From Pseudodesulfovibrio nedwellii (lineage in GTDB: Bacteria > Desulfobacterota > Desulfovibrionia > Desulfovibrionales > Desulfovibrionaceae): a stretch of DNA of 64,000 nt. The notes under the pieces are model-generated. The model made no database searches. It had not been told where the DNA came from and saw nothing but the letters and a program-made list of their open reading frames with translations. Position numbers and translations under genes: made by a program. The stretch is taken from the NCBI RefSeq assembly GCF_027923765.1, contig NZ_AP026709.1:1421501-1485500 (forward strand), in the 5' to 3' direction. This document shows, piece after piece, positions 1 to 64,000 of this stretch. Within the stretch, counting starts at the first letter, position 1. Each line of letters opens with the position of its first letter.

Positions 1-27
1 TCATTTGATTCACCTACCTTACATGGT

Positions 28-50
28 GTTACGAATAGCCATTTCGTAAC
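28..50. promoter_or_regulatory. Perfect inverted repeat upstream of metal ABC operon
   Basis: Arms GTTACGAA (28-35) and TTCGTAAC (43-50) are exact reverse complements around a 7-bp spacer, in an A+T-rich leader about 50 bp before the first gene of the importer operon. The dimension (8-7-8) suits a dimeric repressor. A CAT at 2-4 preceded on the minus strand by a purine-rich GGTAGGTG could be the start of a divergent gene outside the window, in which case this dyad would sit between two promoters. The regulator is unknown to me. Confidence 0.5.
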
Positions 51-98
51 ATAAAGACACCAAATAATAAAAAATCGTACACCAAAAGGGGCTTACAA

Positions 99-1208
99 GT
101 GAAAAATTGTATATGCGTTGCTCTGCTTATTCTGACTCTAGTCACATCGGCAATAGCCTCTTCAGACACTCGACCCGTCACTGATGGTGCCAACCGAACT
201 GTCCAAGTGCCAAAAGATGTCCAACGCGTCATTTGTTCAGGTCCCGGATGTCTTCGCCTTCTGACATATCTTCAAGCACAATCAATGGTTGTAGCTGTTG
301 ACGATATTGAATCAGAAACCAGCCCTTACGATGCACGCCCCTATGCAATGGCCAATCCTCAATTCACTGGTATGCCCATGTTTGGAGAGTTTCGTGGCCA
401 CGACAATCCCGAATTGATACTGACCCTTGAACCTCAACCTCAGGTCATTTTTAAAACATATGCAAACAAAATGGGATACGACCCGATAGAACTTCAGCAA
501 AAAACCGGAATCCCGGTGGTAACACTCACTTACGGCAACCTTGGCAAACTCCGCCCGCAATTTTACCAGGCACTCCGCACCATGGCAGAAGTCATCGGGA
601 AACAAGAGAGAGCAGAAGAAGTCATCGCCTACTTTGAAGCAGAGATTGCCGAGCTTAAAAAAAGAACAACAGACATTGCTGAAGAAGGTCGTCCCAGTGT
701 TTTCATTGGCGGTGTCGCCTTCAAAGGACCTCATGGGTTCCAATCCACTGAACCCGCCTACCCACCATTCGCTTTCATCAATGCAAACAATCTCGCATAC
801 AACAAAGGTCTTACCGGCAAAGAACTTAGCCATTCTGATGTATCCAAGGAAATGATAGTAGCCTGGAACCCGGATATTTTGTTCCTTGACCTCATGACCA
901 TGCAACTAGGCAACAAGGCTGGAGGACTGTATGAGCTGCGGAATGACCCCGCATACCGTAGCCTGACCGCCGTCTCCGAAGGCAAAGTCTATGGAGTACT
1001 GCCCTATAACTGCTATTCAAAAAACTACGGCTCCATTTTGGCCAATGCCTTTTACATCGGAAAGCTTCTTTACCCCGACCGGTTCACCGACGTCGATCCA
1101 ATAAAAAAGGCAGACGAAATTTATCAATTCCTCGTGGGTAAACCTGTCTTTGAATTAGTAAACCAACTTTTTCAGGGATATGTATTCACCCCGGTTCCGG
1201 TAAACTAA
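99..1208 (+). CDS. Periplasmic metal-chelate binding protein (FecB/BtuF type) of ABC importer
   Basis: Solute receptor of an importer of the iron-siderophore/cobalamin class. The first 20 or so residues form a signal peptide (Lys, hydrophobic core LLILTLVTS, small residues AIAS), so the mature protein is periplasmic. The following stretch (RTVQVPKDVQRVICSGPG) is the usual opening of Periplasmic_binding_2 proteins, and 369 residues is normal for the family. The GTG start is chosen because it begins the signal peptide and follows a purine-rich AAAAGGGG about 7 bases upstream. The permease gene starts one base after the stop codon. The ligand cannot be read from sequence: an Fe(III) chelate is the default, but the FmdE gene at the operon end leaves room for a Mo/W complex. 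Confidence 0.85.
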   Translation: MKNCICVALLILTLVTSAIASSDTRPVTDGANRTVQVPKDVQRVICSGPGCLRLLTYLQAQSMVVAVDDIESETSPYDARPYAMANPQFTGMPMFGEFRGHDNPELILTLEPQPQVIFKTYANKMGYDPIELQQKTGIPVVTLTYGNLGKLRPQFYQALRTMAEVIGKQERAEEVIAYFEAEIAELKKRTTDIAEEGRPSVFIGGVAFKGPHGFQSTEPAYPPFAFINANNLAYNKGLTGKELSHSDVSKEMIVAWNPDILFLDLMTMQLGNKAGGLYELRNDPAYRSLTAVSEGKVYGVLPYNCYSKNYGSILANAFYIGKLLYPDRFTDVDPIKKADEIYQFLVGKPVFELVNQLFQGYVFTPVPVN

Positions 1209-1209
1209 T

Positions 1210-2280
1210 ATGCACTTCTCTGACGGACAAATTCCTGCCGAATATCGTCGATATATCGGCTGGAAGACCACGTTCCTGATCACCTCCATGGGACTTTTGG
1301 CGATCACTCTGGTGATCGCCATCTCCCTGGGAGCAGCGAAAATCCCCCTGACCGACGTCATAGCTTCACTACTGGACTTCCCGGTTTCAAGACGCGTGGA
1401 TGTCATCGTCTGGAATATCCGCCTGCCCCAAGCGCTCGCGGCCGTCGTAGCCGGAGCCGGACTCTCAATATCCGGCACTGCCATGCAATCCATTCTACGA
1501 AATCCGTTAGGGTCACCATTCACGCTCGGCATTTCTCATGCTGCCGCATTTGGAGCGGCTTTTTCTGTCATGATGTTGGGCGGTGGCGTCATGACTTCCA
1601 CCAATGCGGGTGCTGTCAACATTACCAGCCCGTATATGACTACTGCGGCGGCCTTCATCGCCAGTCTCATCGCAGCCGGCGTCATCGTGGGCATTTCGCG
1701 CACACGCGGTGCAACACCTGAGGTCATGGTTTTGACCGGTGTGGCTCTCGGAGCACTCTTCACGGCCGGAACCATGTTTCTACAATTCTTCGCTGATGAT
1801 ATCCAACTGGCTGCCATGGTCTTCTGGACCTTTGGCGACACTGCTCGTGCATCCTGGTCTGAGTTGGGAGTCATCACGGCAGTCGTTACCGTGTCATCAC
1901 TTTATTTCCTCACCAACAGTTGGAACTACAACGCCATCGATGCAGGAGATGAAACCGCCAAGGGACTCGGAGTCCGTGTGGAACGGGTCCGTTTGATCGG
2001 CATGTTACTGGCATCCTTGGTAACAGCGACGATTATCGCGTTTCTCGGTATTATCGGATTCGTCGGTTTGGTTGTGCCGCACATGGCCCGCCGAATTATC
2101 GGCTCGGACCACCGATTCCTTTTGCCCGCGTCCATTCTGGGCGGCAGTCTCCTGCTGCTCATTTCAGATACAGCGGCTCGCCTTATGCTGGCTCCGCACA
2201 TCCTGCCGGTTTCCGTGCTCACGGCCTTCATGGGCGCGCCAATCTTTATTTATCTCATAATACGGGGGCAACGCCGATGA
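1210..2280 (+). CDS. FecCD-family ABC transporter permease
   Basis: Inner-membrane permease of the FecCD/BtuC class, 356 residues, with about nine or ten hydrophobic segments. The N-terminal segment begins near residue 20 and is followed by the typical SLGAAKIPL and IWNIRLPQALAAVVAGAGL blocks. The conserved C-terminal signature GLVVPHMARRIIGSDHR, which contacts the ATPase, is present near residues 285-300. The 3' end overlaps the ATPase gene by four bases (ATGA), so the two are translationally coupled. It presumably works as a homodimer with the upstream binding protein and downstream ATPase. Confidence 0.92.
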   Translation: MHFSDGQIPAEYRRYIGWKTTFLITSMGLLAITLVIAISLGAAKIPLTDVIASLLDFPVSRRVDVIVWNIRLPQALAAVVAGAGLSISGTAMQSILRNPLGSPFTLGISHAAAFGAAFSVMMLGGGVMTSTNAGAVNITSPYMTTAAAFIASLIAAGVIVGISRTRGATPEVMVLTGVALGALFTAGTMFLQFFADDIQLAAMVFWTFGDTARASWSELGVITAVVTVSSLYFLTNSWNYNAIDAGDETAKGLGVRVERVRLIGMLLASLVTATIIAFLGIIGFVGLVVPHMARRIIGSDHRFLLPASILGGSLLLLISDTAARLMLAPHILPVSVLTAFMGAPIFIYLIIRGQRR

Positions 2281-3032
2281 TCCTCTCTATCTCCGACGTT
2301 GAATTTACCTATGGAGCGACTCCGGTCCTTTCCGATGTAAACTTCCAACTCGACGGTGGCGAACTACTCGCAATCCTCGGTCCTAATGGTGTCGGCAAGA
2401 CAACACTGCTAAAATGTATCAATGCCATCCACCGTCCATCCGCAGGCGCGGTCATGGTCGAAGGACGAGATATTCTGACCATGCCGCCCCACGAAATAGC
2501 TCTGGGTGTCGGCTATGTTGCCCAACAAAGCGAAGCCGCCCGCATGACGGTTTTTGATGCAATATTGATGGGACGAAAACCCCATATTCAATGGCGTCCC
2601 TCAGATAACGACCTGAAAATCGTAGATTCAGCCATCAATCGACTCAACCTGAAAGGGCTGACTCTGCGCCATATTGACTGCCTAAGCGGAGGCGAATTGC
2701 AAAAAGTTGCCATTGCACGCGCCATGGTTCAGGAACCAAAGTTGATGCTCCTTGATGAACCGACAAGTTCCCTTGACCTCAAAAGTCAGGTCGACATCCT
2801 AACAATGCTCCGCCGCGTGGTCGATGAACACCGTATCAGTGCTATCATGACCATGCACGACCTCAACACGGCCCTTCGCTATGCGGATAAAGTCCTCTTT
2901 CTCAAAGATGGCCGCATTCATTCAACCGGTCCGGCCTGCGCAGTCACCGCCGATGTTGTGGAAGAGGTCTATGACCTTCCGGTCCACATTCATACAATAC
3001 AGGGGCATCCCATGATCGTCCCTGCCATTTGA
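2277..3032 (+). CDS. ABC transporter ATP-binding protein (FecE/BtuD type)
   Basis: ATPase that powers the importer. Walker A GPNGVGKTT lies at residues 35-43, the Q-loop at VAQQSE near 80, the signature LSGGELQK near 137 and Walker B LMLLDEP near 157, followed by the H-loop MTMHDLNTA. The length of 251 residues is standard for iron/cobalamin importers. The start overlaps the permease stop (ATGA). Confidence 0.92.
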   Translation: MILSISDVEFTYGATPVLSDVNFQLDGGELLAILGPNGVGKTTLLKCINAIHRPSAGAVMVEGRDILTMPPHEIALGVGYVAQQSEAARMTVFDAILMGRKPHIQWRPSDNDLKIVDSAINRLNLKGLTLRHIDCLSGGELQKVAIARAMVQEPKLMLLDEPTSSLDLKSQVDILTMLRRVVDEHRISAIMTMHDLNTALRYADKVLFLKDGRIHSTGPACAVTADVVEEVYDLPVHIHTIQGHPMIVPAI

Positions 3033-3053
3033 CCTCATTCAAAGGAGAATTCA

Positions 3054-3665
3054 ATGTCCTGTAATTTTACACCTGATACCATTGATAAAACTATAGAATT
3101 TCACGGGCACAGCTGCCCAGGGCTTGCCGTTGGCATCCGTGCTGCAGAACTTGCTCTACGCGAGCTGGGCGATTCCCCTGATGTCGACATGGTAGCTGTT
3201 TCCGAAACCGACATGTGTGGCGTGGATGCAATCCAATTCCTTACCACCTGCACGTACGGCAAAGGGAATTTCCTCCACCGCGATCACGGAAAGATGGCTT
3301 TTTCATTCTATGACAGGAACAACGGAAAAGGCTTCCGAGCTTTCATCAAACCCGGGATCAAAGATGAAATAGACAACGAACTCGCAGTTCTCATGCGCAA
3401 AGACAGCGATGGCACAATCACCTCCGCCGAAAAAGATCGTATAGCGGCCCTCCGCAAAATGTTGCAGGAACTGTTTATGGCACTGGAATTAGATGACATG
3501 TTCGTCATCACTCAGCCCAAAGAGCCTGTCCCGACTCCTGCTCGAATTCTGGAAAGTCTGGTTTGTGAGTGCTGCAACGAATCCATCATGGAGTCCCGCA
3601 CACGCCGAATGGGTGGCAAGACCCTCTGCATCCCCTGCTTTAATGCAAGGGAGCAGAAAATCTAA
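3054..3665 (+). CDS. FmdE-family protein with C-terminal zinc-ribbon
   Basis: Last gene of the importer operon, with a clear AAGGAG site before the ATG. The N-terminal domain carries the FmdE signature HGHSCPG (residues 17-23) and a second Cys-containing block (ETDMCGVDAIQ). The C-terminus has Cys pairs at 171/174 and 192/195, resembling a TraR/DksA-type zinc finger. FmdE was named from operons for molybdenum formylmethanofuran dehydrogenase, but family members in bacteria have no settled function. Co-transcription with a metal importer suggests metal handling, chaperoning or sensing after uptake (inference). It is probably cytoplasmic, since no signal peptide is seen. Confidence 0.85.
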   Translation: MSCNFTPDTIDKTIEFHGHSCPGLAVGIRAAELALRELGDSPDVDMVAVSETDMCGVDAIQFLTTCTYGKGNFLHRDHGKMAFSFYDRNNGKGFRAFIKPGIKDEIDNELAVLMRKDSDGTITSAEKDRIAALRKMLQELFMALELDDMFVITQPKEPVPTPARILESLVCECCNESIMESRTRRMGGKTLCIPCFNAREQKI

Positions 3666-3687
3666 CACCCATAAAAACGAAAACAAT

Positions 3688-4539
3688 TTAGCGCGATGAT
3701 TGCGTTGAAAGCCGATGACGAAGCTTATGAACAAAGTCCGTAATAATCCCGAAACAACCGGCATTAATCAGTGATACAGCTTGGTCCATGTCGTTCACGG
3801 TATACGGGTTGACCTTGATACCCCGACTAGCAAGGTCTCTCACCAGCTCTGGATCAATAATATCCTTGGCCGGATGATAGCCAGTCGCCCCAAGGAGCTT
3901 GAGATATCCCGGGATATCGTCTGGATGCTTTTTTTCAGCCAGAACTGCTAATGGCATATTCGGGGCAAGATAATGCATCCGAGTCAAATAGTCATGATTG
4001 AAGGAAGAAAGCAGGATAAGATCTTCAGTTTCTGTCTCATGCGCCATTTTTAAAACATCATCAACAATGGACAGATCGCCCGGAGACTGAAGCTGATCCT
4101 TAATTTCAACGTTCACAGGGAGGTCGTGTCTACGAGAAAATTCCAATGCTTCCCTAAGTGTGGGAATCTGCAGACCAACCATCTTGTCAAGAGTTGCGGA
4201 TGAAACTTCTCCACTGGCAATGGTACCATAAGGATCTTCCTCGATAAACCAGGACCCGGCATCAAGTTGTTGCAATTCTTTACAAGAATATTCATGCGTC
4301 GCCCATGGCGCAATCCCAGTAAAGCCAGCATTCGAGGCAACATCCGTGGTGCGTGACAAAACGTCGTCATGGAACACCATAAGTGTCCCATCTGCCACCT
4401 TATTAACGTCAAGTTCCCAAAAATTAGCACCCATCTTCACAGCCAACTCAGCCGCAAGCATGGTGTTCTCAGGCGCAAGAGTACGTGCGCCTCGATGAGC
4501 ACCGACGTGCCCTACTCCGGGTAAAAAATCGAAAAACAC
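3688..4539 (-). CDS. Cytoplasmic glycerophosphodiester phosphodiesterase
   Basis: Hydrolyses glycerophosphodiesters to glycerol-3-phosphate and an alcohol. Family residues are visible: HRG (15-17), PEN (23-25), E42 and D44 in the ELDV block and H57 in FHDD, which match the metal- and acid/base-ligands of GDPD proteins. The 283-residue protein has no signal peptide, so it should act in the cytoplasm. The GTG start at 4539 has an AAGGAAG site inside the 3' end of the upstream permease gene; the permease stop codon abuts the start, so the two are coupled. This is the terminal gene of a PotDABC-like operon, the same relative place that ugpQ holds in Ugp operons, which argues that the importer brings in a glycerophosphodiester-type compound. 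Confidence 0.88.
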   Translation of the reverse strand: MFFDFLPGVGHVGAHRGARTLAPENTMLAAELAVKMGANFWELDVNKVADGTLMVFHDDVLSRTTDVASNAGFTGIAPWATHEYSCKELQQLDAGSWFIEEDPYGTIASGEVSSATLDKMVGLQIPTLREALEFSRRHDLPVNVEIKDQLQSPGDLSIVDDVLKMAHETETEDLILLSSFNHDYLTRMHYLAPNMPLAVLAEKKHPDDIPGYLKLLGATGYHPAKDIIDPELVRDLASRGIKVNPYTVNDMDQAVSLINAGCFGIITDFVHKLRHRLSTQSSR

Positions 4540-5394
4540 TTACTCTTCCTTCTTCGTGAAATAGAGGTTGACCATGGCCAACAACGACGTACCAACTATG
4601 AGCATCAAGGATATCGCATTAATAACCGGCGTGCTACCATCTCGAACCTGCAAATAGAGATTGATGGGCAGGGTCGGTTCCGAACCAACGAGAAACAACG
4701 TGGTATTGAAGTTCTCGAAACTCATGAGAAAGGCCACGGCTCCCGCGCCGATAATGGCCGGACGCAGGAATTTCAAAGTAATATACCAGATGACGCTGAG
4801 TTGAGTGGCTCCCAAATTCAGAGCGGCTTCCTCCAGCGACTTGTCAAACTTACGCAATCGTGCCGAGACAACGAGCGTCACAAAGGTTGAAATAAATGAG
4901 AACTGCCCAAGTACGACCAGCCAAAAACTGGGACGAAAGAGGTCAAAATCCAGCCCGAACGTCTCATCAAAAAACGTCCCGGCCGTATTGGCCGCAAGGA
5001 GCAGAGAAATTCCAAGAATAACGCCCGGAATAACCAACGGGGCAAGCATGAGAAAATAGAGTACACCCTTAAAACGAAAGTCCTCTTTTTCAAACAGAAA
5101 GCTCGCACAGGTACCGACCACCACGCTGAGAATAGCAACAAAAAAGGCGGTCTGAAAACTTGTCAAAATGGAACGCAAATTCTGATCATCAAAAAAAAGA
5201 CCGACTCTTTCTGGCCCAGAAGAGACGAACCAGTCAAGACTAAAACCTTGCCACGGCAAGGACGGATAATTGGAATCGTTGAACGCCAGTACGCAGGTGA
5301 CAAGGAGTGGCGCAAACAAGAAGACGAAATACGCGATAATGAACAGATTAAACGACCAGTTGTAGTTCCGACTTCTGGGCAAGGAGCGAATCAT
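4540..5394 (-). CDS. potC: ABC transporter permease, PotC type
   Basis: Second permease of a polyamine/opine/Fe class importer, 284 residues from the preferred ATG at 5394, which overlaps the potB stop (ATGA). A longer reading frame reaching 5442 lies inside potB and lacks a ribosome site. Six membrane segments are apparent and the EAA loop (EEAALNLGATQLSVIWYIT) near residue 175 marks the ATPase docking site. The symbol is by resemblance; the true substrate may not be a polyamine given the downstream phosphodiesterase. Confidence 0.85.
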   Translation of the reverse strand: MIRSLPRSRNYNWSFNLFIIAYFVFLFAPLLVTCVLAFNDSNYPSLPWQGFSLDWFVSSGPERVGLFFDDQNLRSILTSFQTAFFVAILSVVVGTCASFLFEKEDFRFKGVLYFLMLAPLVIPGVILGISLLLAANTAGTFFDETFGLDFDLFRPSFWLVVLGQFSFISTFVTLVVSARLRKFDKSLEEAALNLGATQLSVIWYITLKFLRPAIIGAGAVAFLMSFENFNTTLFLVGSEPTLPINLYLQVRDGSTPVINAISLMLIVGTSLLAMVNLYFTKKEE

Positions 5395-6245
5395 GACGCC
5401 ACCTCCCCAAGCTTCTGGCGCGTAAGCTTCAGCCCCACCCAAATAATAAGCGAACTGAGGATGAGCAACAGGAAGCCAAAAGCCGAACCCTGATTCCAGT
5501 TGAAGCTGGCAATAAATTGATTATAAATCTGTTCGGTAAACCAGAGCGAATTTTTGCCGCCCATGAGATTCGGTGTCAGATAGTTACCCAATGCCAACAT
5601 GAAAACCACGATGGAACCAGATGTAATACCAGGCTTGCAATGCGGGATGATAATGGTCCGCCAAATGGTGAGAGGCCCTGCTCCAAGATCATGTGCGGCT
5701 TCAATGAGACTGTCGTCCAAGCTATCCATGACCGAAATTAATGGTACGACCATGAACAACATAGAAGTGTAAACCAGTCCCATGATCATTGTCGCATCAT
5801 TATAGAGCATTTCGATGGGTGTATCGATAACACCCAATTTGAGCATGAAAAAATTCAGCACCCCGGACTCCCGTAGCAGAATCATCCAGCCATAAATACG
5901 CACAAGCTCGCTGACCCAAAACGGGAGCAGCAGCAGAATCATGAGTGCACCCTGCACCCGCGTCCTTGCCAGCTTGGCTATATAGAAAGAAACCGGCATG
6001 GCAAGCAAAAAAGTGATGAATGTGGTGATAATCGCATAGAGCGCAGTGCGGACAAAAGTCAGCCAATAGACCGGCTCTGTAAAAAAATTCATATAATTCT
6101 GTATTGTCCAGACCGTATTACCATAATCATCTTCCCCCCTGAAGCTCATAGTCAGGAGATCAAGATGCGGCAAAACGATCAGCAGCAACAACCACATAAT
6201 GACCGGTGCAAAAAAAATCCAAAAAACCAGACGGGAGCGTTGCAT
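5391..6245 (-). CDS. potB: ABC transporter permease, PotB type
   Basis: First permease of the importer, 284 residues from the ATG at 6245, which lies one base after the potA stop codon. Upstream in-frame codons run into potA and encode a non-membrane extension, so they are rejected. The protein starts MQRSRLVFWIFFAPVIMW, a typical first membrane segment, and carries the EAA-loop block (IEAAHDLGAGPLTIWRTI) near residue 180. Confidence 0.87.
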   Translation of the reverse strand: MQRSRLVFWIFFAPVIMWLLLLIVLPHLDLLTMSFRGEDDYGNTVWTIQNYMNFFTEPVYWLTFVRTALYAIITTFITFLLAMPVSFYIAKLARTRVQGALMILLLLPFWVSELVRIYGWMILLRESGVLNFFMLKLGVIDTPIEMLYNDATMIMGLVYTSMLFMVVPLISVMDSLDDSLIEAAHDLGAGPLTIWRTIIIPHCKPGITSGSIVVFMLALGNYLTPNLMGGKNSLWFTEQIYNQFIASFNWNQGSAFGFLLLILSSLIIWVGLKLTRQKLGEVAS

Positions 6246-6246
6246 T

Positions 6247-7329
6247 CTACGCCTCCGCCTCAAAACAGATACCGGACTCAGGATGCCAGCCAATGGCAAT
6301 TTCATTCCCCGGTTCAATATAGTCGAATTTACGATTCTGAGGGAGCGTGACCAACAGTTCATGGTCTTCTTTGGTGACGGTCAAAAGTCGACTGTTGGCC
6401 CCATCAAACAAAATGCTTTTCACTATCACGTTAAACGTATTCAAACCGTCCTTATTCCGAGGTTCAATACGTATTGCTTCGGGTCTAAGGAACAGGTCCA
6501 CTCTCTTTCCAACGCCACACAAACCATGCGACTTCGTACGGAAGGAATAACCTTCATCCGTAGAAATGAGCACATGTCCGTCAATCTGCTGGGTCACATG
6601 CCCACTCCAGATATTATTGTCCCCGACAAACTTTGCCACGAATGGCGTTGCTGGTTTACCGTAGAGTTCCTGAGGCGTCCCCACCTGTTCAAATCGACCT
6701 TTATTCATCACGGCCACATGATCGGACATGACAAGGGCTTCGGACTGATCGTGGGTGATGTAAATAAAAGTCGTCCCAACCTTGGCCTGCAACTTCTTCA
6801 ACTCCACTTTCATCTGTTCGCGAAGTTTAAGATCAAGCGCACCAAGCGGTTCGTCAAGAAGGAGCACCGAGGGTTCCAACACCAAACACCGAGCAATGGC
6901 CACCCGCTGTTTTTGTCCACCGGAAAGCTGACTGATCTGCTTACTACCGAACCCCGGCAGGCCAACACGGTCAAGCATGGTTTCGGTTTTCTGTTTGATT
7001 TCAGCAGCACCAACACCCCGCCGTTTAAGCCCAAATGCTATATTCCCGGCCACATCCATCATGGGGAACAAAGCGAGATGTTGAAACACGAGGTTGACCG
7101 GCCGCAAATTTGGCGGCACATCGAGCATATCCTTCCCGCGAATCTCAATCGCACCGGACGTGGGGCCTTCAAAACCTGCAATCATGCGCAAAAGTGTTGT
7201 CTTGCCGCAACCGGACGGCCCGAGAATAGAAAAAAAAGAACCGGTAGGGACATCAAAAGTCACATCATCAACAGCGGCGAAATCGCCAAACCGTTTTATC
7301 ATATTGCGAACGGATAGGTCGTTGGTCAT
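6247..7329 (-). CDS. potA: ABC transporter ATPase, PotA type
   Basis: ATP-hydrolysing subunit, 360 residues. Walker A GPSGCGKTT is at 37-45, followed by the signature LSGGQKQRVAIAR and Walker B VLLLDEPLGALD. The C-terminal third (after about residue 235) is a TOBE-type regulatory domain (FVGDNNIWSGHV onward). It is separated from the binding-protein gene by a strong hairpin and is followed immediately by the two permeases. Confidence 0.93.
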   Translation of the reverse strand: MTNDLSVRNMIKRFGDFAAVDDVTFDVPTGSFFSILGPSGCGKTTLLRMIAGFEGPTSGAIEIRGKDMLDVPPNLRPVNLVFQHLALFPMMDVAGNIAFGLKRRGVGAAEIKQKTETMLDRVGLPGFGSKQISQLSGGQKQRVAIARCLVLEPSVLLLDEPLGALDLKLREQMKVELKKLQAKVGTTFIYITHDQSEALVMSDHVAVMNKGRFEQVGTPQELYGKPATPFVAKFVGDNNIWSGHVTQQIDGHVLISTDEGYSFRTKSHGLCGVGKRVDLFLRPEAIRIEPRNKDGLNTFNVIVKSILFDGANSRLLTVTKEDHELLVTLPQNRKFDYIEPGNEIAIGWHPESGICFEAEA

Positions 7330-7358
7330 AGCTCTTCGTGGAATTAAAGATTAAATAA

Positions 7359-7386
7359 GGCGGGGAGTCCCTTCGGACACCCCGCC
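7359..7386 (-). terminator. Intercistronic hairpin between binding protein and ATPase genes
   Basis: GGCGGGGAGTCC (7359-7370) and GGACACCCCGCC (7375-7386) form a 12-bp stem with one mismatch around a CTTC loop; the minus-strand 3' flank is TTATTTAATC. A partial terminator or mRNA-stabilising structure here would give much more binding protein than ATPase/permease, a common arrangement in ABC importers. Confidence 0.7.
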
Positions 7387-7413
7387 TCCAATACCTTGGA
7401 TGCTTAGCTTTGG

Positions 7414-8478
7414 CTAGTTGGCAGCCTTGATCTTATCCAAAATCTTGCCTTCGATGCTTTCCAGCTTGGCCGGGACCGGCGGGTACCACTTGATATTATC
7501 AATGGTAGCCTGCGGGAAGGAACGAGCAAAGTTATCAGCCACAGCCTTGTCAGTGAACTTCAGTGCGCCCTGAGAAGCAGTGGCGTACTTTTCCTGAGAG
7601 GAAAAATAACCAGCGTTTTCAGGCTTCATGATAAAGTTGATCCACTTGTAAGCAGCGTCAATATTCTTGGCCTTGGCAGGAATGGCGAAGGTGTCGATCC
7701 AACCCAATGCGCCCTCGGAAGGAGCCTTGAAATCAATTGCCTTGTTATCGAGATGCAGCTTCCATCCGCCTGCATCCCAAGCCATGGCCACGAAAACTTC
7801 TTCGGAACGCATGGATTCAAGCAAAGAATCACCATTGGCCCAGTAATTCTTCACAACAGGCTTGGCATCAATCAGGGTCTGAGCGATTTTGTCGAGCATG
7901 GCCTTGTAGGCTGTGACATCACCATACAGAGAGAAAGGATCATAGCCGAGGGCAAAACCCATGGCGATCAAAGTAGGTCTCTTCAGACGGTAGCTGACGC
8001 GACCTTCATATTTGGAATCAATCAACGCCTTGAAGGAAGTTGCCTCTGGAGCCTTGTCACTGTTGACGATCAGGCCGGAGGTTCCCCAACAGAACGGGAC
8101 AGCGTGAGACTTACCGCCAACCAAAGTGTTCTTCTTCACTGCGTCCAACATGGACGGAATGAACAGCGCGGCGTCAATCTTCGAATAATCAAGCGGTTGG
8201 TACAGCTTGAATTTTTCCTGCACGGAGGAAATACGATCCTGAGAAGGCTGCGCCAGATCAAAACCAGCACCGCGTGTAGCACGCAACTTGGCGATCATCT
8301 CTTCGTTGTTGGAAAAAGTGACTTCAACCTTGATTCCGGTTTCCTTTTCAAAAGTATCAATCAACTTCTGAGGGGCATACCCTTTCCACGTCAGCAATTT
8401 CAGCGTTTCCGCATGGGCTGTCCCGGCAAAGGCAAACATTGCCAGAAGAGCGAACACGATAATCTTCTTCACGGTCAT
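7414..8478 (-). CDS. potD: PotD/PotF-like periplasmic substrate-binding protein
   Basis: 354-residue solute receptor starting at the ATG at 8478, which has AAGGAG about 6 bases upstream. Upstream in-frame codons extend into A+T-rich leader and are rejected. The signal peptide is MTVKKIIVFALLAMFAFAGTAHA, cleaved before ETLKLLTWKGYAP. That mature N-terminus and the downstream AKNIDAAYKWINFIMKPE block are typical of PotD-like receptors. First gene of the operon. PotD relatives also bind compounds other than spermidine or putrescine. Confidence 0.88.
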   Translation of the reverse strand: MTVKKIIVFALLAMFAFAGTAHAETLKLLTWKGYAPQKLIDTFEKETGIKVEVTFSNNEEMIAKLRATRGAGFDLAQPSQDRISSVQEKFKLYQPLDYSKIDAALFIPSMLDAVKKNTLVGGKSHAVPFCWGTSGLIVNSDKAPEATSFKALIDSKYEGRVSYRLKRPTLIAMGFALGYDPFSLYGDVTAYKAMLDKIAQTLIDAKPVVKNYWANGDSLLESMRSEEVFVAMAWDAGGWKLHLDNKAIDFKAPSEGALGWIDTFAIPAKAKNIDAAYKWINFIMKPENAGYFSSQEKYATASQGALKFTDKAVADNFARSFPQATIDNIKWYPPVPAKLESIEGKILDKIKAAN

Positions 8479-8647
8479 ACTCCTTATTAAAAATAACAAA
8501 TGAACGAAATATCTCATTTTTAATACAACCATGTACAGTTTTACACAACCGACAAATGTTACAACTTGGCGTCTTATTACTATCAACAAGGAACTTTCTC
8601 CCAAAAATCCAATATAAAACACCAATCATAAACACTTTCACAACCAC

Positions 8648-8678
8648 AAAAAAAGGCCGCCCAAATTTCTGGACAACC
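8648..8678 (-). terminator. Rho-independent terminator after methyltransferase gene
   Basis: On the minus strand GGTTGTCC (8678-8671) pairs with GGGCGGCC (8662-8655), including G-U pairs, and is followed by seven T (8654-8648). It lies about 60 bp after the methyltransferase stop. A small CGCCTG/CAGGCG palindrome at 8703-8716 sits between. This closes the MarR-methyltransferase unit before the transporter promoter. Confidence 0.7.
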
Positions 8679-8735
8679 TCTTATTCTCGATTAAAATACT
8701 ACCGCCTGTTCAGGCGACTGCCGTGAAACAATAAA

Positions 8736-9755
8736 TTACACGGCTTTTCGCGCAGCGATCATCAACCCGAGACCAGTCTCGGAAACCGGCTGGCACCGAA
8801 TGTCCTCAAAACCGAGATTTTTAAGGATTCCGGTCAACTCTTCCTGCTCAATAAAATGAGAAGAATAGCCGCACAAACGCGTCAGTAACTCGACTGACGC
8901 CTTGGCCATTTCATACCCAGGCTTGGCATATCCAGAATAATGCTGAGAGACATACCAGCCCCCCGGCTTCAAGCCTTCGGCAATTCTTTCCAATGCACCA
9001 ACAAGATCCTCTTTAAAAATATACAGGACATGCGAGGTGAGGATCAAATCAAATTCACCGGCAGGCAAATGATCCTTTAAAAAATTTATTCCCTGCGTGG
9101 TAACACGATCACCAAAACCGAACCGGTCGCATCGGGCCTGCGACTTCTCGGCTACAGGAGGTAAATCAAAAATGACCCCATGCATATTCGTATTTCGCTC
9201 CAACATTCCCATGGTATACATACCGTGATTACCACCGATATCACCCATGACTTTAAAATCGACGAATCCAGGCAAAGAAGCCGTAAAATCAATTACAGGT
9301 GACAAAGGCCCACCCATGGCATCCTGCGCCGTCCCTTCAATGCCTTCATCGACCCCCCAATCCTGATCAGTCTTTCTCATATTAACTTCACCGCCGCGAA
9401 CAAGCTCCGTAATATTGTCCTCCACCATCGCATTAAAACGCATGGTCAAACGCATACTGTCCCCCTGATACAGGGGTGCACTACTCACCAAGAATTCGGA
9501 AGCACAAGGAGTATTCCGATACCCGTCGTTCTCTTTAACAACCAAATCGGCTGCTACCAAAACATTCAGAAGCGGCTCTAATCTTTCAATACTGACTTCC
9601 ATTTCATCAGCAAGGGAAGACGCTTCCCGCACCGAACCATCAAGCAGATCAAAAATCTTCAACTCCACAGCACTCATGATCGCCTTGGCATTGAAGGACT
9701 GCATCAGCATGGCATGTATCGGTTCAAAATTATTCTGAGGTTTTGTGACAAGCAT
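8736..9755 (-). CDS. SAM-dependent O-methyltransferase family 2 (small-molecule type)
   Basis: 339-residue protein with an N-terminal winged-helix dimerisation part (residues about 10-90, ALAVELKIFDLLDG-like region) and a C-terminal Rossmann methyltransferase. The SAM motif is VMGDIGGNHG near residue 175, followed by the acidic VIFDLPPV strand. This is the layout of acetylserotonin/hydroxyindole and antibiotic O-methyltransferases; the acceptor cannot be predicted. The start follows GGAGGG. It lies downstream of a MarR gene, with a palindromic operator 15 bp before the start, so regulation by that MarR protein is likely. Confidence 0.82.
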   Translation of the reverse strand: MLVTKPQNNFEPIHAMLMQSFNAKAIMSAVELKIFDLLDGSVREASSLADEMEVSIERLEPLLNVLVAADLVVKENDGYRNTPCASEFLVSSAPLYQGDSMRLTMRFNAMVEDNITELVRGGEVNMRKTDQDWGVDEGIEGTAQDAMGGPLSPVIDFTASLPGFVDFKVMGDIGGNHGMYTMGMLERNTNMHGVIFDLPPVAEKSQARCDRFGFGDRVTTQGINFLKDHLPAGEFDLILTSHVLYIFKEDLVGALERIAEGLKPGGWYVSQHYSGYAKPGYEMAKASVELLTRLCGYSSHFIEQEELTGILKNLGFEDIRCQPVSETGLGLMIAARKAV

Positions 9756-9769
9756 ATGCCCTCCGGTAT

Positions 9770-9784
9770 GTTTAGTTGCTAAAC
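9770..9784. promoter_or_regulatory. Candidate MarR operator (copy 1)
   Basis: GTTTAGTTGCTAAAC is an inverted repeat with 6-bp arms around TTG, lying between the MarR gene and the methyltransferase start. It is the exact reverse complement of the core 15-mer in front of the MarR gene itself (10267-10281), which makes a shared operator very likely. Confidence 0.75.
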
Positions 9785-9800
9785 TTATTTACTAAAAAAA

Positions 9801-10259
9801 TTATTTCAAATAGTTGTCCATCCACAAATTCATCTGTTTGCCAAAATCGCGAATCGTCTCGTATGAAACGTCATCGAGTTGGCTCATATACTCCACAAAA
9901 TCCCGATCATGCTCTCGATGAAAGGCCATATGATTATCACTGGCCGTCTTTCCAAGATCTGTTGTCCTGATAATCACTCGCGCTCCATGTTCGGGGTCGG
10001 CCTCTTTCATGAGCAACCTTTTTTTTACAAGCTTGCCGACCAATTGAGAGACAGCCCCCTTGGTGGTGCCAAGCTCTTCGGCCAATTCGGTCACTCCTGT
10101 GCCATCATGCATATTTACCGTGGTAACCATGTGAATTTCTGCTGAATGCAGCGACATACCCACACCAAAATCATACGATTTCCTGTCAACAAGGGAATGT
10201 TTTGTCATGGCTCGACTGAATTGCCTGAGCATCGGCATCATCTCTTCAAAAGTTCTCAT
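9801..10259 (-). CDS. MarR-family transcriptional regulator
   Basis: 152-residue winged-helix regulator. The recognition region (VTELAEELGTTKGAVSQLVGKLVKKRLL) at about 75-105 and the wing (EHGARVIIRTTDLGK) are standard MarR. No clear ribosome site precedes the ATG, because the operator ends only 4 bp upstream; the message may be leaderless or the start may lie slightly downstream. It very probably represses itself and the downstream methyltransferase through the two identical palindromes, released by a small ligand, perhaps the methyltransferase substrate (inference). Confidence 0.88.
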   Translation of the reverse strand: MRTFEEMMPMLRQFSRAMTKHSLVDRKSYDFGVGMSLHSAEIHMVTTVNMHDGTGVTELAEELGTTKGAVSQLVGKLVKKRLLMKEADPEHGARVIIRTTDLGKTASDNHMAFHREHDRDFVEYMSQLDDVSYETIRDFGKQMNLWMDNYLK

Positions 10260-10263
10260 GCAC

Positions 10264-10284
10264 TGTGTTTAGCAACTAAACACA
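10264..10284. promoter_or_regulatory. Candidate MarR operator (copy 2, autoregulatory)
   Basis: TGTGTTTA and TAAACACA form perfect 8-bp arms around GCAAC. The inner 15 bp equals copy 1 on the other strand. It ends 4 bp before the MarR start codon, a position that would block transcription or translation initiation directly. Confidence 0.8.
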
Positions 10285-10324
10285 ATGAAATCAAGAACTG
10301 ATTCAAAAAGAACAGAACACTATA

Positions 10325-11854
10325 TCATACAGGTAAATTTTGCGGAGTTTCAACGTTTTGGAGATGACTCCTGAACAGTATTGTAATCTGTGTCCCTCTG
10401 TCAGGTTGCGTCTTCATGGAAATATCTGCTCCATGCGTCCGCGCAATAAGTGCCGCAAAATACGTCCCAAGACCGGTTCCATTTTCCTTGCCATGCGTCA
10501 CATATTTATCAAAAAACCGCCTCCGCACATCTTCATGAACCGTTTGCGAGTTGGCAATAACGACGCTTTTCCCCTCACTATCTGATAAATCCACAGACAC
10601 ATGATCACCTCGACGAGATGCCTCAATACCATTCTGTATCAAATTTCTGAACATGGCGCGTAACAGAGGTCCTTCTCCTGGAACGACAAAAACTTCACGT
10701 CCTTCAACGTCCTGACCATTCAACTGCATTTCTATGGCTATTCCCATACTCTCGAGCATTGGACGAAATTCTTCCTCAAGACCACACATGATTTCCACGA
10801 GATCGACCGACCTTCGACTCAGGGAATAAATACCCTTTTCCATTTTGAAAATATTGAGCTGGTTCCGAATCATGTCGAGCATTCGGTATCCGGCGGCACG
10901 AACCCGTTTGATGTGTTTCTCCTGGCGAGAGTTGAGTTCCCCTTCGCTCAAAAGCAGCTCAGGATACCCGATAACAAGACTCAAACCAGATTTTAAATCA
11001 TGACGATTGATGCGTTCCACTTCCTCCCGGATCATCTCGGCTTGAGCACGCTTCTTGATCTCCGAAAGGAGTAGGCGGTTATTCTGCAACAATTCAAGCT
11101 CATTGCGTTTCAATTGCATAGTCCGTTCTTCAACGGTTTCTTCCAGCACTTCCTGATGATGACTCAATTGTTGATCACGACTCTGAATCTTGCTCAACAT
11201 GGAATTGAATTCAGCAACGAGCACACCAATTTCGTCGTCGCTGTCATAATCGACACGCCGGGAATAATCCTTGTTCAAAGATATTTCGCGTACAGCATCG
11301 GTCATTTGCTCCAGCGGATCACCGAGTCTGCGACGAAACAGAATGGCAACTCTGTAGCAACAAAACAAAATCACCGGACAAGAAAAAATGGCAACGAGGA
11401 GATAACCTCGCATCATACTCCATTGTTCTTCCAAAGACAGCGAGATGAGAAGTACACCGCCCGACATATCAGAGGATATGGGCATTGCTACAGTCAAAGA
11501 AGAAAGCCCCAGCTCAACCTTCTTAACAGTTTCAATCCGTTGCGGAGTCTGACCGTAGCAAGCAAAAGGGATATCGCTGGTCACATACACGGCAGCTCCC
11601 ATAACATCGGGAATAAGAGTCAGAGTTTCAAGGCTCTCCTGTGCGGCAGCAGCATCGTCAAAATCAACGGCAGCGACCAACGACGCAGCCATCAACTCGG
11701 CCTGTGCCAAAGTTCTGCTGACAGCCGCCTGCCGAAACTGCAAAACTATGGGCATGAGATTCAAAACGAAAGCCAATACCAACGCGATGCATGTAGTGCC
11801 AAGGATAGCCGCAACTATTTTCCGTCCAAGCGGGGTCAGCTGTTTACTGCTCAT
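10325..11854 (-). CDS. Membrane sensor histidine kinase with HAMP domain
   Basis: 509 residues. TM1 is at about 13-35, a roughly 110-residue periplasmic sensor follows, TM2 is near 150-170 and HAMP runs to about 225 (ending DSDDEIGVLVAEFNSML). A coiled coil leads to a dimerisation region with the likely phospho-acceptor His in INRHDLKSG. The ATPase domain has the N-box (NLIQNGIEAS) and a C-terminal GTGLGTYFA glycine box. The start follows GGGGAG and overlaps the YfiR-like gene by 11 bp. It is the last gene of the RR-TonB receptor-YfiR-HK unit and should phosphorylate the OmpR-type regulator encoded first. Confidence 0.88.
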   Translation of the reverse strand: MSSKQLTPLGRKIVAAILGTTCIALVLAFVLNLMPIVLQFRQAAVSRTLAQAELMAASLVAAVDFDDAAAAQESLETLTLIPDVMGAAVYVTSDIPFACYGQTPQRIETVKKVELGLSSLTVAMPISSDMSGGVLLISLSLEEQWSMMRGYLLVAIFSCPVILFCCYRVAILFRRRLGDPLEQMTDAVREISLNKDYSRRVDYDSDDEIGVLVAEFNSMLSKIQSRDQQLSHHQEVLEETVEERTMQLKRNELELLQNNRLLLSEIKKRAQAEMIREEVERINRHDLKSGLSLVIGYPELLLSEGELNSRQEKHIKRVRAAGYRMLDMIRNQLNIFKMEKGIYSLSRRSVDLVEIMCGLEEEFRPMLESMGIAIEMQLNGQDVEGREVFVVPGEGPLLRAMFRNLIQNGIEASRRGDHVSVDLSDSEGKSVVIANSQTVHEDVRRRFFDKYVTHGKENGTGLGTYFAALIARTHGADISMKTQPDRGTQITILFRSHLQNVETPQNLPV

Positions 11855-12380
11855 GGCTTTCTCCCCTATATATCGTGGCTATGCGAAGTAATCTTGAACT
11901 AATGTTTAACCCAGCTGCACCGGCTGCATGCGGATTGACCTGCAACTTGAGTTTTCCGCCAACCATACGAAAATTTATGACCACCCCCTGACGAAGATTC
12001 GCTGGGCTCTGCCCGATAGTCAGCACAGGCATTTCTGCTGTTCGCTTCAAGATGGCGGCAGCCTCTCTTTTGGGTGCGCCATTGATAACAAGAACATGAA
12101 CACCGTCCGCAGGCCATTGCACCAACCGAAACTGCGATGATGCGTCATTAAAATATGGCTTAAGTTTTTTGGAATCAGTTGCAGCGATGACATACGGTTC
12201 GCCAAGTTTCGGGCCAGCGCCCACAGGCCACTTCACATACTTGACTAGCCGCTGCACATACAAGGCCTGAAGTTGTTCACTGGTCGCAGTGAGTTGCTTG
12301 CCACCGGCGAAGGATGAAACGGGACACAAACCGACTGTCCAAAAAAGGAGCGTTATGACAAAAAATTGAACACGACTCAT
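11844..12380 (-). CDS. YfiR/DUF4154-family periplasmic protein
   Basis: 178 residues from the ATG at 12380; a longer frame runs back into the receptor gene and is rejected because this ATG opens a signal peptide (FFVITLLFWTVGLCPVSSFA). The mature part ends with the family block INFRMVGGKLKLQVNPHAAG and GLNISSRLLRIA. In Pseudomonas, YfiR is a periplasmic repressor of the cyclase YfiN; here no cyclase is nearby and the gene lies between a TonB receptor and a kinase, so it may instead report receptor state to the kinase sensor domain (inference). The start shares one base with the receptor stop. Confidence 0.85.
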   Translation of the reverse strand: MSRVQFFVITLLFWTVGLCPVSSFAGGKQLTATSEQLQALYVQRLVKYVKWPVGAGPKLGEPYVIAATDSKKLKPYFNDASSQFRLVQWPADGVHVLVINGAPKREAAAILKRTAEMPVLTIGQSPANLRQGVVINFRMVGGKLKLQVNPHAAGAAGLNISSRLLRIATIYRGESHEQ

Positions 12381-14302
12381 CAAAAATCCCATGTCATACG
12401 CAAATCGACACTCGGACCAATGTGCAACGGGGAATATTGGTTCGTCGCTTCGCCAAGATTTCGACCAATCAATTCGAGCATAAGGGTTTCCGAAGCTTTC
12501 CATGAGGCATGAGCTTCCAGAGAAAAATAACCGGGCATGAAGCGCTCATCCGGGCTAATGGAATATCCCGCCAACACATCAAACCCGACATCCTGCATGG
12601 GCTTCATGAACGCGTGAAGTTTATATTCACTCGACAATCCTTCCTCCGGCATGGAATCTCCTGACGGAAGAAAATCGATATTCCGAAGATCTTGATAAAC
12701 AAGGCCAATTGAAGGACTGAGACGCAACCAACTATTCACCGTCCAATCGAGAATAGCTTCAACTCCATATGCTGAACCTTCAAGTGAATTTGTCAAAGTG
12801 GCGGTCCGAGTAGCTCTATCAAAATCGATCATGGCAAGTTGATCATAGTCATTGATATAAAATGAAATGTCTCCATGGATATCCGAAGTGAAGCGCTGAC
12901 GATATCCGGCTTCATAGGCAATGAGTTTTTCTGTCGTCAATGAATCCGGTGCATAAACGACATACTCTTTGCCACCATGCTCAATAGAATAGCTTCCACT
13001 CCGTTGAAACCGTGTATCGGCCCGAACAGCCTTGGATACAGCCAACCAGTATTCCGAATCCTCCCGAGTATGCAGCAATCGGATTGTGGGTTGAACTTCC
13101 ACAGGAGTCTGTCCGAAATAATCCAATTTAACTCCAAGAAAGAGAAACAAACTATCTTCAAGGAGTGTTACTCGATCTTGAACAAACCCATTTGAAGTAA
13201 ATGTATACCGTCTTTCTTTATCGATAGTAGCCCTGTCTCCGCTCTTGATATCGTCCCAAAAGTAGCGACTTCCCACTCCCCATGTCAGTCGATGCCGACC
13301 GTATTGCTCGGCAGCATATTGTAATTCTGCGTCCAGCGTATTGGTCCCGCCTGTCAAATCAGCCACGCTGACGAGTTCACGGGTGAACGAAGTCCTGAAC
13401 CCTATCCCGGCATCCAACCCTGTCGCCCTATGCCAGGAAAATTGCCCATATCCACCAAATTCATTTCGAACATGCGGCCTGTAAATTTTTTGTGAACCAG
13501 AAGCGCCATCATTGATACTTGATGCCGCCAAGTCTCCCTGTAACGACAACGAATCAGTAAAAGCGTTCTCCCAATCGACCCGAAAACCACCCTGCTGTTT
13601 GACCCAATCCTGAGAGCTTCGATCATCACCCTCACCCGTAATCCAGTCACCAGTCCTGTAACCGCCGCTGAGGTAGCCTCTGTAGGCCACGTCATCAACG
13701 GTGTCTCCATACCTGAATAACTGCTCAATGCCGGTTGATCCGGCAAGAGTCACACTCTGCCCGCCCTGCGTCTCAGCGGCACTTTTAGTGATAATATTAA
13801 TAACGCCGGTAAAAGAGTCCGCGCCCCATAGATGAGTCCAGACACCGCGTACGACCTCGATACGTTTCACTATACTGACCGGGATCGTATTTCCCCAAAC
13901 CACCCCTGCAGTTGTTGGTGAGGTGATTGGCCTGCCATCCAGCAAAACTAAATGCTTGTTACTTAAAATCCCGTTAAAACCACGAATACCTATGGCCCAC
14001 TTGTCTGTATCCATCTGGACACCATGCAGGCCGGGAACAAGTAGGAGTGCTTCTGCGATGGTGGTGGCACCAGAACGAAATATATCATCTTCGTCCAAAA
14101 CGGTCACAGCTCCTGCGACCTGCGACAAAGGCTCGGCTCGACGAGAGGTGGTAACCACTTCGACTTCCATCAACTCTTCAAGACTTAATGAGGCCAAAGG
14201 ATCTTCTGCATCGGCCCATGCACTGCCAACACAACATAAAAAAAGACAGACAAGGCACAGAGACTGAAAGCCCAAAGCGTACAGCCACCCTCGCACCATC
14301 AT
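12380..14302 (-). CDS. TonB-dependent outer-membrane receptor
   Basis: 640 residues: signal peptide (to about residue 31, ending SAWA), a TonB-box-like/plug entry (LSLEELMEVEVVTTSRR), plug domain (to about 170, with GIRGFNGILSNKHLVLLDGR and RIEVVRG), and a beta-barrel ending in a C-terminal Phe (RMTWDF), the usual outer-membrane insertion signal. The ligand is unknown. It overlaps the response regulator stop (TAATG) and the YfiR-like start. Transport genes for an inner-membrane step are absent from the operon, which points to a sensing rather than a bulk uptake role (inference). Confidence 0.9.
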   Translation of the reverse strand: MMVRGWLYALGFQSLCLVCLFLCCVGSAWADAEDPLASLSLEELMEVEVVTTSRRAEPLSQVAGAVTVLDEDDIFRSGATTIAEALLLVPGLHGVQMDTDKWAIGIRGFNGILSNKHLVLLDGRPITSPTTAGVVWGNTIPVSIVKRIEVVRGVWTHLWGADSFTGVINIITKSAAETQGGQSVTLAGSTGIEQLFRYGDTVDDVAYRGYLSGGYRTGDWITGEGDDRSSQDWVKQQGGFRVDWENAFTDSLSLQGDLAASSINDGASGSQKIYRPHVRNEFGGYGQFSWHRATGLDAGIGFRTSFTRELVSVADLTGGTNTLDAELQYAAEQYGRHRLTWGVGSRYFWDDIKSGDRATIDKERRYTFTSNGFVQDRVTLLEDSLFLFLGVKLDYFGQTPVEVQPTIRLLHTREDSEYWLAVSKAVRADTRFQRSGSYSIEHGGKEYVVYAPDSLTTEKLIAYEAGYRQRFTSDIHGDISFYINDYDQLAMIDFDRATRTATLTNSLEGSAYGVEAILDWTVNSWLRLSPSIGLVYQDLRNIDFLPSGDSMPEEGLSSEYKLHAFMKPMQDVGFDVLAGYSISPDERFMPGYFSLEAHASWKASETLMLELIGRNLGEATNQYSPLHIGPSVDLRMTWDF

Positions 14303-15009
14303 TAGACAGCCGCTCCTTGTGAAGTGGCGAGTAGATATCCTCTTCCTCGGATAGTCTTGATGCTGACGTGTGACCCCAGCTTTTTCCGCAGATTACTCAT
14401 ATGAACATTAAGGACGTAGTCATCAAACTCAACACCCCGACCAAGCGCCTGCTCCATAAGATCGTTTCGTTCAACCACGGCCCCCATATTCAAGGCTAAC
14501 TGTTCAACGATATCATACTCCGTCGAAGTCAAATGCACGGGATTGTCATCAAGGGTCATATTGCGCGTATTTCTATCAATGACCACATTACCAAACTCAA
14601 TACTCTTCTTCCGGAGCATCTTCACGGCCCCGCCTTCAGATCGACTGGTGTCATACCGGCGAAGCACGGCCCGAATTCTCGCCAGCAATTCACGAAGTGG
14701 AAAAGGTTTGGCAATGTAATCATCAGCCCCCATTTCCAATCCTACCACCCGGTCAATCTCTTCTCCACGTCCGGTCAGCATGATCACCGGAATATTTGAA
14801 CTTGATCTCAAGGCGGAAAGCACATTGAACCCACTCAGGTCAGGTAACATGACATCAAGCAGAATCAACTCATACGACTTTTTCTCAGCGGCCTGAATAC
14901 CAGACTCACCTGTATACATTGAATCAAGGGCAAAACCTTCGCTTTGAAGGTAGCTGGACAAGAGTTCCGCAACCTCGGGATCGTCATCTATCAACAACAG
15001 ATCACTCAT
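14302..15009 (-). CDS. OmpR/PhoB-family response regulator
   Basis: 235 residues. Receiver domain with acidic pocket (IDDD, residues 7-10), phospho-acceptor D52 in LLDVMLPD and conserved Lys in DYIAKPFP. The C-terminal winged helix begins near 135 and has the RGRGYLLA wing. AAAAGGAGGC precedes the ATG. It is the first gene of the operon that continues into the TonB receptor, YfiR-like protein and kinase, so it probably autoregulates the whole set. Confidence 0.93.
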   Translation of the reverse strand: MSDLLLIDDDPEVAELLSSYLQSEGFALDSMYTGESGIQAAEKKSYELILLDVMLPDLSGFNVLSALRSSSNIPVIMLTGRGEEIDRVVGLEMGADDYIAKPFPLRELLARIRAVLRRYDTSRSEGGAVKMLRKKSIEFGNVVIDRNTRNMTLDDNPVHLTSTEYDIVEQLALNMGAVVERNDLMEQALGRGVEFDDYVLNVHMSNLRKKLGSHVSIKTIRGRGYLLATSQGAAV

Positions 15010-15144
15010 ACCGCCTCCTTTTCATTTGATTATATAGCTTTAGAAGAGACACTGAAACTCATATAATGTTAATTTATATAAAGAAGATTAAGACGCATTA
15101 ATAATCACTGTAGTTTTCTCAATATCTCATGCAATTTTTATGCA

Positions 15145-15159
15145 GGGAAAAATTTTCCC
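15145..15159. promoter_or_regulatory. Palindrome upstream of flagellin
   Basis: GGGAAAAATTTTCCC has perfect 7-bp arms around one base, about 110 bp before the flagellin start, in the divergent region shared with the OmpR-type regulator. A weaker TGCCC/GGGCA pair (15172-15176 and 15195-15199) follows. Either may be an operator or a leader hairpin; I could not place a convincing sigma-28 promoter. Confidence 0.4.
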
Positions 15160-15268
15160 ATGTAAACGAATTGCCCATCCTCCTCCGTATAGAGGGGCAT
15201 TGAATGTGCGTTTTGCTCACCGTGAACAAAACCACCGCATGGATGCACCCACTTTCAAGGAGGAAAGT

Positions 15269-16123
15269 ATGTCTCTGGTCGTTAACAACAACTTAATGGC
15301 AAACTCGGCAGCCCGGTATCTGAACAACGCGTACAGTGCTTTGGGCACCTCGACGGAACGTCTGTCTTCTGGCCTGCGCGTCAACAGCGCAGCGGATGAT
15401 GCAGCTGGACTGGCAGTCCGCGAACTCATGCGCTCCGACATCTCAACCCTCAACCAAGGGGTCAGGAACGCCAACGACGGCATCTCCATGATCCAGACAG
15501 CAGACGGCGCGCTTTCCGTCATTGATGAAAAGCTCATCCGTATGAAGGAACTGGCCGAGCAGGCCGCCACCGGTACGTACACCGATAGCCAGCGTGAACT
15601 TATCGACGACGAGTATCAGGCCATGGCTTCGGAAATCACCCGTATCGCCAATGCCACTGACTTCAACGGCATTTACTTGCTCAACGGCAATCTGTCCGGC
15701 GACGGGCTGACAGTTCACTTCGGTACTGGCAACGATGCCACCGAGGACAAGTACGCCATCACTATCGACAATTGCACAGCTTCAGCTCTCGGTGTGGGCT
15801 CAAACAGTACTACCGGAGTCGGCGCTGCCGTTTCCACTCAGGAACTCGCCCAGAACTCTCTGGACGCACTCAACTCGGCCATCGTGTCCAAGGACAAGGT
15901 CCGAGCCAACCTGGGTTCAATGCAGAACAGACTTTCGGCAACCATTTCCAACCTCGAAGTCCAGGCGGAAAACCTTCAGGCTGCCGAATCCCGTATCTCC
16001 GATGTGGACGTAGCGACTGAGATGACCGAGTACACCAAGCAGCAGATCATAACCCAATCTGCCGTGGCCATGCTCTCACAGGCCAACTCACTCCCGCAGA
16101 TGGCCTTGTCACTCATCGGCTAG
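15269..16123 (+). CDS. fliC: Flagellin
   Basis: Filament subunit, 284 residues from the ATG at 15269, which follows AAGGAGGAAAG; in-frame codons back to 15140 are leader. The N-terminal D0/D1 block (SLVVNNNLMANSAARYLN, then LSSGLRVNSAADDAAGLAV) and C-terminal block (RISDVDVATEMTEYTKQQI, ending PQMALSLIG) are canonical, joined by a very short central domain of about 60 residues. Secreted by the flagellar export apparatus. Monocistronic, with its own terminator. Confidence 0.95.
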   Translation: MSLVVNNNLMANSAARYLNNAYSALGTSTERLSSGLRVNSAADDAAGLAVRELMRSDISTLNQGVRNANDGISMIQTADGALSVIDEKLIRMKELAEQAATGTYTDSQRELIDDEYQAMASEITRIANATDFNGIYLLNGNLSGDGLTVHFGTGNDATEDKYAITIDNCTASALGVGSNSTTGVGAAVSTQELAQNSLDALNSAIVSKDKVRANLGSMQNRLSATISNLEVQAENLQAAESRISDVDVATEMTEYTKQQIITQSAVAMLSQANSLPQMALSLIG

Positions 16124-16142
16124 TCCACTCCTTCTCCAACAT

Positions 16143-16177
16143 GAGGACCGACTCGGAACCAATCCGGGCCGGTCCTC
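16143..16177 (+). terminator. Flagellin terminator
   Basis: GAGGACCG (16143-16150) and CGGTCCTC (16170-16177) pair perfectly with an internal CGG/CCG extension, 20 bp after the flagellin stop, followed by ACTCTTT. Confidence 0.7.
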
Positions 16178-16456
16178 ACTCTTTACATCGTCCAAACTCC
16201 CGACGCGGTTACATCTTTTTTCCCATCGGCGTTTTTTTCCGGCCTGCACTTTCCCTCACGGAGAACAAATGGTTTCACCCCACTCTCAACTATCGTTTTT
16301 TATTAAGAATTATTTATTTTCATTTCATCATGACGTCTTCATCAAAACAAAACAGATCAATTATTCATTTTTAAAAAATATTTACTAACATACTTTTTAT
16401 ATAAGTGAACATTAAACGGTATTCATATTGCTCATTTTGTAGTCAGGAGGCGAACA
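16178..16456. other. A+T-rich non-coding gap between flagellin and sigma-factor genes
   Basis: About 280 bp with several T-runs and increasing A+T towards the sigma-factor gene; no open frame with a ribosome site. TATAAG-like hexamers occur near 16400 but no matching -35 box is convincing. The end holds CAGGAGGCG, the ribosome site of the next gene. Confidence 0.5.
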
Positions 16457-17038
16457 ATGAGTAGTACATTAATTGAAATAGAAAAAAAATTTGGCAATAT
16501 ATCATATGATGAACTCTTCAAAAAACACTCTAAACTGATATTTAAACTCATTTACAACTTCATTAATGCAAAAAATATTAGACTTCATAACAGTGAGGTC
16601 GATGACATATTTCAAGAAATTGCATTGAAAATTTTTAAGAATAACTATCTTTTAAAGTATAATAAAGAAAAAAGCTCATTTATTACATGGCTCAACATCA
16701 TATGCAGAACAACTACAATTGATTACTACAGGAAAAAAATCCGATGGACAGAATCAGTACTCACCGAGACCCACCACATCACAGAAGAGCCAAACATTGA
16801 TGCGGCCATATTCAGTCTCCCGGCGGGAGTTCTTACAGCACGACAGACGGAAGTCATAACACTCCTCTTTAAGGAAGGGATGGTGGCCTGCGAAGTCGCA
16901 ACAGCACTGGGGATCACAGCCAGAACTGTCAGAAGCATCAAATTTCAAGCCCTGAACAGACTCCGTACCTACTACGGAGCCACTCCCGCACTGCACGAGA
17001 TAGACACCATGGAAACACCCAGGAGGAAGGTCTCATGA
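16457..17038 (+). CDS. Small sigma-70-family (ECF-like) sigma factor
   Basis: 193 residues. Region 2 is at about 20-90 (VDDIFQEIALKIFKNN, then FITWLNIICRTTTIDYYRKK) and region 4 at about 125-175 (LTARQTEVITLLFKEGM, with helix-turn-helix EVATALGITARTVRSIKFQ). The first 280 bp are extremely A+T-rich and Lys/Ile/Asn-rich, then the composition jumps to that of the neighbours, so the gene looks like a join of two compositions. A good CAGGAGG site precedes the ATG, and the stop overlaps flgD (ATGA), so it is translated with the hook operon. It may direct transcription of late flagellar genes (inference). Confidence 0.78.
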   Translation: MSSTLIEIEKKFGNISYDELFKKHSKLIFKLIYNFINAKNIRLHNSEVDDIFQEIALKIFKNNYLLKYNKEKSSFITWLNIICRTTTIDYYRKKIRWTESVLTETHHITEEPNIDAAIFSLPAGVLTARQTEVITLLFKEGMVACEVATALGITARTVRSIKFQALNRLRTYYGATPALHEIDTMETPRRKVS

Positions 17039-17721
17039 GTATCGACACCACAAGTTATTACGACTCACTGGTGCAGTCTTCTGCGCCTGATCCGGTCACC
17101 ATCACCACTGATACTGAAGCCAGTTCCCTCACTTCGGATGATTTCATCACGCTGTTGCTGGCCGAGTTACAATATCAGGACCCCACTGAGCCTGTGGACA
17201 ACTCACAAATGGTTGACCAGATGACCCAGTACTCCCAGCTCGAACAGATGACTGAAATGAATGAGAAAATGGATGCCCTGACCGAAAGTCTTGGTGCCAT
17301 GACCGCCTCCAACGGCTTGGACTACCTCGGCAAACAGGTCGAAGCAGATGGATCAACCATCAGCGTATCGGGGGACTCCATTTCCTCTCTTTATTTCGAA
17401 CTGCCCGAAGATGCCGCCTCAGTGACCTGCAACGTCTACGACAGCAACGGCACCATCGTGGACACCGAAACCTACTCCGAACTGGATGCCGGAATCAGCG
17501 CATTCACGTGGGACGGCACTGATTACAACGACGACACAGCGAGCAACGGCATATACTACGTGGTCGTTTCCGCACAAGACAGCAACGGTGCGGATATCGA
17601 TGTTTCCACCACAACCACCGGCACGGTTATCGGCATCAGCAATACCGATGATGGAATCATCCTCTCTCTCGACGACGGACGCACCGTGAACATGCTGGAC
17701 GTCACATACGCCACTTCCTGA
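17035..17721 (+). CDS. flgD: Flagellar hook assembly (scaffold) protein FlgD
   Basis: 228 residues. The N-terminal FlgD signature (DDFITLLLAELQYQDPTEPV, then QMVDQMTQYSQLEQM) at about 30-75 is clear, followed by a tudor/Ig-like C-terminal part. FlgD caps the growing hook and is discarded. Four-base overlap with the sigma-factor gene; 40 bp before flgE. Confidence 0.93.
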   Translation: MSIDTTSYYDSLVQSSAPDPVTITTDTEASSLTSDDFITLLLAELQYQDPTEPVDNSQMVDQMTQYSQLEQMTEMNEKMDALTESLGAMTASNGLDYLGKQVEADGSTISVSGDSISSLYFELPEDAASVTCNVYDSNGTIVDTETYSELDAGISAFTWDGTDYNDDTASNGIYYVVVSAQDSNGADIDVSTTTTGTVIGISNTDDGIILSLDDGRTVNMLDVTYATS

Positions 17722-17760
17722 TTAAATTAATCAAATTTCTGTTAATACAAGGAGATAGAC

Positions 17761-19311
17761 ATGAGTATCACAGGATCAATGTACGCAGGGATTTCCGGTC
17801 TTCAGGCACAAAGTCAGGCGACTTCGGTGGTCAGCAGCAATCTAGCGAACTCCACAACTACAGGCTACAAAAGCTCATCCATCGTTTTCGAAGATGTTTT
17901 CTACAGCACGGTCTATGCTGGTAACAGCGCGGACCAGGTCGGTAACGGTGTATCCGTGGCCTCCATCAATACTGATTTTTCTCAGGGGGCATACCAATCC
18001 ACCAACTCGGTCACTGACGTTGCCATTAACGGAGACGGCTTCTACATGCTCGTGGACCCGGACACAGACAATACCTATTACACCCGCGCCGGCAACTTCA
18101 CCTTTGACACGAATGGCTACCTCGTAGATGCCCACGGCAATCGTGTTCAGGGGTGGGAAATGGCAGACGATTCCATCTCCGGCGGGTTAACCGACATCCA
18201 GCTGGACAACTCCCAATCCCCGCCCAACGCCACCAGTGAAATCAATTTCTCACTGAATCTCGACTCTACATCCACGGATAACAGCACCTCAGCCACCAGC
18301 CCATACACAGCGTTATTCGACGCGTACGACGGCACGGCAGAACCGCCCATGGACGACTCCCGTTATGCATATCAAACAACCATCTCGACATATGACGAAA
18401 ACGGTGCTGCCCATGATATGACCATATACTTCGATCCCGTAGAAACTGCTGACGGTGATCTGGTCTGGGAATACGTCCTGACTTGTGACGCCAGCGAAGA
18501 CATGCGTGACTTCGAAGGGGCGGAAATGAACACCACAAGTGGTGCAGGCGCACTCATGACCGGCACCATGACGTTCTCCTCTTCCGGTGATCTGCAAAGC
18601 ATGACTGCGTTCACCCTCTCGGACACGCCGACGGACCCGACCGACCCCATGGCTGCCGAGAACTGGGAATTAGCGGAATTCGACACCAACGGACTGCCCA
18701 TCTTCGACACCAATTTCACCGGCTCCGACGAAAATCAAGAAATCACGCTGGACCTCGGCATCTCGAACTCGGATTACAGCACAGGCACCGGTTGGGACAC
18801 CACCGGCGGCATTGACTCACTGGATGACTTAAACGCGGCAACCGTTACCGACGACCTGCCTTCATTCAATACGGGCGTTCTCGCCACAGGCGCCACCACC
18901 AGCACGACCTCCGGGTCTGCCACATTCAGCCTCAATCAGGACGGCTATGCACCCGGCGTGCTCATCGATGTTTCCATCAGCGAAAACGGCGTACTTTCAG
19001 GCCGATATACCAATGGACAGACACAGGATCTGTACACTCTTGGATTAGCTGACTTCACCAACACACAGGGGCTCTACTCCGAGGGAAGCAATCTGTTCTC
19101 GGCCACCACTGAATCAGGACAGGCCTATATCGGCACTCCCGGTTCCGCAGGCTTCGGCTCCATAGCCTCCAACGTTCTGGAACAATCCAACGTAGATACG
19201 GCCACAGAACTGACTAACCTCATCATTATTCAAGCAGCCTATCAGGCCAACTCCAAGGTCGTCACTACGGCAGACACCCTGCTTCAGACAGCCATCGGCA
19301 TGAAGCGATAA
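17761..19311 (+). CDS. flgE: Flagellar hook protein FlgE
   Basis: 516 residues with the rod/hook N-terminal motif (MYAGISGLQAQSQATSVVSS, then NLANSTTTGYK) and C-terminal heptads (NVDTATELTNLIIIQAAYQA, ending LLQTAIGMKR). The central D1/D2 domains are long and Asp/Thr/Ser-rich. AAGGAG precedes the start. Confidence 0.93.
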   Translation: MSITGSMYAGISGLQAQSQATSVVSSNLANSTTTGYKSSSIVFEDVFYSTVYAGNSADQVGNGVSVASINTDFSQGAYQSTNSVTDVAINGDGFYMLVDPDTDNTYYTRAGNFTFDTNGYLVDAHGNRVQGWEMADDSISGGLTDIQLDNSQSPPNATSEINFSLNLDSTSTDNSTSATSPYTALFDAYDGTAEPPMDDSRYAYQTTISTYDENGAAHDMTIYFDPVETADGDLVWEYVLTCDASEDMRDFEGAEMNTTSGAGALMTGTMTFSSSGDLQSMTAFTLSDTPTDPTDPMAAENWELAEFDTNGLPIFDTNFTGSDENQEITLDLGISNSDYSTGTGWDTTGGIDSLDDLNAATVTDDLPSFNTGVLATGATTSTTSGSATFSLNQDGYAPGVLIDVSISENGVLSGRYTNGQTQDLYTLGLADFTNTQGLYSEGSNLFSATTESGQAYIGTPGSAGFGSIASNVLEQSNVDTATELTNLIIIQAAYQANSKVVTTADTLLQTAIGMKR

Positions 19312-19335
19312 CGGCCACGATACCGGGAGAGCGAC

Positions 19336-21348
19336 ATGATCAACAATCTGTACAATATCGGACTGAAGTCACTGCAAAATGCGCAGGTGTCCATCGACAA
19401 TGCGTCGAACAACATCGCCAATGCAGACACTCCCGGATACCAGCAGACAGAGGCCGTTTACGAAACCGGCGATTCCATCACCATACAAGGTTTGACTATC
19501 GGCACCGGGGCGGACGTGGTGGCTATCCAGTCAGCGTTCGATGAATTTGTAGAAGCGCAATACCTCGACGCCTCCGCAGATTTGGCCTGTCAGAACGCCG
19601 CCTACCAATACCTGTATCAACTCGACTCACTGCTTAACCAAACGGACGGTGGACTCAGTACATCGCTGGATGATTTCTTCCTGGCCTGGAATGATTTGAG
19701 CACCGACCCGGATTCGCTGTCCGCACGTGAAGCCCTGTTGGGAGAAACTCAAACACTGATCTACGGCCTCAACTCCACAGCAGAACAACTTGAAGGCGTG
19801 GAAGAAAGCATCAACACGGAAATCCAGAGCGAAATCAGCGAAGCCAATCAACTCATCGAAGACATCGCCCTGTCGAATGCGGCCATTGCAGCCAATCCAA
19901 ACGATCTTCAAGCCATTGCCGAACGCGATCAGATGATCCGTAATCTCGATGCGATCATCGGAGTCAACGCGCTTTACAAATCCAATGGGGAAGTCACGAT
20001 CATGACCGAGGAGGGATATACCATGGTGGATGGAACTGAAACGCACAGCCTTGTCTATGGCGATCCGAATGCTACGACTTCACTGATTCGTGACTCTGAT
20101 TATGATGGAACTATCGATTTCTCCGGGTCATCAAGTGAAGAACTGCTCCTTGAATTCGTTTCCACAGGCCCGGACGGAACTGCGGAATTCAAAGTGTCTA
20201 CCGATGGCGGCAAGACCTGGTTGGAAGATGAAAACGGCGACACCATGCTCTACACGGCTGGCGATGAAAACTCCCCGGTTGAAATCGAAGGGGTTGAAAT
20301 ATGGTTTGAAGGCGGCACAGCAGATCATGCAACAGGTGATCGATACGCTATTACTCCCAAGAGCGGCCTGTACTGGGAAACCAGTGATGGCTCATTACAA
20401 AACATCACTCCCATGACCGATGCCGCAGGTCAGGAAGTCTCCGGGCGCACTTCAGGAGGAAGTCTGGCTGGACTTTATACGGCACGAGACGACACAGTTG
20501 TCCCCACCCTTGACGCACTGGACGACATAGCCAATGCCCTCATCTGGGAAGTCAACGCCGAACACGCACAAGGAGCCGGGCTTGAACACCACACCGGACT
20601 GACAGGCAGTTACAGCATGGAAGATTCCAGTGCCCTGCTCAGCAATAGTGGTCTCGCATACGCCGATAATATTCAGGCAGGGGAACTTGAGTTGGTGACA
20701 TACAATGCGGACGGCACGGTCTCCACTTCGGCTGTCATATCCGTTGATCCGGCCACGGATTCCATGGACGACATCATCAATTCCATCAACACACTCTATG
20801 CAGGAGAACTCACGGCATCCGTCAACGGTGACGGTCAACTGCAAATCGCAGCAGCCTCGGACGTAAGTTTCGAGATTGCAGGAGACTCATCAAACCTTCT
20901 TGCCGCGACAGGCATGAATACCTTTTTCACGGGTTCGGATGCTTCGACCATTGCAATAGACAGTTACATCGCAACCGACACAGCACACATCAACAGCGGA
21001 GTCGTTGGTGACGACGGTCTGGTTTCATCTGGAAACAACGATGTAGCCAACGCAATAATGACTCTTTCAAGCGAAAACGTCTCTGTAGGGTCTATAACCA
21101 CGACTCTCAGTGGTGCCCTTTCAACGCTTGTATCCGACGTTGGATCAGCAACCTATTCCACGGAACTCAAGCTGACCTATGCCCAGACTTCAGCCCAGTA
21201 TCTTTACGACCAGCAAGCCTCTGTCAGTGAAGTGAATGTTGACGAAGAACTTCTCGATCTCACCAAGTATCAACAACAATACCAAGCTGCTGCAGAAATA
21301 ATCTCTGTCACGCGAACCATGATGGATACCATTTTGGACATGGTCTAA
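19336..21348 (+). CDS. flgK: Flagellar hook-filament junction protein FlgK (HAP1)
   Basis: 670 residues. The N-terminus (NNLYNIGLKSLQNAQVSIDN, then NIANADTPGYQQ) and C-terminus (LLDLTKYQQQYQAAAEIISV, ending MMDTILDMV) are typical HAP1. Forms the junction between hook and filament with FlgL. GGGAGAG site 5 bp before the ATG; 16 bp before flgL. Confidence 0.93.
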   Translation: MINNLYNIGLKSLQNAQVSIDNASNNIANADTPGYQQTEAVYETGDSITIQGLTIGTGADVVAIQSAFDEFVEAQYLDASADLACQNAAYQYLYQLDSLLNQTDGGLSTSLDDFFLAWNDLSTDPDSLSAREALLGETQTLIYGLNSTAEQLEGVEESINTEIQSEISEANQLIEDIALSNAAIAANPNDLQAIAERDQMIRNLDAIIGVNALYKSNGEVTIMTEEGYTMVDGTETHSLVYGDPNATTSLIRDSDYDGTIDFSGSSSEELLLEFVSTGPDGTAEFKVSTDGGKTWLEDENGDTMLYTAGDENSPVEIEGVEIWFEGGTADHATGDRYAITPKSGLYWETSDGSLQNITPMTDAAGQEVSGRTSGGSLAGLYTARDDTVVPTLDALDDIANALIWEVNAEHAQGAGLEHHTGLTGSYSMEDSSALLSNSGLAYADNIQAGELELVTYNADGTVSTSAVISVDPATDSMDDIINSINTLYAGELTASVNGDGQLQIAAASDVSFEIAGDSSNLLAATGMNTFFTGSDASTIAIDSYIATDTAHINSGVVGDDGLVSSGNNDVANAIMTLSSENVSVGSITTTLSGALSTLVSDVGSATYSTELKLTYAQTSAQYLYDQQASVSEVNVDEELLDLTKYQQQYQAAAEIISVTRTMMDTILDMV

Positions 21349-21364
21349 CCTCAAAGGAACAGTC

Positions 21365-22558
21365 ATGCGTATCAGCACATCACAAATATTTTCCCAGTCT
21401 CTCAACCAGATGAATACCGCGCTCAATGATGTAGCGGAACTCAACATGATGGAATCCACTCAAAAAAAAATCAACAGGCCGTCAGATGATCCCGCCGGAA
21501 TAGCGAATATCATGAACCTGAACGCTTACGATCAATCCCTGAGTGGCTACATGGATAACTGCGGAACCGCCACGGACAGTCTTGATTTGGCAGATCAAGC
21601 ATTAATGCAGGTCAGTGAAAATATCATAGCTGCCATGGAACTGGCTGAACAGGGATCGACCGAAACATACACTGATGAACAGCTCCAGATGATGGCTCTG
21701 GAAATGGAAAGCTACCTCGACAGTATACTCGCCATTTCCAACACCCAAATGGGGGCGGACTCTCTCTTTGCAGGAGATGACCTTGGCAATAATGCTTACG
21801 AAATGGGCCTTGGCGTCACGTTGCCAAATGACTCATTGAACGATGCGAACTTTGCTTCCATGACCGGTGAAATCGACAGCACGGTCCACGTCCAATTCAG
21901 TGAACCAGGTGTCATCGGAACTGATGAAATCGACTACCAATATTCCACCGATAACGGTCAGACATGGACAACCGCCACACTTGCGGCTGGCGACACGACC
22001 ATTGATGTCGGGACCGCCCAAATTGAATTCACAACAGGTACCCCGGTGACAGCGGCTGACGGCAACGGAAACGGCACTGAATTCTATCTGCGAGAAGCGG
22101 CCCATTACACAGGAAGTGACACAGCCATGTCCGTTGCCATTTCCGAAAACACCAATGTGGATATGACCACCGTGGGCAGCACTGTCTTCGGCGGTGTCGA
22201 CCCGACAACCAACATGCCTTACACAGAACCCAATCTCTTCGAGACCTTAAGCGACTGCATCGTCTACATGGAAACTGGCAATCAGGATGCAGTGGCCGCA
22301 TGTCTCGACGATTTGCGCGACGCTCATGAAAATGTCGAAACAGGTTCAGCCAACGTCGGCGCGAGAGAAAACAAAATTTCCTACACCGAGCAATCCTTGG
22401 GGCTGATCCGGGAAGTGACCACAAACAGTATCAGCCGCGAGGAAGACGCCAACGCAACTCAACTGATTGTCGAGCTTGAACAGGCCAATTACGTCTATGA
22501 AGCTGTGCTCAGATCGACTGCTGACATCATGAAAATGAGCATACTCAATTATATTTAA
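21365..22558 (+). CDS. flgL: Flagellar hook-filament junction protein FlgL (HAP3)
   Basis: 397 residues with flagellin-like ends: MRISTSQIFSQSLNQMN, the INRPSDDPAGIANIMNL block near 40-55, and a C-terminal coiled coil (ATQLIVELEQANYVYEAVLR). Central domain is acidic. In D. vulgaris-type operons csrA and fliW often follow flgL; here fliD follows directly, and neither csrA nor fliW is seen in the window. Confidence 0.9.
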   Translation: MRISTSQIFSQSLNQMNTALNDVAELNMMESTQKKINRPSDDPAGIANIMNLNAYDQSLSGYMDNCGTATDSLDLADQALMQVSENIIAAMELAEQGSTETYTDEQLQMMALEMESYLDSILAISNTQMGADSLFAGDDLGNNAYEMGLGVTLPNDSLNDANFASMTGEIDSTVHVQFSEPGVIGTDEIDYQYSTDNGQTWTTATLAAGDTTIDVGTAQIEFTTGTPVTAADGNGNGTEFYLREAAHYTGSDTAMSVAISENTNVDMTTVGSTVFGGVDPTTNMPYTEPNLFETLSDCIVYMETGNQDAVAACLDDLRDAHENVETGSANVGARENKISYTEQSLGLIREVTTNSISREEDANATQLIVELEQANYVYEAVLRSTADIMKMSILNYI

Positions 22559-22568
22559 GGAGGAAGTC

Positions 22569-24290
22569 ATGGGATACGTCTCTTCTGTTTCCAGTAATGT
22601 CATTGCATACGAGCCTGTTACGACCTCTGGTGAAGTCTCATTCTCAGGACTGGGTAACGGGACGGACTTCCAGGAAATCATCGACGTCACCATCGATTCC
22701 GAAAGCTATCAAAAAGAAGAGTACGAAGCCCAAAAGACTGAAACAGAATACATAATCAGCCTTCTGGAACAGTTGGAAAGCGAAATGGACGAACTCAACA
22801 CCTCGCTGAAAGATTTGGACGAACCTGACGAGTTCTACACCATGGAAGGAACCAGCAGTGGCGATGAGGTCGATGTGGAAGTCACTGGCGAAGCGGATGT
22901 TGGCGTACACACTGTCATTGTTGACCAGTTGGCCCAAAATGACATCTGGATAAACAGCGCACAAGGGTACGATGCAGAAACAACTGTAATCGCAGATACG
23001 GCCACAACTCTGGATATAACATTTCAGGGAGACACCATTTCCATTGATGTAGCCGCCGGGACCACTCTTCAGGGCCTTGTGGACACTATCAACGGCAGCG
23101 TGGCCGCACGCGACAAGGTCGAGGCCGACCTCATGTTCGACGGCGACAGTTATTACTTTGTCCTGAAAAGCACCGACTCCGGCGAAGATAACGCCATCAC
23201 CATCGACAGCACGGGCACATTGAATGGCATGGACCCGACAGGGTTCGCCAACACCCAGACAGCGCAAAACTCAAAAATCAAGGTAGATGGATTCCCGGAC
23301 GATCCAAACCAATGGATAGAACGCGACACCAATTCCGTAGATGACGTGATAAACGGCATGACCCTTGATCTCAAAGAGACAACGGGAAGTGACGGGGTCA
23401 AGATATCGGTGGATTACGACACTGACGGGATGCTCGACACCATCATGGATGTGGTGGCGGGTATGAACCAAATCATTCTCGACATTCAGATTCTGACAGG
23501 TCGCGTCACTGAGGAGGAAGACCCGGAAACGGAAGCTTATACAATCGACAACTACGCCATGGACATCATGTACAACGAACTCAAAAGCATCCTGTCATCA
23601 GGGGCACTTGGGTTCTCCCGATATGACGAAGAAGAAGGTGGAGATTATTACAATGCCCTGTCACAAATCGGTTTTTATACCGACACGGATGAAGGATCTG
23701 ACACATTCGGTCAATTGCTCGTGGAAGAAGACGAATTGCAGGAAGCACTGGACACCGACCCCGAAGCCGTGGCCGCACTGTTTTCCGAAAGCGGCGTTGG
23801 CGAATCAGACAGTGACGACTTCCAGATCATCTCCGTTATCGATTCCGTAACACCTCCGGGTGAACACTCGGTTGAGTACACCATTTCCGGCGGGGCCATT
23901 ACCTCGGCAACTATTGACGGCAAGGAAGCTGAAATTGACGGTTGGACCATTCTAGGCACCGATTCGACCTCAACCGGTTTGTTTATCTCGGTGGGAGACC
24001 ACAGCGACGGTGACTATTCTGGCACGGCGCGGGTCAAGCAGGGGAAGATAGGTGAGATATCAGACGCCCTTGATGCCATGTCAGATGAAGACACTGGAAC
24101 CCTGTCCATTCTCATCGACAATTATGAAGAAAGCGTCACGAGTCTGGACAACCAGATATACAATGAAGAAAAACGACTCGACACATTGGAAACATCACTG
24201 ACACGCAAGTACGCTGCTCTCGATGCGACTTTAAGCACTTACGAAAACCTCAGCGCCATGCTCACGAGTCAATTGGCACAGCTTGATTAA
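22569..24290 (+). CDS. fliD: Flagellar filament cap protein FliD (HAP2)
   Basis: 573 residues; N-terminal FliD domain (GEVSFSGLGNGTDFQEIIDV), several beta-rich acidic domains, and a C-terminal coiled coil (ESVTSLDNQIYNEEKRLDTL, ending MLTSQLAQLD). Caps the filament and assists flagellin folding. AAGGAGGAAG precedes the ATG. A CCGACTC/GAGTCGG hairpin lies at 24335-24360, ahead of the bidirectional terminator. Confidence 0.92.
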   Translation: MGYVSSVSSNVIAYEPVTTSGEVSFSGLGNGTDFQEIIDVTIDSESYQKEEYEAQKTETEYIISLLEQLESEMDELNTSLKDLDEPDEFYTMEGTSSGDEVDVEVTGEADVGVHTVIVDQLAQNDIWINSAQGYDAETTVIADTATTLDITFQGDTISIDVAAGTTLQGLVDTINGSVAARDKVEADLMFDGDSYYFVLKSTDSGEDNAITIDSTGTLNGMDPTGFANTQTAQNSKIKVDGFPDDPNQWIERDTNSVDDVINGMTLDLKETTGSDGVKISVDYDTDGMLDTIMDVVAGMNQIILDIQILTGRVTEEEDPETEAYTIDNYAMDIMYNELKSILSSGALGFSRYDEEEGGDYYNALSQIGFYTDTDEGSDTFGQLLVEEDELQEALDTDPEAVAALFSESGVGESDSDDFQIISVIDSVTPPGEHSVEYTISGGAITSATIDGKEAEIDGWTILGTDSTSTGLFISVGDHSDGDYSGTARVKQGKIGEISDALDAMSDEDTGTLSILIDNYEESVTSLDNQIYNEEKRLDTLETSLTRKYAALDATLSTYENLSAMLTSQLAQLD

Positions 24291-24486
24291 TTCCGGGGAC
24301 GATCTCTCTTTTCCGACGATACGAACCTCAATCTCCGACTCCCAACTTCACGAGAGTCGGACGTGTACTCAGATTTTATGCACTCATCGTCAGCAGATGC
24401 ATTCGTAGCATTCTTGCGCATTATTCGCCTCAACACATCCACAGGGATTTCGACCGGTAATATCATGGCAACCCACAATTTTATTG

Positions 24487-24522
24487 AAAAAGGGCCGTGC
24501 TCAAACACACAGCCCTTTTTTT
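24487..24522. terminator. Bidirectional terminator between fliD and EF-hand gene
   Basis: AAAAAGGGC (24487-24495) pairs with GCCCTTTTT (24512-24520), extended by GTG/CAC; the stem has a T-run on the 3' side in both directions. It lies between convergent genes and can stop both. Confidence 0.85.
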
Positions 24523-24537
24523 GTTCCGCATAAACGT

Positions 24538-24996
24538 CTAAGCGCTGAGGTCCAATCCTGCGGAGAAGGATTGGGTATAATCGCCACCGAACATGGAATC
24601 CTGCATCTGGCCGTACTGTTCAACGCCCTGAGCCTGACGATCGCGGGTGTTACCTCCGGTCATATCCATCAACTGTTGGAATGCCTGAGAACCTCCGTTG
24701 AACTTAATACCGCCCAAGCCATTGCCCCCACGTCCCGCGTCAAGCTCTTCCTGCGACACAAAACCATCTTCATTGGTATCCAATGGGTCAAGTTCTTCGG
24801 TACTGTCCGAAGAATCTGAGGCTTCAGAAGAGGATGCGCCAATCTGACTCACAAGGTCATCACTATCGGCGTCCATCGCATCCGCGAAATCCGAACTTTC
24901 TGACGACGCTTCCGGCGGAGGCGGAGGCTGCATACCACCCTGCATTCCCATCATTCCGGCCATGGAACTCATCGAACTCATAGAGCCAATTTCCAT
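24538..24996 (-). CDS. EF-hand calcium-binding-like small protein
   Basis: 152 residues from the ATG at 24996 (AAGGAGATG upstream). The N-terminus is Met/Ser-rich (MEIGSMSSMSSMAGMMGMQG), followed by a proline run and an acidic Ser-rich linker. A single EF-hand loop DTNEDGFVSQEEL is near residues 72-84, and the C-terminus is Gln/Gly-rich. There is no signal peptide. Function unknown; location next to the flagellar genes might mean a surface or motility role, but nothing in the protein proves export. Confidence 0.7.
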   Translation of the reverse strand: MEIGSMSSMSSMAGMMGMQGGMQPPPPPEASSESSDFADAMDADSDDLVSQIGASSSEASDSSDSTEELDPLDTNEDGFVSQEELDAGRGGNGLGGIKFNGGSQAFQQLMDMTGGNTRDRQAQGVEQYGQMQDSMFGGDYTQSFSAGLDLSA

Positions 24997-25103
24997 AAGG
25001 CATCTCCTTGAATCATCCACCCCCGTTTTCACGGCCCGGCAACAGCCGATATGACTGTCTCCCCTCTCCAAAGGCGGGCATGCGAAAAGGAAGTGGTGTA
25101 CTT

Positions 25104-25115
25104 GATAATATTATC
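25104..25115. promoter_or_regulatory. 12-bp perfect palindrome upstream of EF-hand gene
   Basis: GATAATATTATC is fully self-complementary and lies about 108 bp before the EF-hand start, in the gap after tunR. It may be an operator or just an A+T-rich -10 region; no partner copy was noticed in the window. Confidence 0.3.
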
Positions 25116-25176
25116 GCATACCCCACCCAGAACGTTACTAGGATTTCATTAAGAAATATTCAGAAAACTCAAAAGA

Positions 25177-26238
25177 TTATAGCTGGACAGTGTTCAGGAC
25201 CACAGACAAAGCCTTGAACCAAAACTCCATTTCATCGCCGGATTTCAGGGCAAGTTCCTTGGCACTCTGTTCAGAAATGAGTGCGCAAACGTCAGAACCA
25301 TCCGGCAGTCGTCCCAACACTTCTGACAATACGGGAGAATCAGTCACACGAATAACAGTCCCCTTGAATCGATTCCTGGCACTGCCAACCGGTGTTTTAC
25401 GACATGAAATGACATTGACTAACGGAGCTTTAACCGTTGCAATGACCGGCGCACCTTTCACGAGTTTCAAATTGCGCAGACTGTCCGAAGTGATAACGGA
25501 GGACAAAACCATACCCGACCGTGTTTCCATAGTCACTTCTGCCATGACTGAATCTTCCACAACGCCTATCACGTGGCCGACAAAAGAATTTCGCGCACTG
25601 GTTCTTTTACGCATGGCATTATGAGCCGTCCGCACAATAGATTGCATATCGCCCGTCGAAAATTGTTGAAAATTCGCTGTCAAATCAAGAGAGGACTGAC
25701 CAAGAACTTCCTTCACGATAGTGATGGGGACACCGCTGCGAAGCATTTCCACGGCCCGTGTATTACGAAGGGATTTTGGACAGACATGATCTTTGGACAA
25801 CCCGCAATCCTTCCCTCGAGCATAACAAATACGCCGAAAATACCCTGGGTCAACCTGAAAGAATGTCCCCCGTAAACCACATCCCAACGGGCCTTCAAGG
25901 GCTGCCATCACCTCGGAAAACAACTCGTTTGAAAGTGGCACTTCCCGGATTCTCCCTTCCCGTCCCAAACGAACAAAGAGCCCCTCAGCGTCAAAAGCGA
26001 TTGAATCATCAAGGGAAAGGATCTCCCCCAGGCGCGCTCCGGTATGCCTGAGCATCAAAAAAATGAGCCACATGCGCTCCCTTGCCTGCACACTGTCCGC
26101 ACGAACAGCCGAAACCTTCCATTGCCTGAACGCCTGCTCAAACTCACGCATCTCAGACGGTTCCAGATAATTCACATGATCCGACACATTAAAAAAGTCT
26201 CGGGGGTAGGCCTTGCTGGATGATTTAACACTGCTCAT
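25177..26238 (-). CDS. tunR: TunR-type tungstate/molybdate-responsive regulator (Xer-like domain plus Mop domains)
   Basis: 353 residues. Residues about 25-215 resemble a XerC/D-type tyrosine recombinase: R69 sits in TGARLGEI and R158 in SLRNTR. The other catalytic positions are changed: the box-II His is K155, LGH is LGQ (Q181) and the nucleophile Tyr is F190. It should therefore bind DNA without recombining it. Two Mop/TOBE modules follow, at about 216-285 and 290-353, as in ModE, for oxyanion sensing. This architecture matches the TunR family described from sulfate-reducing bacteria, in which members activate modABC or repress TSUP transporters. Divergent from modCAB, with a dyad between. 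Confidence 0.9.
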   Translation of the reverse strand: MSSVKSSSKAYPRDFFNVSDHVNYLEPSEMREFEQAFRQWKVSAVRADSVQARERMWLIFLMLRHTGARLGEILSLDDSIAFDAEGLFVRLGREGRIREVPLSNELFSEVMAALEGPLGCGLRGTFFQVDPGYFRRICYARGKDCGLSKDHVCPKSLRNTRAVEMLRSGVPITIVKEVLGQSSLDLTANFQQFSTGDMQSIVRTAHNAMRKRTSARNSFVGHVIGVVEDSVMAEVTMETRSGMVLSSVITSDSLRNLKLVKGAPVIATVKAPLVNVISCRKTPVGSARNRFKGTVIRVTDSPVLSEVLGRLPDGSDVCALISEQSAKELALKSGDEMEFWFKALSVVLNTVQL

Positions 26239-26256
26239 TGATGGTATTCCTTAAAG

Positions 26257-26284
26257 AGTCACGTTTTACACTGTTCGCGTGACT
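26257..26284. promoter_or_regulatory. Candidate TunR-binding site in tunR-mod intergenic region
   Basis: AGTCACG (26257-26263) and CGTGACT (26278-26284) are perfect 7-bp inverted arms around 14 bp, total 28 bp. A further GCGTGAC half-site lies near 26323-26329. A dyad of this size suits a Xer-like DNA-binding dimer, and TunR sites are described as about 30 bp. It sits about 20 bp before tunR and 93 bp before modC. The assignment to TunR is inference from position and size. Confidence 0.6.
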
Positions 26285-26376
26285 TGGTTGCCGAATAACA
26301 GAACAGAACATAGGAAAATTGTGAGCGTGACACAACCCCGCAGGCCACCCCAATGACCGAAAGGATACGAACAACC

Positions 26377-27069
26377 ATGAGTCTGACCGTCAATATCCAT
26401 AAAAAGCTTCCACATTTCGATCTGCAAACCCAATTTTCCTGTGCTGCGGGAGAGCTGACAGCCATTGTCGGTCCTTCTGGGGCAGGAAAAACCACGCTTG
26501 TCCGCATAATTGCAGGACTCGAAGCGCCTGATAATGGAGCCATTACACTGAATGGCAGGACATGGATAGATTCAAAAACGGGCAGCTTCATTCCAACGTG
26601 CAAACGAAAAATCGGACTGGTCTTTCAGGAATACACACTTTTCCCACACATGACAGTTCGTCAAAACATAGCCTTTGGCGCCATTACGCCGACATCGGTT
26701 GAACCTCTGATGAAGACCTTCGGCATAGGACATCTCAAAGATCAACGGCCAGCCTCCATCTCGGGAGGTGAACGCCAACGTGCCGCCTTTTGTCAGGCAC
26801 TTGCCAGAGAACCGGATCTGCTTCTGCTCGACGAACCATTCTCCGCTCTGGATACGGCCACACGCATCTTTCTGTGCTCCCTGCTATCGGATCTCAAAAA
26901 GGATCTCGACATTCCCATTCTCCATGTAACCCACGACCTCAGAGAAGCAGATCAACTTGGAGATAGCGTCATTGCCGTGGAAAGTGGCCGTATCGCTCCT
27001 GACTGGTTCAACCGTCATCAACATGTACCACACGGATCGGCCCAGCTGACCGTCCCCTCATACTCATAA
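26377..27069 (+). CDS. modC: Molybdate/tungstate ABC transporter ATPase
   Basis: 230 residues from the ATG at 26377, preferred because AAAGGA lies upstream and the protein then starts in the first strand; an in-frame ATG at 26353 has no ribosome site. Walker A GPSGAGKTT is at 32-40, with signature SGGERQRAAF and Walker B LLLLDEPFSALD. It ends after the nucleotide domain, without the C-terminal Mop domain of E. coli ModC, so oxyanion sensing is left to TunR. First gene of modC-modA-modB, an order different from modABC. Confidence 0.85.
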   Translation: MSLTVNIHKKLPHFDLQTQFSCAAGELTAIVGPSGAGKTTLVRIIAGLEAPDNGAITLNGRTWIDSKTGSFIPTCKRKIGLVFQEYTLFPHMTVRQNIAFGAITPTSVEPLMKTFGIGHLKDQRPASISGGERQRAAFCQALAREPDLLLLDEPFSALDTATRIFLCSLLSDLKKDLDIPILHVTHDLREADQLGDSVIAVESGRIAPDWFNRHQHVPHGSAQLTVPSYS

Positions 27070-27080
27070 AAGGAATGCAT

Positions 27081-27803
27081 ATGCGCACGACTCGTACTAT
27101 CATCGTCACGGCTTTTCTTATCCTCTGCATAGCCACAGTTGCCTCGGCAGAAAACGCTGTCCTCGCATCCGGCGCAGGCTACAAGAAAATGGTCAACGCC
27201 CTGAACACAGCCTACACGAAAAACACCGGACAGACTGTGGACCTCCTCTTCGGCAACATGGCACGTGTGACTACTCTGGCAAAAAAGAGTGGCAACGTGG
27301 ACATCGTCCTTGGTGACGCATCTTTCCTGAAAAAGGCACAACTCACTTTTTCCGAAAAACAGGAATTAGGTCACGGAAAATTGGTCCTCGCTTTTGCCAA
27401 AAACTGCCCGTATTCCTCAGTTGCTGACTTGGACAAGGCCGGTCGCATCGCCCTGCCTGACACGCACAAAGCCATTTATGGCAAGGCTGCAAGGGAATTT
27501 CTTGAGTCCAACGGCAACCTTCCCGGCATCAAACAGCGATTGCTGGAAGTATCAACCATTCCTCAAGTCTTCTCCTATTTGACGACCAATGAAGTGGACA
27601 TGGGCTTCCTGAACCTCACACACGCACTGAACGTGGCCGACAAACTTGGCGGCTATGTCATAGTTGATCAAAAAGGATACTCTCCCATCGTAATTCTCGC
27701 TGCCCTGCTCAAAGACAGTCGACATATGAAACAGGCCAAAGACTTCCTCCGTTTCCTCGAAACTCCCGAAGCCCAAACCATTTTGCGAGAAAACGGACTG
27801 TAG
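27081..27803 (+). CDS. modA: Molybdate/tungstate-type periplasmic binding protein
   Basis: 240 residues from the ATG at 27081, spaced 7 bases from AAAGGA (an ATG two codons upstream overlaps that site). Signal peptide RTIIVTAFLILCIATVASA is cleaved before ENAVLASGAGY. The fold features of ModA (VDIVLGDASFLKKA, IALPDTHKAIYGKAAREFLE, EVDMGFLNLTHAL) are present. The opening residues differ from classical ModA, so specificity between molybdate and tungstate cannot be settled by eye. Confidence 0.8.
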   Translation: MRTTRTIIVTAFLILCIATVASAENAVLASGAGYKKMVNALNTAYTKNTGQTVDLLFGNMARVTTLAKKSGNVDIVLGDASFLKKAQLTFSEKQELGHGKLVLAFAKNCPYSSVADLDKAGRIALPDTHKAIYGKAAREFLESNGNLPGIKQRLLEVSTIPQVFSYLTTNEVDMGFLNLTHALNVADKLGGYVIVDQKGYSPIVILAALLKDSRHMKQAKDFLRFLETPEAQTILRENGL

Positions 27804-27808
27804 GCCGC

Positions 27809-28477
27809 ATGAACGTCCTTGATATTCTGGCACAACCGGAAACCACCGGACCACTCGTCCTCACCCTCAAAGTACTGGCAGTATCCGGCCTACTCCATTT
27901 GGTAAGCAGTATTCTGCTCGGCTATTATCTGACCTCGGGGAAAAGCACGATGCGTTCAGTGGTGGACTTTCTGGTCACCTTGCCGTTAGTCTTTCCGCCC
28001 ATAGCCACAGGTTTCATTCTGCTCATACTGCTCGGCAGAGCCGGGTTCATCGGGCAGGTCCTACCAGTGGATATCGTGTTCAGCTTTCCGGGCGTGGTCA
28101 TCGCCGCGTTTGTGGCCGGACTTCCATTGGTGGTCAAACCAGTGGAAGCCGCACTTCGGGGCAATGTCAAACAACTGGCCGAAGCCTCACGGGTGCTTGG
28201 CAAGAGCGAATGGCAAACCTTCTGGTTCGTATTATTGCCCAACGTCAAACGCAACGTCGCTTCAGGCTGGTTTCTGGCTCTGGGCCGTTCTCTCGGAGAG
28301 GTGGGCATCACGCTGATGCTCGGCGGCAACATCATCGGCAGGACCAACACCCTGTCCCTTGAGATTTATAACGCCGTATTCAGCGGTGAATTCGAGCGGG
28401 CACTGGTCCTGTCCGCTATCATCGGCATATTCTCACTGACCATATTCATCGCACTCAAAAAACTTTCCGCTGTCTAG
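27809..28477 (+). CDS. modB: Molybdate/tungstate ABC transporter permease
   Basis: 222-residue ModB/CysT-type permease with about five or six membrane segments and the ATPase-contact loop (QLAEASRVLGKSEWQTFWFV) near residues 112-131, then SLGEVGITLMLGGNIIGRT. Starts 5 bp after modA and is followed 8 bp later by the DUF364 gene. Confidence 0.88.
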   Translation: MNVLDILAQPETTGPLVLTLKVLAVSGLLHLVSSILLGYYLTSGKSTMRSVVDFLVTLPLVFPPIATGFILLILLGRAGFIGQVLPVDIVFSFPGVVIAAFVAGLPLVVKPVEAALRGNVKQLAEASRVLGKSEWQTFWFVLLPNVKRNVASGWFLALGRSLGEVGITLMLGGNIIGRTNTLSLEIYNAVFSGEFERALVLSAIIGIFSLTIFIALKKLSAV

Positions 28478-28485
28478 GAGCACAT

Positions 28486-29211
28486 ATGAAAACCACATTG
28501 GAAACCGTCCGCGACAAGGCCCTTGTTCTCTGGGGCAAAGAAGATATCCTCAACGAAAGCATCACGGTTTCAGCCGGTCCCCTGACCGTCGAGGAAGCTA
28601 TTGGCACCCCTGAAGAAAACGACTTTCCCATTCAGCAGGGTAAAGAAAAATTGATGGAGGCCGTATTTCGCGGAGAACGCGGGCAGGCTTTTACAGATAA
28701 CTACGGCAACTACACCGGCACCTTGAGCGATGTGGCCGCCTTGACACTGGACAACAACTTCAACCGTGCCGTGTTTGTCGCCACACTCAATGCCGTTTCC
28801 CGCTCGCTCGGCCTGGCAAAAGGCACAGTTCATTGCAAGGATTGCGGCCCCAAGGAATGTTCGGAAAAAATATTCGATCACATCAAGGAAAACTACGGGA
28901 AATGTCGCATCACCATCATCGGATTTCAGCCGGCACTGGCCGAAGCACTCAACAAAGAAACCGAAGTGCGGCTCATTGATCTCGACCCGGACAACATCGG
29001 AGAAACAAAACGCGGAGTACTCGTGGAAGGTGGCGAGGCCACGGCAGAAGCTATTGACTGGTGCGATCTCTTGCTTGTCACCGGCACCACGCTTGCCAAC
29101 AGCACCATTGATCTGTTCCTGACAAAAAAACCGGTGCTTTTCTATGGTACCACCATCTCCGGCGGGGCCGCTCTCATGGAATGGGACCGATTCTGTCCAC
29201 AGAGTTCCTAA
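28486..29211 (+). CDS. DUF364 (putative heavy-metal-chelation) family protein
   Basis: 241 residues. N-terminal part with GPLTVEEAIGTPEENDFPIQ and FTDNYGNYTGTLSDV, then a Rossmann-like C-terminal half (ITIIGFQPALAEAL, VRLIDLDPDN, LLLVTGTTLANSTIDL, VLFYGTTISGGAALM). This is the layout of the DUF4213/DUF364 proteins often found beside metal transporters. Cys pairs near 118-125 (CKDCGPKEC) could bind metal. Last gene of the mod operon; its 3' end overlaps the convergent histidine phosphatase gene by four bases. Confidence 0.82.
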   Translation: MKTTLETVRDKALVLWGKEDILNESITVSAGPLTVEEAIGTPEENDFPIQQGKEKLMEAVFRGERGQAFTDNYGNYTGTLSDVAALTLDNNFNRAVFVATLNAVSRSLGLAKGTVHCKDCGPKECSEKIFDHIKENYGKCRITIIGFQPALAEALNKETEVRLIDLDPDNIGETKRGVLVEGGEATAEAIDWCDLLLVTGTTLANSTIDLFLTKKPVLFYGTTISGGAALMEWDRFCPQSS

Positions 29212-29822
29212 GAAGTCGATTCAAAAAAAGATGACAAATCGTCAGGGGAGACGTTGTCCGCAACCAACTCCAGCCCATTATTCCCTGACCGAAACAATGT
29301 ACAATGGGCATAGTCGGGTTTAAAATGAAACAGGTCATCCAAAGGGTGACCTGTTACCCGACAAAGCACTGATCGAAGAACTCCTGCGTGCGTCACGGCC
29401 AAAACAGGACACGCACTGTGCGCCAGTTCTTCTAGGGCACTCATAGCCCGGTCAGCCACATCCGAAAAGCTTTCACCGGACGGGGCGCGAAATGAACCAA
29501 ATCGATCACCGCGTTCAGCATACTTCGCAAAATATTCTCGACGTATCTCATCAAAGAGAAGGCCATCCCACTTTCCCATATCGATTTCGTTCAAAGCGGG
29601 AATAGTATCCACCGACATATTCAAATCCAGAGCCAATGGGCTGACGGTATCCAAAGCCCGCTGCGCCGGACTCGCGCACAGTCGCTTGAACCCAATACCG
29701 CGTACCGATTCCACAAGAGACCGAGCCTGCTCGCGTCCGACATCTGACAACGGCAACGGAGTTCTTCCAATACATCGCCCCTTGGAATCCTCTTTCTGCG
29801 CATGGCGCATCAGTACAATCAT
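29208..29822 (-). CDS. Histidine phosphatase family protein (CobC/PGM-like)
   Basis: 204 residues. The phospho-acceptor motif appears as LMRHAQ (R6, H7; RHA instead of RHG), and the second histidine in VTHAGVLRSVL near 149. Small size and ESF/GESFSDVADR block place it with alpha-ribazole-phosphatase-like enzymes. It ends the aldehyde-oxidoreductase maturation run, overlapping the NTP-transferase gene by four bases. A nucleotide or cofactor phosphate is a plausible substrate (inference). Confidence 0.85.
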   Translation of the reverse strand: MIVLMRHAQKEDSKGRCIGRTPLPLSDVGREQARSLVESVRGIGFKRLCASPAQRALDTVSPLALDLNMSVDTIPALNEIDMGKWDGLLFDEIRREYFAKYAERGDRFGSFRAPSGESFSDVADRAMSALEELAHSACPVLAVTHAGVLRSVLCRVTGHPLDDLFHFKPDYAHCTLFRSGNNGLELVADNVSPDDLSSFFESTS

Positions 29823-30943
29823 GCCAAGACCTCCTGCGCCAACTGCTCAGTGGAAACACCCATCTCCCGATCAAAGCGAGCCATAATATCTGTCGCCCGC
29901 TCCAGTCGGCCAAGTATGGCCTGTTCCACGCCCGGTTCGTGACGATATTGCTCTATCTTGTTCATGTAACGGACTTTAAGTGGTACCGGTTTCTCTCCGC
30001 ACACCAATTTATCCGCAAGGAACACAACTTCTTTTTCCGTAATCGGTTCCTCCGATGGAAGCAACAAATCGAAATGTTCCAAGGCAATATCCGCAGCAAC
30101 ATGAAAACCATGCGCATGCAGCCGCTCGGCTCCCACTATCTCATGCCGCTTGGTCCCCTTGCCTATATCATGGGTCAACGCCGCCCCCCGAACAAGTGCG
30201 GCATCAAGACAATCGCCGTTGCGCAGGCAGTTCAACTGTTGACACAGGGCCTCGGCCACACGCGATACAGCCTGACAATGCCGAACGATATTCAAAGGCA
30301 CGGAATACATTTCCCACAACTGACAGCACTCTTCATGATTCGGATACGGGGAATCTACCAAAGACTTTGCCAACGTATAATCTGCCGGGTAATCCAAATC
30401 GTGCACAGTTCCAAAATCAGCCACGTCCAAATCTCGTGCCCCGGTTTCATTTTGATCCAACACGGTCCGCAACCCACCTGTTCCATCGTGATTCACAATT
30501 GCGGGAATCAAACTCCGACTGATCAGCGGAGGATGACCTCGTTCTCCCATAAAACAAGGATACAAAATGGAGGGAGAGGCCTGTTCAAAATCATCAACAA
30601 GGCGGCTAACAGTTTCAGAACGGACCAACGGGATATCTACCGGAAGCATGAAAAACGCCGAAATATCATCTCCCAAAGCCCGAACACCTGTCAGCACTGA
30701 AGAATACATACCCTGCTCAAAATCGGCATTATGCACAGCTACAACTCCGGCCTGATGCGCAGCCTCGGTCACTTCGTCACTCCGTCTTCCCGTAACCACA
30801 ATGACCTGCTCAACACCATTTCTTCGGAATACGTCAACGCACCGCGACAACACTGTTCCATCTCCCAACGGTAACAAGGGTTTGAAATCACCCATACGAG
30901 AAGAAAAACCAGCCGCCGGTATTATTGCGGCCAGGGCGCTCAT
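29819..30943 (-). CDS. MobA/MocA-like NTP transferase fused to HD hydrolase domain (DVU_1551-like)
   Basis: 374 residues. N-terminal half (1-about 190) is a nucleotidyltransferase: PAAGFSSRMGDFKPLLPLG (start of the NTP-binding loop) and MLPVDIPLVRSETV, as in MobA/MocA, which add CMP or GMP to molybdopterin. The C-terminal half has an HD phosphohydrolase motif (ALTHDIGKGTKRHEIVGAER). Xanthine-dehydrogenase-family enzymes such as aldehyde oxidoreductase use the cytosine dinucleotide cofactor, so CTP:molybdopterin cytidylyltransferase is the likely activity, with the HD domain possibly editing nucleotides (inference). Overlaps xdhC by four bases. Confidence 0.85.
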   Translation of the reverse strand: MSALAAIIPAAGFSSRMGDFKPLLPLGDGTVLSRCVDVFRRNGVEQVIVVTGRRSDEVTEAAHQAGVVAVHNADFEQGMYSSVLTGVRALGDDISAFFMLPVDIPLVRSETVSRLVDDFEQASPSILYPCFMGERGHPPLISRSLIPAIVNHDGTGGLRTVLDQNETGARDLDVADFGTVHDLDYPADYTLAKSLVDSPYPNHEECCQLWEMYSVPLNIVRHCQAVSRVAEALCQQLNCLRNGDCLDAALVRGAALTHDIGKGTKRHEIVGAERLHAHGFHVAADIALEHFDLLLPSEEPITEKEVVFLADKLVCGEKPVPLKVRYMNKIEQYRHEPGVEQAILGRLERATDIMARFDREMGVSTEQLAQEVLA

Positions 30944-31926
30944 ACGCCCCCCGAACGCACCTGAATAAGTTCACCGCAAATGGAAACCGCAATTTCCTCC
31001 GGTGTCTGCGCACCGATCGTCAATCCAATAGGACAATGACAACGATCAATATCCTTCTGCGTGAACCCATCAGCCAGCAGGGAATCGTAAATCTTATCGC
31101 GTTTCTTCTTGCTCCCGATCATGCCCACGTATCGGGCCTTGGTCCGCAGTACTTCGGCCAACACATTACGATCGTGCAAATGCCCTCTGGTCACAATGAT
31201 GACGAATGAATTTTCATCCATATTCAGACCGTCGCAGCATCCGGCAAAAGAAGGCAAAACAACCACTTCATCGGCCTCCGGAAAACGGGCTTCATTGGCA
31301 AAATCCTCCCGGTCATCAAGAACCACTGTCCTGAATCCGATCATGGCCGCTGTACGTGCCGTAAACAGAGAAACATGACCAGCTCCGAAAATATAAAGAG
31401 ATGCAGGCGGAATAAACGGCTCCGTAAGCTTCATGCCGTTTGAATTCTTTTCAAAAACAGGCGTATCACCATCGGTTTGATCTTTCTGGACCTGATGTTC
31501 CACGGCACAAAAATCGATAATTCCCTCAAATTTGGTGGCAAGTGACGACCGCACGCCACGCCGCAACAATTCATTCACTTCGAGGTATGCCTGAGCACAC
31601 GGGCCACTCGGTTCCACAACTTCAAGCAACACGCTCAGACCGCCGCCGCAAATCATGTCCGAATTGGCAGCGAGTTCCTGTGTCATATCGACAAACGTCA
31701 GACTGCCCCTACCGTCTCCCGTGTCAAGCATGGCCCGACCATCCTTGCAGGCCTTGGCCTCCACCAATCCACCACCCACGGTGCCGAGGATGGACCCGTC
31801 ACCGCGCACAGCCATTTTTGCCCCGGACGAACGAGGTGTGGACCCGGAGCTTTCCACCACCGTTGCCATGACAAAAGTTTCATCCTGTCCAATAAGTTCA
31901 CATATGGAACGCACAAACGCTTTCAT
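30940..31926 (-). CDS. XdhC/CoxI-family Moco maturation protein
   Basis: 328 residues. XdhC N-terminal block VVESSGSTPRSSGAKMAV with GTVGGGLVEA, Cys in MICGGGLSVLLEV, and the C-terminal Rossmann part starting LYIFGAGHVSLFTARTAA with VVLDDREDFANEARF. XdhC binds the Mo cofactor, promotes its sulfuration and inserts it into xanthine-dehydrogenase-family enzymes; the expected client is the aldehyde oxidoreductase encoded at 38208-40925. Confidence 0.9.
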   Translation of the reverse strand: MKAFVRSICELIGQDETFVMATVVESSGSTPRSSGAKMAVRGDGSILGTVGGGLVEAKACKDGRAMLDTGDGRGSLTFVDMTQELAANSDMICGGGLSVLLEVVEPSGPCAQAYLEVNELLRRGVRSSLATKFEGIIDFCAVEHQVQKDQTDGDTPVFEKNSNGMKLTEPFIPPASLYIFGAGHVSLFTARTAAMIGFRTVVLDDREDFANEARFPEADEVVVLPSFAGCCDGLNMDENSFVIIVTRGHLHDRNVLAEVLRTKARYVGMIGSKKKRDKIYDSLLADGFTQKDIDRCHCPIGLTIGAQTPEEIAVSICGELIQVRSGGV

Positions 31927-31929
31927 GAT

Positions 31930-33237
31930 TCAATTCTCCAATTCTCTCAGTATGGATCGTTTTCCCAGTCCCGGAATAGCCGGGGTCCCATCGTCTTTGA
32001 TTATGACATCCAACGAGAGCAGTCCCTCTTCAATCCCCTGCTCAACGACCGGCATGGAGCCAAGAGCCGTGCGTATCAAATAGGGCAATGCGGTTTGATC
32101 CCCGCACGCCACAACACGCAATTGCCCATCTACACACCATGCACCAAAATCTTCCAGCCCCGGCACTCCGTATAGAACTTCATTCAATTCCCGCAGAGTC
32201 AACCGACCTGAACCAACAGATAATCCGTCTTCCTTTCGGAATACCTGTGTATCAAGTCGGCGCAAAGGACTTTTACATTCACACCTGTCAGGGAGGATTC
32301 TCCCCATGTCGCCGGTCCGGTAACGAATAAGCGGCATCCCGTGCCGAAGCGGCGTGGAGACAACCATCTCGCCAAATTCTCCATCCATCAACAACGTGCC
32401 TTTATCCGGGTCAACGATTTCCATAAATACGTCGGTTTCCCGTAGGTGCATTCCAGAATGAGGGAAGCACTCCACTGCCCCACCAAGGCCCGTCTCAATC
32501 ATGCCCCAATGGCGCAACGCAGAACATCCAAAAATACGTTCGACATTGTGCACCACAGCATTTGGAGCCGCATCCCAACATAAAAGAACTGACTGAATTT
32601 TACCCGAAGGCAACCCGCGCTTTTCCCATGCACTGGCAAACATATTCACATGGGCCGATGATCCGACAATACACTGGGCATCTTCTTTGAGGCATTGATC
32701 GAGCGCAATGTTCACATCATGCATCACACCATGCGTAACCGCTCGCGCCCCGATCCGATCAAGTGCATCGACCAAGAGACGTCCCACGCCGCCCGGTCTT
32801 TCCCCCGGCATGAGTACGAGTACGGTCTGGCCTGACTCAACCAAATTGGTCATCCCCCAGCTAAAATAATCTACTGTGGCCTCAAGGTCGTCAGCCGTAT
32901 GGAAAATTCGCTTGGGTTGTCCCGTGGTACCGGAAGTCGCCAGCGTCACCACCCGTGCAATCTCATCCTGTGACACGCACAAGAGTTGCTCGCCACCCCT
33001 ACGGATATCTTCGGGCGTCATCATGGGCAGACGGGAATATGCCTCCACAGACTGTATGGCTGAAGCTTCAACGCCCCCAAGATGGAGCGCATAAAACGGA
33101 CTGTTGGCCTGAGCATGCGCCACAGTGTCACGCAATCGGGCGAGCTGCCACTGACGAATATCACGGGCTGTAGGCAGCACGGCTCCCTGCCACCCCATAC
33201 GGCGAACAAGCCATTGATCAAGCGCTGGCAGGCCCAT
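31930..33237 (-). CDS. AMP-dependent CoA-ligase-like protein (PaaK-related, DVU_1553-like)
   Basis: 435 residues of the phenylacetate-CoA-ligase-like adenylate-forming class. LARLRDTVAHAQANSPFYA opens the family; the ATP loop is VVTLATSGTTGQPKRIF near residue 104; later RYRTGDMGRI is the ATP/ribose site. The C-terminal lid is shortened. In Desulfovibrio a relative is part of the aldehyde-oxidoreductase gene group. Its acid substrate is unknown; it could activate the carboxylate made by the oxidoreductase, or act in cofactor assembly. Its start overlaps the radical SAM stop by 20 bp. Confidence 0.82.
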   Translation of the reverse strand: MGLPALDQWLVRRMGWQGAVLPTARDIRQWQLARLRDTVAHAQANSPFYALHLGGVEASAIQSVEAYSRLPMMTPEDIRRGGEQLLCVSQDEIARVVTLATSGTTGQPKRIFHTADDLEATVDYFSWGMTNLVESGQTVLVLMPGERPGGVGRLLVDALDRIGARAVTHGVMHDVNIALDQCLKEDAQCIVGSSAHVNMFASAWEKRGLPSGKIQSVLLCWDAAPNAVVHNVERIFGCSALRHWGMIETGLGGAVECFPHSGMHLRETDVFMEIVDPDKGTLLMDGEFGEMVVSTPLRHGMPLIRYRTGDMGRILPDRCECKSPLRRLDTQVFRKEDGLSVGSGRLTLRELNEVLYGVPGLEDFGAWCVDGQLRVVACGDQTALPYLIRTALGSMPVVEQGIEEGLLSLDVIIKDDGTPAIPGLGKRSILRELEN

Positions 33238-34564
33238 GACATTTACCTCTGTACAAAGTTTCTCCGTCCATAGAGGTCAAATTGTAGGCACAAAATGGAA
33301 TCAATCTCCCGTCCGGGGAAACTTCATGAATACAACACCCCTTGAGGCGCTCCAGATCCAGAGTCCAGGCGTCCTGAAACGCCATAGCGGATACCGCAAG
33401 AGTATGTGTTGCCGCACGGCTGATAAAAGCATCAAGAGCATCTGGCGCGTCAGCCATGGGCAATATTTTTTCTGGTGCCGCCCATTGTCGTTTTACAAAG
33501 GCCTTGGCCTTATCCGCTCCTTCCGAAGCTGGACGAGGCTGGCATCCGCACTTGCCTTCAGCGGAGAGCTTCTGCAACTGCCCGTCCTCTCTCACCATGT
33601 AATTGGCATGAAAAGAGCAATGTGAATGTTCACACCCCGGCGGCATGAAATGGGTTGCCTGAAGAGCACCGTATGTCTGTTGTTCAAGACGGCGCATGAG
33701 TTCAGGCAAAGTGATCCGTTCTGCATCTGTCGGCGATTCTGCGTATCGCCCAAAATAACTCACAGGCTGAAAATGCACACCACGCACATGCGGTGAATTT
33801 TCGGCTGCCAGTTTAATAATGGTACCCAATGAATGATCGTTGACCCCCGGTATGATTGTGGGGACCAGCACCACGCCGATGCCTGCTTCAGCCAAGGCCC
33901 GAAGCGCGGCCAACTTAAGATCAACAAGGGAACGACCACGCAAGACCTGATACACATCGTCACTCAACCCGTCGAATTGCAAAAAGACGGAATCAAGCCC
34001 GGCTTCGGCCAACGACATCGCGTAGCCTTTTTCGCGGCCGATGCGTAGCCCATTGGTATTGAGTTGAACAAAAGGGAACCCCTTGGACTTGGCAAGCCGG
34101 ATCACGTCCGACAAATCATCCCGCACTGTGGGTTCGCCGCCAGAAAGTTGAATATTGCAATACCCGGATGCTTCCTTGACCCGATCAAACAAAAAGCCAA
34201 GTTCAGCATGAGTCGGATCTGGTGGTGCGTTCTTGCCGGATGAAGCAAAACAAACCGGACAGCCTAAGTCGCAACGCCACGTTACCTCAATAACCGCTGT
34301 ACAAGTATGCTGCCGGTGGGCATCACACAATCCGCAATCAAGCGGACACCCTTTATCAACACGGGTAAAAGGCTTTTTCGGCGGAGAAGGTATCTTCACC
34401 CGAGACCAATCCGAAAACGCAGGTTCACCACGCCAGACAACAGTCCTGAATTCGCCATGTTCTGGGCATATTTTTACTAGAAAAGTCTCTTCACCTACGG
34501 TTTCATGCTCTGCCGAAATAGGCTTCAAACACACAGGGCAGACGCTTCGCGGAATACGACTCAT
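33218..34564 (-). CDS. trsS: Radical SAM protein with extra Cys motifs (TrsS-like)
   Basis: 448 residues. A zinc-ribbon-like N-terminus has C9/C12 and C33; a CxxxCxxC at C73/C77/C80 with C88 is followed by the radical SAM CxxxCxxC at C98/C102/C105 (RCDLGCPVC). SAM-binding GGEPTVRDDL and further Cys/His near 290-330 (PPGCEHSHCSFHANY) suggest additional metal centres. This matches the family I recall as TrsS, some members of which are selenoproteins; no in-frame TGA is seen here. It lies in the aldehyde-oxidoreductase group and overlaps neighbours on both sides. The reaction is not known to me. Confidence 0.82.
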   Translation of the reverse strand: MSRIPRSVCPVCLKPISAEHETVGEETFLVKICPEHGEFRTVVWRGEPAFSDWSRVKIPSPPKKPFTRVDKGCPLDCGLCDAHRQHTCTAVIEVTWRCDLGCPVCFASSGKNAPPDPTHAELGFLFDRVKEASGYCNIQLSGGEPTVRDDLSDVIRLAKSKGFPFVQLNTNGLRIGREKGYAMSLAEAGLDSVFLQFDGLSDDVYQVLRGRSLVDLKLAALRALAEAGIGVVLVPTIIPGVNDHSLGTIIKLAAENSPHVRGVHFQPVSYFGRYAESPTDAERITLPELMRRLEQQTYGALQATHFMPPGCEHSHCSFHANYMVREDGQLQKLSAEGKCGCQPRPASEGADKAKAFVKRQWAAPEKILPMADAPDALDAFISRAATHTLAVSAMAFQDAWTLDLERLKGCCIHEVSPDGRLIPFCAYNLTSMDGETLYRGKCHGPASA

Positions 34565-35016
34565 GACAAGGAGCGCCCTTCGGACGGGTCCAGTCCGTTG
34601 TCCACCAAAATTTCACGTATCCGGGCATACGTCGCAGCCACCAATCCACCACAACGAGTCGTATCAGGCTGGCCGCACTGACCATCCAGAATATCCTTGC
34701 ACGCCGTGCCGCCATAGTGTGTCGTGGCGTCGACAAACCAATCACGTAACTCTTCGAGCATTAATGGCAAGACATCCGCAGGTTCTTCCATGTCTTCACC
34801 TTTACCGCCATACAATCCAAGTAACACGGCTGCCCCGGTGTAGACGCCGCACACACCTGAACAATCGCCCAAGCCATTACACAGCCCGGAAGCGGCCCGA
34901 ATCAAGTCAGGGTTGTCGCGGCCCATTTCATCAAGAGCCAACATGACCATAATCTGACTGCAACAATACCCTTTGCCGCCCAATTCCATCATCTTGAGAC
35001 CAGTATCATCCAACAC
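34561..35016 (-). CDS. C-GCAxxG-C-C family redox/metal protein (DVU_1555-like)
   Basis: 151 residues from a GTG at 35016 with GGGAG eight bases upstream; a TTG-started longer frame to 35040 is less likely. Cysteines C18/C19 (GYCCSQ), C46, C52 and C56 (GDCSGVCGVYTG), then a C-terminal set in GTACKD, GQCG and TRCGG follow the C-GCAxxG-C-C pattern, where they may bind a metal or cycle as a thiol relay. Overlaps the methyltransferase by 11 bp and the radical SAM gene by four. Confidence 0.8.
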   Translation of the reverse strand: MLDDTGLKMMELGGKGYCCSQIMVMLALDEMGRDNPDLIRAASGLCNGLGDCSGVCGVYTGAAVLLGLYGGKGEDMEEPADVLPLMLEELRDWFVDATTHYGGTACKDILDGQCGQPDTTRCGGLVAATYARIREILVDNGLDPSEGRSLS

Positions 35017-35665
35017 GAGGCTCACTCCCTTTTTGCGCAATCATCAAATAATACCCGAGATCGCCATCACATGTCCTGGTTGTTTCCCCTCCGGCGAACA
35101 GTAATTTGGCCGCCAAATCCTTCAACTGTCGGGAATGATCCTCAACCAGACGCACCGTGAAGCCACACGCCTCCACCCGTTCCCGCGTGACAGCAAGCGG
35201 CACGGCGCGTCCGGCACAGGAACTCCCATCCGGCAGGCTCGGCCGCTCTGCATGCAAATCAGCAAGGACAAGATACCCTTGCGGTTGAAGTACTCGATAA
35301 AACTCTGCAAGTCCCTTCTGAGGATCAGCAAACAGCGACAGCACACACTCACAAAAAACGGCCTTAAAACTTTCATCATGAAAGGGCAGGGCATCACCTT
35401 GTGCCTGAATGACATTCGCTCCACCACCACGTTCAATCTGCACACTTGACGATTCCACACCCCAGGCATCTGCTCCGAAACGGGAGCGTAATCGCTCAAC
35501 CGTGGCTCCCAGTCCACTGCCCACATCAAGTATCCGCCAGCCGGGAAGTACCCCGACAAGTTCAGCAGCTCGGTCCGTCAAAGAAAAACCACCGGGCCGC
35601 AAGGTCTCTCCCGCGGCAACACGTAATGACGGTTTTTCCCAAAGAGGAACACATGGCTCCGGCAC
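35006..35665 (-). CDS. trsM: SAM-dependent methyltransferase (TrsM/DVU_1556-like)
   Basis: 219 residues from a GTG at 35665, chosen because GGAGG lies 9 bases upstream inside the end of the preceding gene; longer frames overlap that gene. Class I methyltransferase: RILDVGSGLGATVERL is the SAM loop, followed by WGVESS and the post-motif VFCECVLSLFADP. It belongs to the UbiE/Methyltransf_11 group. Methyl acceptor unknown; always in company with the radical SAM and C-GCAxxG-C-C genes in the related clusters I recall. Confidence 0.8.
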   Translation of the reverse strand: MPEPCVPLWEKPSLRVAAGETLRPGGFSLTDRAAELVGVLPGWRILDVGSGLGATVERLRSRFGADAWGVESSSVQIERGGGANVIQAQGDALPFHDESFKAVFCECVLSLFADPQKGLAEFYRVLQPQGYLVLADLHAERPSLPDGSSCAGRAVPLAVTRERVEACGFTVRLVEDHSRQLKDLAAKLLFAGGETTRTCDGDLGYYLMIAQKGSEPRVG

Positions 35666-35667
35666 GA

Positions 35668-35883
35668 TTACTTGTCCTCCAACAAATGCTCGACCTGATT
35701 CATCTTGCCGAGCGCCAACCCTTCCGGGATAAACACGAACCCACATGAGGGACAGGTTGGCAATTCCACATTGAACAATGAATCGAGATACTCCAACTCA
35801 ACCGGAGCCAGAACCAATTCTTTGTCGCAGGCCGCACATTTCCACCCTGAAACTTCCGCTTCCGGTACTTTGATAACACTCAT
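35668..35883 (-). CDS. Small double-CxxC redox or zinc protein (DVU_1557-like)
   Basis: 71 residues from the ATG at 35883, which overlaps the preceding stop (ATGA). Two CxxC pairs, C16/C19 and C44/C47, are typical of a zinc ribbon or rubredoxin-like iron site. Coupled to the FAD/Fe-S oxidoreductase before it, so it may be its electron-transfer partner (inference). Confidence 0.82.
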   Translation of the reverse strand: MSVIKVPEAEVSGWKCAACDKELVLAPVELEYLDSLFNVELPTCPSCGFVFIPEGLALGKMNQVEHLLEDK

Positions 35884-38132
35884 GACTGCGCCCCTTTTAT
35901 CTTCATCCGGTGGCACCATGTGTTATGCACGAGATACCCGTTTTCAGTGGATTCATATTCAACCCAGTAGGTCACAACCACCGGCCTGAATGATGTGAGA
36001 AAATGTCCGGTTTCGTTGTTCACCAACTGTTTGCCGGACTGATCCAACTGAAGCAGAACTTTCTGGATATCGCTCTTCAAGATACGCCGCTCTTCCATGA
36101 TACGTGCAGCATGATCCGTCACAGCGAACTCGATTGATTCATACGGTTCGGCAACATGTGTCTCATCCTGCCGCCACACATCACGCAGCAACTTCTCCCG
36201 AAGATGAACACGGTTTTCACGTCGTGCAGGATAACCGGGAGAAGGACGTGCGCCGGGATCATCACGCCGTGGATACAACAGGTCATACAAGTGCATGGCC
36301 CGCTTACCGGTCTTGGCGATCATGTCACGACACATAATACAGTAGGTAACAAAATCCTCATCTGCACCCTTGGCGCGCACTTCCGCCACAGCCATACCAA
36401 GTTCCGGGTTGGCCTCGGACAACAAACCGCCGTAGCCACAACATTGGGCAAGTTCACCATTGTATTCCGGCTCGGTCATATCCACATGTAACTGGTCCAG
36501 CAAAACCCGAACATCTTCACGCAATATGGTGTCATGTCGAGCAGCACACGGATCGTTAACAGCCAAGGTACATTCTTTGGATGCCACCCCTGAAGGTAAC
36601 CCGACCGCTCGAAGAATGGACCAATGAGACACTATTTCAGCATCGGACAATCCCTGACGCAGAGTTTTGAGACATGTGGGACAGGCAGCGATAATTCTGG
36701 GGCTGCCGAGGTCCTTCCACTTTTTCTTGAGCACAGCCATGGATTCCTCAAACATGCGATGTCGCCCGGACCATTCAGCGGGTGCACCGCAGCAATGCAG
36801 CATCAACCCGACACTACCGAGCCGTTCATGCAGGTCAGCATAGGCTGCTTCCACACCTTCAGGATCAGATGCCGTCAACTGACAGCCGGGGAAAAACAGG
36901 TATTCACTGGTGGACTCACCGGGTGCATGGCGATGCAACACACATTTTTCGCCATCGGCAAAGGCCATGTCTCGCAAGGCAAATTCATGAGCGGACGGCG
37001 GCATTTTACCTCGCTCGACCATATTCTGCCGCGCGGCAAGACAAACGTCGGCCATGGAAAAATCTTCGGGGCAAAGGACCTCGCACTGACCGCACAACGT
37101 GCAGGAATTGATCATGGTGTTTGCCTGACGCGTTCCCATGACAATGGATTCATTGTTGTAAATTTGTCGGGCGTATACCTTGGGATAATATTTGTAATGC
37201 CGCAGGTATTCGCACCCTTTCACGCATTCAAGGCACTCGCACTGGATGCAGCGCTTTGCCTCATCACGCGCATTTTCTTCGGAATATCCATCTTCGCTTT
37301 CAACAAGTGGCAAGGAATCGATCTTTTCCAGACTGGTGAACAGCCTACTTTCATACGGCCCTTCCAGTTCCCGCCCCGTGACCATGGAAACGCCCTGTGT
37401 GAATCGCTCAATGGAATTGGCGACCCGACGACCGGCAGCGGCCTGCAAGACAGCGGATTTCTCATTGAGACGGCTGGCAAAAACACCGATTTTGGTTGTC
37501 CCCAATGTCAGGGAATCCGGTTTGCCAAGATCAGAAAGACAATCGGAAGGCACACAAGCTGAATCTATAAAAACAGCATCCTTTTCATCAACGAATGAAC
37601 TCAGGACATCAGGAGTCAGGGCTTCTCCGCTGGAGATGACAACCCCCAGTTTTTCGAGACTCGCCAGTTCGTTATCCAATACACCTTCGGGAAGTTCGGG
37701 CAGATCTTCGCCCAAAATTGCACAATGCAGGGTGACATTGAACCCTCTGCGCGCCATTTCCCATGCGCCACACAATCCGGTCATACCGCCACCAAGAACG
37801 GCAACAGATTTACCACGAGACGGTAGGGGACGCGGCGAGGCCACAGGCTTGGCATTCTCAGCACAAAACCGTTCAAGCAGTCCCATTTCAATAGAGCCAC
37901 CGGCATCCTTGCGAACACAATCGACTCTGCATAGGCCTTCGCACAACCGAGCCAACACACCGGGGAGCGGCATGGTTTTGGCGAGCACCTGCCATGCCTT
38001 GTCCCATCGGCGTTGCGCCATGAACGAACAAAAGGTGCGTGCATCAACGTGCAAAGGACAGGCGGCAACACATTTGGGCGCTTCCTCCTGAATACACTTG
38101 CTTTCCAATTCTCTCAGATCAGCTTGTTCCAT
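35880..38132 (-). CDS. FAD-dependent oxidoreductase with two Fe-S modules and CCG domains
   Basis: 750 residues. The Cys-rich N-terminus (CVAACPLHVD, then LCEGLCRVDCVRK) is the Fer4_20-type cap of GltD-like proteins; the FAD loop VLGGGMTGLCGAWEMARRG is near residue 110. A dicluster ferredoxin follows (CIQCECLECVKGC and CTLCGQCEVLCP) near 290-360, then a heterodisulfide-reductase-type region with CCGAPAEW and CCGYGGLL. The last 100 residues are a separate soluble domain of unclear type. It probably transfers electrons between a soluble carrier and the aldehyde oxidoreductase or a thiol partner. Confidence 0.85.
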   Translation of the reverse strand: MEQADLRELESKCIQEEAPKCVAACPLHVDARTFCSFMAQRRWDKAWQVLAKTMPLPGVLARLCEGLCRVDCVRKDAGGSIEMGLLERFCAENAKPVASPRPLPSRGKSVAVLGGGMTGLCGAWEMARRGFNVTLHCAILGEDLPELPEGVLDNELASLEKLGVVISSGEALTPDVLSSFVDEKDAVFIDSACVPSDCLSDLGKPDSLTLGTTKIGVFASRLNEKSAVLQAAAGRRVANSIERFTQGVSMVTGRELEGPYESRLFTSLEKIDSLPLVESEDGYSEENARDEAKRCIQCECLECVKGCEYLRHYKYYPKVYARQIYNNESIVMGTRQANTMINSCTLCGQCEVLCPEDFSMADVCLAARQNMVERGKMPPSAHEFALRDMAFADGEKCVLHRHAPGESTSEYLFFPGCQLTASDPEGVEAAYADLHERLGSVGLMLHCCGAPAEWSGRHRMFEESMAVLKKKWKDLGSPRIIAACPTCLKTLRQGLSDAEIVSHWSILRAVGLPSGVASKECTLAVNDPCAARHDTILREDVRVLLDQLHVDMTEPEYNGELAQCCGYGGLLSEANPELGMAVAEVRAKGADEDFVTYCIMCRDMIAKTGKRAMHLYDLLYPRRDDPGARPSPGYPARRENRVHLREKLLRDVWRQDETHVAEPYESIEFAVTDHAARIMEERRILKSDIQKVLLQLDQSGKQLVNNETGHFLTSFRPVVVTYWVEYESTENGYLVHNTWCHRMKIKGAQS

Positions 38133-38156
38133 GATCGCCCTGCTCTATTTCAACTG

Positions 38157-38194
38157 AAAGGAGCGGTCCATGCCGAAGCACAGACCGCTCCTTT
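38157..38194 (-). terminator. Hairpin between aldehyde oxidoreductase and downstream maturation genes
   Basis: AAAGGAGCGGTC (38157-38168) and GACCGCTCCTTT (38183-38194) form a perfect 12-bp stem with a 14-base loop, 13 bp after the oxidoreductase stop. On the minus strand there is no long T-run after it, so it may terminate partially and stabilise the abundant mop message while letting some transcription continue. Confidence 0.7.
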
Positions 38195-38207
38195 TACGTG
38201 TTATGAA

Positions 38208-40925
38208 TTAACCTTTGAGTCCAGCCAAAACCTTTTCAGGCAAAGCCGGCAGCGTACGAATACGAACACCGCATGCGTTGTAGATAGCGTTAAGGATCGC
38301 CGGATGCGGGGAGCACAACGGGACTTCGCCAACGCCGGATGCACCATGCGGGCCTTCGGGACGCGGAGTCTCGACGTAGACAATCTCGATATCGTCCGGA
38401 ATCTGCTTGATGTACGGGAATCCAGCACCCTTCATGGTGGAGTGTTTCTTGATGTCCTCGTAATCTTCAGACAGGGCCAAACCGATACCTTGAGCAACAC
38501 CACCGTAGATCTGCCCGTCAACGACCAGAACGTTGTTGACCTTACCGATGTCAGCAATGAAGGTGATCTTCTCAACCGTGGTCTTACCAGTAGCAATTTC
38601 CACGGCCACTTCAGCCATGCACAGACCGTACATGTAGCAAGCAAAAGGTTTACCCTGGCCGTTTTCATCACAATTGTTGGCCGGAGCAGTCCACTTGCCG
38701 TGCTGGACAAGATCAATGTTCTCATCAACCATTTCCTGATAAGTGCGATACGAGCCGTCAGACTTGAGCATGGCGCTCATCAACATCTCGCAGCCGACCT
38801 TGATGGAATTACCCACAACAACCTGAGAGCGAGAACCACCAGCGGGGCCGCCGTTGGGGCAATAGCGGGTGTCGTTCAAGGTCAAATGAATCTGGTCAGG
38901 AGTAAGTCCCAAAGGACGCAAGGATTCATGAGCAGTACCCAGCACGCCCATATCAGCGCCCTGTCCATGATCATGCCAACATGTCAGCACGGTCACACTG
39001 CCGTCTTCATTCAGGCGAACGTCCGCTTCAGCGGTGTCCGGGCCATCAAGGCCGGAAGCGTACACGCCAAGGGCAATACCCACACCACGTTTGATTTCAT
39101 CGGTGGAGTTGGCAGCGGTCTTTTTCTTGGCTTCCTCGTACTTGGGACGAAGAATGTCGAACATTTCAGGCAAAGAATAGATTTCAGGATCACAACCCGT
39201 GGGAGTTGTAGAACCTTCACGGTAGATATTCTTGTAACGAAGTTCCAAGGGGTCCATACCGAGTTTTTCAGCCAATTCGTCCATCAGGGTTTCAGAGGGG
39301 AACTCGGCTTCAGGTCCGCCGTATCCACGGAAAGCTGCACCCCATGCATGGTTGGTGCAGACAGTCCGACCTTCGCCGCGAATGTTGTCGATATTGTAAC
39401 CGGCACCGATGAACTGAGCACCGCGCAGGGTCAGCAGATCACCGAACTCGGAATATGGACCATGGTCAACGGTCCAATCGGTTTCCATACCAAGCAGCTT
39501 GCCTTCCTTGTCGGCAGCCATGCGCACGGTAGTGAACTGAGGCGAACGCTTACCGGTGTAAGTCTGCTGCTGATACCAATCGTAACAGAGGAAAACCGGT
39601 TTGCCAGTTGCCAGACAGGCTGCACCAACAAGCGCTTCCATAGTCGGGGAGAACTTGTAACCAAAGGTACCACCAGTAGGATTCTGAACCATGATCAAAT
39701 TCTCAGGCTCGACACCGAGACCAGGAGCGATCATGTACAGGTGCAGATGCAAACCAATGGACTTTGAATGAATGCACAGTTTGCCTTCGTCATCCAGATA
39801 AGCGAATCCAACATCCGGTTCGATGGGCATGTGCGGCTGACGAGTCGTGAAATAATCACCCTCGATAACCACGTCGGCCTTATCAAAAATAGGAGCGGTT
39901 TCTTCGCCCTTGGCGACTTTCTGTGTGTAATAAATGTTAGGAGTGCCGGGATGAATTTCAATGGCATCGTCAGCCATGGCGGCAGGAGCACTCATGTACT
40001 CAGGCAGACGCTCCAGCTCGACTTTAACCTTGGCGGCTGCGGCCTTGGCATTCTTCTCGGAGTCAGCGCAGACGATGGCAATGGCGTCACCGTACTGGAA
40101 GACCTTCTCGTCGCACAGGATAGGACGATCCCAACCGTCACCCTTATTGGTGGGGAAGGTGATCAGACCAGTGATACGGTTTTTGCCTTTGACATCCTTG
40201 TGCGTAACGATCTTTTCCACGCCGGGCATGGCTTCGGCTTCGCTGGTATCAATGGAGATAATCTTCGCATGGGAGACTTCTGCCTGAACCAAAGCGCACT
40301 TGAGGGTTTCCTTGGGCATCTTGATACCGAGGTCTGCACCGTAATCCAGCGTACCGGTGACCTTGGCCACGGCGGTGGGACGGGGATACTTTGTGCCCCA
40401 GATACGACCATCTTCGGGGATCTGGAAAGCCAGCTCGTCCATACTCATGTCGCCGCGCATGACAGCGGCGGCATCCATAACGGAATCGACCAACTGCTTG
40501 TAACCGGTACAACGACAGGCGTTGCGATATTTCTGAAACCAGTCACGAATATCTTCGCGGGTCGGACTGGGATTGGCCTGCAACAGGGCGTACGAAGAAA
40601 CAATGAAACCCGGAGTGCAGAAACCGCACTGTGCGCCACCGTTGGCGATCCAAGACATCTGGATGGGGTGCAGATTATCAGGAGTACCAATACCTTCAGT
40701 CGTCAGGATAGTTGCGCCGTCCTTGATTCTGCTCATTTTCATGGAGCAGGAACGGACCAGCTTACCATCAACGATAACTGAACAGCTACCGCATTGTCCG
40801 GTGCTACAACCGACCTTCACGCTGGTTAACCCGAGGCTTTCACGCAGGATCGACGAAAGTTTGTCGTCCTTTTCGCAAATCACCTGTTTGGGTGCATTAT
40901 TCACGGTAAGATTCAATTTAATCAT
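38208..40925 (-). CDS. mop: Aldehyde oxidoreductase (molybdenum hydroxylase, MOP)
   Basis: Oxidises aldehydes to carboxylic acids with water and passes electrons through two [2Fe-2S] clusters. The 905-residue length and cysteine spacing match D. gigas MOP: C40, C45, C48 and C60 form the plant-ferredoxin cluster and C100, C103, C137 and C139 the second. The Mo domain includes GTFGYKFSPTMEALVGAACL, AAFRGYGGPE and the catalytic Glu867 in ASGVGEVPL. No FAD domain is present, as in MOP. Expected cofactor is molybdopterin cytosine dinucleotide. Preceded by a MoeA-like gene and followed by the maturation run, so probably co-transcribed with both. Confidence 0.95.
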   Translation of the reverse strand: MIKLNLTVNNAPKQVICEKDDKLSSILRESLGLTSVKVGCSTGQCGSCSVIVDGKLVRSCSMKMSRIKDGATILTTEGIGTPDNLHPIQMSWIANGGAQCGFCTPGFIVSSYALLQANPSPTREDIRDWFQKYRNACRCTGYKQLVDSVMDAAAVMRGDMSMDELAFQIPEDGRIWGTKYPRPTAVAKVTGTLDYGADLGIKMPKETLKCALVQAEVSHAKIISIDTSEAEAMPGVEKIVTHKDVKGKNRITGLITFPTNKGDGWDRPILCDEKVFQYGDAIAIVCADSEKNAKAAAAKVKVELERLPEYMSAPAAMADDAIEIHPGTPNIYYTQKVAKGEETAPIFDKADVVIEGDYFTTRQPHMPIEPDVGFAYLDDEGKLCIHSKSIGLHLHLYMIAPGLGVEPENLIMVQNPTGGTFGYKFSPTMEALVGAACLATGKPVFLCYDWYQQQTYTGKRSPQFTTVRMAADKEGKLLGMETDWTVDHGPYSEFGDLLTLRGAQFIGAGYNIDNIRGEGRTVCTNHAWGAAFRGYGGPEAEFPSETLMDELAEKLGMDPLELRYKNIYREGSTTPTGCDPEIYSLPEMFDILRPKYEEAKKKTAANSTDEIKRGVGIALGVYASGLDGPDTAEADVRLNEDGSVTVLTCWHDHGQGADMGVLGTAHESLRPLGLTPDQIHLTLNDTRYCPNGGPAGGSRSQVVVGNSIKVGCEMLMSAMLKSDGSYRTYQEMVDENIDLVQHGKWTAPANNCDENGQGKPFACYMYGLCMAEVAVEIATGKTTVEKITFIADIGKVNNVLVVDGQIYGGVAQGIGLALSEDYEDIKKHSTMKGAGFPYIKQIPDDIEIVYVETPRPEGPHGASGVGEVPLCSPHPAILNAIYNACGVRIRTLPALPEKVLAGLKG

Positions 40926-40992
40926 GACAGTATTCCTCCTTGGTGTGTAACTGTCGCAGGTTCACGCCGCCTATTGGCGGAGGGAAAAAAGC

Positions 40993-42009
40993 CTATTTTC
41001 CAAAAGGACAGATAGGATAACGGCAAACATCACAGGATGCACAAAATCCACCATGTCCCAGGGCTACAATGTCTTCTCGGGTGATTTCTTCCCCGGCCAA
41101 CAGGCGGGGCACCACAAGGTCAAAAATGGAAGCCCGGTAGTACATGACACAACCAGGCAGCCCAAGAATGGGCACACCTTCCCGCATGGCGATCATGAAC
41201 ATGACACCAGGGAAAGTGGGCGAACCATAGGTAATGACTTCGGCCCCGGTGGCACGAATAGCCGTGGGAGTCTGATCATCAGGGTCCACAGACATACCGC
41301 CCGTGACCACGACCATCTCGGCTCCTTCAGCAATGAAGGCCAAAATGGCATCGCGAGTCATGGACGGATCATCCGACGTCAGCCGTTGATCCATGACCGT
41401 GGAACCAAGTTTGGAAAATTTCTTACGAATAACCGGACCGAATTTATCCGTGATACGCCCGTGAAACACTTCGCTACCAGTGGTCACAAGGCCAACGTTG
41501 TGATGTTTGAAAGGACGAACGCCGACCACATAGGGGTACTCGGCACAGATGGCTTCCACTTGCTCTATCTTTTTCTCGTCAATAACCAGCGGCACCACAC
41601 GAGTACCAGCCACGGGACGAGACTGTGTGACCTGCTGGCCGGTGTGCATGGTAGCCAACACGACTTCTTCTATGGAATTAATACGATTAAGGGCCTCGAC
41701 ATTGACATCAAGCAAACCGGGAGAGGCTTCGAAATTGACACGGCCTTCACTGACCTCGGACAGAGTTATTCCCGGTCCGACTGCAGCTTTTGAAATACGC
41801 TCCGCCGCCTCATTTTCGTGAATGCTTCCTTTTTCCAGATTGAGCACATAAATGTGCTCCTTGCCAATATCCAGCAATACCGGAATATCTTCCTCAGCAA
41901 CGACATGCCCTTTTTTGAAGGCTGGACCTTTGCTTTCTCCGGGAACAATCTTGGTCATATCGTGACACAACACCATACCGACGGCATCGTGAACGTGAAC
42001 AGTTTTCAT
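40993..42009 (-). CDS. MoeA/MoaB-like molybdopterin-binding protein
   Basis: 338 residues from the ATG at 42009; codons before it fall in the leader. Contains the MoCF-binding motifs GLVTTGSEVFHGRI and MVVVTGGMSVDPDDQTPTAI, with FPGVMFMIAMREGVPILGLPG, i.e. a MoeA/MogA-type fold. The N-terminal residues (HVHDAVGMVLCHDMTKIVPG) are a MoeA domain I/II remnant. The C-terminus has an added Cys cluster (CASCDVCRYPICPFGK), suggesting a metal site absent from E. coli MoeA. It lies immediately upstream of mop and likely inserts Mo for that enzyme. Confidence 0.85.
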   Translation of the reverse strand: MKTVHVHDAVGMVLCHDMTKIVPGESKGPAFKKGHVVAEEDIPVLLDIGKEHIYVLNLEKGSIHENEAAERISKAAVGPGITLSEVSEGRVNFEASPGLLDVNVEALNRINSIEEVVLATMHTGQQVTQSRPVAGTRVVPLVIDEKKIEQVEAICAEYPYVVGVRPFKHHNVGLVTTGSEVFHGRITDKFGPVIRKKFSKLGSTVMDQRLTSDDPSMTRDAILAFIAEGAEMVVVTGGMSVDPDDQTPTAIRATGAEVITYGSPTFPGVMFMIAMREGVPILGLPGCVMYYRASIFDLVVPRLLAGEEITREDIVALGHGGFCASCDVCRYPICPFGK

Positions 42010-42034
42010 CAGCAACAAACTCCGTATTCCGTCA

Positions 42035-42057
42035 AGGGTAAGTTTCACCTTTACCCT
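42035..42057. promoter_or_regulatory. Inverted repeat overlapping start of mop-operon transcript
   Basis: AGGGTAA (42035-42041) and TTACCCT (42051-42057) are perfect 7-bp arms around 9 bp, lying between the predicted -10 and the start codon of the MoeA-like gene. It may be a repressor site or a small leader hairpin. Confidence 0.5.
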
Positions 42058-42059
42058 CA

Positions 42060-42087
42060 AGTATTTTTCAAAACAATATTATGTCAA
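42060..42087 (-). promoter_or_regulatory. Predicted sigma-70 promoter of the MoeA-like/mop operon
   Basis: On the minus strand TTGACA (42087-42082) and AATACT (42065-42060) are separated by 16 bp, about 50 bp before the ATG at 42009. The -35 box is a full match; the -10 box matches 4 of 6. The dyad at 42035-42057 lies at the expected transcription start. Confidence 0.5.
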
Positions 42088-42684
42088 AATAGGCCTAATA
42101 CTTAATACAACATTCTTCAAAAAGCGTGACATTCTCCACTTCAAACAGGACTCATCCGAGTTCTTCAATATTTGTTCATGTACAATTATGCCGCAACAAG
42201 CACAATACAATTGACGATATTTCCAATGAAGCATCGCCCCCATGCTTTCCGACATATTCAAGCATACAAGGCGCAGCATTGTGCCCAAACGGACATAACA
42301 TACTCCTCCCCTCAAACTGCGTCAATATGAGCGATCATTCATTCGATAAAGAACAAAAAAGACTTTGCAAATTAAATGCCGCAATTCCCTTAAGTTACGA
42401 CAACTTTCCGATCACCCATAACAATCATGGTCTAAGAGGGGAATCCACGCCCGCAATCGTGCCAAAATTCAAGCCTCATTGTCTGGCAAACGTTTCGCAA
42501 AATCGCGCGACAGTGTAAAATGGCGAATAAAATCAACACGCCAACTTTTCATTTATCAACAAAATAATACAATAGATTCAATAGCATGCCGATTACAACG
42601 CCATCCCCCGCGAATGCAGGCACGGCCTATGCAATCTCTTGTGACATTACTGAGGAAAAAATTCATCAATAAGGAGAATTCATA
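42088..42684. other. Non-coding divergent region
   Basis: About 600 bp between divergent units with no open frame that has both a ribosome site and plausible protein. TGGCAAACGTTTCGCA at 42484-42499 has the GG-N10-GC spacing of a sigma-54 promoter reading towards the gene at 42685, but it is a weak match; TTCGCA-N16-TAAAAT overlaps it as a sigma-70 alternative. No clear long hairpin, riboswitch or RNA gene is recognised. Confidence 0.4.
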
Positions 42685-43302
42685 ATGGAAATCAATTTTA
42701 CCGTACATGGACATTCCTGTGATCTAGCACTGCACCCCATATCCGAAAAGACCGCACACATCATCAACGAGTACGGCTCTGACGTTTACGCCATGAAGGC
42801 CCTTGAATGGTGGCGCAAGGGAAAGACCGCCACATGGGGAATGCGCATTGATGACGTTTGTCACGTTCAAGTAACAGTGGATGGTGACCCCATTGAATTC
42901 GATACCAATCTGATCACAGCCGATCCTTTAAAGATCAGACGCAGAATGTACCTTGATAGTAAGGCAAAGTACGTATGCGTCCTTGGTTTCGACAACGAAC
43001 TCTGCAAGTTCTCCTGGCAGTGGACTACTCCCGGTGCTTTTGATCCTTCCAAGTTCGAATTCATGGTCCACCAATGGGACAGAATCATGGGTGAAACAGG
43101 CTACTTCATCCTTGATGAAATTCGTTACGACAATACTTTTGCAAATAATCACGACTGGTGTGACGCTTCCGGCTACTCACTGGTCCCACCACGTATCATT
43201 GATCTTGATGAGGTCAGACGGGAACTTTCTTTGGGAGCCCCCGAGCATGAAGGCCCGCCTTTCCCCTCACCGCACGTCACGGCACAAACAGCCTCGGAAT
43301 AG
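42685..43302 (+). CDS. Hypothetical protein, unrecognised family
   Basis: 205 residues with a strong AAGGAG site. No signal peptide or membrane segment. Features: an HGHSCDLALHP opening, a WWRKGKTATWGMRID block, WQWTTPGAFDP, and a C-terminal tail rich in Pro. Trp and aromatic residues are frequent. The composition is like the surrounding genes, so it is probably real and soluble. It is monocistronic between a long regulatory region and a terminator. I do not recognise the family. Confidence 0.7.
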   Translation: MEINFTVHGHSCDLALHPISEKTAHIINEYGSDVYAMKALEWWRKGKTATWGMRIDDVCHVQVTVDGDPIEFDTNLITADPLKIRRRMYLDSKAKYVCVLGFDNELCKFSWQWTTPGAFDPSKFEFMVHQWDRIMGETGYFILDEIRYDNTFANNHDWCDASGYSLVPPRIIDLDEVRRELSLGAPEHEGPPFPSPHVTAQTASE

Positions 43303-43349
43303 GTCCAACCGCCCTTCCTCTGGGGTTTATCACAAACACCCCTATAAAA

Positions 43350-43375
43350 GCCCCCGTACCTTCTGGTGCGGGGGC
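43350..43375. terminator. Bidirectional terminator
   Basis: GCCCCCGTACC (43350-43360) pairs with GGTGCGGGGGC (43365-43375) over a TTCT loop with one G-U position. It lies between convergent genes; the minus-strand side is followed by CTTTTATAGG. Confidence 0.75.
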
Positions 43376-43407
43376 TGAATTATGCTAAAATCCACTGTTA
43401 TTTATTT

Positions 43408-44967
43408 TCATTCGGGGAGGCTGACGGCTTCTGCCTGAGGAGCACTATTTTCTTCATTGACCCCGCCATCACTTTCAACATCAAGAACGGGCAGGAGCCG
43501 CATGGAAACCGTTGTCCCATGCCCCGACTTGCTGGCAATTTCCACGGTCCCGCCAAAATCTTCCACAATCTTCTTGATCATGGCCAGACCAAGACCATTT
43601 CCATCTTCCTTGGTCGAATAAAAGGGGTTAAAAACCTTTCCCAACTCCTGCTCGGCCATTCCGACTCCCGAATCCTTCACGTTCAACACAACCTCGCCAT
43701 TCTCCAATACCAAATCGAGAAGAATGGCCCCACCATCGGGCATTGCCTCAATGCTGTTCTTGATAAGATTGACGATACACTGCTTGAGTGCATCCGCCTC
43801 CCCCTTTACTGGTGGCAACGACGACGCCTTCACTTCAATGGAATACCCTTGTTTACCATAACCAACAGCCATCAATTCCGCGACATCCTGACAAACATTT
43901 ACGATATCAACATTCTCGCCCCCGAATCGGGTGGGACGGGCAAAATTCAACATATTGCTCAACATTCGATCTAACCGTTGAGTTTCATCAACTATAATCT
44001 GTGCCTTTTCCCGATCCTTTGCATCGAGATTCGATGATTTTAGCAAAGAATTAGCAAAACCACCCACGGCAAAAAGCGGATTACGAATTTCATGGGCCAG
44101 ATACGTGGACATCTCGCCGATTATGGCAAACTTATCTCGCTGATGTTGGAATTTCTCACGATGTGTTCGTTCCGTAATATCCCGATGCATAACCATTACA
44201 TGTGTCATATTCCCTCTGATGTCATAGATCGGATAGGCATATAACCGGTAATATTGCAGCAAACCGTTCCCATTGATCCGTGTGACCAATGATTCTTCCT
44301 TTTTCCCACTTTTCAATGTCGCATGAAACGGACAAGCCGAATCCAAATCATTACAGAAAATCGAACCGTCCCGCAGTCTGGCCGCATGCCAACACGGTTT
44401 GCCCAAAAGCTCCTTTCGCGAAACACCCGCCCGTTGCCAAACCATACGATTCAAATCCGTGATAATACCATTCTTGTCGAGCAGGAAGATATCCTCCCGG
44501 ATTTCATCAATAATGGATTGAAGCAATGTCCGTTGGTGATCCAAATGATTCATGTAGTTGCTCTTGACCAGAGCCATGTCGTGTAGACCACACAAAAACA
44601 CAAACTCTCGGTGGTCCATGAGAGAAACTCTTTCAGGAAGCGACTGTCGCAAACGGCAGCGTGTACTGCGATTGCCGGTGATCTCAACAACCAAATTTAT
44701 TTCCGGGTGCATGTCGAGCATCTCCGCCCAGGTTGCATAGACAGGACAGGAAACACCGTCCAATTCTCGCAATACGGTCTCGGTTTCACCTTCATGGCTG
44801 ACTGCGAGCAATCGTATTTCCGGCAGAAACTCTCGGAAGGCTTCGTTGTAAATGATATCCACCAAAACCTTCAGTCCATTCCCAACACCGACAACTCCAA
44901 TATTAAATGGCCCCAAGGCTCCATTCCAATAACAAAATCCCATATTTTCATAGCTAAAATCATTCAC
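43408..44967 (-). CDS. Soluble PAS histidine kinase with N-terminal Rossmann-like domain
   Basis: 519 residues, no membrane segment. Residues about 20-130 look like an NAD-binding Rossmann domain (FNIGVVGVGNGLKVLVDI, then EIRLLAVSHEGE and INLVVEITGN), as in GFO/IDH/MocA or homoserine-dehydrogenase-type proteins. A PAS domain follows (about 150-275, LLDKNGIITDLNRM), then the kinase with phospho-His in YLAHEIRNPLFAV, N-box NLIKNSIEAM and glycine boxes DSGVGM and GNGLGLAM. Cys residues in the PAS (PCWHAARL, IFCND, ACPFHATL) may bind a cofactor. Could sense NAD(H) state (inference). Follows nhaB by 48 bp. Confidence 0.85.
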   Translation of the reverse strand: MNDFSYENMGFCYWNGALGPFNIGVVGVGNGLKVLVDIIYNEAFREFLPEIRLLAVSHEGETETVLRELDGVSCPVYATWAEMLDMHPEINLVVEITGNRSTRCRLRQSLPERVSLMDHREFVFLCGLHDMALVKSNYMNHLDHQRTLLQSIIDEIREDIFLLDKNGIITDLNRMVWQRAGVSRKELLGKPCWHAARLRDGSIFCNDLDSACPFHATLKSGKKEESLVTRINGNGLLQYYRLYAYPIYDIRGNMTHVMVMHRDITERTHREKFQHQRDKFAIIGEMSTYLAHEIRNPLFAVGGFANSLLKSSNLDAKDREKAQIIVDETQRLDRMLSNMLNFARPTRFGGENVDIVNVCQDVAELMAVGYGKQGYSIEVKASSLPPVKGEADALKQCIVNLIKNSIEAMPDGGAILLDLVLENGEVVLNVKDSGVGMAEQELGKVFNPFYSTKEDGNGLGLAMIKKIVEDFGGTVEIASKSGHGTTVSMRLLPVLDVESDGGVNEENSAPQAEAVSLPE

Positions 44968-45014
44968 GCTTAACTCCTGTATATTTCATCGCAAAAAAAT
45001 AATGTTGCATATGG

Positions 45015-46661
45015 TTATCCACCAAAGAAATGAAGAATATCATCGATATGCCACGCCGCTACAAAGCCGGTCAGGGACATTGTAACGGTGTAGGGCAAGG
45101 CCAAAACGACCATCCGCCCATACGACAACCGGATAACCGGTGCCAATGCGGAAGTAAGAAGGAAGAGAAACGCAGCCTGCCCGTTGGGTGTTGCTACACT
45201 CGGAATATTCGTACCGGTGTTGATGGCCACGGCCAGCTTGTCGAAATTCTCCATAATGGCACCAACCTGTTGCGCAGCACTTGCCGGAAGGCCAGCCAGG
45301 ACCTCGGCCCTCGACAAAAGCGGGTCCGTCAACATGTCCATGAGCTGACTGCCCGCCATGGCAATACCGGGGACAGCGTCAAGCATCTGCGTAAAGTGCA
45401 TCTTGGTTTCGGAAATATACACCGTTGCCACAAAGACGTTGTCAGAAATCATCGAAAGCACACCATTAGCAGCATAATAAGCGGCCATCTGGGTCTGCCC
45501 TTCCAAGCCAAGGACATAATCAATGACTGGCTTGAAAAGATGTTGATCGTGGATAACAGCAACAATCGAGAAAAAAACCACCAATAGTGCGGTAAAGGGC
45601 AAAGCCTCCTCAAAGGCATGGCCCAACTGATGTTCATCCGTCACACCGTTGAGCGCCGTCAACAAAACGATCACGGACAGACCGACGATACCTACAGCTG
45701 CCAAGTGAAACGCCAAGGCAATGATCAGCCAAATCGCGGCGAGTCCCTGAGTGACAAGCTTGGCCCGACCAGTTTTACCCAATTCGGCTTCACTCTCCAT
45801 GGCTGTTTCCAACAGATGGGAACGGATATTTCCGGGAAGTAATGCGCCGTATCCAAAAATCTTAAATTTCTCGACCAGCACACAAGTGAGCAGCCCGACC
45901 ACGAGCACTGGCATGGAAACAGGAGCAACCTTGATAAAAAAGGTGCTGAAATGCCAGCCCATCTCGGCTCCGATAAGCAAATTCTGCGGCTCACCCACCA
46001 ACGTACAGACACCACCGAGGGCCGTACCGACAGCACCGTGCATCATCAAATTACGTAGGAAAGTTCTAAACTGGTACAATTCTTCGCGTGCAGTCTCCTT
46101 AACGAACTGATCACTGCACAGATCGTGTGTACAGAATCGGTCCTTGCCGGAAGCGAAACGGTGATACACGTTATAAAAACCATAGGCCACAGCGATAATA
46201 ACAGCCGTGACAGTCAGGGCATCAAGAAACGCTGACAAGAACGCACCAGCCATACAAAAAAGCAACGAGATAAGCACCTTAGAACGGACCCTGATCAATA
46301 TCCGGGTAAAGGTAAATTGAAGCAGATCTTTCATGAAATAAATACCTGCCACCATGAAAATCAGCAGGAGTATCACTTCAAAGTTGGCAAGCGTTTCATG
46401 ATACACGCTTTCGGGACGAGTCAAACCAAGGAATACCGCTTCAATAGCCAACAAACCGCCAGCAGGAAGAGGGTAACACTTCAAGGCCATGGCCAGTGTG
46501 AAGATGAATTCGCCGATAAGTACCCAGCCAGCGATGAAAGTCCCCGCACCATAGATAAGAACGGGGTTGAGAAGCAGAAAGCCCAAGATGGTCATTTTGT
46601 ACCATTTGGGCGCATTGCCAAGAAAGTTAAGAGCGAAAGCCCTCGAAAGTGAAGTGGTCAC
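45015..46661 (-). CDS. nhaB: Na+/H+ antiporter NhaB
   Basis: 548 residues, about twelve membrane segments. The start ([20 protein letters not shown]) and [20 protein letters not shown] followed by [13 protein letters not shown] match the E. coli NhaB N-terminus closely; [19 protein letters not shown] is the transport core. It exchanges Na+ for H+ across the inner membrane. Embedded in the two-component block, downstream of a receiver gene by 41 bp. Confidence 0.93.
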
Positions 46662-46702
46662 AACGGTTCTCCCTGTGTTGCGTTTGTGGTTAAAGGTTCA
46701 CA

Positions 46703-47131
46703 TCAAATCATGGTCGAATTCTTGAAAAGCTGATCAATTTCTATCTCGTTATTACGAAGCTGCTTTTTCTCAATGGCTCTCTGCACAGTGCTAAGAATCT
46801 CCTCCACAGAAGCAGGTTTCACGAGGTAATCGAACACCCCACGCTGTAGAAGTTTTGTCGCGTCATTGATCGAAACATGTCCCGTCAGACAAATGGTTTC
46901 GACATCAAACCCCTGTAAACGGATTTCATTATACGTTTCTTCCCCGGAAAGTTCCGGCATTTTCAAATCAAGAAGGACAACGTCGAACCCGCCTGTCGCA
47001 AGCCTATTCAACGCATCCATACCGTCACTGGCTTCATCCACGGCATATCCTTTGGATCTCAAAATTCGAGCCATGGATTTCCGAAACCGTTCTTCATCAT
47101 CAACAACCAAAATTCGCGCGTTGGTTTCCAT
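46703..47131 (-). CDS. Stand-alone receiver (response regulator)
   Basis: 142 residues. Receiver with VVDDEERFRKS acidic pocket, acceptor Asp in VVLLDLKMPELSG (near residue 55) and Lys in DYLVKPASVEEI. After the receiver only about 20 charged residues remain, so there is no output domain. It follows the kinase gene 47141-48058 by 9 bp, its likely phosphodonor. Confidence 0.9.
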   Translation of the reverse strand: METNARILVVDDEERFRKSMARILRSKGYAVDEASDGMDALNRLATGGFDVVLLDLKMPELSGEETYNEIRLQGFDVETICLTGHVSINDATKLLQRGVFDYLVKPASVEEILSTVQRAIEKKQLRNNEIEIDQLFKNSTMI

Positions 47132-47140
47132 CTGTACCTC

Positions 47141-48058
47141 TCAAGATTCAATAGGGATTCGGACGGTGAAGGCCGCACCTTCACCAGGGGCTGACTTTAC
47201 GGTTATGTCACCCCTCAATTCATTGACGATACGCAGGCTGACCGAAAGCCCAAGTCCCGTCCCTTCGCCAGGAGCTTTCGTGGTATAAAACGGATTAAAC
47301 ACTCGCTTGAGATCTTCCGGAGGGATACCCGGGCCAGTATCCCGTACTTCAATGCACACCATACTTTTTTCACAAAAGGTGGACACGAAGATAACGCCAA
47401 TCTTTCCCATGGCCTGCACCGCGTTGATGAGCAGATTCAAAAAAACCTGCCGTAAAAGAGGGGGATCGGTCTTCACCATGGGCATGAGGTCATCAAACGC
47501 CCTGACAATCCAAATACTGTCAGTCCCGGATTCGCGCTCAACCAAAGACAACATGTCTTCCATAAGCAAATTGATATCCGCGAACTGAGAAACAGGACGA
47601 CGATGCCGGGCGAAATCCAACAGTTTATGCGTTATTTCCGAACACCGCTCAACCTGACCAAAAATGGAATCAAGACTTCCCTGAATCTCACTCATCACCT
47701 CTGGAGGTGGGGGTGAGTCGAGCTGCATTCGCAACAACTCGACTTCACGCAAAATGATATTCAAGGGATTATTGATCTCATGCGCAATACCTGTGGAAAT
47801 TTCTCCAAGAGCGAGCACTTTCTGCGATTGAATGAGTTCCTTCCCGAGACGGGACTGCTCAGCCGTTGCTTCATCGAGCCACCGGGCAGAGATACGAAGC
47901 AACCCCCACATTCCAACAATGATTGAGGCAATAATGGCCATGATAAAAGCATGTTCAAAAGGCGGGAATTTCCAGACAACAGCAGCGATCAACAAACAGG
48001 AAGCGGGATATACGTACTGCCCCAAACGGGCGACTCTTCTGACCCGCAACAACTTCAT
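47141..48058 (-). CDS. Membrane histidine kinase without periplasmic sensor
   Basis: 305 residues. Two close membrane segments at about 15-60 with almost no loop, then the kinase core: phospho-His in [16 protein letters not shown]-box NLLINAVQAM, DTGPGIPP and GEGTGLGLS. The short sensor suggests it reads the membrane or a partner protein. Overlaps the upstream receiver gene by four bases and is followed by another receiver gene. Confidence 0.88.
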   Translation of the reverse strand: MKLLRVRRVARLGQYVYPASCLLIAAVVWKFPPFEHAFIMAIIASIIVGMWGLLRISARWLDEATAEQSRLGKELIQSQKVLALGEISTGIAHEINNPLNIILREVELLRMQLDSPPPPEVMSEIQGSLDSIFGQVERCSEITHKLLDFARHRRPVSQFADINLLMEDMLSLVERESGTDSIWIVRAFDDLMPMVKTDPPLLRQVFLNLLINAVQAMGKIGVIFVSTFCEKSMVCIEVRDTGPGIPPEDLKRVFNPFYTTKAPGEGTGLGLSVSLRIVNELRGDITVKSAPGEGAAFTVRIPIES

Positions 48059-48453
48059 ACGTCACCTCGGTCCAGCTTCTTCAGTCGGGAGTGTTCGCTG
48101 GCAGCCCTAATTCGTTCAAGCAAATCATCAATGGAAAAAGGCTTGAGAATATAATCGTAGGCACCGTGACTCATTCCGTCGATGCCCGACTTCACGGATC
48201 CGTGCCCGGTGAGCATGATGACGGACAACCCACCAAATCTCTTTCGGATCTCCTTGAGTGTTTCTATGCCGCTCAAACCCGGCATTTTGACGTCAAGAAT
48301 GAGGACATCCACAGGACTCTTACGCAGACTTTCAAGAGCGACCTCACCACTAGTGGCAACATCAACGTCGATATTTCTTTTTGACAATCGACGTTTAATC
48401 AACTTCAGAAAATCCGGTTCATCATCGACAACGAGTACCTTTATTCGAGTCAT
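48055..48453 (-). CDS. Stand-alone receiver (response regulator)
   Basis: 132 residues: VVDDEPDFLKL pocket, acceptor Asp in VLILDVKMPGLSG, Lys in DYILKPFSIDDL; no output domain. Overlaps the genes on both sides by four bases, between two kinases (48450-50126 before it and 47141-48058 after it), so it may link them in a relay. Confidence 0.9.
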   Translation of the reverse strand: MTRIKVLVVDDEPDFLKLIKRRLSKRNIDVDVATSGEVALESLRKSPVDVLILDVKMPGLSGIETLKEIRKRFGGLSVIMLTGHGSVKSGIDGMSHGAYDYILKPFSIDDLLERIRAASEHSRLKKLDRGDV

Positions 48454-50126
48454 GCTTCCTCCTGGCAGTCAGGGAAATACGGGCAGGTCAACGGCAGGGA
48501 AATACTAAAAACAGTCCCATGACCGCGTTTGCTGTCCACACTGATCTTGCCACCCAATTTCTTGAGGGTGGTGTAAACAATAGACAACCCGAGACCGGTG
48601 CCTTCCCCGGTGGCTTTGGTGGTAAAAAACGGATCAAAAACCTTATTGATATGCTCTTCCGGTATCCCTTCGCCGCTGTCTTCGATTTCAACAATCACCC
48701 GGTCTTTGTCCCCACGGGTGGTCAACGAGATGGAACCGTTTTCGCCGATGGCGTCGATGGCATTTTCAAGCAGATTCAGCATGACCTGCTGCACCTGATT
48801 AGAATCGGTTGTGATCAACGGAAGATCCTGATCGAAATTGCGCACCACTTCAATATTCCGATGACGAGTCTCATTTTCAAGGAATGAAAAGGTCTGCATA
48901 GCCAACATATTAAGATCCACATCTTCGTGAAGTGGCTCCATACGACGAGCAAAACCGAGCATCCGATGCGTGACAGTCCGCGCCCTTTCCACATGCCGAT
49001 CGATGTCGTCCGTGGCTTCCTGCAAATCATCCACAGCTTCGCCTTCACCGAGTTCTCCATCATTAATGATGTCTCGTATCCACCCGGCACTCTCACGTAT
49101 GATGGACAATGGATTGTTGATTTCATGGGCCACCCCAGCGGCCAGTTTACCAAGCGAAGCCATTTTGCTTGATTGCATGACTGCAGCGTCCATGGCCGCC
49201 CGTTGTCGATCCGATGTCCTGAGTTTTGACACAACAGAAGACACGGAAATATACGCCCCGATGAAAACCATCAGCGCACAAATCGAAAGCAATGTGAATA
49301 TGAGAGACTGTGTCCGCAAAAGCGGTGACAATTCCTCTTCTGGATTCTCAATGATGATAAGCCGCCACCCAGCATGGGCCAAAGGCGTAATACCGGCGAT
49401 AAACGGGGTACCGTTTTTCTCCCAATCAACGATCTCGACATCATTTTCACCACGATATTCTGGAAGTTCTGCCTGAGACAGCACCTTGCCACCGAAACGA
49501 GACGGCGTCTGGAGCGCGTAATCTCTGTTAACGAGATAGGCATCTCCCTGCCTGCCGATACGAACATTGCGAACAAGAGACGTAAATACGTCGGAATCAA
49601 TAGTGGCTCTGAGTATCCACGTAATATCCCCTTCCCGCCTTTTGACCGCTATGATGAAATGCGGAAAATTTCTAAATCCCATAAAAACGTCACTGATATA
49701 CAACCCCTTGAGCATTACCTGATTAAACCAGGGTTCATCCTTGTAATTGACATCTTTGAGATCAAAGGGACCACAATACGCTTCATGCCGTCCGTCCTGC
49801 CCTATGACGCCTATGTCTATAAAAGAATGTGACGCCTGCTGAATGGTATTAAACACCTCATGCAGGTAGGTCTGATCCGTCATGTCGGCAAAGGAATGCA
49901 TATCGGCGAGAAGCTGCAACTGGACAACCCGCTCAGTCAAAAACATATCGATAGCATCACGCTTGTTACTTGCCACAAGCCGCAAATTGCTCGTCAGCTT
50001 TTCTTCATATGACTGACTAAATTCAGCGTGGATGACATACCCCAACACAAAGAGTGGAATAAGCGAAAGGCTCAAAGTAATAAGAACAAGTGTCCACCGC
50101 AATTTCCTGTATGATGAAGTCGTCAT
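48450..50126 (-). CDS. CACHE-domain membrane histidine kinase
   Basis: 558 residues from the ATG at 50126 (GGAG upstream; an in-frame ATG at 50141 lies within the ribosome site). TM1 at about 10-32, a 240-residue periplasmic double-CACHE domain (with [20 protein letters not shown] and [16 protein letters not shown]), TM2 near 275-298, then kinase core with [34 protein letters not shown] and [14 protein letters not shown] domains usually bind small carboxylates or amino acids. The sensor resembles that of the kinase at 60608-62287 block by block, so the two are probably paralogues. Confidence 0.92.
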
Positions 50127-52717
50127 GCTCCGCACCTCCAATCCTGAGATTCTTCAGCAGTTCCCGACAAAAGCGCACCGATGTCCGCTGTAAACTTCTG
50201 TCCGTACCGACTGATGGAATCAGGGTCAGCCGCGACCATATCGACTTGACGGGTATGCACCAGCAGGTACCCAGCCACGACAAGGGCTTGTTCTACGGCT
50301 TCCTTTTCCACACCTTCAATCCGTGCAAACAGGGCGTCATCCCGTACTTCCACGATAAACCCATACCGTTCCAATATTTCACCAATCATATTCGCTCTGC
50401 GGGAACGCCGCACAATATCTGCACCGCCTCCCTTAAACTGAAAGAGTGCATAATTTTCAACGGGTGTATCACCGGCAAAACCTTCAATGGTACAAAAATG
50501 AAATCCGAAACGGGACTGGAGATTGCAATAATGCCGACCGACAGTGAAATAGTTACGATCGCCCATACTGTTGGCCATTCCCGGAGCCAATGCCGGGTTA
50601 CATGCAGCTTCGGAAAAAACCGACATAAGTCCACCGGGAGCGACCGGCGGAGGGCCATCCCAAGGTATGGCGGTCATCCCTCGCCACAAGGCCTTCATTG
50701 TATTGGACCGGATGTCATCCAGACAAACGCGCGTATTATCACACGACTCAGCGGTACCGCCGCCAATATCAATGAGCCAGTACTGCATGGGCATCTTGCC
50801 GACCAGCTTTCGTGCATTTGCCGTCAACTGCTCCCCGCCCATAAACATTTCATTGACGGCCTTCTCATGGCAAAACCTTGTAATATCATGCAAAGACACA
50901 CAATTCTCTGGAGAAAATTGCGGCGACTCAGGATCGGTCAGCGAAAGCGGCACGATATATGGCATCATCCGTTGTAATGCCAAATGCACTTCATTGCTTG
51001 AAGGCGATGAAACAGAATCCACGGATTCATCAATCTGAGACTGCCTCATACCGAGATAAATATTTCCGTTGTCAGCATTAATAGTGACGACACCAACTCC
51101 GGATAACTGCTCGACAGCACCCGGTCCGGCGATCAGATAGGGCTTGCCAAACTCTCTGGCAACATTGGCAAGATGCCCGACCGGACTGCCATATTCGGTC
51201 ACCAGCCCACTGACTTGTGACATCAACACTGACAGATGAGGCCGCGCACTTCGTGCCAGCAAAATACCACTCTCCGGGAACTGGGACATATCTTCATCCG
51301 ATGCAATGAGAGCCACACGGCCTGCTGCAACGCCGGGACTTGCAACAACACAGGAATGCAGAAGGATGGAGGCAGCGTCTTCGTCGTTATTCGTATGCGG
51401 TAATACCTCCTCATGTGGCACACACACGGACAAAGGACGGCACTGAAGAATGACAATACGACCATCGCGGGCTAATGCCCATTCGATATCCTGAGGAGAA
51501 CCAAAATGACTTTCGATGCGAAGGGCCAGCCAAACAAGCTGTTGGATAACCGAATCCGAAACTGACGGGGCCACGCTCCTGTCACCATAAAGTTTTTCTT
51601 TGCTTATACGACCGCCGGAAGTCTTCACGTAACAGACTTCCTTTGCCGCGATATCCTTGCTTCGGATTGCCAAGGACACACGTTCGACCACCCAGGAATC
51701 GACCAGAGAGCACCCATCAACGACGGTTCGGGGAAGTCCTGGCACCGCGTTGACGACTACACGCCCATCGTCATGTCCCATGGGAGACCGGGTATAAATG
51801 ACACCTCCGGCCTTTGCGTCGATCATTTCCATACAGGCAACGCACATGACCACAGCGTCATCACGCAACCCTCGATTGAGCCGATACGCCATGGCCGTGG
51901 CCGAATATGCACTGGCTAAAACGCTTCTGTACGCTTCCAGTACGTCGCCAGCCTTGACCCCAAGCTTCGACATGAACTGTCCTGCAAAACTGGCATCTTC
52001 GGAATCTTCACCCACAGCACTACTACGGACGGCCATTCTGACGTTACCAAGTTTCCTGCATTTTTTAATAACTGCCTGCTCGATATCCTGCGGAATCACC
52101 GTCATATCGATAGCATGTCGGATGCTCTCCTCAAGAAGACGCAACCCGTCCAAGGTCTCATTGTCGTGTATCTGGATCAGCCGGTTGATCTCATCACCAA
52201 GCCCGGATCGCTCCATAAACAAATGGTACGACGAGGCAGTAATGGAAAACCCACGGGGGACTTCCACTCCAAGCGCTGCCTTTACTTCACCAAGCATGGC
52301 CATCTTTGACCCCGTCTGTGGTAAGGAATCAGCCCTTATGTCTTCCATCTGCAAAACCAGTGGCCCGGAACTTTGTTTCGTCCCTTCATCCATGGCCTTT
52401 TCCATGGAAAGGACGATATTATTGAACACATCACTAAGTTCGCCATATTTCCCAGGAGCCATGAGACACAATCGTTCGATCATCTGACGAACGCCGGAAG
52501 CAGCCTTGAGACATTGAGCCCTGACATGGGCCATGCTGAAAATACTTTCCGACTGTGCTTCTTCGGTTATCTGGGCCATGATTTCGAGCGCCTTGTTGTT
52601 GGCGGCTAACAACAGACGAAAATTCTCGGTCTTGGCAAGAAAGCGCTCCCTGTCTTCATCATGTCCGGCAGAAGATTTGCGAATGCAATTAAACAGAGTC
52701 TTGAAGAGGGTCTGCAT
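50123..52717 (-). CDS. PEP-synthase-like protein with ATP-grasp and phosphohistidine domains, no PEP barrel
   Basis: 864 residues. The N-terminal 130 residues are a coiled, charged region. From about 145 the PPDK N-terminal ATP-grasp is seen (GSKMAMLGEVKAALGVEVPR, AVRSSAVGEDSEDASFAGQF, GGVIYTRSP, QDIEWAL). The swivelling phosphohistidine domain follows with SPVGHLANVAREFGKP near 505. The C-terminal 300 residues do not show the PEP/pyruvate TIM barrel and instead hold an unrelated region (YWLIDIGGGTAESCDNTRV onward). It is encoded within the kinase/receiver block with a four-base overlap to the kinase, suggesting a phosphotransfer signalling role rather than gluconeogenesis (inference). Confidence 0.82.
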   Translation of the reverse strand: MQTLFKTLFNCIRKSSAGHDEDRERFLAKTENFRLLLAANNKALEIMAQITEEAQSESIFSMAHVRAQCLKAASGVRQMIERLCLMAPGKYGELSDVFNNIVLSMEKAMDEGTKQSSGPLVLQMEDIRADSLPQTGSKMAMLGEVKAALGVEVPRGFSITASSYHLFMERSGLGDEINRLIQIHDNETLDGLRLLEESIRHAIDMTVIPQDIEQAVIKKCRKLGNVRMAVRSSAVGEDSEDASFAGQFMSKLGVKAGDVLEAYRSVLASAYSATAMAYRLNRGLRDDAVVMCVACMEMIDAKAGGVIYTRSPMGHDDGRVVVNAVPGLPRTVVDGCSLVDSWVVERVSLAIRSKDIAAKEVCYVKTSGGRISKEKLYGDRSVAPSVSDSVIQQLVWLALRIESHFGSPQDIEWALARDGRIVILQCRPLSVCVPHEEVLPHTNNDEDAASILLHSCVVASPGVAAGRVALIASDEDMSQFPESGILLARSARPHLSVLMSQVSGLVTEYGSPVGHLANVAREFGKPYLIAGPGAVEQLSGVGVVTINADNGNIYLGMRQSQIDESVDSVSSPSSNEVHLALQRMMPYIVPLSLTDPESPQFSPENCVSLHDITRFCHEKAVNEMFMGGEQLTANARKLVGKMPMQYWLIDIGGGTAESCDNTRVCLDDIRSNTMKALWRGMTAIPWDGPPPVAPGGLMSVFSEAACNPALAPGMANSMGDRNYFTVGRHYCNLQSRFGFHFCTIEGFAGDTPVENYALFQFKGGGADIVRRSRRANMIGEILERYGFIVEVRDDALFARIEGVEKEAVEQALVVAGYLLVHTRQVDMVAADPDSISRYGQKFTADIGALLSGTAEESQDWRCGA

Positions 52718-52735
52718 GTGTTCATCCTCCAGCCA

Positions 52736-53119
52736 TTACACCTGTGTACGATGTCTGGATCTGACAGCATCCAGCACCTTGAAATACAACTCATCAGTCC
52801 CTACCGGCTTAAGCAGGAAATCAAAGGCACCGATGTCCATCCCTTCAATCATGGTTTGAGAATTGGCATGTCCCGTGAGGATGATCACCGGGAGATTTGG
52901 CTTGATGGCTTTGATACGACGCAACGTTTCAATGCCATTCATCTCAGGCATCATGACGTCGAGAATAACTACGTCGAAATCAATAACCCGAATTTTGTCT
53001 ATAGCCTCCTGTCCACTGGACGCGATAGTAATGTCGGCGTTTCTACGAACAAAGCGTCGGGCGTATACTGTAAGAAAATCCTTTTCATCATCAACAAGAA
53101 GCAATTTTATCTTCTGCAT
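52736..53119 (-). CDS. Stand-alone receiver (response regulator)
   Basis: 127 residues: VDDEKDFLTV pocket, acceptor Asp in VVILDVMMPEMNG, Lys in DFLLKPVGTDEL; no output domain. It precedes the PEP-synthase-like gene by 18 bp and lies after a strong hairpin. Confidence 0.9.
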   Translation of the reverse strand: MQKIKLLLVDDEKDFLTVYARRFVRRNADITIASSGQEAIDKIRVIDFDVVILDVMMPEMNGIETLRRIKAIKPNLPVIILTGHANSQTMIEGMDIGAFDFLLKPVGTDELYFKVLDAVRSRHRTQV

Positions 53120-53149
53120 GGGAATCTCCGATCAACATTGTCCACGTCT

Positions 53150-53176
53150 GGCCGGGGGCGGGGCAAGCCCCCGGCC
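53150..53176. other. Very stable G+C hairpin between YIP1 and receiver genes
   Basis: GGCCGGGGGC (53150-53159) and GCCCCCGGCC (53167-53176) pair perfectly over a 7-base loop. The minus-strand 3' side (CAGACGTGGACAATG) has no T-run, so it is more likely an RNA processing or stability element, or a rho-type attenuator, than an intrinsic terminator. It may split the long block into two expression units. Confidence 0.6.
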
Positions 53177-53235
53177 TGGATGGGGAGGGTAAGGATTATA
53201 TGCACCAATACGTTTGCGCCGAATCGGTCACATCC

Positions 53236-53784
53236 TCACAGAAATACTGCCCGCAATTCAAGAACCAGAGGAGCTGCGGCCCAAAAAAATACCAACAACA
53301 AGAAAGCTGTCGTCGCAACAATCACAGCAGCCTTGAGCTTGCTTACCTCAGCCACCTTGAACAGCCCGACGCCCACGAGCACGGCCCGTACTGGCTCCAT
53401 CACAATGGCAAGTCCAGGAATCCAGGAAATGACCATGACCGCGCCGCTGGCATAGGCGTACACATTAAAAACCTTGCCATATGGCACTTTGCCCTGACCG
53501 GTCATGCCAAGCAGAATAAAACTAAAAGCCGCTCCAAGTGCAGGCATAAGCACCGCGTTAACCATCATGACCACACCCATGGCCAACGAATTCTCAAAAA
53601 AATACGTCATGCTCACGGAACAATAAAAAATTCCTGAAATCATGAGAAAGAACAAAGCTCGACGCGACCCGGACTCCAACGCGACCTGTTCAAAATGCCG
53701 AGCCGGTGACCGCATGACATGAAAAATAACGTCAAAATATTCCCTGATGCCCATTCTGGCGTCTGCTGCGCATGTTGCTTTCAT
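53236..53784 (-). CDS. YIP1-family membrane protein
   Basis: 182 residues with five hydrophobic segments. The N-terminus (YFDVIFHVMRSPARHFEQVA) matches the start of the bacterial YIP1 family, followed by FFLMISGIFYCSVSMTYFFE and SFILLGMTGQGKVPYGKVFN. Function in bacteria unknown. It lies between the small membrane protein and the receiver gene. Confidence 0.75.
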   Translation of the reverse strand: MKATCAADARMGIREYFDVIFHVMRSPARHFEQVALESGSRRALFFLMISGIFYCSVSMTYFFENSLAMGVVMMVNAVLMPALGAAFSFILLGMTGQGKVPYGKVFNVYAYASGAVMVISWIPGLAIVMEPVRAVLVGVGLFKVAEVSKLKAAVIVATTAFLLLVFFWAAAPLVLELRAVFL

Positions 53785-53796
53785 TATTCCTGCTCC

Positions 53797-53946
53797 CTAA
53801 AAAAAATCTCGTGAATATTCGACCACACCCCAAATGAGCATGACCATGGTCATGACGAACAACACTCGCCGTTCAGTCTGCTTTGTAAAATACGTCACAC
53901 CCTTTTCATGAACGAAAAACTTTTTGCGTTTCTTTTCCTGTGTCAT
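53797..53946 (-). CDS. Small single-pass membrane protein
   Basis: 49 residues from the ATG at 53946, which follows AGGAG; the longer frame to 54039 overlaps the transporter and is rejected. Basic N-terminus (MTQEKKRKKFFVHEKG), then one membrane segment (VLFVMTMVMLIWGVVEY). The position directly after the SLC13 gene and before YIP1 suggests a small transporter subunit or regulator (inference). Confidence 0.65.
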   Translation of the reverse strand: MTQEKKRKKFFVHEKGVTYFTKQTERRVLFVMTMVMLIWGVVEYSRDFF

Positions 53947-54019
53947 GATGAATCTCCTGTTAGAATCGACGACCCGCCCGAGGACGGGCCGCCGGAGTAT
54001 TACGGTTGTTTCAGCATCG

Positions 54020-55870
54020 TCAGAACGATGGAAGATCATTGAATCCGATACCGGTCCAATAAACCGCTGTCAGAAGCACAATCACAATATTCGCAATGAA
54101 CCACATCGGGATACCAACCCTCACATAATCCTTGGGTTCCAGATAACCGGACGCATAAACGATGGCGTTTGGCGGCGTACCGATAATCAGGCAATAAGCG
54201 AAGGATGACGCCACAGCTGTGGACATTGCCATGAACGGCAGGAATGTGGTGCCGGGATGAACAATGCTTGCCAAGTTAAGGGTGATGGGACCGACTGCGG
54301 CTGCTGCCGGACCATCGGCCATCAGGTTTGTCAGGACGGCTGTCAGACCATTGGAGGTGAGCATCAGCGGGATGCCTTCGCTCATGCCCAACGGAGCCAG
54401 CATGTCGATGACGGACTGAGCCAACCAGTAAGCAGCACCGGTCTTATCGAGGGTCCGACCAAAAATAATCGCGCCCGCGTACAACCAGACAACACCCCAG
54501 TCGACCTTTTCCTGATAATCACGCCAGTTGACAACGCCTGCCAGCAAGTAAGCCACAGCACCGCCAACCGCGATGACACCAATGCCAAGACGAATGGGGT
54601 AAATACCCATATTGAAGAAAGCCTTTTCGGTGAACCATCCGAAAACCATGATGATAAAAATGACCATGGCCCAAATCTGATGCTTGTTCCACTTACCCAT
54701 CTTGTCAATTTCGCCTTCCAGATGGCGCATGGCCGGAGCAAGGGAAGTAATGCGTGGCTTGAAGATCATGTTGGTGATGAGCCACGTGCACGGAATCATG
54801 ACAATAACGAACGGCATACAATAGCCGATCCACTGGGCGTACCCGATATCCATACCGAACATGTCACTCAAGTATGTCATCATAATGACGTTACGAGCGC
54901 CGCCGGACGGAGCACCAGGACCACCGATATTACATGCCATAGCGATGGCAATCATCAACATCTTGGCGAGTTCCTTGTCCTCCGGGATCTCGTCAGTCAG
55001 GCTGTTCTGATAAAGCAGCATACCAATGGGGAGAAACATGGCTGCCAGCGCGTGGTCAGAAATGAACGCCGCCAGCGGGCTGATTACGACAAAGAATATC
55101 AATGTAATCCAGCGCACATTTGGCACTGCCAATTTACGGAACATCATCAAGCACATACGCTTGTCCACGCCCGTTTTGACAAAGGCCGCCGCGAACATGA
55201 GTGAACCCATGATAAACCAGCAGGCGTCAGACCAATACAGACCGGCCACCTGGCTTCGTGAAACGACTCCAGAGAAAACAAGAATCAATCCGATACAAAA
55301 GGCCACACCCGGAAGTGGCATGCACTCGGTCATGAAACAGAAGACAACAAACACCACGAGGGCGATCGCGACCTTGATCTTCCATGCTCCCTTATCCGCG
55401 TTCACCTTGTCTCTGTCCGAAAGGTTGTCATACTTGAGCCCCTTCGTCCTCATCTTGAACGCACTCTGCATAACCGCCATATAGGCTTCAGCTGGCACGG
55501 AATCCACGACATACTTCATGGACCGTTGGAAGTTGATCGAATCAACAGGAATCTTGTACTTCTTCGCCCACTTCACATCGCGCTTCATGAACCGTTCTTT
55601 AGACAAGGCCCCCATGCGCATGTTTTGTTCCATCATACGGGCGGTCAGCACCTGCCATTGCTCACAATCAGAACTCGTTTTACCAAAAAGTTCTTGAGCG
55701 ATAAACTGGGTCACGACCTTAGGACCAATCGAATACTGCATTCCAACGTTCTTCATCCCATCGGGAGTAGGAAGAAGAATAATGACAGTAAAAATTATCA
55801 CCGGAATTATTAATAGCTTCCAATTGACGAACTTATCGTAACCGGTCGCCTTTTTCTTTTCTTGAGCCAT
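54020..55870 (-). CDS. SLC13/DASS-family anion transporter with long N-terminal insertion
   Basis: 616 residues from the ATG at 55870 (AGAGGT upstream). TM1 at about 18-36 is followed by a hydrophilic stretch of about 120 residues before the canonical transporter begins near 160; normal SLC13 proteins are near 480. The core has the Na+-site motifs of the family (NIGGPGAPSGGARNVIMMTY, and AVASSFAYCLIIGTPPNAIV near the end). Substrates of this family are sulfate or di- and tricarboxylates; both suit a sulfate reducer and I cannot choose. Located among receiver and kinase genes. Confidence 0.88.
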   Translation of the reverse strand: MAQEKKKATGYDKFVNWKLLIIPVIIFTVIILLPTPDGMKNVGMQYSIGPKVVTQFIAQELFGKTSSDCEQWQVLTARMMEQNMRMGALSKERFMKRDVKWAKKYKIPVDSINFQRSMKYVVDSVPAEAYMAVMQSAFKMRTKGLKYDNLSDRDKVNADKGAWKIKVAIALVVFVVFCFMTECMPLPGVAFCIGLILVFSGVVSRSQVAGLYWSDACWFIMGSLMFAAAFVKTGVDKRMCLMMFRKLAVPNVRWITLIFFVVISPLAAFISDHALAAMFLPIGMLLYQNSLTDEIPEDKELAKMLMIAIAMACNIGGPGAPSGGARNVIMMTYLSDMFGMDIGYAQWIGYCMPFVIVMIPCTWLITNMIFKPRITSLAPAMRHLEGEIDKMGKWNKHQIWAMVIFIIMVFGWFTEKAFFNMGIYPIRLGIGVIAVGGAVAYLLAGVVNWRDYQEKVDWGVVWLYAGAIIFGRTLDKTGAAYWLAQSVIDMLAPLGMSEGIPLMLTSNGLTAVLTNLMADGPAAAAVGPITLNLASIVHPGTTFLPFMAMSTAVASSFAYCLIIGTPPNAIVYASGYLEPKDYVRVGIPMWFIANIVIVLLTAVYWTGIGFNDLPSF

Positions 55871-55903
55871 TTTTAACCTCTGTGTGTTGAACTTCAATCA
55901 AAG

Positions 55904-56803
55904 TCAGCTGGATGAAATGATCTTTGCGACCTCGTAGAACAGCTCTTGCTCTCGAACGATACCGACATCCTTGCCGTTGGCCTGAACCAGCATGCGCCGT
56001 GCAGGAAGTGTCACCATGGTGTCGGCAACTTCCATGAGATTGGCCTCTGCATCGATGACGGGAAGTGAATCGGACATGAAAGTCCGAACGGGCTTGTCCA
56101 CGATTTCCTTGACTCTGGAAGTGAAAAGCCCCTGCCAGAACATGGCAGAATATTGAAGAGTGTCGGCCATCGACGGCTTAGGAACCGAGAGATACTCGGG
56201 CCTTACCGCATCGATGAGATCCAACGGGCTGAGAATACCGACCACAGTATTATTGGAACCGGTCACCACCACTGAACGGTGGCCTGTGTCCATGAGTCGA
56301 TCCGTGGCCATGAATTCGCGCATAGCATTTTCAAGGGCGGCGATAGCGTCACGGACAGTGCTGTCAATGTCGATTCTCGTATATCTTTCAAGGGGGATCA
56401 TAATGTCCCCGGCCATTTTTTCGATGTAAGCGACTTTGGTTGCGTACTCGTAAGCGTCCTGAATTTTGGCACTCAACAAGTCCACGTCGCAGGGTTTTGC
56501 AAGGTAGTCGAACGCACCGGTTTCATAGGCTTTCCGTGCACCCGGGACATCACCGTGACCGGTCAGCATGATAACCGGTGTATCCGGCTGCCGTTCCTTG
56601 ATGATTTTCAAAGTGGCATGCCCATCCAATCCGCTCATTTTCACGTCCAGAATGACCACGTCGGGACCCTGGCTCATTTTTTCCAAAGCCTCTTCACCAC
56701 TTTCTGCAAGTATTGTTTCAAACCCTTTACGGGCCAATATCTTAGCCGTCGTGGTACGGAAGCGTTCCTCATCATCGACCATGAGGACCTTGATCTTAAC
56801 CAT
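55904..56803 (-). CDS. Receiver domain fused to a CBS-domain pair
   Basis: 299 residues. Receiver 1-about 120 (MVDDEERFRTT, acceptor Asp in VVILDVKMSGLDG, Lys in DYLAKPCDVDLL), then two CBS motifs at about 145-290 (MIPLERYTRIDIDSTVRDAI with SVVVTGSNNTVVGILSPLDL, and VRTFMSDSLPVIDAEANLME with RMLVQANGKDVGIVREQEL). CBS pairs bind adenylates and often gate transporters, so this may tie phosphorylation and energy state to the SLC13 carrier encoded 33 bp downstream (inference). No DNA-binding domain. Confidence 0.9.
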   Translation of the reverse strand: MVKIKVLMVDDEERFRTTTAKILARKGFETILAESGEEALEKMSQGPDVVILDVKMSGLDGHATLKIIKERQPDTPVIMLTGHGDVPGARKAYETGAFDYLAKPCDVDLLSAKIQDAYEYATKVAYIEKMAGDIMIPLERYTRIDIDSTVRDAIAALENAMREFMATDRLMDTGHRSVVVTGSNNTVVGILSPLDLIDAVRPEYLSVPKPSMADTLQYSAMFWQGLFTSRVKEIVDKPVRTFMSDSLPVIDAEANLMEVADTMVTLPARRMLVQANGKDVGIVREQELFYEVAKIISSS

Positions 56804-56822
56804 TTCAACCTCCTAGTGTTAT

Positions 56823-57260
56823 CTAACGCAGGCCACCCTGCCCACCGGTCGCTTCGACCATGCGGGCAGAATGAATTTTCTGTTTTTGAAGCGTTACCTT
56901 TTCAAAAGCCTCCTCTGCCTTTCCAAGAAAATCCTTCATACTGACAGGCTTGATAAGATAATCCAGCGCACCGAGCTTTAAACATTCCACGGCGGTCTCC
57001 ATCGTGGCATGTCCAGTCAAGATGATGACTTCCATGAGAGGGTAGTTCTTCTTGATGCGCTGCAAAGCTTCCATTCCGTCCATGCCAGGCATTTTGATAT
57101 CGAGAAACACGACATCAACTGCTTGCTCTTCCAGGATACTCAGAGCATCCTTGCCAGACGAAGCTGTCAGGGCATAAATGCCCATTTTCTCGAAAAGTTT
57201 TTTTGTCGTGCTCAGCAGACGTTCTTCATCGTCTACAAGCAAAATTTTCAATTGTTCCAT
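56823..57260 (-). CDS. Stand-alone receiver (response regulator)
   Basis: 145 residues from the ATG at 57260, where the receiver fold begins; the longer frame to 57368 runs into the promoter dyad. LLVDDEERLLSTTKK pocket, acceptor Asp in VVFLDIKMPGMDG, Lys in DYLIKPVSMKDFL; short basic tail with AEEAFEKVTLQKQKIHSA. First gene of the minus-strand block; ribosome site weak. Confidence 0.88.
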   Translation of the reverse strand: MEQLKILLVDDEERLLSTTKKLFEKMGIYALTASSGKDALSILEEQAVDVVFLDIKMPGMDGMEALQRIKKNYPLMEVIILTGHATMETAVECLKLGALDYLIKPVSMKDFLGKAEEAFEKVTLQKQKIHSARMVEATGGQGGLR

Positions 57261-57356
57261 GGTGTCACCGTCTATTTGACCTGCTTGATAATTCGTGAAC
57301 AATGGCTTCTCTTTAGCAACCGGTGTGCCATTTGTAACACACTGATTTAAATGAAT

Positions 57357-57402
57357 TTTAAATGGCAATATCTATTGCAATATCTAATTGCCAGATTTAA
57401 AT
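57357..57402. promoter_or_regulatory. Nested A+T-rich dyad in divergent promoter region
   Basis: TTTAAAT-GGCAAT (57357-57369) and ATTGCC-AG-ATTTAAA (57387-57401) form interrupted inverted arms around the palindrome TATTGCAATA (57373-57382). CAATATCTA is directly repeated (57366-57374 and 57378-57386). It lies between the receiver gene and the 1023-residue protein gene, about 100-130 bp from each start, where one regulator could control both. Confidence 0.55.
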
Positions 57403-57530
57403 TCACACAATATAAAGAGAAAAGAAGGCAAGAAAATAAGCGGGAATGAAACAGAAGGATTCATTATTCTTCAGAAATAACAGGCCAAATTTCAGAACAG
57501 AAACGAACTTTACGATATGGCAAGGCATGG

Positions 57531-60500
57531 ATGATGCACGGTACAAAACATATATTACCAACAGAAATTACGGAGAATGCCTTGCTTACAGATCTTTTTC
57601 ACTACGACAAAAATGACTACAAGCTTCTCGAAATTCTTGATGACCTTTTGACAAGGGAAGTCGACAGGTCCAATTTCAAGACGCTTCTTGAGCCATATCT
57701 TAAGCCGCACGGCATCAAGGAACTCGCAGCAGAACGAGGACTCAGAATCGCCTATGCGATCATGCACCTGCTCCAATCCTTAAAATCTGATCAAGCGTCA
57801 GACAGGACTAAAGCTCTTATCGCACTTCGTGACGAAACTATGTCCGCAGCCGGTGGAGGTATGCGCAACAACAGGGCCAGAGTGCTCCTCCAGATAGGCA
57901 AGGAACTGATTCGAGCCAGGAGAGATAAAGACAAGCAGCTTGCCCTGGCACATGAATTCAGGAAAGCGGCAATTGGTAAAACCCGTTTCATTCGTCAACA
58001 GTTGAAAAAATACCATTTGCTCGAAATGCCTGAGGAATGGAATCAGGTCACTTTCGATGACCGTGTACACGATGCCAACAGCAAAGGCAGAAAATCAGCG
58101 ACCCATCTCATTATGGACGCATGGATCAAAGGTATCCGCCGCCTGACAGTCGTTTATTACGACTTCATGGAACCATCTGTTGCCAGAGAATTATTCGCTT
58201 CAGCCCAGATTCTGGGCATTACCGTCTCAGTGGGCATTGAATACAAGGCTCGATTCGGCGACCGATTCGTCAAGATTGTTTGGGGACCTGAAGGATTGCA
58301 GGACAATGCAGACATTGAAGGCTTTTTCAAACGTGAATCCGTTCTTGAATTAATGCAGCAGGGACGCGAAGTTCAGGCATACAGGACATGGTATGTTCAA
58401 TCTGCCACAGAAGCATTCAACGACGTTCACAGAAAATCGATCCGCCAAGAATTCGGTATTAACCTTCCCCGCATCGAATACAAGGATGTCGCCAAAACCA
58501 TTGGCACAGGCCAGCCGTCCATTTTTCACCTCGGTAATCATATCCATGAAATAGCGCTGCCCTTATTCGCTGACCGTGTTATTGAATTAAAGGCGGAATA
58601 TGCAAATGCGGACTATGACACACGGGCTTCCATTGCTATGCATCTGGAATCACTCGATTCCCTCGACGCAGACACTATTATTGCGCGGTATCTCGTTCCA
58701 GAGGAAAATCCAGAAATTTCCGATCCCGACACCCCCTCTGCTGACGGGTCCGGCCCAAAATTGTTGCAACTCTCTCCGGCAGAACTAACAACCCGACTCC
58801 GCCGCGTCAGTTATACGAGCCAATTAACGCTGATTCTTTCGGAGCTTGATCTGTCCGATGCCATTGAGCTGTTGTACGATTGCAAAGGTCGAATTTCACA
58901 CTTTGAAGTCTTTAATACCAAAAGTCTGACGGAATTCATTGTCCGTCATCGTAAACCCTTCAGCCTGTTGCAACGATCATTAAACGAACAGAACGCTGTC
59001 ACGCTCAAACGAACAATTCGTCAATGTATCGAACAGCTTCAAGAAGAGAACTCGACCAAATCAAAAGAAAAGGCAGAACGACTCTTAGCCATTCTTTCCG
59101 ACTTCAGTGCGCTTCTGGATTACTACAAACGCTCACCGCTCAGAGCCAAAATCGGCAGTGGGTCGACTGGTCGTTCTACCCGATCCCATGGCATGGGATT
59201 CGCCGTAATAGATACACTTCCGCTCAGATCACAGCAGGAAATCCGCAACAGGACGACGTCAAACTGCATCCCGGTATCAGGCATCGCAACCCAATCCATA
59301 GAATTCATCCCGCCACGCAATAAAATCATCCGCTCCGGGGGGATTGCCAAAGCCCTTTGCCATATGCCGGGTTTGCGAAGCCTGATGTGCAAAACTAAGC
59401 ATAGTTGGCACATTGCCGGATACCATGTTGACGATGCGGGATGCGGCAATGTCGTTTCTCTGGGTGGCATGAATCAGGAAGGAAATGGATTGAGTCTTTA
59501 TGATGATGAAAAATCTCCGCATCGGCCATCAACGGGGACACTCAACACCGTACTAAAAAACGCTGCAAAAATCGTCATTGGCTTCATCCCTGCATTCCTG
59601 ACATTCTCATTGACCAAAGACTGGTGGATACTGGCATATCTTGGCGGCGTGATCTGGTTTTCCATTACAGGCTTGCGAAACGTTATCCAGTCCATCCTCG
59701 GAGGAGGAGGATTGCGACGCTCGCCATATCTGACCTGGAACGATTATATCGACTGGGAACGCATATCTGACTCTCTGCTCTACACCGGATTTTCCGTGCC
59801 GCTGCTGGATTGGCTTTGCAAAACAGTTGTCCTTGATCAAAGCTTCGGCATCACGACCATGACCAGCCCGCTCTTGCTATACTCCATCATGGCCATCACC
59901 AATGGCGTATATATTTCCAGTCATAATATCATCAGGGGATTACCTCGAAAAGCCGCCATCGGAAACTTCTTCAGAAGTGTTTTATCCATTCCCGTAGCCA
60001 TGCTCTTCAACTGGGGCGTTGGTCTTATTTTGATAGCTTCGGGAAACACAGATACTGCTGCGGTTCTTCAACTCTGGGCAGCGGTCATATCCAAGCTGGC
60101 ATCAGACTGCGTAGCCGGTGTTATCGAAGGGCTTGCGGACAGAGGACGAAACATTGCCATGCGGCATTGGGATTACTCTGAAAAAATCAAACAAATCATC
60201 GAAATATTTTCACGACTGGAAATTGAATTTCCGACTCGAGACATGCTCAAGACATTGAATTCTCCAGATGATTTCATTGAGCTGTCCAAGAACACAACGC
60301 CAAACCATGTCCCGGAAGTTATCGCCAACGCGCTAGACCTCCTCTACATCCGCACCTACAAACCGCGCGCAAGAGAAGCTCTTCGGCAAGCATTGGAAAG
60401 CATGAACCGAGATGAACTCGAAGTGTTCATGGCGTCCCAACAAATCCTTTCTCAGGAAAAGACTATTGCACGTCTGTTTGTTGATGGTTTAGTCGGCCGA

Positions 60501-60602
60501 AATTTCCCCAAGGCATTGGCCTTTTATTTACTGCGATATCCCGACTACCTGCATGAACTGGACTCTCTAGCAACCCATTATAGAAGACAGCCGGACATTT
60601 AA
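57531..60602 (+). CDS. Large two-part protein: soluble N-terminal region, membrane C-terminal region (function unknown)
   Basis: 1023 residues, starting at tandem ATGs. Residues 1-about 660 are soluble, with a charged helical start; about 185-265 (ATHLIMDAWIKGIRRLTVVY, then LFASAQILGITVSVGIEYKA) resemble the inner strands of a PHP/TIM-like phosphoesterase fold, but I see no complete metal-ligand set. Around 680-870 there are five or so hydrophobic segments (for example VIGFIPAFLTFSL, LAYLGGVIWFSITGL, SVLSIPVAMLFNWGVGLILI), with GGGGLRRSPYLTWNDYIDW in a loop. The last 140 residues are soluble and helical. No signal peptide. Five bases separate it from a convergent CACHE kinase. I do not recognise a named family. 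Confidence 0.8.
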   Translation: MMHGTKHILPTEITENALLTDLFHYDKNDYKLLEILDDLLTREVDRSNFKTLLEPYLKPHGIKELAAERGLRIAYAIMHLLQSLKSDQASDRTKALIALRDETMSAAGGGMRNNRARVLLQIGKELIRARRDKDKQLALAHEFRKAAIGKTRFIRQQLKKYHLLEMPEEWNQVTFDDRVHDANSKGRKSATHLIMDAWIKGIRRLTVVYYDFMEPSVARELFASAQILGITVSVGIEYKARFGDRFVKIVWGPEGLQDNADIEGFFKRESVLELMQQGREVQAYRTWYVQSATEAFNDVHRKSIRQEFGINLPRIEYKDVAKTIGTGQPSIFHLGNHIHEIALPLFADRVIELKAEYANADYDTRASIAMHLESLDSLDADTIIARYLVPEENPEISDPDTPSADGSGPKLLQLSPAELTTRLRRVSYTSQLTLILSELDLSDAIELLYDCKGRISHFEVFNTKSLTEFIVRHRKPFSLLQRSLNEQNAVTLKRTIRQCIEQLQEENSTKSKEKAERLLAILSDFSALLDYYKRSPLRAKIGSGSTGRSTRSHGMGFAVIDTLPLRSQQEIRNRTTSNCIPVSGIATQSIEFIPPRNKIIRSGGIAKALCHMPGLRSLMCKTKHSWHIAGYHVDDAGCGNVVSLGGMNQEGNGLSLYDDEKSPHRPSTGTLNTVLKNAAKIVIGFIPAFLTFSLTKDWWILAYLGGVIWFSITGLRNVIQSILGGGGLRRSPYLTWNDYIDWERISDSLLYTGFSVPLLDWLCKTVVLDQSFGITTMTSPLLLYSIMAITNGVYISSHNIIRGLPRKAAIGNFFRSVLSIPVAMLFNWGVGLILIASGNTDTAAVLQLWAAVISKLASDCVAGVIEGLADRGRNIAMRHWDYSEKIKQIIEIFSRLEIEFPTRDMLKTLNSPDDFIELSKNTTPNHVPEVIANALDLLYIRTYKPRAREALRQALESMNRDELEVFMASQQILSQEKTIARLFVDGLVGRNFPKALAFYLLRYPDYLHELDSLATHYRRQPDI

Positions 60603-60607
60603 GACCA

Positions 60608-62287
60608 CTAACGCCGATTCGACAGACCTGGCAATGTAATAACAAACGTGGTTCCTTCACCCCGAACGCTTTCAACATTCAATTCGCCACCAAGCGAATC
60701 AATAATGGTGTGACTGACTGGAAGTCCCATGCCCGTGCCTTGCCCCGGAGGTTTTGTCGTATAAAATGGAAGGAATATTTTATTCTGGATATCCTTTGAC
60801 ATACCAGTGCCATTGTCAGCGACACGGATAACAGCGCTCCCCTGAATATTCTTCACGGAAACGCAAATTTCACCACCTTCCGTCCCGTGCCTGTCCACCA
60901 CTGCATAAATGGCGTTGTTCAGCAAATTAATCATGACCTGCTGTAACTGTCCGGGATCGGCTGCAATGGTTGGAGATTTGTCATCAACTTCAAATTGCAA
61001 ACGAATACCATGAACCTCTGCCTTGGCCTGAATCATTGCCCCGACTTCAGGAATATATGTTGTCAAAACCACAGGCTGTAATTCCGGCGCATCATGTCTA
61101 CCGAAACGCAAAATTTCACGGGTTATTGCGGCGCATCGTCCAATCTGAATGGAGAACTGATCGACAACCTCCTGAGCTTCTGCACACAAATCAGCATCAG
61201 TCCCCTTTTCAACCAAATCACTCAAAGTTAATTCCAACAAAGCGGTATCGGTCTTCATGACCTGCAAGGGATTGTTGATTTCATGAGCAAAACCCGCCGC
61301 CATTTCACCAAGTTCAGCCAGACGGGCTGCTTGAAGCAATTGATTCTCCAAAATATCAACCTCTTCAGCCTGCCGTTGTAATGTATCCAAAACCCGACGA
61401 CTAACGATCACGGCCAAAAAGATTATAACACCACCACCGCACACCAATATCAACAGAACCGTATACGACGCAGCCATGGTAGACTGAAACGCTTCTTCCT
61501 TCTTTTGACGAACAATCAAACGCCATTTCCCATCATTCATGGTCGCAGAGGCAAACAGATATTCCACATCCTGCTCTTTGCCAGTAAACGCCATGACTGA
61601 TTCATCATGCGTTGGGTAGCTAAAGGCATCACGTTCCAATAATTCACCATAAGACCGGCGGTCTGTCTGAAAAATACCATCCCTGTTCAAAATATATGCT
61701 TCACCGGAATCTCCGATACTGACCTGCTCGACAAGTCGGCCAAACTGATTCGAATCGATGGAGGCTCGCAACACCCACACCTGTCCCTGAATACGACGAG
61801 CAACTGCCACAACAAAATGTGGAACATTCCTATAACCGAGGAACACATCGCTGACATAGTACCCCTGTTTAACGGCCTCACGATACCATGCAGTGTCCGA
61901 ATAAAACTTACCGACTAAGTCATAAGGACCACTGTAAGCTGTTTGTCTCCCCTCCGGATCAATAACACCCATATCCTGAAACACATTCCCCGAAGCATGA
62001 AGTATTCGGCTGATTTCAGCCTGTCCAGCAGCACCGGACAAAGCATCGACCGAGGTGAGTGCCAGAATTGTTTCAAGGTCTGCCCGCCGCTCATCCAAAA
62101 AACCCACAATCATATTTCTATGGTCGATTGCCACTTGTTCAATGGCATTGGTCGCAAAATTCTTTGTGGTTTCAACATATGAATAAAATCCTATGACAGC
62201 TGCCAAAAACAACGGAACAGCCGGAACAATTATCATGGAGATAAAAAGCAGTCTGTGAACTCCGGTAAACATCGCGTTCTTATTCAT
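60608..62287 (-). CDS. CACHE-domain membrane histidine kinase (paralogue of the one at 48450-50126)
   Basis: 559 residues from the ATG at 62287; an alternative TTG at 62314 is less likely. TM1 at about 15-40, double-CACHE sensor to about 275 (with FYSDTAWYREAVKQGYYVSD and VWVLRASIDSNQFGRLVEQ), TM2 near 282-305, then kinase core: [34 protein letters not shown] and GQGTGMGLPV. No receiver is encoded beside it, so its partner is probably one of the stand-alone receivers in the adjacent block or the sigma-54-type activator encoded divergently. Confidence 0.9.
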   Translation of the reverse strand: MNKNAMFTGVHRLLFISMIIVPAVPLFLAAVIGFYSYVETTKNFATNAIEQVAIDHRNMIVGFLDERRADLETILALTSVDALSGAAGQAEISRILHASGNVFQDMGVIDPEGRQTAYSGPYDLVGKFYSDTAWYREAVKQGYYVSDVFLGYRNVPHFVVAVARRIQGQVWVLRASIDSNQFGRLVEQVSIGDSGEAYILNRDGIFQTDRRSYGELLERDAFSYPTHDESVMAFTGKEQDVEYLFASATMNDGKWRLIVRQKKEEAFQSTMAASYTVLLILVCGGGVIIFLAVIVSRRVLDTLQRQAEEVDILENQLLQAARLAELGEMAAGFAHEINNPLQVMKTDTALLELTLSDLVEKGTDADLCAEAQEVVDQFSIQIGRCAAITREILRFGRHDAPELQPVVLTTYIPEVGAMIQAKAEVHGIRLQFEVDDKSPTIAADPGQLQQVMINLLNNAIYAVVDRHGTEGGEICVSVKNIQGSAVIRVADNGTGMSKDIQNKIFLPFYTTKPPGQGTGMGLPVSHTIIDSLGGELNVESVRGEGTTFVITLPGLSNRR

Positions 62288-62427
62288 AAAATTTCGCTGC
62301 CTGATTTTGCGCAAAACACTGCGAGTTAATTCTCAAATAATTACAAATATTTAACAAATCGCGCAAAGTAATATCGCATGATTGAAAAACCTCACACCTA
62401 ATTAAGCAACCGTTATGCCAAAAATGA

Positions 62428-62456
62428 TTGACACCGACAAAAGAGAAGAATAATCG
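62428..62456 (+). promoter_or_regulatory. Possible promoter of the membrane sensor gene
   Basis: TTGACA (62428-62433) is followed after 17 bp by TAATCG (62451-62456), a perfect -35 with a poor -10, about 60 bp before the start codon. The surrounding divergent region is A+T-rich. Confidence 0.35.
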
Positions 62457-62517
62457 CAGAAATAGAGATTGTAATTTCGCCTCATAACGTTGCTGTTTTC
62501 CATAACGGGAGGATGTC

Positions 62518-64000
62518 ATGACCGAGACTCGCACGACCGATCAATCCACGCAATCACGCCGGACCAAGATGGGATCATCCATCATACGTAGGCTGGGATT
62601 GCGAGGAAAACTCCTCCTTGCTTTGCTCCCCCCCATTGTCGCCATTCTGCTTGTGACCGGATATGCTTCGTATACCGTTTCCGAAGACTTCATAGACATT
62701 GCCCTTGAACGATCCGTAAAAATGCATACCCTGGCCATGGCGCATGAAGTTGAGGAACTCCTCGAACAATGCCGGATCGACCTTCTTTTCTTTGCGCAAG
62801 GCAAAATGGAACCAAAAGCCCTACGTTCCATGCTGGAAAAACGTCTGCGTTCAGGTGGCAACCAGTATTTCGAACTCTCCTTTATTCCGGCCTCAGGCGG
62901 CCAACCGTTTGCACTCATTCAGCAAGATGGCATAATACAAGAAATTCACGCCGACGCATTCGATACTATATACCCGAACCCTTTTGAAGAGTTGAACAAA
63001 ATTGATTTTCTCAAAGTCGGACAGGTGCTGCCTTCAGATATTATCGAAACGGTTTACCCCATGCCCAGTCACACGGCCTCGAACAGACACATCAAAACAC
63101 GCATTCTCCGTTTTTACACATACTTCCCAGGTGATGAAATTTCGCCCCCCGGCATCCTGTTCCTCTCCGTAAAAGCTACCGATATTCGCAATATTCTTTC
63201 CTGGTATAATTCGGAAGAATCACCATTGTGGGCATTTCCACGGAGTGATGAACTTCGATTCAGCTACTTCCTCAACAATGATGGCTGGATGCTCTTTCAA
63301 TCCGAAGCATTTAACGAAACCAACAAAGAGCTGACCACCTATCTTGCCAGAGAAAACTTCAGCGGCACACTGGGGAAAGACGGTCATGCTGCGGCATTTC
63401 GCCCTAATGAGAATCATGTCCGATATTGGGCAGCTGTCAACGACATCAACAAAGGGGAAAACGGTCTTACTCAGGTTGCTGAAGAACGCATCGGTGATTC
63501 AGCCGTAAATTCATTCTATTTCAGTTATGCCCCAGTTCGCTTTTGGGGCGACAGTAAAGATAAACCAACATCATTCGGCGGTGTTGTCTTCGTTGACAGA
63601 ACCCAACTTCCCATCATTGCAGGTTACAAGAATCTGGATGTGATGCTTTTTGTCACAGCCGGAGCAATTCTCTTGATATCCTGCCTCGTCTTCTGGTTTG
63701 GCCGCATCCTCACACGCCCAATTCACGCCTTGGCAACCAAACTTGATTCATTGAATTCATTGGAAGAAATGGAAGAGATCAACCTCCCGTACAGCGGAGC
63801 AGACATCACCCAACTTCAAAAAGCAATCAACGTCATTATTCGCAAGGTCAAACAGCAAGTGGTTGAGATTCAAGTCAAGGATGAAGCCATTCTTAACGTG
63901 AACAAACGGGAACGCGCCCCGCTAAAAAGGGAACGAGAAACCCTTGCAGAAGCCGAATTGAGCCGTATCCCGGAAATCATTGGCATTGGCCCGGTCATTT
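62518..64000 (+). CDS. Membrane-anchored sensor, probably a sigma-54-dependent activator (3' end outside window)
   Basis: Open to the window edge: 494 codons from the ATG at 62518, which follows GGGAGG. Cytoplasmic Arg-rich start, TM1 at about 27-48 (LLLALLPPIVAILLVTGYA), a large periplasmic sensor to about 372, TM2 at about 375-395 (VMLFVTAGAILLISCLVFWF), and a HAMP-like RILTRPIHALATKLDSL linker with coiled coil. The last residues, LSRIPEIIGIGPVI, resemble the entry to a sigma-54 interaction AAA+ domain rather than a kinase dimerisation helix, so a direct one-component membrane activator is my favoured reading. The decisive part lies beyond position 64000. Confidence 0.75.
   Translation, partial: MTETRTTDQSTQSRRTKMGSSIIRRLGLRGKLLLALLPPIVAILLVTGYASYTVSEDFIDIALERSVKMHTLAMAHEVEELLEQCRIDLLFFAQGKMEPKALRSMLEKRLRSGGNQYFELSFIPASGGQPFALIQQDGIIQEIHADAFDTIYPNPFEELNKIDFLKVGQVLPSDIIETVYPMPSHTASNRHIKTRILRFYTYFPGDEISPPGILFLSVKATDIRNILSWYNSEESPLWAFPRSDELRFSYFLNNDGWMLFQSEAFNETNKELTTYLARENFSGTLGKDGHAAAFRPNENHVRYWAAVNDINKGENGLTQVAEERIGDSAVNSFYFSYAPVRFWGDSKDKPTSFGGVVFVDRTQLPIIAGYKNLDVMLFVTAGAILLISCLVFWFGRILTRPIHALATKLDSLNSLEEMEEINLPYSGADITQLQKAINVIIRKVKQQVVEIQVKDEAILNVNKRERAPLKRERETLAEAELSRIPEIIGIGPVI

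Follow-up and report, generated by a model that had tools for sequence, protein, structure and literature searches.

An aldehyde oxidoreductase operon of Pseudodesulfovibrio nedwellii joins molybdenum cofactor maturation genes to a gene set around a Tes-type radical SAM protein

In this study, we show that a single operon of Pseudodesulfovibrio nedwellii carries, around a molybdopterin aldehyde oxidoreductase (MOP), both genes of molybdenum cofactor (Moco) maturation and a gene set that includes TrsS, a radical SAM protein related to Tes. The link between MOP and TrsS is real. MOP and its helper proteins are usually found together in the anaerobes examined, and therefore the helpers probably make something that MOP needs. 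In our best explanation, which we hold with roughly even confidence, the operon makes and supports MOP by means of a Moco module and a Trs module, the latter yielding a shared factor needed by every MOP of the cell. No functional, mutant or biochemical study of the Trs genes was found in the literature searched, and none of the DVU155x genes is named in the main text of a D. vulgaris fitness paper (PMC10102598). For TrsS, Haft and Tolstoy 2025 (mSystems) is the source given in a review (PMC13188914).

Organization of the operon

The window is the whole stretch of 64,000 nucleotides analysed here (contig NZ_AP026709.1), and the operon lies at 29208-42009 on its minus strand, where the list of open reading frames contains all 11 coding sequences. 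In the order of transcription they are:

40993-42009, minus strand: MoeA-like protein with a MoCF_biosynth domain (Pfam PF00994, 84.6 bits) and a Cys-rich C-terminal tail, CxxCxxCxxPxCxFGK
38208-40925, minus strand: MOP, single-chain molybdopterin aldehyde oxidoreductase of the Moco-cytosine-dinucleotide type (NF045668, 1682 bits, cut-off 1100)
35880-38132, minus strand: DIC, with a Fer4_20/flavin-type domain, a dicluster ferredoxin, two CCG (HdrB-like) domains and a C-terminal domain, DICc (NF045663, 997 bits, cut-off 530; Pfam)
35668-35919, minus strand: R57, a small double-CxxC protein whose C-terminal LEDK is conserved (NF045645, 101 bits, cut-off 60; PF24292)
35006-35746, minus strand: SAM-dependent methyltransferase, DVU_1556 family (NF045667, 212 bits, cut-off 155)
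34561-35040, minus strand: C-GCAxxG-C-C protein, DVU_1555 family (NF045669, 178 bits, cut-off 103)
33218-34564, minus strand: TrsS, Tes-type radical SAM enzyme (NF045646, 687 bits, cut-off 490; PDB 7tol, E 2.6e-84)
31930-33237, minus strand: PaaK-like AMP-binding (CoA-ligase-like) protein, DVU_1553 family (NF045666, 445 bits, cut-off 300; PDB 4r1l)
30940-31926, minus strand: XdhC-family maturation factor of aldehyde oxidoreductase (AOR) (NF045664, 413 bits, cut-off 350)
29819-30943, minus strand: fusion of a MocA/MobA-like nucleotidyltransferase and an HD domain, DVU_1551 family (NF045665, 434 bits, cut-off 315; PF12804, PF01966)
29208-29822, minus strand: histidine phosphatase, CobC-like (PF00300, 157.6 bits)

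The open frame of the MoeA-like gene begins at a TTG at 42060, 42009 being an in-frame ATG. Overlaps of 4 to 79 bases, in the frames as listed (true starts possibly lying further in), join seven of the ten adjacent gene pairs, and the three gaps measure 3, 75 and 67 bases. The genes form one operon; the earlier note had taken their overlaps as a sign of a single pathway. That note had also likened the gene order to that of D. vulgaris DVU_1551-1559, and the likeness holds: all nine proteins that have an equivalog model (NF045645, NF045646, NF045663-NF045669) exceed the curated NCBIfam cut-offs, they stand in the identical order of the DVU_1551-1559/TrsS neighbourhood, adjoining MOP, and the family names along the operon read DVU_1551 NTP transferase, DVU_1553 AMP ligase, TrsS, DVU_1555 C-GCAxxG-C-C, DVU_1556 methyltransferase, DVU_1557 redox protein, NF045663 and MOP (NF045668). 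Unlike these, the MoeA-like protein and the phosphatase reach no equivalog cut-off (generic molyb_syn domain, 59 of 85 bits; ribazole_cobC, 132 of 163 bits). The gene set had further been described as a complete maturation set; the set is present, but "complete" is too strong: of the 35 genomes searched, 18 have the DVU_1551 transferase above its cut-off and 15 have the XdhC family (28 of the 35 not being known to belong to class II, as defined below).

The XdhC, MocA-like and MoeA-like proteins are shared with canonical Moco maturation, which in contrast has no place for the radical SAM, methyltransferase, thiol and AMP-binding proteins of the operon. The MobA-like/HD protein falls below the cut-off of canonical MocA (TIGR03310, 139.5 of 186.45 bits). 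All 28 MoeA-like homologues listed have the CxxCxxCxxPxC tail, the FGK that follows it differing in two; this tail is a newly noted detail.

The MOP protein itself matches NF045668 over its full length (residues 3-904) and belongs, full length, to the same family as the D. gigas and D. desulfuricans enzymes (PDB 1sij, 1412 bits; 1dgj, 1456 bits), with about 69% identity to that of D. gigas over the first 309 residues. A second MOP is encoded elsewhere in the same genome. DIC, predicted to be an electron-transfer partner, probably serves in that role; it is missing from three second MOP loci (L084, L086 and L087), which disfavors it as the partner of every MOP. For DICc, its C-terminal domain of about 100 aa, one homologue was without a Pfam match, and a profile search found no convincing relative in the PDB. 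The C-GCAxxG-C-C protein likewise has no convincing PDB relative, and no relatives of it were found in the viral contigs scanned; its Cys27, 64, 114 and 130 are invariant in all 79 class I homologues.

TrsS retains the metal ligands of Tes

The ligands conserved in TrsS alignments suit three [4Fe-4S] clusters and one rubredoxin-type iron. The two CxxxCxxC motifs that the earlier note had pointed out are there (C73/77/80 and C98/102/105), but the protein carries ligands for four metal sites rather than two. With Tes (GDGT-MAS, MJ0619, PDB 7tol) TrsS shares C9, C12, C33 and H36, C73, C77, C80 and H83, the CxxxCxxC motif, the Cys residues of the C-terminal cluster and the labile Met; it keeps the Tes ligands of the rubredoxin iron and of the N-terminal, radical SAM and C-terminal clusters, the C-terminal Cys being assigned by alignment (Tes ligands as given in the accessible text of PMC9433317). 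Nevertheless, TrsS lies below the cut-off of the Tes model (352 of 450 bits), and Tes Tyr459 is replaced, with no Tyr at this position in 116 TrsS rows (three of them gaps) nor in a separate set of 34. Compared with the DVU_1551-1559 set, the window TrsS is the Cys form with no in-frame TGA: its frame has no internal stop and is not that of a selenoprotein. Two phylum draws gave 50 genomes over cut-off; 49 of them show no internal stop, and the TGA in the remaining one is the terminal stop.

Tes fuses archaeal lipid tails, joining inert lipid carbons. A comparable lipid synthesis by class I TrsS was considered and rejected because MOP adjoins it and because, in the five Methanomassiliicoccales-type genomes examined among class II TrsS carriers, true Tes has a gene of its own. 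The companions of TrsS, unlike those of Tes, are MOP and redox proteins.

Co-occurrence of MOP and TrsS

The phylogenetic profile bears out the earlier view of the set as a functional unit with MOP. Among 247 Desulfovibrionaceae genomes, 162 have both MOP and TrsS, six only MOP, seven only TrsS and 72 neither; the Fisher test on this co-occurrence ignores genome relatedness, and the co-occurrence is in part that of a single locus lost or retained whole. TrsS was present in 25 of the 26 MOP genomes of the phylum draw and in 16 of 19 in a second phylum, the one to which a Desulfosporosinus genome belongs, whereas none of the genomes with only MOP-like paralogues below the cut-off had it (0/9 and 0/8, or 0/17 together). 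Fragmentary MOP matches at contig ends led to the exclusion of three genomes (G104, G635 and G638) from these paralogue-only counts. None of 12 MOP-like paralogue loci had TrsS, the methyltransferase, the C-GCAxxG-C-C protein, R57 or the ligase nearby; weak DIC-like matches lay near five of them and a MoeA-like match near one. There are exceptions, namely a genome with MOP and no TrsS (G769), one with two TrsS matches and a single MOP match (G386), and TrsS-only genomes that are 98-100% complete (G327, G479 and G540).

In the TrsS tree, from which four rows had been excluded by name, the family is divided into class I, the MOP clade, which forms a separate side (SH-aLRT 99), and class II, the Tes-side clade. 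Class I loci span the Thermodesulfobacteriota, Bacillota, Pseudomonadota, Synergistota, Spirochaetota and Campylobacterota; the order MOP-DIC-R57-MT-CGA-TrsS-AMP is fixed in 32 of 69 named loci, with close variants in others. A same-genome MOP exists for 65 of the 69, and where no MOP is adjacent the genome still has one in 15 of 19 cases (locus L105 was counted here because its match is another hydroxylase). In the Tes-side clade, MOP is absent from all 17 genomes; in a set of 11 genomes of class II, eight give no MOP-like match at E 1e-40 and three hold other hydroxylases. Frequent occurrence of the set without a molybdenum hydroxylase, which had been named as an argument against its role in MOP maturation, is thus found, mainly in class II, while class I largely keeps its MOP. 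Since the core genes of class II occur without MOP, the Trs product would not be chemistry specific to MOP.

Possible function of the Trs module

The earlier note had suggested an undescribed cofactor modification or an aldehyde/acid-CoA route. A lasting modification of the Moco or protein of MOP would fit an operon that combines Moco genes with radical SAM, methylation and adenylation genes, and the finding that the distribution of TrsS follows that of MOP but not that of other molybdenum hydroxylases. We nonetheless regard it as very unlikely. Early on, the D. gigas AOR provided the structural model for the xanthine oxidase family. In this organism, the stretch compared carries the MoeA-like, MOP, DIC, MT, CGA, TrsS, AMP and XdhC genes, with R57 not detected, and the accessible portion of a review of AOR gives the cofactor of the crystallised enzyme as a cytosine-dinucleotide pyranopterin and reports no unusual group on the enzyme. 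A known cytosine-dinucleotide AOR from an organism with the set speaks against a lasting change, and any need of MOP for the Trs product is not visible in what that text describes. The core genes also occur without MOP. When 81 TrsS-linked MOPs were set against 13 MOP-like paralogues (some of these from TrsS-bearing genomes), 26 residues told the two groups apart; most are aromatic, Pro, Gly or His, two are Arg, one is Lys and one is Met. They point to no clear modification site, which does not exclude one. The catabolic alternative, in which the Trs proteins would form an aldehyde, MOP would oxidize this to the acid and acyl-CoA would then be made by the ligase-like protein, seems unlikely to us, if less so. 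The ligase-like protein is related to phenylacetate-CoA ligase (PDB 4r1l), although below the PaaK cut-off (TIGR02155, 104.8 of 646 bits), the window copy retains the C-terminal domain with its Lys-Arg motif, and 2-hydroxyacyl-CoA dehydratase-type, RACo, B12-binding and MaoC genes are found in the vicinity of some class II loci. The C-terminal domain of PaaK is needed for thioester formation. This domain is absent in 16 of 97 ligase homologues (counted within the ligase chain; one more is cut by a contig end) that retain the rest of the set, which weakens the acid-CoA route. Moreover, each of the 21 genomes with TrsS and two to four MOP matches has exactly one TrsS match, so that one TrsS would be common to several MOPs, and the XdhC, MocA-like and MoeA-like genes of the operon point to enzyme making.

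R57 could itself be the substrate, a carrier that TrsS, the methyltransferase and the AMP-binding protein would modify at its LEDK tail or CxxC site before it serves MOP/DIC. All 76 distinct class I homologues with the double-CxxC motif end in E-[D/E]-K (two matches without this pattern were set aside), which is a newly noted detail, whereas most other operon proteins have variable ends. In a hand-picked sample, the family was over cut-off in 4/4 genomes with TrsS and in 0/40 without, and in one genome (G296) R57 stands beside MOP-DIC and again beside TrsS. Docking, however, also yields conserved ends, the exact end is kept in just three of six class II sequences, and R57 is absent from some class I loci, besides going undetected at that of D. 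gigas. We know of no modification of R57, and its role as substrate seems to us quite improbable.

We return to a shared factor as the best explanation. The XdhC, MocA-like/HD and MoeA-like proteins would, by their families, prepare and insert the molybdenum cytosine-dinucleotide cofactor, and we infer that a Trs module comprising DIC, R57, the C-GCAxxG-C-C protein, the methyltransferase, TrsS and the AMP-binding protein makes the factor shared by MOPs. DIC and the small thiol/ribbon proteins would carry electrons; TrsS would cleave SAM and act on a small substrate, which its C-terminal cluster may hold as in Tes, by activating an sp3 carbon; and the methyltransferase and the AMP-binding protein might finish or activate the product, which would serve MOP as activation factor or redox partner and would not be a lasting pterin change. 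More tentatively, and at well under even confidence, the Trs module may be the biosynthesis of a novel redox or activation factor of molybdenum hydroxylases by Tes-type sp3-carbon chemistry, the factor possibly being carried by R57 with its conserved end, and a sister form of the machinery may have been recruited for other low-potential systems of bacteria and methanogens.

The operon around the D. gigas AOR holds several genes without an assigned role, and the close pairing of MOP with a relative of Tes suggests that a step in how a textbook molybdoenzyme is made or works has been overlooked. MOP prepared from heterologous hosts may lack a component, and a sulfate reducer amenable to genetics allows the pairing of MOP with TrsS to be tested.

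Operon content

The eleven coding sequences at 29208-42009 lie on the minus strand, with overlaps in seven of the ten adjacent pairs. Nine of the proteins exceed curated NCBIfam cut-offs, and neither the phosphatase nor the MoeA-like protein reaches an equivalog cut-off. The numbering of these families bears out the gene order DVU_1551-1559 that the earlier note had given.

Operon proteins above NCBIfam cut-offs (all minus strand, within 29208-42009; score versus cut-off)
DVU_1551 NTP transferase: 434 versus 315 bits
XdhC-family aldehyde oxidoreductase (AOR) maturation factor: 413 versus 350 bits
DVU_1553 AMP ligase (PaaK-like AMP-binding protein): 445 versus 300 bits
TrsS, Tes-type radical SAM protein: 687 versus 490 bits
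DVU_1555 C-GCAxxG-C-C protein: 178 versus 103 bits
DVU_1556 methyltransferase: 212 versus 155 bits
DVU_1557 redox protein (R57): 101 versus 60 bits
NF045663 dicluster-ferredoxin/CCG protein (DIC): 997 versus 530 bits
Single-chain molybdopterin AOR (MOP): 1682 versus 1100 bits

Two plus-strand features (26353-29211 together) are convergent with the operon end, a molybdate-type ABC transporter (ATPase at 26353 assigned by eye, ModA at 27075 above cut-off, ModB at 27809 slightly under) and a DUF364 'heavy-metal chelation' protein at 28486. The Trs set of Halodesulfovibrio (L092) and that of Pelotomaculum (L148) likewise have ModB and DUF364-like genes close by.

Among the smaller proteins, the C-terminus of R57 is E-[D/E]-K in all 76 distinct sequences with the double CxxC motif from the MOP-type TrsS clade (class I) and in 3/6 from the Tes-side clade (class II); ends are variable in most other operon proteins, and a Lys end is frequent in MoeA-like and MOP. 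In a hand-picked set, the R57 Pfam family was above cut-off in 4/4 TrsS genomes and 0/40 TrsS-less genomes (one weak match). The C-terminal domain of the AMP-binding protein is missing (fewer than 60 residues after CxC) in 16 of 97 homologues, most of these 16 being from Desulfovibrionaceae, and one more is cut by a contig end. A CxxCxxCxxPxC-type tail ends the MoeA-like protein in all 28 homologues listed. In class II the DIC C-terminal domain is encoded as a small protein by itself; a Pfam scan of one such sequence found no match, and profile comparison gave no convincing PDB relative.

Association of TrsS with MOP

The profile of the set against MOP, for which the earlier note had called, revealed close pairing. 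Among 297 genomes of the window genome's phylum, TrsS was above cut-off in 33, MOP in 26 and both in 25. The sole MOP genome without TrsS (G241) has its MOP on short contigs throughout, and the eight TrsS genomes without above-cut-off MOP comprise six of class II, G253, whose TrsS sits on a contig of 4.9 kb, and G104, in which pieces of MOP lie at the ends of contigs. The search of 247 Desulfovibrionaceae used E 1e-60, a D. gigas fragment for MOP and the family model for TrsS: MOP was matched in 168 genomes, TrsS in 169, both in 162, MOP only in 6, TrsS only in 7 (three of these 98-100% complete) and neither in 72 (Fisher p = 2e-46, uncorrected for relatedness and linkage). The phylum to which the Desulfosporosinus genome G305 belongs was represented by 299 genomes; MOP exceeded cut-off in 19 of them, TrsS in 17 and both in 16. 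The MOP genomes lacking above-cut-off TrsS were G645, G769 and G634 (469.5 bits, with TrsS truncated by the contig end), and the one TrsS genome lacking above-cut-off MOP (G638) has a truncated MOP. TrsS was absent from genomes holding only below-cut-off MOP-like paralogues (0/9 and 0/8 in the two phylum draws).

A quick, midpoint-rooted tree of 113 sequences separated class I (93) from class II (19) plus M. jannaschii tetraether lipid synthase (Tes), with SH-aLRT 99. Of the best 80 loci among 495 relatives in a scan of genome contigs, 69 belong to class I and 11 to class II. MOP lay within the fetched stretch in 50/69 class I loci (51 tblastn matches minus L105), elsewhere in the genome in 15 (14 above cut-off, one at 1099.7 bits versus 1100), and not in 4. 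No MOP exceeded cut-off in these 11 class II genomes, eight of which had no MOP-like match at E 1e-40 and three of which have other molybdenum hydroxylases, nor in six further class II genomes of the 297. In 35 genomes searched, the DVU_1551 and XdhC models exceeded cut-off in 18 and 15, and in none of the seven that are class II; these seven include G039, whose TrsS is split and which was assigned to class II by gene content.

Class II retains a part of the core, namely the methyltransferase, the AMP-binding protein, R57 and pieces of DIC, and some loci have HGD-D/BadF-type, RACo, B12-binding or URO-D genes as neighbours. Proteins of 2-hydroxyacyl-CoA dehydratase type and an activator ATPase of BadF/BadG type adjoin the Trs genes at L065, L067 and L123; Pfam identifies the L123 dehydratases and, at L067, both dehydratase and ATPase, the others being assigned by eye. 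In Methanomassiliicoccales-type archaea (L151, L161, L166, L170), which also have a true Tes gene, class II TrsS lies near URO-D, AMP-ligase-like and, by eye, GGGP- and DGGGP-synthase-like archaeal lipid genes; it is a candidate for a role in their unusual butanetriol/pentanetriol lipids.

Metal sites of TrsS

The best PDB relative of the window TrsS is Tes (7tol, E 2.6e-84); membership of the Tes family itself is ruled out (352 bits versus cut-off 450). In Tes, as described in PMC9433317, C9/C12/C33/H36 ligate a rubredoxin iron, C73/C77/C80 and a His hold an N-terminal cluster, CxxxCxxC is the radical SAM motif, a C-terminal cluster has labile Met439, and Tyr459 is fully conserved in 1000 archaeal homologues. 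TrsS keeps C9, C12, C33, H36, C73, C77, C80, H83, C98, C102, C105 and C316 in 34/34 aligned sequences and C410, C425 and M394 in 33/34; a second, 17-sequence alignment gave the same pattern. However, Tyr occupies the Tes Tyr459 position in none of 116 TrsS rows (3 being gaps), where Val, Glu, Ile or another residue stands. With the Tes metal ligands kept and Tyr459 replaced, TrsS therefore probably performs Tes-like radical chemistry on a different substrate.

The exceptions in the wider set are the divergent second copies of two class II-side tandem pairs: that of L154 has lost N-terminal cluster ligands, and that of L169 keeps the metal ligands and has lost His264. In Desulfosporosinus BRH_c37 (L106:9971-12148) a DUF5714 domain is fused to the TrsS C-terminus.

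Discussion

The co-occurrence, gene order and metal sites are the best supported parts of this work; the chemistry of the Trs proteins (DIC, R57, C-GCAxxG-C-C protein, methyltransferase, TrsS and AMP-binding protein) we offer as a hypothesis. From family knowledge, XdhC, the MocA-like/HD protein and the MoeA-like protein would form a Moco module, and TrsS, the methyltransferase and the AMP-binding protein may make a product that serves all MOPs. DIC is the best candidate for the electron partner of MOP, since it adjoins MOP in 5/5 fetched MOP loci from genomes whose TrsS locus is MOP-free, although the second MOP loci L084, L086 and L087 are without DIC.

The undescribed lasting modification of the cofactor that the earlier note had entertained now seems unlikely. 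The MOP of the D. gigas-type genome G341 (full length 907) is 100% identical to the crystallised D. gigas AOR over 309 residues, and the fetched stretch holds MoeA-like, MOP, DIC, methyltransferase, C-GCAxxG-C-C, TrsS, AMP-binding and XdhC genes; R57 was not found there by tblastn, the stretch ending at XdhC. Because this Trs set accompanies an enzyme whose cofactor is described in the review PMC10223205 as pyranopterin cytosine dinucleotide with an oxo-rich Mo site, a lasting change is improbable, and a labile or external factor is possible instead.

The numbers of genes favour a shared role in making the enzyme or as its partner over a pathway for a single substrate, as a single TrsS goes with several MOPs. 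Of the 23 Desulfovibrionaceae genomes with 2-4 MOP matches (some perhaps gene pieces), 21 have TrsS, exactly one match apiece; TrsS is matched twice in four other genomes. Of the two full MOPs in the window genome, the second lies without any Trs gene, and none was found in the stretches fetched around the second MOP loci of G295 and G088. The second MOP of the window genome (L084:7266-11068; C1:2423271) comes with a MoeA-like gene of its own (86% identity to the window copy) and, by eye, has a molybdopterin oxidoreductase and ferredoxin beside it; a second XdhC-family maturation factor above cut-off (C1:1646347-1647303) is distant from both MOPs.

The operon components are families already named, in a neighbourhood that is described; TrsS is listed in a 2026 review (PMC13188914), which cites Haft and Tolstoy 2025. 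Part of what follows may already be in the latter. Our analysis adds the MOP-linked division of TrsS into two clades, the match to the Tes metal sites, the argument from D. gigas, the conserved R57 end and the service of several MOPs by one TrsS.
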